Source: Tubiluchus corallicola
Lineage: Eukaryota; Priapulida; Priapulimorpha; Priapulimorphida; Tubiluchidae
NCBI GenBank assembly: GCA_030141605.1
Contig: JAQGDQ010000022.1
Location: 993,501 to 1,057,500 of the forward strand
DNA length: 64,000 bases
Direction: 5' to 3'
The position numbers were made by a program, and so were the translations under genes. The notes below the pieces were generated by a model, which saw only the letters and a program-made list of their open reading frames with translations, was not told the origin of the DNA and searched no databases. Of this stretch, positions 1-64,000 are shown in pieces (within the stretch, counting starts at the first letter, position 1; each line of letters starts with the position of its first letter).

Positions 1-3000
1 AATTAGAGATATATGGTCTGTTTAACTTATTCTCTAAAGTAGCGCTAAGAGTATAGTCTATTTTCTTAACGCTTTCTGGCAATCCTTCCATCAGAAATGA
101 ATTTGATTGAAATAATAATAATTATAAAATGTAGAGGTAATGAAAGTAAATAACAAACAAAACTTAAACTGCTAAAATGACGTGCGTCAATTTATTACAA
201 AGACACTTTTATTTTACTTTTACGCAATAATCACTTAGTTTTGTAATATGCACTCCGGAAATTAAAAATTAATTTTCTCGGACGGATTCTCCTTGTGCTT
301 GAGTTTTAGAAATAAGAGATTAAGACGACCTAAAACACAGCCTTGTAATTTTTTGCTAGAACATGATTAATTAGTCAAAAAAGCCTGTCGCTTTCGTAAT
401 AATAAACAAGCGTTTTTCACTTTCCCTGCATGTTTTAATAAAAACAGCGTTTGGTCATCATTGCTACGCCACCTACACTGCCTTTTTACACGCATTTTCC
501 GTTATGACCGTTTACTGTGGTTTGATCTCCAACTGTGACCCAGGGATTTCTCCCGATCTTCATTTTCCGTGCTTTAGCAATGCTTCTCATGCAGAAATCT
601 TAGTAGCTCTTGCACTTTCGTGCGGGAAGACCTTGACAACCTTGACACAAAGCCATAAGTTTTTCACCAACAAACCCTTCCTCAAGTATTGCACTATGCT
701 AAATTTGATCAGAACTGACTTGGACCGAATGGCCATGCGAAACTATTTAGTGTTGACTGGCGATGAAAAAAGCGAATCAGTAATTTCATGACGTTTCCCA
801 GCGCAAGACAAAAGTGTAGTGAAGATAAAAATTAAACTAATCTTAATATATGTGTAACAATATAGAGTGTAACTTGCTGATTGTCGATTAAAAAACTTAG
901 CACAAACGTGTTATACCAGTCACACTGACTAAATGTTAAAGTTCGTTGACTTAGCTCTACAACAAGCGATTAAAAAACAACACTAAATCCTTGTAAACAA
1001 TAAAATTAAACACAGAAAGTTGATCACTGACACGCCTTGCCGATTTAAAAACCGCAAAATATACACTACTAAGCGACACGTTTACTTCAAGAAAGCAAAA
1101 AACACGCTTTCTAATTTTACACTATAACATTTACACTTGGATATTGCATGGCTTATTTACACTTAGGTGCAAGTAATATAATTTTTGCCAAAACAATGCT
1201 TAAAGTGTTTAATCAACATTATAATACGGTGTAAAGTAAAAAAACAAGAGTAATAAAATTATGGCAAATATTTGGAAAATAAGGAGACAGTGTTTATGAA
1301 ATAAAGTAATAGTTAATTCAAAATAACAACCATACTATTGAAATTGCAATCGAGATAATTTCAAATGAAGTATCTTACATTTTGAAAGATAAACTGCAAA
1401 GAGAACAATGGAAAACAACAGAACTCTATGTGAAATTGACAGACTTTATAACATGTTCAACACACATGGACATAAAATACACTACATAAAAAGAAGGGTT
1501 TAATTTTTCAAGTTAACAGACTTGTTACCGAAACGTATTTCTAAGTCATGAAGAAGGTATTTCACGACAAACTGCATCAATGCAATACAGCAAACTGTAT
1601 TTTATTCAAACTGCACTTTCAAGTTGTTATTCGAACAAGATATAGACTCCGTCTAAGAACCTAGCAATGACAACATTAGTTCATCCATCCAAGATCATCC
1701 AACCAAATTTAAAGTTTGAAACAACTGCTCGAGTGCGAGGCAACGAGGTTACATTCACACTTATACGGTGACGCCGTGCAGGTGTGAATATCCCAGTACA
1801 TGACACATATGCATCCCACGGTGACTTGAAAGACATTTCTGCAACACTGCTGCAAAGCAGCCAGTCTAATAAGCTTTAGCTTTATTCCTAGTCCATAGTT
1901 TATATCGGGAACACTCGAAATGGCTTCCGTATGATCTTTTGAAACTATTGATTATTTAACACATATTGTTAATTAGTGATAGCTTGAAAAATATACTATG
2001 AATTAAAAACCATAAGAGAAATACATCATTTTTGCAAGTATTTTGAGGGCAAACTAAATTATAAATTCATTATGGCGACCTGTCCGCATTCAAATCTAGT
2101 GGCTTCGAAATAAGACTTTACAAAGCATACAAAAAATATCCATTTATTTACGTTGAATTTTCCACTAGCTAAATTTCGTGTAACCGGCGTAAGCAAACAA
2201 CAAAACTTAATGCACACGTACGACCAAATATTGTCCAAATATAATGTAGAATAGGCATACACTCTGCATAATAATTTACTCCAGAATGGGGGTTCAATGT
2301 TATCTTACTAATTTCGCTGAAATTCACAACTTTTCTCTCAGGCTCAAGCAAACGTGAACATTGAACAACATAGGGAGACAACTACTAACAACTCGCTGTA
2401 AAGGCGCGTAGCATTCGGCTCCGAAAGTTCGGTGGAATGTAAAAGCTGTTTATCTCTCTACGCTGCAGGCTAAGGCTAGGCTGTACACGACCATAAACTG
2501 TGTTATACGCACGCATATACAGTATTTACTACTACTGTACAAGAACACAAGCACGCTGACTGGAGCTTGGAGCTACCTCCTGCTAGCCATGTCAGCCAGC
2601 TTTGCTGATCTTCTACGCAGATATTGCGGTAAATGTTGGCTGCCCGAACACGCCGAGCCCAACAGACAAACAAAGAAATAATTTTCATGAGCTTTTAGTG
2701 GCAAATGTGCTCAGGATACGGTCACAAATTTACGAATGCAAAAACTTGGAGAATTCTATTACGGAATGTTTTGGTGTAAACTTGGGCTGTAATAGGTCCT
2801 AGAAAGGTCACGCAGACAAACTGTTAAAATAGAAAATATAAGCAATAAAAAAGACAAAAATGGCAAAAGGAACTGTTTCAAATGAATTTCTCAATCAAAT
2901 GAGAATCCGATCAGAATTTTTAAAGAAATTTTAAGCTATAAGTACTGGTTAGCATTTGAAAATCCTACGTATGATCGGCTATTTTTAACTGTAAATCTAC

Positions 3001-4467
3001 ATTCACCATTTCTGTAGTCACAGCTTTGCAATAAAGTATTATTTTGATAGAAAACATGACATGACGTTTTTTGCTTGTAAACCCACAAAAGTTGCACGGC
3101 TCCATTTTTTATTGGCTGCCACGACATATCGCGCCAATTATGTGAAAAATATGGCAATTCATTTTTGCAGGGATAATAGTTTTATGCCTACAATATGCTA
3201 GCCCATAAAGAAAGCTACGTGAAACATTGCACGATAATAACACCACTATACAGTATTCTCAATATCAACAGCACAAGTTGCTTGTTCACATATCTAGACG
3301 ACAATAAACACGACAATAAATATGTAATGAGTTATTGCATACCTGGCGCCAGAAACACCTATATATTGAACACAGCAAAGTCCTTAACTAACATAGTCTT
3401 GTAATAGTTGAAGGTCTTGATGTAGTTTTGGTAGATACTAAATAATGAATACTGAATACTTTAATCTTCTGGTTCACAATTATTGATTTCTGATCGCCGC
3501 TCCTCCCCCTTCCCCACTTTAATGTCACCAGTAAAATGGAAGGATGGTTACAGCAAAAACCACAGAGCTCTGCGTGAGCTGTAAATTCACTGTAATGATT
3601 CACTGCATACTTGTAAAACCTCCAGTGCAAGATTTCAACAGATCAAAACGCATTCAAATCTCTATCCTGCTGTACCAAGCTGCCAAGCTGCAATAAATTT
3701 CATTTCCTAAGTGTCTATAGCTTAAAGGTCAAGTGATCCACAGCCTTTCTTTCAACACTCATACTATAAGATGCGGGCAGCGTGTTAGTAAAGTTAGTTT
3801 TCGGTAATAACAATACTCCATTTTAAAAAGAATTTGGAGATCGAGAAGCAAGTTTGTCGTTGAGAAAATTCAAATTTTAATTTTTGACTTGCCCAGATCG
3901 TTCTAAAGTTAACAGAGCAGAATACCTCAGCAGAGACTCAGCAGTAAGCAGTAAACACCATGCAGACCTGCCACTTCAGGTAAGGCAGAACAGTGGGTGG
4001 TACTTAAACAATACTGCCCGCTATTCAACCTCGTGATACAGGTGTAAAAATAGACCAGGCTTAAAACAAACGTATCAGAACAATGGCTACTTGGATGGAG
4101 TTACTGGTAAGTATATTAGGCAAGTATCTTCCTTGACGAATTCACTAAATTGTCTTTAAGGCTACACCCGTGAGGAGGCGTGGCAGCAACATGAATGAGG
4201 GGCGTCTAAATTTCATATTACATTTGAAACTGTCGCCCTTGCTCCTTTTATGCTGTAAGTTCTTATACTTTAAATAAAATCTGGGTCCTCCAAGGTCCTT
4301 GTCGGCAATATAGGCCTATATTTATAATTTTTTCTAAATGCATGCAACAAAGCACAACCTGCCAAGCAAACTGATAACAGTTCTGACAGTTTTTCTGCAT
4401 GTTTCTGTGACACTAAAACTGCAATACTTGGGCAAGATTTCAAGCTGTTCATAAATAAAACACTTAC
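1..4467. other. Intron or downstream region of the inhibitory Smad; no exon found
   Basis: AT-rich sequence left of the last visible I-Smad exon. I looked on the minus strand for an MH2 domain (a Trp-Cys / Tyr-Trp-Glu start and a Gly-Trp-Gly L3-loop region) and did not find it, so the MH2 exons most likely lie left of base 1. A 95-codon plus-strand ORF at 504-791 has no recognisable motif and is not called a gene. Confidence 0.5.
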
Positions 4468-6531
4468 CAGCGCAGTCTCGACCACTGAAAGATCTATAAG
4501 GATCACATGTCTCTGTACTTCCCGGAGAATACCTCTCCATCCGCCACACTGGATTTAAAGCTACACAAAACAGAAGAACTGTTAAAACAAGTCTGTGTTT
4601 GTTATGGGCAGGGCATAGTAAACTGTCAGTTTCAGGATATCTCCAAAATCTATATTGAATAAAATTTGCACAAATGTATTGTTAAACTTACAGTTTAGTG
4701 GAATTTTGTATAATTAATAGATTGCAATAAAAAACTAGCCTATACAGACATTTTCTCTTACTGCAGATTTGCAGTACTAAGGCGGCAAGAAATAGTATCT
4801 AACTTTAAAGTACTTCTGAAAAGTGCTGCAAATATATATTCTCATTGAGAACCTAGTTATTTCAAGAAAGTTACCTGAAGCTTCAGCATTTCTGTCTGCA
4901 CAAAACTGCTTATATGGAGGTGGTGGCGAGTCTGAAAAAACAATAAAGAAATTTTTGACTTATCTTATCTCACCTCTCTACGTTATCAGCTAGCAGCCAC
5001 CTAAAAATCCAGAGAACAGTCTGTAGTCTCTGTACCCAGAGTTTCAGCATTTATTTTCAAAAAGTTACGAAGGCAATCTTTCTGATTGTTTGTGTCTAGG
5101 AATATTTTGAAAAGGTTAAACATGTACAGTTTGTATTACTTGCATAGACAGAAACTGACTGGTAAGGGCTCTTGGTGCCTGTTTAGTGGTAAGAGTCATT
5201 CTACAAAAAACAAAACAAAACTGGCTGTATCTTGAGAGGAAATACATTATAGAACATATTTTCATTATCTTAATGAAAATAACACCTCCCAGTGGAAAAA
5301 AACTAAAAACAAAAATTACTTCTCCTTAAAATACACGTGTATTAATGTTGGCATTTGTTTGCCAACTCACACTGCCTGTGCTTTAATTCAGCAAGGAGGC
5401 ACGCGTGCAGCGGTTAACATAATAATAAACGAGTGAATCCTTCCGATATGTAAAGCAGATGTTCTTGGACGCCTGTCTACTGTAACTCCTTCACACATTA
5501 GTCATTACCCAGGCGCCACAGACTACAATAACCTACAGCTGATCGGTGTATCGATTCCCTAACTGGAGTTTTACGTTACTCTCTTCAATTGAAAGGAAAT
5601 ACAATAGCATCGCAATTTTATAATAAATACAATTAAACTATCACAGACGTCATAGAAGTAATATTCAGCCATATATTTTAGTAATTAACAAGATGATGTA
5701 CCAAACGACAGACGTGGTCGTTTCGGAAAAACCAACCAGTCAACAATACACAGGTAGGCGCCTGAACGTAAGTTAATGTACAACGGTATGGAGGTCATGC
5801 TAAGTGAGCTAGCGCTTGCGTCTGTAAGAAAATATTTTCTTGAACACAAATGCTTAGAATAGAAAACGCATGCAACATTTAGTGTCTATTTACAGTAGGC
5901 TTCACAGGTGTGTTATGTACAAACTACAGTATACGTCTATCATTAAATGTGCACTGTATCTGATTACAGAATGTGAATACAGTAAATTTTTGTGTAGTCA
6001 AGTTGAATGATTACATTCAAACAATAAGACTTACTAAGCATTTTGTCACATTTTCATTGTTTTCCGAAAATGTGCTAGCTTATATTTTTCAATGACACTA
6101 ATTTAAAAGTACAAGTACACTGTCATAAATATTATACTAGCCTATAGCTAAAATGACATCGTACCTGGTATACACAACTGGCTCCAGTGATGGGGATTTA
6201 TACAGACTGATTTCATATTTCCAGAACTTTTACATTCTGGCAGCCTCCGAAGAGGCGCATTCTGCCATAAATCTGACCACCTCCACAGTTTGCAGAACAG
6301 CACGTGAGGCGATATGGCTCCGTTAATGGTCACCACACTTTCATTTGGGACCAACACGCAGTCTGTCTGCTGGGCCCCTCCAGATTCCACAGCTAACAGG
6401 AGAGTAGTCAACTCTAGCTCTGATAGCTGCTTGAGAAAATTATGAGCTCCAAAGGTGTCCAACTCCGTTTTTCTCTGTTTCCATAATCGCTTAATGGTGC
6501 TGGTCCTGCGAAATCCAGGCATACGAAACAT
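4468..6531 (-). CDS. Smad6/7: Inhibitory Smad (Smad6/7 type), 5' three exons, partial
   Basis: Inhibitory Smads bind activated type I TGF-beta/BMP receptors or compete with R-Smads, and recruit Smurf ubiquitin ligases. Three exons are visible on the minus strand: 6531-6165, 4931-4875 and 4560-4468. All junctions are GT-AG in phase 1 and the three join into one open frame of about 172 residues. I chose the ATG at 6531, not the in-frame one at 6558, because the protein then starts MFR..., followed by KRLWKQR, matching the family's MFR...RRLWRSR start. Residues about 33-122 form an MH1 domain with C-terminal KLWRWSDL and INPHH. Its presumed zinc ligands C58, C100, C110 and H115 are present, but the basic DNA-binding hairpin of R-Smads ([13 protein letters not shown]) is absent, as expected for an I-Smad. 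Exon 2 encodes a PPPPY motif (residues 125-129), the Smurf WW-domain docking site. The MH2 domain is missing from the window. It lies downstream of Smad2/3 in the same orientation. Confidence 0.88.
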
Positions 6532-6864
6532 GCACCCGATGCATACTAAACTGCTCATAAGCTCACATAGTTTAACTCTACCGATGATAGAAACTTCTAG
6601 CTTTTAGAATTACAATAACTGCATGTAATACACAAAATTTAACTTTAATCATAAAAACTTCCTTCGGCTTGTTCACATACAATGTTCACGACTTGAGAAA
6701 TTCTTATCACGGTCAGCTTTGGCTTAAATGTATTTTTTATTTCAAGATCAGTCTGTACACCATGTAATGCAAAACAAAACACATCATACTGCCAAGTCTT
6801 CCTGCGTTCAGCTTGCTACTGCCAGAGTCACTGACAAAATTAGTCTAGTAATCCGCCTTTTCCC

Positions 6865-6898
6865 ATTGGCTGAGTCGGAGCCACGTGATCGTCTAGAC
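6865..6898. promoter_or_regulatory. Smad-responsive promoter cluster upstream of the I-Smad
   Basis: Within 34 bp lie a CCAAT box on the minus strand (ATTGG, 6865-6869), an AP-1-like TGAGTCG (6871-6877), an E-box CACGTG (6882-6887) and the 8-bp palindrome GTCTAGAC (6891-6898). GTCTAGAC is the optimal Smad3/Smad4-binding element and occurs in the vertebrate SMAD7 promoter near AP-1 and E-box sites. Here it sits about 360 bp upstream of the I-Smad start codon. Function is inferred. Confidence 0.6.
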
Positions 6899-9654
6899 TC
6901 TGTGGCGCAAAGCACATTCTATAGCGACTGGACGCAGATTGTTACGCAAATAAAAATGGTTAGACTGGTATTTTCACCACCCTGTATTGTAGCAATCGTT
7001 TCATTATACCGCGAATCATTAGTTAATTAAAACAAACTATACGAATTATGCATTTTTCCGAAAAGCACCCAATAGGTTTTGCTTGGCTTTTTCGATTGTT
7101 ACCGAATGTCATCATTTTCGATCAAAAGACTTGGAACTTGCGGTACGTTATTTTAGTGCTCCCAGAAAATTGTATAACTTTTTATTTAAATATACATAGA
7201 TTAGCCGTGCAAATTTTTAGATGTCATCAAGAAATCGATTTTGTAATTATTAACGATTATTGTTAACCTAAGTTATGAAAGCTAGTTTCAGAAAGAAACT
7301 GTAGTAAAAAGTTAAAGCTGTACCTATACTGATTTACAACTACCTATGTAATGACAATTATTATTTATTTTACTGCATTTCAAGAAAAATAGGATTGAGA
7401 TAATAGTAACTCAGAATAAATGCATTTTCATTAGCAATCTGAAATTCGGTATGAAAGAAAATACAAAAGATACAAAATTGCAAATTTGCTGCACTTCGTT
7501 GGTAAAAACAGCATAGCTTTACGAAAATAAACAAATCTCGTGGAAATATACTTGTAATTACATTTCAAGAATTTACTGTGTTTGCAAACGAACACGAAAA
7601 GCGCCAAGTTTCGTTAATCAACTGATTTTGTCTATTGCAAAGCATTACAGGTTCAGTCGCCTCGCGTCCGACGCTATAACAATGGCGGCGGCCTTTTGCA
7701 ATGACCCAGTATCTAAATGTGCAGAGCATTGTTCATTGTTCTGAATATTTACTAGATGTAATAGCTGTGGTAGAATCGACACCCGTGTTGTCGTACCTTT
7801 TGTCTTTAATAGTTTTTTAGTCCATCACTTTGCATTAGTTTACATTTTGCTATGATTGAACACTATTGTATGCACTTTTTTGTCTACTAGAAACTCAATA
7901 TTTTGCACCATAATTTAATCAGCAAACGTCTTAAATGCAAAACTTAATAATTTTTAATTACTTGGTGCATTAATTAATTAATTACATTAATAACAATTCT
8001 GAGAGAGTGGCTGGCGTTGATAACTCATTTCTTTCGCCAACCCTTCACCATTCTAATCAATCACTTTTGCACATTCTAATATTATTGAATATTGCACAGA
8101 ATTATAAATTGCTTAGTTATGTATTTTGCTATTATAAAAATGGTGATAAACTAATAATCTTACTTAAAAGGCTTACTCACTCACTCACTCACTCACTTAC
8201 TGGACTGGGAAGGGTTAATTAATCTCAAAACCGTTTTGCCTTTTTTGTTCGATAAATAAATTACACATAAAAACTAAGTGAACATGGGTTTACGAAACAG
8301 AAATCAAATGAAACGCACTCAGACGTCAAATTTAAAGTTCATGATAATTTCTCTCACTGGGTTTCCTTATATTGCAGTAGTAATAGCATTTTGTTTTTGT
8401 TGCGTATTAAAGTAACAAAAACAACAATAACTGATGCTCGTGACAGAAAAGTAAACATTCGTTCAGATATTCTGTTTACAATCTCGAGTATAACTGTTCC
8501 AGAGTCTGATGTATATCACTTAATAAAAATACTGTGACGGTTTTTTCCTGTTAATGTTAGAAGCCATGTCGTTTGACGGGCGTGCTGCCTAGACTTGTCG
8601 TCGCTCTGTACATTTTCATTCGCCGTACTGATTCTGGATGTTTTCCTATATATGTATTCGAGCGTGGTTGCGACATCTCTACTGGTTCAATGACTTACTA
8701 TTACATTACATACATGTTGCCCTAGTTCATTTGACTTATGGTAATGTCAGCCATCACCTCTTTCTTTTGTGGAAACTTGAATGCCGTTGATGTTATTTGA
8801 ATTTCATTTTTTTCTGATTAAATTGGATTAGAACTATTATCTTCATGGTTCTCCCAACCTACTGACTGATGGCTCCACTATATCTGTGTATTAAGTCGAT
8901 TTAAATTCGATACCGAATTGCGAATTTAGCAGTGTCTAGGTTTTTTGCTGGATTACTGCCATGTTTATCTGTCTTGAGGGTATTATTTGTATTAGAATTC
9001 TGCCAACCCAATGTCCACAATAGACGTAATGGGTATAATATGACGATGATGGTGCACTTTTTTAGTTAAGTTAATTTTCATAGAAATGGCTTCAGCGACT
9101 ACTATTCTTACTTGAGGTTAGCAAAGTTCCTAAAACGTTGGCTGTGTAATACAAAATTCTATGACAACATCCATCGCATTTCTCCTTCACACAACCTGTT
9201 TAATGGAGCTCTATGAATTTTTATGATCACAGCACTTTCAACCAATAATAAGCGTTAGGCGATGGAATTATTATGCTGTCGCCATCTATGCAGTCTGGTA
9301 AACATTTCTGACTTCGATTACTTGAATTTAATTGTGCGACTTCCTGCTTGAACTTTTATACTGATACGTAAAAATGTCTGAATGTAGCCTGCTAGTGAGC
9401 TTCACAACAATAAGTATTCTCCATGCTTGCCGTAAAAATTAATTCCAGTAGTAAGAAACCGAGCACTTCATTGTGTGAGACCCTTTGAATTTTACACATA
9501 CTCGATTGTACCCACGAAGCCAGCCTAACTGTCATGAAATGGCCAGAGAATGCAATATCCGCTACACTAACAGCATCTTAATAGCTGTTGCCGAGGCAAA
9601 TTATTATTCATGCTAAAGGCCATCTGCAAAATTAATTAAACATTAACTACGCAG

Positions 9655-9895
9655 AATTCACCATTTTCAGTTTATTATTATTATAATAATGACGAGAATC
9701 GAAGACAGCAGGTCTAAAAAACACAGTACAAATACATAAAATACGTGTACCTGACAATTCATTGTAATGAATACATGTAGCATACTTTATTCCGAGATCA
9801 ATCCAAAAAACGCACGAAAGCAAAGAAACTTTGAAAAAATTACACTCCACAAGGACTTGAACCCAGGCCTTCTGCTTTCTGGCCGGCTATGTTTA
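9655..9895 (-). repeat. Probable tRNA-derived SINE, truncated
   Basis: On the minus strand a good RNA polymerase III B box (GGTTCAAGTCC core; plus-strand complement at 9853-9864) is followed by about 180 bp of unrelated sequence ending in an AATAATAATAAA-like tail (about 9665-9680). That is the layout of a tRNA-derived SINE. The A-box half is not clear, so it is probably 5'-truncated. Confidence 0.4.
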
Positions 9896-11256
9896 ATTTC
9901 AGCAATTCAAACAATGTCTAATTTCCTAATTTTATCATGAACAATAAGTTGCCTCAGCAATATTAGATAGATTAGGTCAACATTATGTTGACACTTGGAC
10001 TTGTCAACCCAGCTGTTATTTGTTACAATTTATTTGTGGGTTACAAATCAAATTGTGCAACTTAAACGTTTTGCACTGAATCACGCAAGAAATAAAATGT
10101 TTGGTTTATTAGAATCCAACAGAGTTAAATCAGCACTGCTCACAGAATTATGAGGCAAACAAATTGAAAATAGCATCCCCTCCCATGAAAAAAACAAAAC
10201 AAAGTTCACATATATAGGAGCTAACAGTAATTTTATTTCTATTGGGCTATGAGTATACTGTATTGTAATTACATAACTGATAAGTCAGCAGCCATCTATC
10301 TACAGAAATTTGTAATTATGTGGATTATAATCATGTAACTTCATTATGAGTCGCACAACAACCCATAACATATACGAAATGTGCATATATAAATGTTATG
10401 TATGCAACCAGAATGTTAAAATAGTTAACATTCACATGCATACTTCCCATTGTTCTCATTATCCAACAAAAGGTCCAAGGTACTTAGCGCCAGTATACAA
10501 TCACAAAATGTACACTATTGCCTCTGGAGAAAGAAATTAATAGCCTTGAACAGGTTAAATGAAGGTATCAAGTAGTTCACATTTAAAAATTTAGAAAAGC
10601 ATTTCAGCTCTTCTCAAACATTTACTGTATCATCCTTCCCTAAATAAATCTATGTTCATTTAAAAATCTAGTACCAGCAATACATGCACTGCATATATTT
10701 AAAACTCAAAACACCAGAATTTAATGTGAGTCTCACTGTTAAATACAGTGGCAAATTAACAGGAACAACAATTATAACGATTAAAAAAGAGATTAAGAAC
10801 CAAAAGTTTTAACTAATTCAGATTTACTTTCTCAATTCAGTGATTTAAATACATATATTCAACTGTATTTCAAGCAGGCTGGTGGAATTATCAGCATTTT
10901 TAAACTAATTAACTAAAAACTAGCTGAATGATAATACTGGTGTACCATGAACCAATGGCAGTTAACTTTTGTCTTGCACAGTGCTGTTAACAACAAAGCC
11001 AAGTGTGTAAGTAAACACAGCTATTTTGATTTCTAACTACCCGTAAATATCTAAAGACCTAAGGTTAAATTTTCCTCACTTCCACAATGACTAAAGACTT
11101 CCATGCACAGCAAATTAATTAAATTTATATCTGGTCAATATTAATATTAGAGTCCTAAATAATACCATTCACAACGAAGTTAAGTACAGATCGTAGTAAT
11201 ATACCAAAATCATCCTTTCCTGTGTTCGCCTTAGAAATATTAATAGCGAACAAATA

Positions 11257-11260
<4 letters not shown>

Positions 11261-11297
<37 letters not shown>
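11261..11297. repeat. (TA)n microsatellite
   Basis: Uninterrupted TA dinucleotide run of 37 bp. Confidence 0.95.
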
Positions 11298-11299
<2 letters not shown>

Positions 11300-13194
11300 C
11301 AAAATTACAGAGAATCGATAAAATGATAATACAAATTATGAGACTGACTACAAATAACTAATAACACAAAAACGTTATTAATATATCTTAATAACATATG
11401 TTTGGTATTAAAATAAAGGTCTTAATAAGCATATTCTAATCTTTACCAATTTTCTTGGACAATTCAGAAATTAGACGCATTAGAAAATTTCACCGGGTAT
11501 CGACACTAATATATTTATATTACAATTTACATTATAGTAATACTTTTCACAAAGCAGCACAATGACAACTTTTAGTTATACAAATTGCAGTGCAAGTGTA
11601 TAACTAACTACATGTTCTGCAACCTCATTTCTATGATTCTGAATACAATGAATGATATATTTACAATTTGACCAATGATGCTGGGAGACAAATGCATTTT
11701 TCAGAAATATCTTGCACATCAACTTTCTATGGAAAACTGCAAGACATGCACAATGTAAAGATGTATTAAAAATGCTTGTGAATTCAACTTTGCAAACTTC
11801 AAAAACTTAACAGCTGAACTGAACTGAAGAGCTGTTTGTTACTTGCGTACAGAAACCTTGGGCTCGATTTGATGCACTGCCGACAATTCAAAGGAGTTTA
11901 GTCGGCATCAATGTTACCGCATTAATTAAATTTATAAAAAATGAATTCATTCTACGTGCAGCACAGAGGTAGTAACAGAAGTATGCACTAAGCGACTCAA
12001 TTATATCCCAAGCACTCGGAAACGGAGTCACGTGTCAATTCATGTGACTGAATTTATGAAAAAGACATCTTGTACCGTAAACTTGAACATCTAAGCTATT
12101 CTACAATACCTAATTATGCTCAAACTTACAGCAATTACGAGAACTTCAGATTACCCACGCACAGCCACAATTTGGTTTTGTGCACAAAATGTGATCCAAA
12201 TTATTTTTCCTTCTTATTTACTACAATTTTTCTAATAAGATTAACGGCTTCCAGGTTTGCGCAAATACAACACATTTTAAATACAATTCCACTACGCCAG
12301 CATAGCGTTAAAAACCCCACTGAAAACCATCATTTTACCACCACTCTGAAATAAATAAATCTTTTCAATAAAAACATACAGAAACTTTTTGACTAAATGC
12401 AAGACTAGCCGATCTACACCAAATTCAAAATAATGTAAGTGTGATTAAAAAAAAATCTACATTTTTCATTCGTTTCTAGGCTCTATAGAATAGCTTTATA
12501 ATTTTTTGGAACATTCAGTTTGTTGTTACTTATAAGACAGTCAGTACTGCAAATGCTCTAGTTCATCTATGCTTCTTATTATGAAGCAACTGAAATATTT
12601 GGAGAAAATTATGAAAGGGATAATTAGTAAGCCAAGAAATGATGCCAGGCAATTGCATTGCAAAATAAAATTTTTACTATCTAAATGAAACATCAGTCCA
12701 CCTAACCTACAGATTTTAGGGGAGTTACAAACTATATGCAAAATGGTATTTAAAATACACATTAGATAGTGTATAAATATAAGCATGCTTTGGTATTGCT
12801 AAATTGGCAATCCGGAACGGAAACAGAAACTGTTACTTCTTTTTAAGTAGGTTTTCAAGTCCCTATTTCACTTATCAGGTAATTCTATTCTATTTCAATG
12901 CCAGCCCAAAATTTGTAAAATAAACCACTCTGGGTATAAGCAAAATGCAAAAACTAATTACGAAAGCAGTTCATATTATTTACCAATTTAAAATTTACGT
13001 ATGCTCTTTTGAAGAAAGCTGAGCACGCTTATGCATTCCATTGTAGTGAAAATCAAAGTCAATCTGTGACCAACAAAGAAATGTTACAAACTACCAAAAG
13101 TTACATAGTAACGTCTAAGTAACAGCCCTCCAGAGGTTATGGGCTTTCAGTCGCTGGACGTTAAGCTGCCAAATCTCGTGATCATTTTAGCTGG

Positions 13195-25704
<12,510 letters not shown>

Positions 25705-25716
25705 GTGCACACAGTA

Positions 25717-26670
25717 ATGCAGAAAAAAATGGTAGGCACTGTAGCAGAAGTTGTATGTGTCGGTTCATGCAACACAGATTTAATAAGCTATGTAGACAGG
25801 TTACCAAAAATGGGTGAGACACTAGCAGGAACTAAATTTTCAGTTGGTTTTGGTGGAAAAGGTGCCAACCAAGCTGTATGTTGTGCTCGGCTTGGTGCCA
25901 AAGTAGCAATGGTTGGAAGAGTTGGCGATGATTCGTTTGGTCATGACACAATCAAAAACTTTAAAAGTAATAATGTAAATGTGGACCATCTGTACATCAC
26001 CAAGGACGTATCAACAGGAGTGGCACCAATTGCTGTAGACAAAGATGGAAATAATGCCATCATTATCATTCCTGGAGCTAATCACTGCATTACCGTGGAG
26101 GATTTGGTCAAAGCTGAATCACTAATACAGACTGCTAAAGTGCTACTTTGTCAACTGGAAGTTGAGCCGCATATATCTCTTGCCGCAATGAAGCTTGCCC
26201 GACGTCATAATGTCACCACAGTTTTTAATCCTGCTCCTGCTGTTGCAAATCTGAACCCTGAACTTTTCAAATACTGTGATATTTTTTGCCCCAATGAGAC
26301 TGAAGCTGAACTATTTACCGGATTTCCTGTGACGACTGTAGAAGAGGCAAAATCTGCAGCAGTGTCCCTGCTAAAGAAACATTGTCAGAGTGTTATAATA
26401 ACTTTGGGTGATAAAGGTGCAGTTTTTGTCGATCAAGGTGAGACTGAGGTTAAGTATGTTCCTTGCAAGTCTGTAGAAGCTGTAGATACTACAGGAGCGG
26501 GAGATGCATTTGTGGGCTCACTGGCCTTTTATTTAGCGCAGCATGAAAATTTGACACGTAGAGAGATGATACAAAGAGCATGTGACATTGCTTCCATCAG
26601 CGTCTTGAACCCTGGGACTCAAAAAAGCTATCCAGGAAGAAGTCAAATTCCATCAGAATTGTTTAGCTAG
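25717..26670 (+). CDS. RBKS: Ribokinase
   Basis: PfkB-family sugar kinase that phosphorylates D-ribose at O5 with ATP, feeding it to the pentose phosphate pathway; cytosolic. The 317-aa product (human RBKS 322) has GFGGKGANQ at residues 44-52 (PfkB signature 1 region), NETEAE at 193-198, and DTTGAGDAF at 257-265, containing the anion hole and catalytic Asp263. The whole domain sits in one exon. A strong acceptor (TTTATTTTTCAG) ends at 25704, 12 bp before this ATG, and the frame is open across it, so a 5' exon exists upstream and may add a few residues. A second Met 12 nt downstream (MVGTVAEVV) is an alternative start. It is head-to-head with Smad2/3. AATAAA at 27522-27527 is a candidate poly(A) signal. 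Confidence 0.96.
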   Translation: MQKKMVGTVAEVVCVGSCNTDLISYVDRLPKMGETLAGTKFSVGFGGKGANQAVCCARLGAKVAMVGRVGDDSFGHDTIKNFKSNNVNVDHLYITKDVSTGVAPIAVDKDGNNAIIIIPGANHCITVEDLVKAESLIQTAKVLLCQLEVEPHISLAAMKLARRHNVTTVFNPAPAVANLNPELFKYCDIFCPNETEAELFTGFPVTTVEEAKSAAVSLLKKHCQSVIITLGDKGAVFVDQGETEVKYVPCKSVEAVDTTGAGDAFVGSLAFYLAQHENLTRREMIQRACDIASISVLNPGTQKSYPGRSQIPSELFS

Positions 26671-26918
26671 TTGCATCTCAATTGATTACATAACAATGTA
26701 TAACCTGAATTTTCTGCAAAGCTGTTTGAAGCTTGAATCGTTTTAATAATAGATAAATTGCAGTGTCATAGCCTTATACTCTTGTTAGTATCACAAGAAG
26801 TCATAACTCAGTCTGAAGCAACCAGGATGGTGTAAATTCAGATATGTTAAGTAAAATCTACCAATGAAATATTTTTTGTCTGTTCTATTGGTAGAAGTAA
26901 AGTAATGTATGTGACAAT

Positions 26919-27322
26919 GTGGGATAATCACAGAATTTTCAAAATTATTTTGAAGCTTTAGTTTAGTTTGTTGCTTGTTCTTTTGGCTTAGGATATTATA
27001 TTTGGAGCATTAGTCATGTTACTGATTCATGCCAGACTATCACAAATTTGTATAATAATAGTCATAAAGATTTTGTGTAATACCAAAGAAATAATGTCAT
27101 TTCAAAATTTTCTTGAAGTAATTAATCGACTACGTGGGGCAATCATAGAATTTTCAAAATTATTTTGAAGCTTTACTTTTAGTTTGTTGCTTGTTCTTTT
27201 GGCTTGGGATATATTTGCAGCATTAGTCATGTTGCTGATTTCATGCCAGACTATCACAAATTACTATAATAATTGTCATAAAGGTTTTGTGTAACAAATG
27301 TCATTGCAAAATTTTCTTGAAG
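26919..27322 (+). repeat. Tandem duplication downstream of ribokinase
   Basis: Two direct copies, 26919-27118 and 27134-27322, share long blocks such as GAATTTTCAAAATTATTTTG, TTTGTTGCTTGTTCTTTTGG and TGCCAGACTATCACAAATT, with small indels between them. It probably lies in the ribokinase 3' UTR if the poly(A) signal at 27522 is used. Confidence 0.85.
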
Positions 27323-28479
27323 CACTTCGCCTTATCTAGTAGGTTGTTGTAACCTTGTAGCTTAGTAAATTAGAATTGCTAATTAAAGGTAAACAAATTA
27401 TTTGAAAAACTTTTTTTCAAAAACTATCATTGTTCATGCCAAAGAAATGGACAGACAAAGTGTGATGCTTGTCAACTTTTCGGTTACTCGCATGTTCTCA
27501 TTTTCTTGTTAAGGCTTTATAAATAAATTAATAACTTTGCTTAGATAAATTTGTCTTGTTTAAAATGGGTTACTCAAGCTCATTCTTACAGGCCATAAGA
27601 TGTCCTCATCTTCCTGGTCACCAAACATGAAGTTAACACTAAAAGCCTTTTTTCCTTTTTATTACATTATTCATGAGAAGTGCAATATGGTGATTGCTCT
27701 TTAAAGGTTCCTGATCATTATGTAGTCTTACTGTTTGTTTGTACATTGTCCATAGCTGTTCCACATTTTAAAGCCAAAGAAATGAGTTTGGCTCAGCTAC
27801 AAATAGTTGCAGACATTGTCATATTGACGAAGTTACACAACCAAGTGTGCAAAGAGCACGAATTAGAATTTAAGAAATTCAGCTGGCCAAGTCTGTACAC
27901 CGATATAAAGTAGGCAGGGTGTTGAAAAATCCAACAGTGCTTTTGATATTGAGTAGAGCAGTGATTTGGGCTATGCCTGCTATTTTTTAATAAATATTGG
28001 GTCCTTTACAAAAAAAATTATCTGCACAATTCAAGCATGCTGCATATACCTTTGTAAAAAATTTCTTTGCAAAGTTTGCACGTTTTCGAACTGCTAACAC
28101 GGAGCAATCAATATAAATAATGTCATATTAACATTTTATATATATATCTGTGGTGGCAAGAATACCTACGGGAACGTGTCGCCATCTAGTCGGTGGTTAT
28201 AATAACTGTTATTATTTATAGTTATGAAGTTTCCCTGGCACTCATGTAAGCCCTTGCACAGCAGTTGGGGTGGGAGGAAATTTCATGGGAAATCGAACTT
28301 TAATACTTGGCTACAATGATAAAAGCCGAGTTGTATGGTTTTTAACTGCCACAATGGATTTACAGAATGGCTTACAATTTTAAAATGAATAAAGTGTTCA
28401 TCACGTAATCTATGCGTGCATGAGTGTGTGTTTACACATTTTTGTCCGAATGCTTTTAGTTTGTCTCTTAGTCCACTGA

Positions 28480-28604
28480 AACCGATCCAGTGAACATGGC
28501 ACATCGATAGTAATAATAATTGCATCAGCAGGGAGAAAAGCCTTATTCTTGACTCGGACGCCAAGAAATGATTGGTTCCTATTCATAAAGTGGTGATTTC
28601 GCAT
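28480..28604 (-). pseudogene. Possible Penelope-like reverse transcriptase fragment
   Basis: The minus-strand frame reads HHFMNRNQSFLG, then AFLPADAIIITIDV, which resembles the Penelope-family RT block (Leu-Pro, then hydrophobic Val-Thr-Leu-Asp-Val) that carries the first catalytic Asp. The expected Ser-Leu-Tyr-Thr-Asn that follows is not preserved. It is a short, decayed match and could be chance. Confidence 0.3.
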
Positions 28605-29154
28605 TATATCTTAAGGTAGTTCAGGTTAAGCTCGTTAAAACTGTTACTGTAACTGGGTCATTCGTATAAATAAAGCAGCAGGAGCCCGTTTTATGGCTTG
28701 CTATGTGTTAGGCGTTCCTCTCAGATCATATTAGTTTACAATATGGACTTTTGAATAGCAAAGACATCCAAAATTTTTAAGTTCATCCGTAGGTAGTTTT
28801 ACAACACCATGTGAGTGATTATTTGTTTCCCTGTTAATCGTTCTGTACTGCTACGTGGAATGCTACATTTTGTTTTAACTGGATATTATTAGTCCTTTAA
28901 ATTCCGCAACAATAGCTTAAAAACCCTTAAAAGTGTTTGCTTCGTTCATCACAAAATGGGTAACTTGCACGTGCGACATTTTTGGCTCCAGTGGGATTTG
29001 TGTGCTATTTTTAACTTTTTGATGAAAGTGAAATATTATGACGCCCTCAATCCAAAAAAAAATTGGTTTGTCATTTTTTCCGACCTCATTAAAGGCATTT
29101 TGAATCTGGCTCAGATAAGGAAAACGCCTCACTGTTAACTAAATATATACCTAC

Positions 29155-29441
29155 GAAATCACACGAAAGTGTATTTTGTGATACCAAATGCAAAATTGAT
29201 ATTAGTTTTTTGTGTGGAAGGACCAATTGCCCAAGCGACCCATTTTAGGGTTTTTCAGACCCGGAAGTAGGATACGCCTTAATATTTACTGCAAAATCTG
29301 GAAATTAGTGGAAAGGTGTATTTTACAACGCTGAATGCGATTCTGAACTCAGTTTTTCTGTACGGATAGATCTACTTGTCCAAGTGGGCCAAATTGCAGG
29401 GTTTCTAAAAATCCAAATAAAATGGGGTACGTCGTAATATT
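29155..29441 (+). repeat. Diverged tandem repeat, two units of about 135-140 bp
   Basis: Unit 1 (29155-29286) and unit 2 (29301-29441) align roughly across their length. Shared landmarks in the same order are GAAA-GTGTATTTT, AATGC, AGTTTTT-TGT, CCAAG, AGGGTTT and GGRTACGYCKTAATATT. Confidence 0.55.
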
Positions 29442-30398
29442 AAGCACAAGAAGTTGGTTACCTCATCTATATATGGCCTAGCCCAATAAAAACCACCTGA
29501 CAGTGCGAAACAGGAATATCAGAGCTTGTTGGAGCAGTTTGGAGTAGGTCAATTTTCTCGTTAGTGAAAACAAAAATGTAATGCGGGGTTTGTGAGGGCA
29601 TACAAAGAAAGAAAGTCAGGGATTGAAATCTGGTTGTGATTAATATAAAAAACTAATACGAACTTAATTCATCATTACTGCCGTCAAATCCCGGATCCGT
29701 GTTAGTAAGCAATAATGTCATGCTCATTTAGCTCATATATTCTCGAACTAACTAATTGTATCTGTCCTTAAAATGTACTCCGTCAGTAAGATCAATAATT
29801 TGTTGGTGAATCAGTGGTGTTGGCGATGTAATGCCGTTTTATCACTTGGTGCGAATATTTTAAGTTACTTTTCTTTTCTAGTTACATTACGTAGCCTTTC
29901 AAACTAATAAGCGTAATGCAAAGTAATATAATTTAGTATGGAAAGTTTTTTTGGGTTATACTTTAAAATTGCTCTTTTCTCCCTTTTAACTAAATAATCT
30001 TACAGTGTACCCACCAATTATCAATACTACTCAAGCATTCCACGAAGCGTTTCTCATAAAACAAATTAGTTTACCCAATTCTTTCTTATTACACACCGCT
30101 GTCTTGGAATTATTTGAATTCCTACACACATGGGAACTCGATTATTTCGTATAGGCCCACGTTATTTTGCAGAATTATAATGTATATTAGCCGTGGTGTT
30201 CACCCTATCTTTTTCTGCTACTGGTAATTGTTTGAGGTCTCTTGCCTTTACAATTTGGAGTGACCGAAACAACTCCAAAACGTAAATGCACACGAATCGT
30301 GAAAGTATCACTGCTTGTAATGGCATTTTAACGCCTGTGACCTTCATACTTTGCAAGCATTGACGTACATGTATTTACAAACCCTGATACTGGATATA

Positions 30399-30410
30399 AG
30401 CGCATGCGCT
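30399..30410. promoter_or_regulatory. Perfect NRF1-type palindrome upstream of FMO
   Basis: AGCGCATGCGCT contains the full NRF1 consensus GCGCATGCGC. It lies 210 bp upstream of the FMO start codon, a typical promoter position. Binding is inferred. Confidence 0.5.
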
Positions 30411-30619
30411 AATGCAACGCAATTATCTTTCCCAGGTAGAGGCGCCACCCTGTGCGAACAACTCCTTGTTCTGGTTTCGTGACTGCCCTTTTGTAACCTG
30501 AATTTTTCTTGGATATAAGCAAATGATTGTAATCAATAGCATGCACAACACCAACTTGAATTGAATTTATCAGTGTTCTTCCCATTTCATCAGATTTCAT
30601 TCAAAAACGTAATGTTATC

Positions 30620-32213
30620 ATGGGTTCACCGCAGAAGAAAAGAGTTGCCGTGATTGGGGCTGGAGTTTCTGGACTCGTGGCATCCCATATTCTGTCTGGC
30701 CGGCCGGATTTCGAGCATACAGTCTTTGAACGAAACTCGGATATTGGTAAGTTAGAAGGTGTAAGTTGACAAACTTTATTAGTTGACTAATCACTTGTTT
30801 CATTTTAATTTATGTTGCTCAGAATAAAACGGTCAAGGGTTGACCTGTGCATACACAGAAAGACTATAGTCATAATATCTAACGGCGTAAAGCCCAAGAA
30901 TCACACAAGCAACGAATATGTTTACACAGGTGTTCGTTATATTGTACGTGACGTTGTACTGGATTTCTTAATATCAACAGGGCGTTTCGGGACAAACTTA
31001 CTGTTTTCTGTTTATAGGTGGCATGTGGATATACACAGACGATGCAGAGCTCGACGGACAAGGACATAGAAAACACAGCGGTATCTACAAAAAGCTCATC
31101 GCAAACTTTCCAAAAGCTTTGATGGAAGCAGCAGGCCATCCTTGGCCTTCAGATGAGGACCCACTTGAGTTTCCAACCCATCAGAGGGTCCTTAAGTACA
31201 TACGAGACATTGCAGACAAGAACAATCTTCGCCAGTATGTTAGAACGAGTACTGAAGTCAAATGCATCAAGCCAATGGCATCCAAGGAAAAGTTCTTGCC
31301 ATTGCAACTAACTGTCGAAAATGTTCTCGACAGAAGTACTGAGGACATTTGCTTTGATGCTGTTCTGATTTGTGTTGGCATTTTCAACGATCCGTACACG
31401 CCATCACTGACCAACTTGCAGAATTTTCGAGGCCAAGTCCTGCATAGTTGCCAATTCCGGACAGTCGATCCGTTTGTTGGCAGGAACGTAGTCATCGTTG
31501 GGGGTGGATTTTCTGGAATAGACATAGCTATCGATGTTGCAGCGGTGGCAGTAAGTTTAACAATTTGTGTCAGTAATTGCGACACTTTCAACCTGAAGAA
31601 ACAATGCGCAGAAGGCATCCTTCCATCAAATGTACACGTTAAGTCAAGTATTGCACGCTTCCATGAAACCGGGGTCAAACTGACTGATGGAACAGTTTTA
31701 ACTGCTGATGTCGTGATTTTTTGCACTGGATATAAGTATAACTATCCATTCATACACCCGGACTGTGGAATTAGCGTGGAAGACTTCAAGGTATCACCAC
31801 TGTATAAACATACGATATGTACAAAACACCCGAACATTGTATTTATTGCAACGGCTTATATGCCTCTATGGTTTTCAGCGGCGTCTTGGCAGGTCCCACT
31901 TGCGCTGAAAGTTCTCGATGGTTCTGTACAACTACCAAGTGAAGAAGAAATGAATGCTGATACGAAAGCGGAAATGAACGAAAGGAAAAAGTGTGACTGG
32001 TATCGCGGAAGAGAGGACCATCATTTTTTGTCTAAGGAATTTTCTCCAAAGAGGTTTTTTGAAGATCTGTGTAAACTGGGAAACTTGCCACCTTACCCAA
32101 AGTTAATAGAACAGTTGGGTGTTGACATTATCGATAACACTGCCAAAAATGCAATGACATACCGTACACAGAGGTATACTTTAAGTGAGCTAATGTACAA
32201 ACACCATTTATGA
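30620..32213 (+). CDS. Flavin-containing monooxygenase (two exons)
   Basis: FAD/NADPH-dependent enzyme oxygenating soft nucleophiles (N or S) of xenobiotics or metabolites. Exons 30620-30746 and 31018-32213 join in phase 1 across a GT-AG intron, giving 440 aa; short FMOs of this kind (insect SNO-like and plant GS-OX-like) are about 430-460. The Rossmann FAD motif VIGAGVSG is at residues 11-18, followed by an acidic FERN end of the second strand and DIGGMW. The FMO-type FRGQVLHSCQF (FxGxxxHS) is at about 179-189. The NADPH motif VGGGFSG is at about 203-209 and CTGY at about 278-281. The C-terminus has no obvious membrane anchor. AATAAA at 32450-32455 gives a 3' UTR of about 250 nt. I cannot assign a specific subfamily or substrate. 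Confidence 0.95.
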
Positions 32214-32449
32214 TTTTCACTTTGCTGCTGTTAGATGATTTATTGTTTGTTTTTCACGCGATTGGCTTTCTTTACACACTCTATAGATATTCGATCTTAG
32301 CTCAAGAATTAGATTTGTTTTTCATCTTAATGTTTGTGCCTTTAAACGTCTGCCACGCAGCGCTGAATGTGTACGTAGTTTGATATACTTCTAGCGTTGT
32401 GCAAAGTTCACCATGCAAGACGTCAATCCATATCATAAATTCAGAGCCA

Positions 32450-32455
32450 AATAAA
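32450..32455 (+). terminator. Poly(A) signal of the FMO gene
   Basis: AATAAA 237 bp after the FMO stop codon, followed by T-rich sequence. Confidence 0.55.
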
Positions 32456-32534
32456 AATGGCACATATTTTGTTATTTCTAACTGTGCAAAAGATTTAAGT
32501 GAACATAACTAAAGTTACGATATGTTATGCTCAT

Positions 32535-33154
32535 TTATGTATGTTTATTTGATATGATATGTCGCCAACAGGGCCAGTCAAGATACATTTTCGAAAAATC
32601 ACACAAATTTACATGAGTATACGAGAGTGTTTTACTACAGCACATTACATCAGATGACTTCATAATATAGAATGACTTCTCTTCATCACTAAGCGTTACA
32701 TATTTAGGATACAGTTTAATTATAGAATTATTTAAAAAGTTATGTGCTACTGCGTACTTTGAGCAATGAAACAAGAAATGATATTCATCTCCATAACATT
32801 GAAAGTTTCATAAAAACGATCCTGCCTCGCTATCGGGGGTCCAAAATGACGGCCTATTTCGACTGCCAGACTGTGTCTGTGCGCTAGTTCTAAGTTTAGT
32901 TAACGATTTTGTGTCATAGATATAGCAAAGTTGATTTCAAAATATCCAAGCGTTTTAGATTTAGTCAGTAAAGAAAATTTGGCTTTGTTGCCCTGTGTGG
33001 CAAGAGAATTTACAGCTTTATTAAAATAACAGTTTTTATTGAAATAGGTGCCAACATATTTATACTCAGTATAAACATGGTGTTTTAACAATGTGCCGTT
33101 GGAAAATAATTGCATTTGTTGAGATGCAACAGAAGTTTCCTTTTTAAATATCAA
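32535..33154 (-). pseudogene. Non-LTR retrotransposon reverse-transcriptase remnant
   Basis: On the minus strand, pieces in three frames line up in the order of the RT C-terminal region of CR1/jockey-like elements: YKYVGTYFNKNCYFNKAVN with AKFSLL; then in the 32800s HRHSLAVEIGRHFGPPIAR; then GDEYHFLFHCSKYA; then a tail with SDEEKSFYIM. Frameshifts and stops show it is dead. No endonuclease part is seen. Confidence 0.65.
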
Positions 33155-36100
33155 GTATGGTTGACTTTACGAATTTCTTGGTTTAGTTCCAGCTATTTCA
33201 TTACTTTTTATCATCCAACTTTATCTTTCAACTTCTTGTAGGAGGATTTCTCTTTAAGTCGGGTTACTTGGAGGAATCAGGTGAGAGAAGCTCCGAATTG
33301 AAAAAATGATATTTCTAGATTTATATATAATGCGCACGGGAGGCTTATTTAGTTCCCATGCCAATCCAAATGGTTGCCCAGAATGAGCATTACTATGACC
33401 ACTCCCCCTTCCGTTATTTTTTCATAATTTTTTTTTGCAAACTGCAACTCTCTCATTATCATGATCAATGGCTTGTCAAGCTGTAACGTTACAGCCATGT
33501 CACTTTGCAAACCGGAAGAACAAGTTTACGAAATCTATGAATTACACTGCTGAACCGAAGGGAGGTTAGGAATGCTGGCGTTCTTTGCTCTAATTTAGTA
33601 AATATTTCCGAATCTTTGCTATTTAGAATTTCTTAAAGTAATCTGCTTTGCGGCATCCAAAATTTCGAAAAACAAAATAATTACTTGTATGGCTTTGATC
33701 AGTAGTAAAGCCGTTCACAGCTTGCGTACGAACGAAATAATAATAGGCCTACATGCATACTATGAAGAAAGTCCCTGATAAAAATCACACAGGAAGAGAG
33801 TGCTTCTGTAATCCTTGTGTAATTCTGCGTAGATAAAAAATGAAAATATTCATACAGTTATAATGAAAATGAGTTGTTCGCGCCGTACAGAAGACTAATA
33901 CTGCGATATATCTTCCTTTGTTATTTTTTCAAAGGAGCAGTTTATGCCGTTCATCAATCCAGTGTTTTAAGTGCCTTTCAAATGGAATATACGATTACTG
34001 TATATTAAACTATGCCAGACAAGAACGTCAAAATAAAAAAAAAAGAAAACAGGCCCTAAGATGAATAAAAAACACAATTGCCGGGCAAACGAATTATCTT
34101 GAAGAGGTAGAATTTTAAATTTAAAGAAAATTCGTGAAAGAAAGAACTTTTAGAAGGTTTTCAGGAAATAAGCGAAATCGAATAGCCGACAAATACAATA
34201 CTATATAGCACATTAGCCATAAGACGCACAATTTCTTGCACACACACTTTTATCCGTCAAAAATTGAAATTTTCCTAAACTAATTGTTCGAAAAGCCCAC
34301 GCTTGAGCGCATGCAGTCCATGGACAAAATTGTCGTTTTATGTGTCATCAAAATTATGTCGCATGGTTAGATTTTTAATAGCGAAAATTGGCCTTGAAAT
34401 TTTAATGCATTGTGCTTTGTGATAATGACAAGCGTTGACTACTATTTCGTATACCTGTTTCGCGCGAAATCAACTGCTTGCATCACGTGCATGGTAGCCC
34501 CGTATTAAAACCAGTTATCAACAACTGTTACCGAAAAGCCACAAATTTTCATCGCAATTTCCAATAAACTGTTATTTAAGATTTAGAAATGGAATTAACC
34601 CCTATTTTGCATTGATTGTCTATATCACAATGGCAACATAGTAAAACGCTTATAATGTTCGTTTCAAAGACCCACCGAAACATTTATTAAAGTGAATTTT
34701 ACTTTCCTAAGTTTTCACATTTATGTGTGTGTGCAGCGTGTCTTAAAAACTTGCCATCGATTGTTTAGTAGCATGTCTGTAGAGCTACATGCATATAGAA
34801 AAGTCGGGTAGAATAAAAGTGATTTTCATCTGTATCTGCTGATAGGTAGAAAAAAAATTATATTTTAACATCAATTTTACATGACTATGACCCCGCATAT
34901 CACGCTGGGTAGTAAGATCTTAATAACTAATTCAGTTCGCGTAGCTGAAAACGGCAAAGAACACTGCCATAGTTCAGTCAAGTGCAAATGATCAAGGTAA
35001 TGGCGGCCAGAGAGCACAGTTATTAGTAAGTTTAATCATTTTAATGAGAGCTGTAGAAATTGCATAGTTTGATCAATGAACATTTTAAGTTTTGTCCCAG
35101 GAGTTAGTTTTTCTTGATTGGGGACATTACAACCTCCCAAAAAGTAGAAAAGTGATTACTAATCACTTGTTCAATCTACTGTTTGTAAGTAACCTTCACG
35201 CTGATACAATACTTTCTACTAAATAGCTTTACGTTAAAAAGCCACTTGTGACAAAGCAAAAAAAAAGACTAGACACTACACGATAGCAGTCATAATTGTA
35301 AGCTCGTCAGTGATTTTCTCTATTCAGTTCATTAATACCTCAGAGTTTCAAAAAGACACAAATCTCTGTAACTTCATGGCTAATCTTAGTAGGACAATAA
35401 CACTATAAAATTTGCCATATACACTACCACAGAATTTCAGCCACTTAAATGAATCTGGTAGACTGCGGTTTCTATTTTTCACTGATTTTAGATTTGAAGT
35501 CCCGGAGTCCCTTGGATTTCTCGGCTTATGCTTCCCTTAATTCGTGGCGATTTCTTCGATACATATATAGTTTAATTAACCAAAGCTGACAGCGACAAGA
35601 AAAGTGGAAAAGTGAAAAATTAAGTTCTATAGTGCTGTATAATATAGACTGAAACTACTTTTACACGTCATCTCTATCTGACTATAGTGTAGGACCTATA
35701 AATAATATGTATGACGCCTTTTGCTGGTATAAAGTCTTTTGTTCGGCTGGTAGTTCCATTTTACATAATTGTTACAGCAGCAGTGAAAAATGATGAACCG
35801 TTATTTCTCAAAAAGTTACTTGGCTATGTGAAACATTATCTTTTCGAAAAATTGAAACACAAAAGCGTGTTTTCCTTACTTTAATTAACATTAAAATGGA
35901 TGTACGAAAAACTGACGCAGTAAGATCATATAAGATCTTAGAATGTATATATTTGACTTATTGAAAGCAGATCATGGATGAAGAAAGACCATCAAAAAGA
36001 ACATCAGACTTCTAGCGAACAAATGCTTCTGCAATTCTTCTGCCGGAACCATTATTCTTTTTCAGTCATCTCCTTGACTATAGCGGATATATACGGAATA

Positions 36101-36780
36101 TGCGCACATCGTAACTCTTTCCCCGTTTGCAAAGGACACGTTGCTCTTCTTATACCTGATTGGATTTTTTAACACCAATCGAAAGAGTTACAGGCAACTA
36201 TACAGGGTACTTTTACATTTATAGCAATTGATGCAAGCTGAATGAATTATTCATTTTTCGCGTTGGTCAAGGATAACTCCGTGGTAAATCGGGTCAGGCA
36301 ACAAGAAATTGAATACAAATTTGTCTCATTTGATCAAACCTGTTTAGTTGCAAGCAAGCCTGCTGAGCGATAAAGTTATCAGAAATTTGGCAAGGTTAGA
36401 AAACGGTATAACACCTATATTAAGATTGTATTTTACCTATTTTTAATGTGCTAATAACTAGATTTCGCTATTAAACTATAACACAATCAAAATGTCAAAA
36501 AAGAAAGCTAATTACGTAAATACACAACTTAGTCATTATTCGTTTCCTAACATTTCTAACTTTATTGTTTTTCATTAGATTGTGAAACTGCTATTATTTT
36601 CGATTTACATAAGCTCTAATGCTGCAATGTCATATAAAATGAAGTACGCATACGAATTTACATATATGACGCAAAAAATGCTTAATCGCACAGTACATAG
36701 ACGATTATGAATTTGAAACAAGAAACTTAATTTAAAACTGTGATTTCAGTGACTTGATTTTTTGTGTGTAATCTTGTTTC
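33155..36780. other. Intergenic region without recognised genes
   Basis: AT-rich sequence. The only ORF above 60 codons (35978-36172) has no recognisable features. No tRNA, clear transposon ends or long repeats were noticed. Confidence 0.45.
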
Positions 36781-36802
36781 TGCGTTTTTTTTCAGGTCCA
36801 AG

Positions 36803-38492
36803 ATGAAGTTGTACCAGATAGTATTCTTGATGCTCTTGGTGCTGCTATGCTGGGTAAGTCTTTACGTTTCACTTACACCATTTTGTGTTGTTACTTTTCA
36901 AGGTTACAGTGTAAGAAGACAGTGTTCACAATTTAATAACAATTTGTGCGCGGGTAATGAGTGGTTTGTTTTAAAACGCTAATTTGCACAAGGTCCTTGG
37001 CATAATTAATGGCATTTAAATTAAATGTTGAATATCTACCTATAAGACAGTTATAGTTTTACATTCATAAGTAAGGCCCGTTTTGACTAGCGTTTTTATC
37101 GCGTTGGCAAAATCGCTCGTCAAAACGTTTATCGCCATAGCGTTAAAAAAGTTCATGCAAAAAACGCCGTAACGCTGGAGCGATAAAAACGCCCATGATA
37201 ACGCAGCGTGAAAGCCGCTAGTGAAAACAATGGAGCGTTTTTGGAAACGATATTCATTTTCACTGAGTATTAAAAAACGCCGAGCTAAATGCTGCGAGAA
37301 AAACGCTATTCAAAACGGGCTTGTATGGTGAACACGAAATTGTATTAACGATCACGGCTGAAATAGAATAATTTTGATATATAGAATAATAAAGAGACGC
37401 ATTTTGATACCAATGTGACTCTTAATCCCAACCTTGAGTGCGCATCTTTTACGTTTTTTCTTTTACTTTAAACAACATTGCATTATTAGACTACCATAAA
37501 ACAATTTTCTCCTGTTTTCTTGAAGAAATAATGTAATGGTATAATCGCGTGAAGACAAAAAATTTAAATTCCGTTTTTTCAAAGGTGTGAATTTTTCTTC
37601 GTACGCCAAGCAAATACTGATAGATGTAAGTAACTAGTAAACGATAATAACACGCTGATTACAAAAGATGAATTGTATCTAAAATATTCGCCTGAGTAAA
37701 GTCAGATTTATTGTTTCTTAGCAGTTTTCAGGTTAAGGTGTTTTTTCGTTTTACCGTTGTTTAAATTTAGCGTACATAACATGTTTCCGATTGAAAGGCG
37801 GTTTATTTGGATCTGAGCGGCAATACACAATTAGTGTGAACACGGCATAACCATCAAAGCTTGTCGGTAGTCTGTTTATTTGTGTGGTGAAACTGCCAGA
37901 GCGTGTAGGGCTACACATTAAGCTATAAAATTTCGGATTAGAAATCTGTACTTCGTTCGCATTTTTTCATCGCTTTCCCGTCTTTTTTCAAACATATGTG
38001 TCAATTGTAAATCATAATAAATTTATTAATCAGGTAAGTTGGTCACTTTTGTTTATGCAAAAGTTTTAATTTGAAAGATTTAATCACCAGTTAATTCATT
38101 TTCGCTTTTATTGTATTTCCCAGTAATGTGACATCGGTTAAATGAAGCTATGGGTGTTTTGAAAATAACCAATGTCCACTTTTCCAGGTCTAAGAGTTGC
38201 TCTTTCTCTCTCATCACTTATCGAATTTTCATTGTTTGTGGTGTACACTATTTCATACAGTTAAAATAGTCAAATTGTTCCCTGATATTTTGCTTTATTG
38301 CAGGTAACACAGAGTGATGCCTACCCATACGGCGGATGGGGTTGGGGATGGGGCGGCGGACCATGGGGTTGGGGCGGAGGATTTGGCGGGGGCGGTTTTG
38401 GTTGGGGCGGAGGATTTGGAGGAGGATTTGGAGGAGGATGGGGCGGAGGATTTTATGGACCAGGATATGGATTTGGCGGTTGGTGGTGGTGA
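36803..38492 (+). CDS. Secreted Gly/Trp-rich peptide (two exons)
   Basis: Exon 1 (36803-36853) encodes MKLYQIVFLMLLVLLCW, a signal peptide core. A phase-0 GT-AG intron of 1450 bp follows, then exon 2 (38304-38492) encodes 62 residues opening VTQSDAYPYGG; cleavage is likely just after VTQSDA. The 79-aa precursor has a mature part made almost only of Gly (33 in exon 2), Trp (10) and Phe (6), with no Lys or Arg and one Asp, arranged as GWG and GGGF units and ending WWW. A 5' UTR splice acceptor (TTTTTTTCAG) lies 7 nt before the ATG. Poly(A) signals AATAAA occur at 38598-38603 and 38678-38683. It shares architecture and the VTQS-x-AY junction with the gene at 48211-49483. Function is unknown; extracellular matrix, shell or antimicrobial roles are possible but not shown. 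Confidence 0.85.
37074..37322. mobile_element. MITE-like element in the intron of the Gly/Trp peptide gene
   Basis: Imperfect inverted ends of about 27 bp (AGGCCCGTTTTGACTAGCG on the left against AAGCCCGTTTTGAATAGCG as the complement of the right). The trinucleotide GTA flanks both sides. The interior is rich in AAAACGC / GCGTTTTT motifs in both orientations. About 249 bp, no ORF. The 3-bp duplication suits a PIF/Harbinger-type element, but the family is uncertain. Confidence 0.7.
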
Positions 38493-39954
38493 ACATGTCA
38501 GCGATTGTTACAGTTTCTCACACTAGTCTACATTCGATCATCAAGAATATTTTTTCTAGCGGCTTCATGAAAATGTTCCACAGAGTTTGCAGACTGCAAT
38601 AAAACTTTTGGATTTCACATTCACCATGTCCAGTTTGCGTGAATATGTTTGCAGCATGAACCGTGCCATATAGCCAAAATAAACCTGCTGGGTTTTATGT
38701 GATTTGTTGTTATTTTCTACTACATTTTGATCATCCATCTCACTTATTTTGATCTTTCTTTATCGGAGAACATAATGTTTAGATCTTGAGAGAATTATAC
38801 AACCATCGAGCATGATAAGCCAATTTCTGCTCTTGAGCATGGCACAGAGTTTTCCAGAAAAATTTGTGTTTGTCTTCGTTATTATCATCCCGTCAAAAAG
38901 AACTTGTCTAAAGGATATTTGAAATAAAGTACTGTTACTGTTATTCATTAATATTTGTGTTTTGAATGTTTTTATTAGGCCTATTATGTGACAAGTTAAT
39001 ATTTCACGTTGTTTGTTAAATTACGCATTACTGATTACTTACGCATAGGCTCCCCAAAATGATGGCAAAATGGTGTGCTAGGTGTCCATTTAATGAATCA
39101 GTCATTCTTTTGTAGTCTATTCTTCTAAAGAATTGCTCCGCGGCACGCATTCCTGCACATATTATGGGGCGGGCATTACACAAATATATATACTATTTTA
39201 CTTCGTAGGTCATACAAAACCAGCCCCAGGTAAGGGAGGTATTTCAGCTAATAAAATAATCTTTATAGAATTTAACATCCTAGAAAACACGAACCTGCCC
39301 AGACTGACTGACTGCGGTTAACTGGCTGATTGGCTACTTGAAAGACTGATGCACAGATTGACTAACTCTAAGCTAACTGACAGATTGAACGTGAACTGGG
39401 TGACTGGTTAAAATTTTTAAAAAGAAATGAAATTTTTTTCATATCCCTTTGCGTCGTGATAAATTGCATAATGTTGTAAATAAATTACAACATTTTTTTC
39501 CAAAGAACAAGCACAAAAAGAAGGAACGCGTATTGATACACAATGCTAGATGCACAATTGACCAATTAATATTAAATTCATTACAGCACAAAAAGTGATA
39601 TTTACGTAAAAGAAATTAAAAGATCCTAGAGCATTTAAAACAATGATAATAATAAGCTTTTCATTTTATGGTCATATACGTAAGACTGAAATCTGCACGC
39701 ACACATTCACCTTGCTGAACCATTGGACGATATCTTGAGTAACGTCCTAGTACCTTTATTGTGACAGCCCTGCCTTTTTGTCATGCTACCTTAGTGCTAC
39801 CTTTTTTGTCGCACAACGTAATTTTTCAGTAACTTAGATATTATGTTGAGAACTGCGATTTTTACTAAATTTTTACGCTTTGAAATGTTTCAATAATTTA
39901 TTGTTAAAACACCACAATTTTATTAGAACTTTTGATTTCGACAGTTAAAAATCA

Positions 39955-39998
39955 TATCAAACGTTTCGACAGAGCTACTGCTGTCATCATCAGTGATA
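39955..39998 (-). ncRNA. Hammerhead ribozyme (minimal type I, Penelope-associated)
   Basis: On the minus strand all parts are present: stem I strand UAUCA, core CUGAUGA, stem II GACAG / CUGUC closed by an 8-nt loop, core GAAA, a self-complementary AAACGUUU in place of a long stem III, and the stem I partner UGAUA. Self-complementary, very short stem III is known in Penelope-element hammerheads, which are thought to act as dimers. Activity is inferred from structure only. Confidence 0.7.
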
Positions 39999-40662
39999 AA
40001 GTTTTACAAACGTACAACCAGTTTATATATGCAGAGCTACAGCATAGAACATTATGCACTAATTATGTATTTAACAGAAGCCAAATGGGTAATGAATAAG
40101 CAGACGAGTGGAAAAAATTGATACAGTAAATTTGTGCACTAATTATGTGTTTACAAAAAGCCAAATATACAGTAGCAAATACCTAAGTGTTTGAAAATTA
40201 AGTTAAAGGAATTGAACTGCTTTGTACATTAAGAGAAGGCTCATTGGGCACATAGGCAAACTTTCTTTTATTAATAAGTTCCGAGTATTTGTAGCTCTGG
40301 TCACAATGCTGTGAAATGATTAAAATCAGCTTTGTGGCCAAAGACACAAATATGGCCATTAATGATAGATTGAGGAGAATTATTTAATTACTTGCCATTT
40401 CTAGACGAACTACCCAAATGTTCATATATTCTTACTCAAATTGTCTGGATGTGTTGCCATGGTAAGCAGCAATGCAGCTCCTGATCTGAAATCTATAAAT
40501 AATATCAGACTGCAAAAATGTGGGTATTTTGTCTTTTAATGGGAAGAAAGAGCCTAAATAGGTCCAACTTACTTTCCAAAAAGGAAAGCTACATGTAGAC
40601 GAACAGAAATTCAACTCACACAGAAAGAAACTTACAACTAACGCACTAAAATGCAAGCTCAA
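39999..40662 (-). pseudogene. Penelope-like retroelement remnant, GIY-YIG region
   Basis: The minus-strand frame 40662-40432 ends with FPLKDKIPTFLQSDIIYRFQ, then CIAAYHGNTSRQFE, corresponding to the linker and start of the GIY-YIG endonuclease of Penelope-like elements (IP..L.S..VYKF....C.A.YIG.T.R). After a frameshift the next frame (down to about 40250) gives RIYEHLGSSSRNGK, SPQSIINGHI, GHKADFNHFTAL and LQILGTY, the rest of that domain, with stops. No RT part is evident upstream. The hammerhead ribozyme lies downstream in the same orientation, as expected for a Penelope terminal repeat. Confidence 0.75.
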
Positions 40663-41402
40663 AAAGCAAAATTAGACTACAGGCATGTTGAAATTAAAAT
40701 ACACCAAATAAGAATACTGCATTCTCTATATTACGCACAATTAGTCCAGTAGAATGGTGAAAAAATTGCTCTTCAAAATAATTGACAACAGAATCATAAT
40801 GCTTAAATAGTTAAGTTGTGGCCGTTATAAGCTATAGCCATCTTGTAGGTTTATTGGATGACTCTAGATTGGCTTAATATCCAAAATTAATCACCTTGAT
40901 GGTTGTACTAGTGTGCAAAATTTCATGTTAAAAAGATAAAAATGAGTAAGTTTTGGGGGCTTGCACAAGTTGCATGCTGCACATAATTTTATTAAACGTG
41001 TTATTTGATACAGTGTCCTTAATTCCATTTAAACGGTCAGTATTGTTTGACTACGTAAGTTATTATTTTCTGCTTCAACTATCTTTGACTTTCGAATAAC
41101 CCCTGTTGTCAAGGCACATTTACATATTTCGATTCGTTGGTTAAGCTTTCAAAGGATTTATTATAAACCATAAATAATACTAACGCATAATAATAATTAC
41201 ACCTTGATAAAAATTACCCCCCCCCTCTCACGCACACCAAGTCAAAAGTATCAGTTAAAGTGGTTTTAACCATGCGAGTTCCATTCGATTCTTTACAAAA
41301 TTTTATATCAGGTAGTAAAAAATGCGCAGACGTCTTGACTACGATACTACACTGATAAGAAGAAAATAACCAAATCTCTTGAAAATTAATGCTGACGTCA
41401 CA

Positions 41403-41407
<5 letters not shown>

Positions 41408-41443
<36 letters not shown>
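41408..41443. repeat. (TA)n microsatellite
   Basis: Uninterrupted AT dinucleotide run of 36 bp. Confidence 0.95.
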
Positions 41444-41446
<3 letters not shown>

Positions 41447-42354
41447 GATGCTAAACGCTTTAGGTTATTCCCTTAGATTTTTCCTAAGATACAGAAGTGT
41501 TAAAGCAATAAACCAAAAAATTAATGGCGGAAAGAATTCACATAACGCTACTGCTAAATTTCCATCAAGTGCTCTACAGTGTTCACCATTTTTAACTAAA
41601 TACATTTTCACCATCTTTAGCAGGCAATTGCTCTCAGGACTCAACAACTTTTGCCCTTAGTTCATCAGCATTAAACGGCACTGTACGGGCATCATATATT
41701 TTTATTAAAGATACCGTAATCCAGAGGATTACAGTAATACTATTTTTTCGACAACAAATCTTGATCAGTGCTTTATTTTCAGCGATGAACACCATGATGT
41801 AAGTAAGTTAATTTCTTTGTTGTTTTGCTACCGTGTGTTGAAACTGGTAGCAACGTGGCTGGTTTTCAATTGTTGATGATTAGTTAGTAATTTGGGTCGC
41901 CCAATAAATTTAGTTACTTTATCATGTTTTTGAGAGCTACGTATTTTATTAGGGCGCCACTAGATGGGTCTGAGAGCTCAAAAACTGCCATTGTATCTAC
42001 CATTTTACGGAATATCAAAAAACCTCGTCGAAAGCCGGTAACCAAATCTGCGGCAACTACTTCTGTAACAACGCAATGTAACGAGAAAAAATAAATTTCC
42101 AAGCTTTTTTTTTGAAATAACAGCTTTTCTGAAATAACAACCCATTTCACACCCAATTTTCTTTTGTACAACTATAACCCATTACAAAGATTTTCAGACT
42201 TACAGGTATCAGAAAGACCTTGGAGCATTTTCCTCCTGTATTTAGTTAAACACAGACTTCATAAAAGTTAAAATTAGCCTTTAGTTATAGAAATCAAAAT
42301 GTGTGAGTATTTTGTCTTACAATATGTGTAATTGAGCGCGCGCGAAAGCGAAAA

Positions 42355-42356
<2 letters not shown>

Positions 42357-42410
<54 letters not shown>

Positions 42411-42423
42411 AGAAAGAAAGAAA
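42357..42423. repeat. (GA)n to (GAAA)n microsatellite
   Basis: A run of GA dinucleotides passing into GAAA units. The antisense Leu/Ser-rich ORF across it is an artefact. Confidence 0.95.
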
Positions 42424-44560
42424 TAATGAAAAGAGACAGAGACAGGGGGGAGAAATTCGCACATATCTTGTCATATCCATTTTAATTTAATTCTGGTTTT
42501 TAATTGTTCGTTGACTTCTACCTCACGAGCGACAGGTGAAAACATTGTTTGAGATAGTAAGAGGCTCGAATGACTTTGACTTTCAGTGAGAGTCTAAGAA
42601 CCTATACGAGTCTGTAATCTTTCGTTACGTGAATGTACAGCTGTTAAAGAAAATCTGACTCGGTTAAATAACATTATCAATGCAGACAAAAGAGGTTATT
42701 GTTACATTCGTCGAAATAGACTCCAAATTTAAAGGAATGGCACACCATAATACGATAATAGGGCAATTTTCTTATTTCGACCACAAAAAATTTAATTGCA
42801 TCACTTTCACGAAAACAGTCAATTTATACAAAGCGTTACAAGACGTTGAAGTAGACCTATAACTTAGTTTTATAAAGCCGTTGTGCAATTCACATTGCAT
42901 TTTGAGTGAAAATGTGGAATAAACGATGAGTATTTATACTATACTACGCGTCAAGACACAAGACTGTGTTTTATGGTGATTCATTTAACGTAGTGCGGGT
43001 TCTAGAAATTTTATGAAATTGTGCATATTTTTGCGATATTTATGACCTAGATGTCGAAATAAAGAATAATATAATTTAATGTAATCTAATCTAATCTCAA
43101 ATGGTACAATCCCTAATATGACTGAATAATAATGAAGATACTATATACATAATTAAAATACTTAATAAGACTTTTACTATAAATCTTATAGAAAGCTGAA
43201 TACTAAATAAACTGTATTACGGTTTTGTAAAAGTCAGGAATTAAGATGCTGATACTTTCCCAAGTTTTATTTTTTTAACCACGACGGTTATGCAAGATAA
43301 TTTCAGACAATTTTGACAACGTATTAAGTTTAATAATCATGCATTGCGTGCGGCTTTTTGTCTTTTAAGTCAAATTACGACATTGAAATACAGCGATTAA
43401 ACCATTTATATCTACATTGGCTTAAATATTGATTTCACAGAAAGAACTTTTGTAGTAGTATTGCATATCCTATTTTGCACATTATCCGTAACATATAATG
43501 CATGATATGTTCTGAATTACAAGTTAATTAAATGTTTATAATTATTACTAAAGCCACAATTATTATATTAAATTTGGCCTCTTTACCTTAATCTTATAAA
43601 AACATCTTGAACATGGCAGCTTGCAGTTAATAAAAACTCTCGTGTTTCGTTGTTATTTTGTTAGCAACAAGTATTTTCTTATTTTCGAAAGCTTTTGACT
43701 TGTGTGATTGTTAATTGCCAGATTAAATCAAATTCAACCATACTTATTAAGCCTGTGCATATTAATTTTGTGTGGAGTGTTTAGTAGTTAACATTGACAG
43801 TAAATTTTCACTTAATGCGACCAAATTTTCCCATTGGGAATGTAGAAAAAACATCTATGCGAACAGAATCGTAAAGAACAAACAAACGAATGAGCGAACG
43901 ACGAACAAACAAGCAAAGCCGCAAAAGAACTAACACATGAACAACAAAAGAAAGAGCAAACAAAAAATGAATGAGCGAGCAAGCAAATAAATGAACGAAT
44001 CAATTAACGAGTTAGCCAGTTAGGCAACCAGGAAGTAACAACAGACAAACAACCAAAAGTAAACAGGCAAACAAACAATAAACGAAGGAGCAAACATATA
44101 AAGGAATGCGTAACGAACATTCAAGCTTTAACAATAAACAGAACGAAAAACGGTTCAAATACCCTACAAATATTCTGTTAGGCCTAATTTTAATTACATT
44201 AAAATATTGTAAAGTATGAAAACTTTGACTTGAAGTGCTGGTCGAGAGACTCGTTAGATTAAAACCTCGTCAATGCCGCCACCTTGATTTTAAAATAGCA
44301 AATCGAAAATCCGACTCTTCGTTCTAGTATATTTATATTAGATTATGGTATATTAGTCTAGGGGCCTTGAACTTTTCTTAAAAAATGTTTTCAGAGGCTA
44401 CATTAAAGTCAAAATGGCAAATCGAAACCCGATTCTATCAGTCGATGCGTAATTCCTTCTAGTATAAATTCCTTCCTGTGAAACTTCCTGACGATGATAA
44501 TTCAAAATGGCAGATCGAAAATCCAGCTCCTTCAGTCGATGCGGAGTTTGTTCTATTAAC

Positions 44561-44570
<10 letters not shown>

Positions 44571-44595
<25 letters not shown>

Positions 44596-44596
44596 C
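44571..44596. repeat. (CGA)n trinucleotide repeat
   Basis: Perfect CGA repeats flanked by imperfect CAA and CAG units. They generate poly-Asp, poly-Thr and poly-Val ORFs that are artefacts. Confidence 0.9.
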
Positions 44597-45789
44597 AGCA
44601 ACAGCAGCAAGAATTGTTGTTGTTGCGTCCTGTGTCGAAGCTTCGACCAAAATTCACATAACTCTGAGGCCCTCTGGGTTTATCGAATTCAAAGTTACCT
44701 AGAAGGCATTCTTCAAACCAGTTATAAAAAGAACACCTTAAGGTCACTGTAATGTATACGCCCCATGCGATGTTGCTTTTAAAATCTGTTGACCATCATT
44801 TTGGAAAAATGATTTCTCATCTCTGCCCAATAAGCGGTGCGTCTAAACTCTAAAACGTGTGATGTGTTTACGAGATGAGCTATTTGACTATACAGTATCT
44901 GAATGACATTGGGCCGTTAAAACTATAAGGACATAGTTGTAACTACCCAGACCTAAGGCATTTCATGTTAAATATGGCGCACTTTATGTGCCAATATGTC
45001 GTTTGACGAAGGGTCAAATTCTAGCGTATAACTATGTGTAAACCATGCTAATTGGAAAAAAGCCTATCTTGTTAACTTCTGTGTTTCGGCAGCACCTAAA
45101 GTTTTCATTTCATAAACTTAATTTTGCTTTGTAAAACAACAAGCGCACAATTATACTGTATGATTGATGAGCTATATGTCCTATTTACAACTTTAATCGA
45201 GGGACGTGGCACCGTGCGCATTTTAATAGTTGCGTTGATAGTAACCACTGTTGACGGCTATCAGCGAAAATGACATTAAGTTTTTTACCCGGCCAAGGTC
45301 AGCTGCCGGATGAAGACAGAAGCGGGTCATGATGACGGTGATAACCGTACAAAATACCGTAGACAACGAGAGTAAAGCCAGTCAGCTGCCGAAGCACCAA
45401 ACTTGCAATTTGTTAACAATCCCAGGTAAGATAGCAAGACTATTGACTTTTTCGTAGTCTGACAATTCTTATCATCATTAATAACTCCGAATGGATGTGT
45501 GCAGTTACGCACATAATTAGCAACTACTGAAAATTATAATTAATCATTCGTTAATGTTTAAAAAGACAATTCCATACTTAAGGAAATCATTCGTTGGTTC
45601 TAATTTTTCATAGCTAATCTTGATTTTTCAGTTCTTTTTATTATTAATGATGTCTCGGCTATTGCTTCACTAAATATTATTAATATTTACAATCAATTTA
45701 TTTACCACACAGATCAGCTTAGTTACAATTTATTTGAATAAATTGTGAATATAGTTTTATTTATTTTACAGATACGTCCAAAAGTCATC

Positions 45790-46940
45790 ATGAAGCTGCT
45801 GCTAACTCTGTTAGTTGGGCTACTGCTGGTGGTACGTATTGGTATACACACATTTTGTATTGTCAAAATAAATGATCAGATGCCCTTTAGGGTTATTAAA
45901 AACGTTTAAAGCATTTATTAGCTAAATGCTTATGGTGTGTGCCGGCTACAAAGTTAAGCAACAGTGGATGTGACTCGAATGGACAACTGCTAAAAATGCT
46001 TCTGGGCGGTTTCATCTGCTATACTGCCTACAGCTAGTCGACCAAACTGTCGACAAAACGTGGCTTAATACCTCTGCCGCTTCAATGTCTTATCTCGACA
46101 GATTATTTTTTATTTAGTTATATTCCGGTCCAGCCACAACTTCTGCATTACGTAAGCCTTGATTTTAAGTGCTGGATAATCTGCAGTGTATGCCACTTAG
46201 TCGTTTTCATACAGTTCCATTTTGCAAAGCTGAACTAGAATGTTTGTTAAGTTGTGAACTTTTTTAAAATGTTTTAGTTACTGAAACTGAAATTTCGATT
46301 ACATGTTATGTCATTAGACCACACAGCTCCGTCTTATAAAGATTGCTCTTAATTCTATACCGTAACATCTCACATAAAAATTCAGTTTAGTTAATCTCAA
46401 GGCATTGTGAGTCACATTTCAATTTTTAGACATTCTTGTTTTCGTCCATATTCGATTTCAGGGAATTAATAATAGCAGTAAGTTTCTACTTTGATTTTAT
46501 GTAATTATTGGCAAAGGAATCAGTTTTTAAATTGTGTTTTGTTTCAGATTACAGTGAGCTGTAGCTTTGGATACGGTGGATACGGTGGATACGGCGGATA
46601 CGGTGGATACGGTGGACGTGGTGGTTATGGTGGTTACGGTGGATACGGGGGTTATGGTGGATACGGTAGGAGATATGGTGGATACGGTGGATATGGAAGG
46701 AGATATGGTGGATATGGCGGATATGGAAGAGGATATGGCGGATACGGAAGAGGATATGGTGGATATGGAGGTTATGGTAGGAGATATGGTGGATATGGCG
46801 GATACGGAAGAGGATATGGCGGATATGGTGGATTTGGTGGATATGGGGGATATGGCGGATATGGTGGTTATGGGGGTTATGGTGGATTAGGTGGATACGG
46901 TGGATATGGTGGATATGGCGGATATGGCGGATATTATTAA
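45790..46940 (+). CDS. Secreted Gly/Tyr-rich repeat protein (two exons)
   Basis: Exon 1 (45790-45831) encodes MKLLLTLLVGLLLV, the hydrophobic core of a signal peptide. A phase-0 GT-AG intron of 716 bp follows, and exon 2 (46548-46940) encodes ITVSCSFGYGG and then about 120 residues of GGY/GYG repeats. Total 144 aa. Charged residues are about ten Arg in GRRY, GRGY and GRGG units and no acidic residue, so the mature protein is strongly basic; it has one Cys (VSCS) near the likely cleavage site. The ATG is 18 nt after a splice acceptor (ATTTTACAG), so there is a 5' UTR intron. Repeats of this type resemble molluscan shematrin-like shell proteins and nematode Gly/Tyr-rich antimicrobial peptides, but low complexity prevents a homology claim. 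Confidence 0.88.
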
Positions 46941-48210
46941 GAAGCATTATTGTAAACTGTGTTACAGGAAAGTACTTTCGATGAGGGTATGCATTGCGAG
47001 GCTTTCACGTAGCAATGTAACAGTATAAGTTTTGTCTGTCGTTTGCAGAGGGCGCCTCAATTCATCTGTCGTAGCATTTTTAAATATATTTAGTTACTGA
47101 GCTGCTAAATTACGTTCTAGTCCAGAGTGCCAGCCTAAAACAATTTGTGTGGAATTTTGAAAATCGAAAGCAACAGAACACACCTGTATTAATTACATTA
47201 GCTGATAAATGCTTAGAAAGAATGGATGAATATTTATTTGGTAAAGCGGCTAGTTATCAGCAAAAGAAAATGGAAGATAAAAAAGGGTCAATTATGTTCT
47301 AGCTGATGGCTATAAAGTGTTTTTTGATTGACTGTGGAAGGCAAACTAAACTATTAGTTTACTTAAAATTTGTACGATTTAATTTTTAATATCTGTTATT
47401 TAAATCAGTGTGCGTGTAAAAGTTGTCATAATGCAGTATTGTCCACGTTGTTTCGGATATTTGCGTCATATGTCTTTCTCGTAAGCTGTTTCCTAAGCAT
47501 ATTCATTTTTTGGCACTATATGACCTTTTAAAATGTTTTATGGTGATGTGACAGTAGATTAATAGTTAGTACTGAAGGTTTGTCGTTTTAAGTGTCTTTC
47601 AAATTTCATTACACTGTACACTGTTCACTCTCGAGTAAAGACTGCTTGAAACAAAAAAAACGTGTTTACATTTATTTCAAAATTTATTTTTAAAGATTTT
47701 TGTTGTGCAAGACAAAAATGAACCAGTGCTAGACACACGGTCATTATACCGACAGTCCATTAGGTTTTGTTTAGAAGAACCTCGGAGTGTGTTTGCTTGA
47801 ACGTCAACAAATAAGCACGTATACATGTGTATAAAACAATGTAAACAGCGTTAAAAATTTGGAAAAATAGTTACTATGTATACAATTATTCAAGGCAAAA
47901 CAAAAACACTTAACGAAAAAACGTCTTTTTACGTCACATTGTATACATCAGCTAACAACATACTAACAACTTAACAAGACTAAACTAGGCCAAAATGGCT
48001 TCTATTAATCGCACTGCGGTAAAAAAAGCAGAGGACAATGTGCCTGTTTGGGCTCGCTGTTTCTTGGAAATTTTTCCTTTTTCCCACAAAATCTGGACTG
48101 GGCTTAATATGAACACACCATCACACTATATACATAATCGAGCGGATAATGTGAAGATCACAGTCACTGTCGAAAAACATGAAGATAAATTTTCAATGTT
48201 GATCGACGGG
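46941..48210. other. Convergent 3' UTR region of the two Gly/Tyr-rich genes
   Basis: Holds the 3' ends of the plus gene ending at 46940 and the minus gene ending at 48211. A minus-strand AATAAA (47671-47676) is a candidate signal for the latter; AGTAAA at about 47635 could serve the former. A plus ORF at 47995-48234 overlaps the end of the minus gene and shows no domain. Confidence 0.45.
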
Positions 48211-49483
48211 TTAATAATAGCTGTAGATCCCTGAATGCAAATCTACACCAGTGTGACCATCTCCATATCCAGATGTATGTTCGTCATGTTTATGACCGTG
48301 ACCATAACCATGATGCTTAACATATGGACCGTAACCGTAGTGACCGTAATCGTAATTAGGATAGCCGCCATAGACATACCCATAACCGTCATGACCAACA
48401 TGATTTTTTAAACCAGTTTCATGGTGACCAACGCCCAGGCCACTGTAACCGCGATTGCCTTGCTGACCGTTATTGTTGCGCCCCGCCGCGTAACCATAGC
48501 CGTAGTCGTCCAGTCCATAAAGTGCGAATATATCTTGACCACTGAGACCATAAGCACCATTAAATGGTCCACCAGCTCCAAAGACGAGTCCACCAAAATG
48601 CCATCCCGGGGCGGCTCGGTATGCAAGGGACTGTGTTACCTGAAAAACATTAAAGGTATGTAAAAGACACCGAGTCAGGACCTGGTGGCTAATTTGTATA
48701 TGCAGACGATTTCAGTGCTTTTGCTTTTTTCGCAGGAATAGCAGTTTCTTTGATTAGACATTACAGCCTTTTGGCTTTTTTTGGTTTACTAATAATGTTA
48801 ATAGATGGCGACAAGTGTCCAAGCATCGCAGAATAAAGACACTCATAATCACGAAGAAAGACATTTATTCTGTGGCAACAGCATGTTGTACAAAGCTTTC
48901 AAGAAAAAGAGATGAATTTTAGAGTTAAATGTTCTCTAAATTGCTCCTTTAAATGAATCTTAGGATAAATTCTACAGTTTTTGTTTTTATAATATAGAAG
49001 CAATCAAGAAGAAGAAAACGATCTCCTTTTTATATTTTTAATGTAAGATCACAGATTTAAATTCCGTGCGCGCATGAAAACCTCTCTTGTCGAAAAAGAT
49101 CAACGCTTGATTTCTCCTGATTTTGTTTCTGTGCTTGCTTCTGTGGCACATTGGAAAAAACAGCACATTTTTCAGTTACGCTTAAATGCTGCAGATTGAT
49201 CCCTGAAGTAACAATTTTGCAAATGCTCTCTACCTCTACTTTCTGGTAGGAAGGTTAATTTTTTCACGAACGAAAATTTGGCGTGAATGTTAACAAAATT
49301 TTGGTCGCACACTACCTGCAACTAATGTTCAATCAACCCTCGTAACACTTAAGAACATTACGCCAGCAACGTAAGTTTTAATACTAATTTTTTAAATTTC
49401 GTATTCATCTTTATCTATTTTAATCCAAGTATACTCACGTGATAGCTCAGCAAGAACAAAAACGTTATGCTCCATCTTGCCAT
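48211..49483 (-). CDS. Secreted Gly/Tyr/His-rich protein (two exons, minus strand)
   Basis: Assembled from splice sites. Exon 1 (49483-49439) encodes MARWSITFLFLLSYH. A donor (GTGAGT) and acceptor (TTTTTCAG) bound a phase-0 intron, and exon 2 (48639-48211) encodes 142 residues beginning VTQSLAYRAAPG. Total 157 aa. The hydrophobic start plus VTQSLA gives a plausible signal peptide cleaved before YRAAPG. The first third is GGLVFGAGG-like; the rest has GYG, HGYGHGHKH and YGHYGYG units with many His, and the protein ends SGIYSYY. The VTQS-x-AY junction and exon layout match the gene at 36803-38492, so the two are probably paralogues. His clusters suggest metal binding, which is speculative. A splice acceptor at about 49526 suggests a 5' UTR intron. 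Confidence 0.82.
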
Positions 49484-49529
49484 TTTGTCGTCTACCTTCA
49501 GCTTTTTGCTAAATTTCATTCAAACCTAA

Positions 49530-52500
49530 AGATTACGTTTTAATATTCTGAAATTTATTTTGCCCAAACAAAAAACAAACTAAAAGTTCTAATCAGGCAA
49601 CAAAACTCTATAAGTTCTAATCCGTGAGCAGGCAACAAAACTGTAATTGCAAGACAGCTCTAACTCAAAAATTGTGTATGTTGGGCAATTTCAGGTACTA
49701 GTAGCACTCAGAAAAGGGAAAAATTTTAATAAGATTAGCTGTGACATCAAATCTGTGGTTTAAAGCATAAGATCACTTACAAGTTAAAAACTGTAAAAAG
49801 CTAAAAAAAACTTTTTCAACTTTTATAAATAAGATTTTAAGTGAAAAAATGTGAAAATATGAAAACATCGGATAGTACCTGAAACTGAACCGACAGTTAT
49901 ACTATTAAGGTTATAAACACAATTTCTTATTCTATATTAATTAGTTAATTTCTAGCTATATCAATTAGAAAGTAAATCATATAATAATTTGACAAGAAGA
50001 TCAGTGAGGAAAAAGGCTTTGATAGGAAACCAACAGGTAATTGTTAATATGGCTAAATAAATAAAATGACTTAATGCTGGAGACTGCATCAAATGCTTAG
50101 AATGTAATGATTTTAATTTTTTAAACACAGCACAGCTGCAGTCAATTCTAGATAACATTGTTACGTGTTAATTTGCAAGAAATTGTACTGCTTATAGATT
50201 TTATCAGAAACACTACGCCCATTTATCGTTTTTACTATCGTTATGTTGTTCTAATACTAATCGTGTGTGGCAACACTTTTTTATAAATTACTTACGTAAA
50301 GTATAATCGAAATAAAATGATGTTAATGTTAATAATAATTTTGGCTTATTTAAGTTTATTATTTAGCAGTCAGTATAGTTACTATAACATGAATTAAGTG
50401 AGCTTTGAGGAAGGTCATGTAGTACGTTGACAAAATGTTAGAACAGAACTAGTCAACTAGAACCTGTTTTCAACACAACAGGCTATGCTGTCTAGTAGTC
50501 ATGGAATCATAATCCAGTGGTTTCCGATTTACATCCAGGACAAGCCGTGATGAATTTAAATTTGGTCACTGAAATGTAATAACTATGGATTTATTCGCCC
50601 AACAAAGGGAAACAACTCATTCACAAGTAAATATCCCATTCTGATTGCTGTTCTTGAGGGCATACAGTAAGAATAGCCTATATCCTGCTAGTATGGCTGG
50701 TGACTAGTGGATTAATGACCTTTTTTATACAATTGCAATACGATCACGTTCATTATTCATGAACACCTTACGAAAGTAGTCGAAGCGATATTCACAAGAA
50801 GCATGTAAAAAACACACGTTTTCAATAAATATTGGTGTAATCAGACAGAAACAATGTATATAGAGCTCTTACTTCTTGCTTCCTAAGCTATCCAAGGCTA
50901 AGGTGCCCGGAAAATGTAGTTAATAAGACAAATTTGCTGCAATTTAAGACTTTATACACAAAATTGTGGGCGATAGCTTGAACCATAAAAAATGAACAAT
51001 GCTTCAATCAACGTGTAAGGTCGATTAAATGTAAGCGGTCAACTTGTTTACGTAACTTGTTCTTGTGTTATTGCTGATGTTTAAAAGCGTATCGATTGCG
51101 AATTGTCAGTATCGAATCCAAAGGTTTGCGAATTGGAGCAACATAGAATCCATTCTATTTCATTCAAATAGTATGGAATTCAAGCACTGCCAATTAAACT
51201 GCAAGGTTGCAATCACTTTAAGATAAAAAAACGTTACATACAGACCCTTATGATGTATTCTCGTGCATATCTTAAAAATATGTATTACATTTTAAATGTA
51301 ATAGAAATATTATTTTGATAAGATTTTTTTCGATAATAGTAAGATAACAAATAGTAAATGCTGACAATAAAATGAATTTTGTTTACATACCTCGTATTGA
51401 TTTTTATATGCACACCAATGAATTCGTCATACGCGACAGTTAATAGATGTACAGCAACACTTTACCAAACTGTGCACAGTGTGACCCAGTTTCTCTTCTT
51501 GATAATTTCTTTTTATAGATAAATAAACAGTTTGAAATTCAGCTATGGCGTTTTAATTGTGTCACCGTCAACTATCATTTTGTGGGGCGCGTCCATTTAG
51601 CGGTGACAATTTTACCTTCGTTTGTCTTCTAGTGGGGCGTCTCTGAGCAGGAATGGCTTACATTCAAATGTGATGTTGTTAGACCGAGCTATGTTTGTGC
51701 AGCGCTGTAACCAACTAATCATACAGAAGAGACTGTTCCATTGTCACCTTCCGAGTTTCATGTGTGATCCTAAATTATGAACAAGAGCAATTTAAGATCT
51801 TGGAGTTGGTATGTCATGCGGCCACTGCCACCATTGCACTTTCTAAGAGATTGGGCATTTAAAAAGTAATTAAGATCCATATATATATAATTAAATACAT
51901 GTTACAGGCAAAATATGCAACTAGCATTCTATAGAGGAATATAGAGTGCCAAAACAAATAAGAGAAAATGTTTAAAATAATTTCTTCAACATTTTCGTTA
52001 GTGTATATTTAATGCATAAGTCAGTTTAGGCAAAGTGTATAATTAGATTTTGGATGTATTTTTCCTGGGCATTTTACACAACGTCGAATAAATTATAGTT
52101 AACATAAAAATAAAACATATGGTCAATTGTTTTGATGTAATATTCCTAAGCATTTTATATCACGCCAATTAAAATTTATGGAATGTCTGAAAAAGTCATG
52201 TTTCTGTGTGCTTGTTTCTTTGGCTCGTTGACCATTTCTCGTGTCCGAGTATTTAAGTTTCTCCCAATGTAGTTCCTCCTTAGTGTGTTGATAATAACAT
52301 TCAGCGACATGTATAACATTCAAGAATTCGTAAAGGGTACAGTTGAGCTTGTCGAATGTTGATATTAAACTGATGCTGTTTTCTCTTCTATCTTCTATTC
52401 GTCTTAGAAATGCTAGGTCTCATTGTCGATGGTCCGATGCCACCTGGAATGCTGCTGGGCCTGGTTTTCGAACGTTTTAACTTTGATTTCTGTTTGCTTT

Positions 52501-53914
52501 GCTTGTTTGAGCATGGATTTGTTTGGTGACGCACTAGTTCCATTTGATGTGCAGGATAGAGTGAAGCTTTTCCTGATGACAGATATTGCGTCTATCGCCA
52601 AAAAACAATTAACTCACTTGCTTACTTGAATGGATTGCTTGCCTAATTTAGTACATTGACTAGGTATTTTATAAAATGTCTAAACTTTATAGATTACCTC
52701 TAAAATATACATACTTTAGTGAGATCTAAGCACTGGTAGTAATGGATCCCGCCTTGCATATATAGAGCGCCAAACTTCATAAAGAACTTCATCTAAAGTA
52801 TTTCGCAACTTTGTTTCTGATACTGGTATTTGCCTATAGCTATTATCTTGGGGTTTGCCCCCGAATTCTCTTACACTTACAACTCCACAAACATCAAAGA
52901 TTTTAGTCAAGCAAATTGTTATTTAAAGGAAGGAACAAGTTACTCACTATGTTGGGTTTATTTTACTGTTATCACTTAAACTTAGAAAAATATAAAAAAG
53001 AAATTTGCAAAGAACTACCTATAAAGTATATATTTAAAATATACTACCTCTGAATAGAAATTTTCAGGCGTGGTGATTGCCGCCATTCACTTGAAAATCA
53101 TGACGTAACTGGGTAACTTCGCTACTTTTCGTAAGCGTGTCGTGGCTTTCCGTAATCGCGCGCTGCTTAGACTAATTCAAAGTTTACCAAATGTTCATGT
53201 AAAAAATTACAAATTTAGCTACCTAATTTTTTTGTGAAAACTTATACTTTTGATGAAAGTTGACAGTGCTCTACGTTTTCTTCCAGGCAAACGACGTGTC
53301 ATTTGAAGAAGAATGAGCATTAAAAAATGTGAGCGCCCAAGCATGAAGTGATCGCAACTTTAAAGTGATTTGACTAGTTATTCGAGGCGCTTATTGCAGT
53401 TTTATTACTAAATCCTTCCAACATTTTTTGCTTACACTGAAATAGGCCTAATCGCCTGGAAGGTTTGCCATTTCCTTTAAAAGTGAAGTTCTCGACTATC
53501 GACTACATTCAGAGGCTTACTGTAAGGCATTTAATTTTGAAGGTTATTATAATAAATCTTTTAATATTATTACCAGGGACCATATTTTAACATTATTGCC
53601 AGGGACCATTAGCAGTTTTCACTGGTCATACTCTTTCGTATAATAGGAAGTAAAAACAGAAATATTTTAAACAGAACCGCAAGAATAACATTATGACTGA
53701 GTGCGCAAGATCTTTCTCCGGTGGACTGGTTATCTTTGCATATAGTATTCCGTGCAAATATATAATGCAACTAAACTCCAAAGGTCATTCTGATGAGTTA
53801 ATAAGGTTATAATAAATCACTAATAAAAATATTGGATGTTCCAAAAAGATCAGTCATTAGTTATAGTTACGTATACACGAAGCGTGTGGCGTGCTGCCAG
53901 CAAACTAAGACAGT
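49530..53914. other. Intergenic region upstream of the SLC6 transporter
   Basis: No confident gene. A 64-codon minus-strand ORF at 52716-52910 with mixed, protein-like composition (VREFGGKPQDNSYRQ..) might be an exon or a decayed element but matches nothing I know. Confidence 0.45.
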
Positions 53915-56900
53915 ATGGGACAAAAAGAAATCTTAAAACAGGTAAATTTTTTACATAATTTCAGGTAAATGCGCTATAACTGAAGATTTTTAACTGTTAC
54001 CTACACTTGATGGCACTGCTGTTACTATAGTAGGATTACATGTATACGGGGTGCGTAGTTTTTCCAATGCAAATATTAGGATACAATATTAATTATAAAT
54101 GGCGTTAAAACCAGTCTGCAAAAGAAAATTTTGCTTTTCCACTACACTATTAGCACAGCATTAATTATGACATAACAAAATTATCCTCAAAATTTGTTAT
54201 CAACTGTTTAGATAAAAGGAAAATCGTATAGAAATGGCTACTAACGCTTCAAAATTAAATGAAGTAGGCTTAAAGCATACGTTATATTTCCAATGTCCAT
54301 TAAAATAATTGCAAATATACATTTTAAGGAAGACAGGGTAATTTTTTATATCCTGCTCTGCTTTAAAGTATACATTTTAATGGCTATAATAACACCCAAG
54401 TGATCCGATAATTAAAAACTTATAATTAAAAATTTAAAAACTTAATTAGCGGCGAGTCCATCTTCTAAGTGCTTACAACGGATTGCTTGGTTTTGTTTTG
54501 TTTGTATACAGCCGCATATTTATTTATTATCATTTTATTATAGTTGCTGTTGTTGGTGTTAATGTTGTTATGTTTTTGTATGTTTGTTAACAAAGAATCA
54601 ACACGCGTTCTTATTTTGTATTTTCAATCAACTAGACCAAATTGATGTTTGCATATTTTTATGTAAATTCTGGTTACGCATTTTTAGGAAAGTGATGTGG
54701 AGGAAAGTGAAGGCGATAAGAGAGCCCAGTGGGGTAATCAGTTAGAGTTCTTCTTTACCTGTGTCGCCTATGCTGTTGGTCTTGGAAATGTCTGGCGGTT
54801 TCCATATTTGGCATACAAAAGCGGAGGGGGTAAGAATTATACAGAGCAGTACATGTGAAGCTCCTTATAGCGCGTTGCTTCTAGCTAAAGCAAACTAAAA
54901 AGCTGAACTGCAGTGAAATACAATCTGTTTTGCTCCTTTCAGTGTGACGTGGAACCTTTTGAGTTCAGAGTCATATGTCCTGCTAATAGTTATGAATATT
55001 ATTCATCGATTATGTATATTTATTCACATTTATGCATATTTCAAACTGTGCACGAGCTTTTGAAAATCTCTAGTTTAAATTTTTTCTCTAAACGGCTTTT
55101 TCGTAGTACTTTTTGCTTTATAGGCTTTGAACTATTATAGCTAAAAAAGCTTAGTCGGATCTTAATATTTTCAGTTTTTATAAGAACTACTCGATACATC
55201 CCAAATGAATTGCTGGTGAATAATTTTCTTAACTTGTATTTGGTTTTCTTTTTAGTATAGAGCAAAAGAAGTCTAAATGTTTGCCTGACTTCTTGGTGTG
55301 TTTGTAGAAATATTGCACATGAATAACATTTACATAAGGAATTAATAATATTTTTTAGTTAATAACTAGCATAGGTTCATGTTATACACAGTCAAAACAA
55401 TGGTTTCAAAAACGAATAGAGCAAATTTCAAATTAAAAAAGAACAAAAGCAAAGGAGAAACGAAACCAAAAAAGTACTCGTGAGAACAAGAACTCAAAAG
55501 TAGTCATTCTTGGAATTACTATAATCTTTGTGACGGCGTGGATATTATTTGGAAAATATCAGGATTAATCTTGATAAATCTCAGCAAAAGAAAAATAAAG
55601 CATAGTTCACACTTGTCGATTATCCGTTCAATAATTTTTGGCCTAAGCAAATGAGTTCAATACGTGATAACTTCTAAACGTTTAATGATTTCATAATGCT
55701 TCTAGTTCTAATTTTTTGTGAGTATTTTAAAGAACCGACAACCTAAAAAACAAAAGAAAAAGAAAAAAACGATATCTTACTTGCTAATAATAATAATAAG
55801 TGTGCAATAATAACTTGTACAAAACAAGCGACAACGTCTAATACTCAACTTGAATAAGCTCGGTGGGCGCCTCTGCCATGGACCATCATCACGTCCTAAT
55901 CCATCCATCAAACCGCCTGGCATCCGATGCGTCCTATGCCAAACAACGTGGGACTTTTTTCCGGTTCCCTACCACGACCAAACTAAATCAACCAACTCTC
56001 TGTAACGACCACCACGTCTCCTCAACCACTTGAATGACGAGAAATATTCACATTTTTTCAAACTTGTACATAATAATATTATGAATAACATTGTCGCTAC
56101 ACATATTTTTTGGAAAATAAAAGTGATGGTTGTAACGAATTTCATCTTCTTCTGCCTGATTACATATTTAAGGTAGCTTAACAGAAAATGGCTTCATTTA
56201 ATAGATAAGTTGGTCAAAAATAATGCTACTCTTGACTATAGGTGGCAGCACAAGATTGAAACATTGAATCAATACACCAATAGTATCAATCCTTACGTGA
56301 ACAATTCGTGATACTATTTAAGTTAACATACTTAAAATGAAAAATAGTTAGTAGCAGTAATCTACTACATGGGGGACCATCACAGTACACAACGCCAAAG
56401 ATTATTGCAGCTTTCCTATTAGTTCTCTTAATTTCAAGTCACTAATGCTCTACCTGGATTCTACTAATTGAATCGGGTAAAGTGTTTGTTATTGGCTTCT
56501 CACAACAAAAGTTCATTTCATCATAGACTAAGTAGTTAATATTTTTCTTTATATACAAACCGACTCCTCCTACATCTGTTGGCGAATTAACATTGAGAAA
56601 TTCATAGTTTGAAACAGTTAACAGGTGAAACTATTTAATCTCGTTTCAGAAGTAAATAAAATCAACTAAAAACTAGACATACCATTCACGTTAAACCATG
56701 TGCACCTGACTGCGTAATTACTGCTCTTTTGCACTGCACGTATATATAGGTTTCCAAGGAGATATATTTTTAAGTAGGACTTTAAGAATAATGATATGAA
56801 TTTTTAACAAATTTAAACATTAAACTGAACCTTACATTGGGGCATAATATTTTTAGATGATTTCGCATTTTTAGTGCTTATGTGCCCAAAGTTATATCAT

Positions 56901-59900
56901 GTACTTTTAGAAATCTGCATGTACCCATGTAAATGCACTTAAAATCAACTAAATGTATTTTCCAAATTAGCCGATAAACGTTAGAGTTAGCGATTATTTA
57001 GTCTCCTGACGCTAATAACAATAAGGTTTTTGTAAATGTGCTTCGTTTATATGCTCCAAGGTATTCACTTTTAGCTTTCTATAGTACTGAGCTTTCGTAC
57101 TTAAATACTCTAATAACTCTATTTTACAAGTCTGTTTCCGGTGAGTATAATATCGTCCACCATGGTGGAAAGAAATAATTAAATACCGGTGTGGCTCATA
57201 ATAATTTCAGATTAGCAAATCAGTTTAGTGTATCGTAAGTTTACTAACTAACGGAGTTTAATTACTTTTTTACTTTAAGGCGCGTTTCTTATTCCATATA
57301 CCATCATGCTGGCTTTCATTGGTATGCCTTTCTTCTTCATGGAGATCTCCATTGGTCAGTATGCCAGCCTCACACCGTTAAATATTTGGAAAGTCAGCCC
57401 ACTTTTCAGAGGTATGCTTCATCAACTATAAATCTTTTATTTAGGTTGTGGCAAAACTTTACTTTAGTTACCCGAATTTATTTCCTAAAGCCGTGACGAT
57501 AAACGTGTAGGACTTGTGTGAGTGGGTGTTCAATTCAGCACCTTATTCAACTGAAAATGAGTACATTTATGAATCATTCTGAGTAACGTAAATATGGTTT
57601 ATTTTGCAAGCTACCCATTTTAAGTATTTAAGGCCAAGTGAATAGACGGATGGTCATGGACCTTGCTTTGTGCCGAAGTTAAACAATGAAGAATCTTGCC
57701 AGTGAATGGCTCATCACTGCCTGGTTCAAAACTCATTCTGTGCATTTTCATTCATCACACATATTCTGCTTGTTTACCTGGTTGAATGAGGATGTATACC
57801 ATCCAAATGTAGCCATGACACCTCTGCGGTTCATCCTTGATAACGAACTAGATTCCGGTCTTGTCGCAAACATCAACATTGGATAGGATTTATCACTGAC
57901 TGCTGGATTCCGGCTTGCAATGTGCCTGAGTGTGTAAAAAAAATTCTGGCAACTTCTGGCAACTCGACTTGCTCACTATACTTTACTTAATGAACACATT
58001 CATTCTCAAACAACTTTAAGTTTTTTTAACTTATATTTACATGTGTGCAGGTCGTTGCAAATTCATCGTCGTTAACTTTGTTATGTAAAAAATGCCAAGA
58101 AAATAATAACAGAACATTAAGGAAAATCATTTTCTTCTTCTTTACTACATGTACTTTCTGAAATTGAAAATCTTATAATGATTATTTTAACGAAGTTCGT
58201 GGACGTACAGGACCTAATTTCTGGCACATTTATTAGGTTTGGGTGTTGCAGCCATGTTTGTGGAGTGGTCCATCGGTCTATACTACACCGTTGTCATCAG
58301 TTACTGTCTTTACTATCTGTTCGCTTCATTCACAACAGAACTGCCGTGGGAAACTTGCAATAACACTTGGAACACTCCTGACTGCATAGCTAACATTTCT
58401 GTACCACATGATGATCAGTCATTTACGCCATCCGAAGAATTTTTCTAGTAAGGAAAAGTTATTTGCGAATATTGATCCAACATCATCAATTTTGTAGATC
58501 CAAGATCAGTGTTTAGTAATTGTATTCATCAATTAAATTTCTACGAAAATGAATGAAAGCATTTTTATTGTAAAGAACTATTATTATTTTGTTATTGTCT
58601 TCGTCACCGCCATCGGCGTAGTTATCGTTGTCATTGTCGTTGTTCTTATCGTTATCCTCATCGTTATCCTATTGCTATTTCTATCGCTATCGCTACCGCT
58701 ATAGTTATCGTTGTCACTGTCATTATCATTGTATTGCAGCAACAAAGTATTGAATATATCAAGTGGTATCGACGAAGTAGGTGGATTTCAACTGGAGCTA
58801 GTTGGTACTCTTGCTTTGGCATGGATTTTGGTTTTTCTTGCCCTAATTAAAGGAGTTGGATCGTTGGGCAAGGTATGGGAACTATTTTTTCATCAATGGA
58901 TCATTATGTCTTGTGTGGATTGTCCGTTAAATTACTATCTGATGACTGGACTAACTGCCTCATTAACTGTTTAATTAAGCCACAGTTTTATTACCGGTAA
59001 AGAAATTAATGTTTAATGCAGCTTGGCGTACTACAAGGCCCAACGCGCAAGGGCAAAGTGTACTAATTTTTTCATTGTTGTGGCAGCCCGACATGTGGCA
59101 GGCTAAAATGACATACTGATTCGACAGAGGTGCTCTAGCCATTTACATGCATATATTTTCCTTTAAAAACAGACATCTAGCTGGAGCAATACACGACATG
59201 AAACCGGCCAAAATGGTAGTCACCCATGGTTTTCATAGTAGTCACCCATCCATTTTAGACCAGGGACATCGTTGCGGAATTGTAATCGCTAAGCACACAC
59301 CATGCTGCTATAAAATTAAATGGATAGACAGTCAGTTAAATGATTTCGTCATGAGCGTTTTCAATATTACACAACAAACCAGTCTTTGTTTTTAAAGTTT
59401 ATACTTTTTTACTTAACCACTTAACATACTCATAAGTAACATATGCTCTTACGTAACATATTTTTACTCACAATAATAATTAAATACTTGTCAATATCGT
59501 AATGATTTTAATTTTAATGATTATTATTGCATACTTAGTCATAGCTTGTCAGCCTCACAGAATACAAAGCTCGATGGAAATGCTTGTAAACTTAATATTT
59601 GCACACTTAGTGCCATCTATGTATAGGCATTTGAATGTACGCAAAGTTATTGAAATTTTGAAATCAAACTTGACCAGAAAAGACGGAAATATGAAAACGT
59701 TACGACCGAGCCTGGTCCAACACCATAACAATTGGATTCCACATGAATCATGACAGATCTCACTTTATTCTCGAGACACCTACCCCCTCTAGATTATGTA
59801 TTAGCTTATTAAATGAATTTTCTTGCGTATTAATCCAGTTTTTCCGGTCTTATTCATGATCTTTCCTTCTTTCGGCCAAGTTTAATTTTAAGCATTTCAG

Positions 59901-62900
59901 AGATTGTGCGCTTGTTCCAACTTTAACCAGTAACTTTGAAACTAGCTAATCAAATTTATAAAGACATTCGTTAACCTGCGTTACTGTACCCATGATATTT
60001 TAGATTGTATATTTCGTCGCCCTGTTTCCTTATGTGATGCTGACAACTCTCTTGATCAGAGGGCTAACACTTGACGGCGCTGTAGATGGCATCATTTACT
60101 ACTTGGAGCCACAATGGGAGCCACTAGCAGACATTGTGGTAAGAAAATAAATTATTTAACTCTTTTTACATGCTCGTATATAGTTTTGTTCCTAGCGAAC
60201 CAGTTGCATTACAATCATCATCGTTATCATCCTCATTATAGTCGTCATCATCATCACCACACAATCTTTATTATTATCTGTCATCATCATAATCGTCAAC
60301 ATCGTTATCAGCTGCTCAGCTTTGCCTCGGCCATTAACGACGCCATCGGGCTGAAAATGAAGGACCTCGGGCCAAAAATGCTCGCAATGCCCAGAAAACT
60401 AGTATTATTGTTATAGAGCCGGGGTGGACGGGGGAGGCTCGTCGTAGTGGCGTAGCCACTTCGCAATACCATACACCCAAAATGTTGAGTACAAACTTTG
60501 TACTAATTAGTTTAGTTTTTCTAGTGTAATACGTAATCTTTATTAAAAATACTTTTTACAGAAAAGTATAAAATGTGAAACCAGGATAAAACGTATCTAC
60601 GGTGCTTTTTACAGACAAAAATGACAAGTTAAAAGATTACGGATAAAAGCCCAGAGAGCCAAGCCTATTTCCATATTCCCTTCGAAAGATAAATAATTGT
60701 TAAGATATACATTTTTTAAACATTTTTTAAAAAGTTTACTACTCTGAGCAAAATGTAGGCGCTCCTTACTCCATAGCTTGTCTGGCATAACTAGGCTCAT
60801 ACACGCAGTTTGTTTCCTGCATTAAATGAGGCAGGATTATCCACTATGCACCAGATGAGAACTGAAATTAATGTGTTTTTGTTTTCAGTGATTTGATCTT
60901 AATTTTACCAGGTGTGGCGGGACGCAGCAGTACAGATATTCTATTCTCTAAGCTGTTGCACCGGCGGACTCATTGCCATGTCCAGTTTCAATAAATTTCA
61001 TCATAATACTCACAGGTAAAATACACAATGTGCAGAGTGTGACAAGCGTGCTTCAAAACGCATGATGTTATTTTAGTTTAAGTAATCCGTTTATGTTAAC
61101 TAAGCAAATAAATAGAGGTCAAATAATAATTTGTGAAAGATTTGTATATAAGGTAACACATAAAACTTATTTTAGGAACTAAGAAATTGAAGTTATTTTT
61201 ATAGGTTGTACACAAATCAAAAATCAATAATGATAAATTTTACATTTTTTTATCAAGATTTTGCTGAAGCTGACATTGTCAAAACAACCATCGAATATTT
61301 GAAAAAATCTTCAAAAGGAATGTACAACTTTTTGGACTGAGCAATTCTTATATAACTCTGTATAGGCTTAACTGAAGAATAGTTAGTTGGCCTCTTGTTT
61401 GAGAGTTATGGAGACTTTTATCATACATTGATTGTTTTACCAGCCATGAAATTTAGTTTGAATTAGAGTGGAAACGCTAATGTGGTTGGATACGGCACAC
61501 GTCAAGTAAAATGTTATATATCTCCGGTACTTCTGGTATGACTTCCGCTTTATAAAAGCTCCCACCAGTGTTGCGTAAGCTACGAAATCTTGCCATTTAC
61601 TCATTATGCGACTAACAACGAGTATTCTAAATTTTTAGGAAAAAACAATGACAATAACATGACCAAGAGCTAGGGATCCCCCATCTTTTCATGTCGGTTC
61701 AAAAAATATAACATTGATTCGCTACTTCCGTGGCTAATTTATACAACTTGTAGTAATACCTTCATGGCTCTGAAAATATTTAACATAAACTTTTATAATA
61801 CCTTATAATGCACAAATTACTAATTTTATTTACTGTTTGTTTTTTTTTTGACTGAAATTTTCAAATTGTACATTTAATTTCAATTGCCTACAGTTTTTTT
61901 ACTTTTGACGGACCCTATAATTGCAGTGAATCTGTTTGGGTGATAGAAACAAGGGTAATTAATGCATAAATTTTTACAAAATAATTATTTGTTCAGGAGT
62001 CAATGTTAAGCTGACCATGAACCGCTACGATGATCAAAAAATGTGATCGAACCCGATTTTCTAGTACTACACATTAAGAAAGTTCGTTTATTAAACAACT
62101 AAGTTTCTTAATTCTTTGCTATTTTTTACTATTAGAAAAGAACACTTACCTCAGCCATATACCGCTTCATTGTGCACGTATAGTTTAATTATTATCAATT
62201 GTAAGCCAAAACATTTGTGTAAATACAGGGATGCAATATTGATACCGATTATTAACTGTGCAACCAGCATCTACGCAGGCATGGCTGTTTTTTCGACACT
62301 CGGTTTCATGGCGCTTGAAAAAAATACAACAGTGGCAGAAGTAGCCGAACAAGGTTTGTACAAACACATAAAATGACGTACTATTCATAGAATCAACTAG
62401 CATGGCTGAATAGACGAACTTATAGTGGACTAATTGTTTGTGAAAATATTTTAATATGGTATTTGTAAATATGTTCATTATATTGTATATAGTTTTTAGT
62501 TTAGCACTTTAGTTTTTTTAGTATGCACTGGACGCATTTGTCTTGAACAGTGTTGTAATGAGGGAACCGTTTTTATGACAAATAAAGAATTAATATATAT
62601 AATATATATATATATATATAAGTAACCGAGCAAAATTTGTATAGGCCGCAAAGGCAAGGTAAAAAAGGTGATATTTGCATTAATTTTGTGTTGTGCATTG
62701 TCATCCTCACGCAAAATTTCAAAATGAAAATTGCACATTTGCTTGATCGTGCAATACGTACGACTGTACCTACTGAATTATGGAATAATTTATGGAGACT
62801 AAGAAAAAATTGACTTCAGGAGCACTCGGCTGTCTTACGTCTAAGAATCTCCAGGGCAAAATTGTAAAAATTTGCATGAACAAAATTAGGAACTAGTAAA

Positions 62901-64000
62901 AAAATCTGTCTTTTTTCCATTAAAGTAGTGATAATCAAGTAGTTGAGTAGTTAACACTGTACTGTGATTCTAGCAAGAGATCATTAGCAAGCAAGAAAAT
63001 AAAGGACTAAATCACGAATGACATTCTATTAGCCTATATATAATTATACCCGCAGTCGTTCTATTACATGTATATGCCAACACTTCTTGTTTTTACTTTT
63101 GCTTTTCAGGACCCGGCTTGGTGTTTGTCGTTTATCCGGAAGCTTTGGCTAACATGCCCGTTGCTCCAATGTGGTCAATTCTTTTCTTTTTTATGATGAT
63201 CATTTTAGGGTTTGGATCTCAGGTAGGCTAAATAAAGTAATGACATATTATTTCTTACCCTTAAAAAGAGAAAGCAAATTGTATAGTTGACAACATCATA
63301 CTACTATTCGTGACGGAGTGAAGATTATTGAAAAATAAGCTTTTTTGTAAAATGTGTTTACATTATGGACTTGTAAAACAAAGTGACAGAGTGCACTGGG
63401 GCCATGTGACAGTTTGTCAAGGTGAGTTCGTAAAACTATATATTCAAAATAAATTTTCATTTATGCTACAGTTTACCATTATGGAAGCAATCATGTCTGC
63501 TTTGTTGGATCAGTTTCATGGAATACGTGACAGCACCCTTCGCAGCATCATTTTCCGGTTTTGCTGTTGCGCTTTTGGCTTCCTCATAGGCCTTCCCATG
63601 GTTACAAGGGTGAGATTATTTCAAACTTTTTGTACGGTTACTTCTGTGTAATTAACATCTGCGAAATTTGGCAAGTGACAGAAACACAGAAAGAGGGAGA
63701 GAGTAACAAAAATGAGAAGGGAGGAAAAGCAAAGGGAGGCGGAAAACTAAGAGAAGAAGAGAGAAGGAAAGAGAAAGAAAGAGAAAAATGAGAGAGAGAG
63801 AGTGAGGGAGAGAAAGGGAAGAGAGGAGAGGAAGGAAAAAACGAAAGAGTGCGAAAGAAAGAAAAGTAAACCGTTTATATGTGAATAAGCCGATAATTTT
63901 TATGAATCTTACAGGCTGGTCAATACATAGTTACATTGGTGGATGAAAGCGTGGGCGGCTTGCCTTTAATAATCATCGGCTTTGCAGAAGTGATGGCAAT
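53915..64000 (+). CDS. SLC6-family Na+/Cl--dependent amino acid transporter, 5' part
   Basis: Plasma-membrane symporter coupling Na+ and Cl- to uptake of amino-acid-type substrates. Exons: 53915-53941 (proposed start, MGQKEILKQ), 54688-54829, 57280-57411, 58237-58447, 58740-58872, 60004-60138, 60912-61015, 62229-62353, 63110-63222, 63472-63609 and 63915 to the window end; all junctions are GT-AG and phases match. TM1 has [15 protein letters not shown]: Gly, where monoamine transporters have Asp, points to an amino-acid substrate. TM2 is [28 protein letters not shown]-like, ending SIGQY. The extracellular loop has the [10 protein letters not shown] cysteine pair and N-glycosylation sequons NNT and NIS. 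TM6 reads [14 protein letters not shown], then a Cys pair; TM8 is GFGSQFTIMEA. The 3' exons (TM10-12) lie beyond base 64000. The tiny first exon is the least certain; the family call is firm, the substrate is not. Confidence 0.93.
55785..56090 (-). repeat. Possible retroposon in SLC6 intron 2
   Basis: A block more GC-rich than its surroundings that, on the minus strand, ends in GTTATTATTGCACA and a (TTA)n tail. This resembles the 3' end of an RTE/CR1-type or SINE copy. No coding sequence recognised. Confidence 0.35.
58577..58739 (+). repeat. Degenerate (TTATCG)-like pyrimidine-rich repeat next to an SLC6 acceptor
   Basis: Imperfect hexamer repeats (GTTATCGTTGTC, CTATCGCTATCG) run directly into the acceptor of the exon at 58740 and seem to serve as its polypyrimidine tract. 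A similar ATC-rich stretch follows the donor at 60138 (about 60208-60310). Confidence 0.7.
63681..63869 (+). repeat. GA-rich purine tract in SLC6 intron
   Basis: About 190 nearly pure A/G bases on the plus strand, composed of GAGA, GGAA and GAAAG units, between two SLC6 exons. The Lys/Glu ORF over it is an artefact. Confidence 0.85.

Follow-up and report, generated by a model that had tools for sequence, protein, structure and literature searches.

Three genes, here called A, B and C, in the 64,000-nucleotide stretch of Tubiluchus corallicola DNA analysed here (the window) probably belong, at a rough probability of 0.6, to a set of low-complexity Gly/aromatic proteins, secreted and structural, whose genes are in part clustered and otherwise dispersed. 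Each gene is composed of a short exon encoding the n- and h-regions of a predicted signal peptide, a phase-0 intron, and a single exon encoding the c-region together with the whole mature protein. A, B and C seem to be anciently related, with bodies of repeats that have drifted too far apart to be recognised as kin, and the cluster that they form is of a known structural or defence kind. Gly-rich secreted proteins with fast turnover build many animal materials, and intron phase, intron position relative to the cleavage site and physical linkage provide a test of kinship that is independent of the repeats. In the A/C pair, this test works on two proteins without similarity in their mature parts, and its power to discriminate is shown by the unsplit genes of a domain family described below (the D/E-domain family).

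Gene models in the window

The initial annotation had described, for all three genes, a phase-0 intron within the signal peptide behind a first coding exon of 14-17 codons, and these features are present in A, B and C, all of which join in frame and have good splice sites (Table 1). The locus is flanked by Smad/ribokinase/FMO genes on one side and an SLC6 gene on the other. The resulting two-exon models, drawn from sequence only, give products of 79 aa (A), 144 aa (B) and 157 aa (C). A scan for first exons over the 2.5 kb 5' of each exon 2 returned a single candidate each time, which was the proposed one in 3/3 cases. The second exons begin, as described, with V/I-T-x-S (VTQS in A and C, ITVS in B), and the junction VTQS-x-AY is indeed common to A (38304) and C (48639). 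V/I-T-x-S is the normal look of a signal-peptide c-region, and alone it is no family mark. All three products are predicted to be secreted, judging from their hydrophobicity.

Other parts of the initial annotation have to be revised. A 5'-UTR intron was said to be common to the three genes, but none of A, B and C yielded an upstream exon. The nearest acceptors with a pyrimidine tract lie 96 and 105 nt from the ATG in C, versus 7 nt in A and 18 nt in B, and an acceptor directly 5' of the ATG is not specific; such acceptors may be trans-splice acceptors instead of marking a 5'-UTR intron. The minus-strand gene had been thought undetectable by ORF length, but exon 2 of C sits in a 166-aa frame from a plain ORF search, and the gene missing from the list of open frames of at least 80 aa is A, not C. 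Polyadenylation-type hexamers (A[AT]TAAA) are located 105 nt past the stop in A (AATAAA) and 522 and 534 nt past the stop in C; in B, there is none within 1,200 nt after the stop.

Table 1. Features of genes A, B and C in window coordinates; a slash marks the exon-intron boundary at each donor.
Feature	Position	Strand	Description
Gene A coding exon 1	36803..36853	+	MKLYQIVFLMLLVLLCW; 17 codons; phase-0 donor tgg/GTAAGT; acceptor 7 nt 5' of ATG
Gene A intron inside signal peptide	36854..38303	+	1450 nt
245-bp element with 27-nt inverted termini	37076-37320		inside gene A intron
Gene A exon 2	38304..38492	+	VTQSDAYPYGGWGWG...GGWWW stop; Gly/Trp/Phe; 33-bp tandem units, 2.3 copies
Gene B coding exon 1	45790..45831	+	MKLLLTLLVGLLLV; 14 codons; phase-0 donor gtg/GTACGT; acceptor 18 nt 5' of ATG
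Gene B intron inside signal peptide	45832..46547	+	716 nt
Gene B exon 2	46548..46940	+	ITVSCSFGYGGYGG...GGYY stop; Gly/Tyr/Arg; 9-bp tandem units
Gene C coding exon 1	49439..49483	-	MARWSITFLFLLSYH; 15 codons; phase-0 donor cac/GTGAGT
Gene C intron inside signal peptide	48640..49438	-	799 nt
Gene C exon 2	48211..48639	-	VTQSLAYRAAPGW...GIYSYY stop; Gly/Tyr/His

Kinship of A and C

In the 343.5-Mb genome, the VTQS-x-AY junction pattern together with an acceptor is found at two places, A and C, which are 10.3 kb apart; the pattern was built from A and C themselves, and 0.66 occurrences are expected from base composition. Agreement between the two genes runs seven codons past the intron and is followed by divergence, so the change occurred inside exon 2, probably by repeat turnover and not by exon swapping. 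Protein searches, in part of which 150 of 560 candidates were scored, returned no further relative of A or C in the genome. The common origin put forward in the initial annotation is well supported by the junction for A and C, and moderately, by intron phase and position, for the wider set of eight genes (A-H), with 8 unsplit genes of the D/E-domain family as the contrast.

Further members and a contrasting family

Five further members lie outside the window: D and E on the same contig as A-C, and F, G and H on two other contigs. In all of A-H, as read from the genomic sequence, a phase-0 intron interrupts the signal peptide after 9-17 codons and the mature part is one exon. E has a weak exon 1 of 9 codons, with a donor of 4.0 bits, which was recovered only after the scan had been relaxed, and the exon 1 taken for G is the nearest among three candidates. 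F and G share LLVLAS/[IV]LA[VM]TYS (the slash marking the intron) and form a second linked pair. A rough script predicted cleavage 6-7 codons past the intron in 5/8 proteins, but not in B, E and F. A-D, F and G end in an aromatic doublet (GGWWW in A, GGYY in B and YSYY in C), a count of 6/10 proteins versus 0.85 expected by residue shuffling, a pattern noticed post hoc. Matches in blastn comparisons between loci were confined to coding repeats, A and C had no match, and similarity in introns or UTRs went undetected; the resemblance of B, D, F, G and H may have come about through convergent Gly-Tyr repeats. Queried with A, B and C, Pfam gave 0 families at E<=1, and exon 2 of F and H likewise had no match there; NCBIfam, queried with C and the D/E domain only, gave no match. 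Searches for COX1 and for the molluscan haemocyanin domain both returned 0 matches, the second being uninformative since the domain is missing from the control genomes as well.

The D/E domain, a conserved region of ~120 aa, has 36 matches in the genome, among which D and E alone were listed on the contig of A-C; A, B and C are without the domain, and the family has a tie to D and E but no direct one to A-C. At the 12 loci of this family that were examined, the signal peptide lies in a single exon in 8, all with 33-38% identity to the D domain, and is split in two (D and E). The other two were assigned to neither group. L053, for which a 12-codon exon-1 candidate (in L057) would be paired with a phase-2 acceptor, and L054, upstream of which is a gap, were not counted as split. 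AlphaFold2 modelled the domain with a mean pLDDT of 48, and PDB profile searches with it gave one chance-level match (E 0.61) and, in a second search, 0 matches. Pfam searches with the 12 members produced two one-member matches (E 0.011 and 0.041), which were taken as chance.

The initial annotation had envisaged a constant secretory exon joined to varying repeat exons, an arrangement for which these genes give no support: exon 1 varies between 9 and 17 codons and in sequence, and the A/C similarity spans the intron and ends within exon 2. It is accordingly highly improbable that exon shuffling has copied one signal exon in front of unrelated repeat exons. All introns are phase 0, making the exons interchangeable in principle, and for Nasonia peptides an intron of conserved phase 0 has been suggested as the route of shuffling (PMC2853521, in excerpt), but exon 1 is unlike in length or sequence in every gene, A and C stay similar for seven codons of exon 2 before their similarity ends, and blastn detected no common intron DNA between loci.

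Exon 1 against chance

Taken alone, exon 1 does not exceed chance. When an acceptor within 30 nt was required, there were 3 phase-0 exon-1 hits in the window (A, B and one at 63169, with C failing), 0-3 per Markov window (14 in 12, mean 1.2) and 1 in 139,460 nt of control loci. The weight therefore rests on the in-frame pairing with exon 2 and on the relatives. In a comparison with Kunitz genes, 16 of 109 matches had loci, and the Kunitz frame was found in 16/16 of these. Exon-1 candidates are located upstream in 5/16, none of them tied to the Kunitz exon, and most such exons are internal-looking; the candidates are of phase 2 in L044 and L049, of phases 0 and 1 in the near-identical L046 and L047, and of phase 0 in L048, and one possible single-exon start is found in L039. 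The Kunitz genes were therefore given no weight, in either direction, as a control for signal-peptide introns.

Convergence is the alternative in which the genes are not one family: Gly-X repeats arise easily, signal peptides are short and hydrophobic, and phase-0 introns in the latter would have been gained or kept independently. The chance-level frequency of exon 1 in the window speaks for convergence, as do the few phase-0 candidates upstream of Kunitz exons (3/16 loci, two near-identical, none tied to the Kunitz exon). Protein searches of the genome, with 150/560 candidates scored in part, returned no relative of A and C, and DNA similarity between loci went undetected outside the exon-2 repeats; phase-0 signal-peptide introns are, moreover, known from insect cuticle genes (PMC1626468; PMC2259329, both in excerpt). 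We nevertheless consider convergence unlikely, because the genome search returned no third A/C junction, eight phase-0 split genes stand against 8 unsplit ones in the D/E-domain family, and A, B, C, D and E are physically linked, as are F and G.

Composition and repeats of the mature parts

The mature parts of A, B and C differ sharply in composition, as had been claimed: residue counts gave 33 Gly and 10 Trp in 62 codons for A, 74 Gly, 37 Tyr and 10 Arg in 130 codons for B, and 36 Gly, 21 Tyr and 14 His in 142 codons for C. Tandem coding repeats are present in A and B, and differences between the B copies are heaviest at third codon positions (62 versus 36 and 25, of 127); in C, repeat and codon-position analysis detected neither an internal repeat nor a third-position excess. 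Nothing supports the description of the family as 'young': similarity between loci went undetected in introns and UTRs, and the differences between B repeats are most frequent at third positions. The third-position excess in B also counts in favour of the structural-protein reading, and its absence from C counts against it.

Composition also bears on whether the genes encode Gly/Tyr-rich defence peptides, that is, epithelial antimicrobial precursors like the nlp-29 cluster and caenacins of C. elegans, which seems to us a rather remote prospect. B holds three Gly-Arg-Arg sites, which could yield amidated peptides, and we take its Arg-containing repeat to resemble the Gly/Tyr-rich NLP/CNC peptides. 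The latter form small clusters that diversify under selection (PMC2453101, in excerpt). Against a defence role, the mature part of A is without basic residues, C is His-rich and has no dibasic sites, and the exon-2 products of D and E, at 512 and 448 aa, are more like structural proteins.

Proposed model

In our preferred reading, that of a set of structural proteins, the intron would already have been present in the common ancestor, and duplication, with one copy inverted, would have given rise to the cluster. Gly-X repeats would then have expanded, been lost and drifted, remodelling exon 2 where it stood and leaving the secretion chassis as the only part still comparable. The proteins are envisaged to be secreted by an epithelium and to assemble extracellularly via Gly-loop/aromatic contacts, with Tyr in A-C and His in C as potential sites for oxidative cross-linking or metal binding, and their product may make or fill a cuticle, tube, shell-matrix or adhesive-like material. 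In animals, an intron in the signal peptide is most often of phase 1 and close to the cleavage site (PMC1626468, in excerpt), and phase 0 in gene after gene therefore departs from the usual pattern. Tentatively, and with more doubt than confidence, we suggest that one ancestral phase-0 intron, a constant few codons ahead of the cleavage site, serves as a durable chassis outliving all mature-protein similarity, which would unite the otherwise orphan Gly/Trp, Gly/Tyr/Arg and Gly/Tyr/His proteins and, through D and E, the D/E-domain family, for which there is no credible Pfam model, in one superfamily of lineage-specific extracellular material.

Comparison with known systems

The shematrins and KRMPs of pearl oysters are Gly-rich, Tyr-containing proteins with a signal peptide and repeats, and shematrins end in a basic C-terminal tail. 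A-C are like shematrins in having a Gly-rich body behind a signal peptide (the latter judged by hydrophobicity only), and unlike them in having no basic tail, A ending in WWW and B and C in YY. The C. elegans nlp-29 and caenacin genes likewise form small clusters with Gly/Tyr-rich secreted products, and the nlp-29 cluster is reported to enhance pathogen resistance in vivo (PMC2453101, in excerpt); among A-C, B alone has a basic Gly-Tyr repeat like theirs. At the semenogelin/WFDC (REST) locus of mammals, linked genes similarly carry a signal-peptide exon before a fast-changing secreted-protein exon, but REST exons 1 and 3 keep their sequence and size, whereas exon 1 varies here in both (PMC3209443, in excerpt).

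Insect CPR cuticular genes share with A-C a short first coding exon, an intron in the signal peptide and clustered secreted structural products, and the RR-2 class has a strong phase-0 bias; their first coding exon is 3-36 nt long versus 27-51 nt here, where the intron position is later (PMC2259329; PMC1626468, both in excerpt). A, B and C have no Pfam match and thus no R&R Consensus domain (pfam00379). In Hydractinia, the published Shematrin-like and Prisilkin-like clusters resemble A-C in being composed of clustered Gly-repeat genes, mostly with a signal peptide before the repeats, and their proteins, too, are hard to relate by BLAST or alignment (PMC11876637, in excerpt).

Gene models and their surroundings

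The genome spans 343.5 Mb in 2344 contigs, and the window (C2265:993501-1057500) has a G+C content of 35% and zero gaps. Its neighbouring genes, Smads among them, which belong to animals, mark the source as an animal. Three two-exon genes, A, B and C, share it with Smad-type exons, which are tightly spaced on the minus strand (6148-24287), and with several enzyme and transporter exons (see the table). Joining the exons bore out the coding coordinates and intron phase that the initial annotation had proposed for all three genes, and each joined product has a hydrophobic N-terminus followed by a Gly-rich part; the cluster is real and well modelled, and is of a kind already known. The intron of A holds a 245-bp element (37076-37320), with inverted termini of 27 nt that are 93% complementary, which looks like a small non-autonomous DNA transposon. 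Exon 2 of B encodes three Gly-Arg-Arg sites, which we take to be a putative form of amidation and dibasic cleavage signal.

Features of the window, and copies of the domain common to D and E on the same contig (C2265)
Feature	Position	Strand	Basis or product
MH1 exon (by eye, presumably Smad6/7-like)	6148-6603	-	domain search
MH2 exons	13195-13668 and 16378-16836	-	domain search
MH1 exons (by eye, presumably Smad2/3-like)	19889-20155 and 24021-24287	-	domain search
Ribokinase-like PfkB gene, single open frame	25660-26670	+	domain search
FMO-like enzyme, open frame of 413 aa	30972-32213	+	domain search
Gene A	exon 1 36803-36853, exon 2 38304-38492	+	79 residues joined
Gene B	exon 1 45790-45831, exon 2 46548-46940	+	144 residues joined
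Gene C	exon 1 49483-49439, exon 2 48639-48211	-	157 residues joined
Sodium:neurotransmitter symporter exon	62095-62376	+	domain search
Domain in D (L051)	C2265:1076922-1077338		
Domain in E (L052)	C2265:911163-911576		

The signal-peptide exon against chance

Scanning 2.5 kb upstream of exon 2 for a hydrophobic phase-0 exon (ATG, 9-25 codons, donor of at least 4 bits) returned a single candidate each for A, B and C, namely the proposed exon 1. A stricter scan of both strands of the window gave five phase-0 matches (A, B, C, 13619 and 63169, the last judged by eye to be a symporter-gene exon), two in phase 1 and two in phase 2; when an acceptor within 30 nt was demanded, three phase-0 matches were left (A, B and 63169) and C failed. 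Exon 1 by itself is little proof, because these three compare with 0-3 phase-0 matches per Markov window (14 in 12) and with a single one in control loci totalling 139,460 nt, which also contained six matches in phase 1 and five in phase 2. What carries the case is that exon 1 joins in frame to a Gly-rich exon and that this arrangement recurs in other genes.

Kinship and extent of the set

An acceptor followed by VTQ-(S-like)-x-AY occurs genome-wide at two places, A and C, with 0.66 expected from base composition and none in the reversed control; that this type of junction is limited to the pair is a useful new point. Because the pattern was built from A and C themselves, the weight falls on the missing third place and on their spacing of 10.3 kb. 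When exon 2 is aligned from the intron, residues 1-7 agree at 6/7 positions for A and C and at 5/7 for F and G, two further Gly-rich genes, and at no more than 3/7 in the other 26 of 28 pairs among genes A-H. The junction serines, encoded by AGT in A and TCC in C, make recent copying less likely.

Two further Gly-Tyr exons came from a protein search that used B as query, and a follow-on search from one of them gave 30 matches (E<=10); among the 14 examined as loci, to which the count is confined, a Gly-rich open frame passed the filter only in F and B themselves, in E (L013) and in G (L014). F and G lie on C1732 with their exons 1 5.9 kb apart, H on C593, D at C2265:1075576 (from a partial flank reading) and E near 912.5 kb of C2265. 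With a slash marking the intron, the junctions read MESKFVFMLLVLAS/ILAVTYS in F, MSRKLGPVLLVLAS/VLAMTYS in G, MKLLLVLGLIFT/LSRVDSS in H, MYLAVLLVALFS/ARQTLAS in D and MKILILLAC/VVGTFAG in E. All other exon 1 candidates for F in the piece examined fall within the repeat exon of G; for G, the nearest of three candidates in 6.8 kb was chosen, and it resembles that of F. Exon 1 of E has 9 codons and a donor of 4.0 bits, and is seen only with a relaxed scan. Introns are in phase 0 in all eight gene models, and that the set extends beyond A, B and C is a further useful new point; eight members is a lower bound, because C2265:920001-955500 and most other sequence of that contig lie outside the survey.

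A rough (-3,-1) script places cleavage 6-7 codons past the intron in five of the eight (A, C, D, G and H) and elsewhere in B, E and F. A C-terminal aromatic doublet (A WWW; B, C and D YY; F FYG; G FFG) is found in 6 of 10 proteins compared, with 0.85 expected from shuffling (P ~2e-5), and is absent from E, H, L053 and L054; having been spotted post hoc, it is only suggestive.

An unsplit contrast family

D and E share a domain of ~120 residues. Scoring all 37 first-look candidates placed it at 36 sites genome-wide, which is a lower bound. It has no credible match in Pfam, NCBIfam or PDB, and AlphaFold2 gave no confident model. In the 12 of 36 loci examined (L051-L056 and L059-L064, the last six hand-picked among lower-ranked rows), it is joined to varied Gly-rich repeats. 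Eight (L055, L056, L059-L064), with 33-38% identity to the domain of D, carry the entire signal peptide and Gly-rich body in a single exon; D and E are the split members, and L053 and L054 were assigned to neither class. This unsplit contrast family is a useful new point: since eight of 12 loci are unsplit, the phase-0 split is, on these loci, not the rule for Gly-rich secreted genes of this genome, and since each of the eight has an AG acceptor 1-11 nt upstream of its ATG, such an acceptor is not peculiar to A-C.

Domain matches of identical score recur across contigs (C2196/C2262/C2263 and C1545/C2286), a pattern suggestive of recent duplication or of haplotypes left uncollapsed. Separately, 109 Kunitz-domain exon matches, many clustered, lie on C1518, C2314, C1961 and C1883; several on C1518 form equal-score pairs on opposite strands, as if this contig were partly an inverted duplicate.

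How the genes changed

Exon 2 carries tandem units of 33 bp in A and 9 bp in B. Between copies three codons apart in B, differences at codon positions 1, 2 and 3 number 36, 25 and 62 of 127, and this concentration at third positions suggests that selection keeps the amino-acid repeat while third positions drift. The corresponding counts are 21, 21 and 32 of 51 in A at its best lag, and 64, 74 and 65 of 107 in C, which has neither a repeat nor a third-position excess.

With blastn among the A-D and F-H regions (E<=0.01, F and G entered as separate pieces), matches are confined to exon-2 repeats, save that one piece of G hits its own overlap; neither A nor C has any match, and introns and UTRs have none either. 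This fits old duplications followed by repeat turnover in place. The initial annotation had instead envisaged a fixed secretory exon paired with changing repeat exons, a reading that, as exon swapping, we reject because the similarity between A and C extends past the intron and breaks off within exon 2; the location of that break is a useful new point.

Function and parallels

In animal gene sets from one study, most introns close to the cleavage site are in phase 1, and Drosophila shows a phase-0 peak at position 5, chiefly from cuticle proteins (PMC1626468). Composition, set size and published parallels make secreted structural proteins the most likely products of A-H. Their main rival, applying mostly to B, is a role as Gly/Tyr-rich defence peptides (PMC2453101). 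For a secreted structural role, the parallels are the Hydractinia clusters (PMC11876637), insect cuticle genes (PMC2259329, PMC1626468) and semen coagulum genes (PMC3209443).
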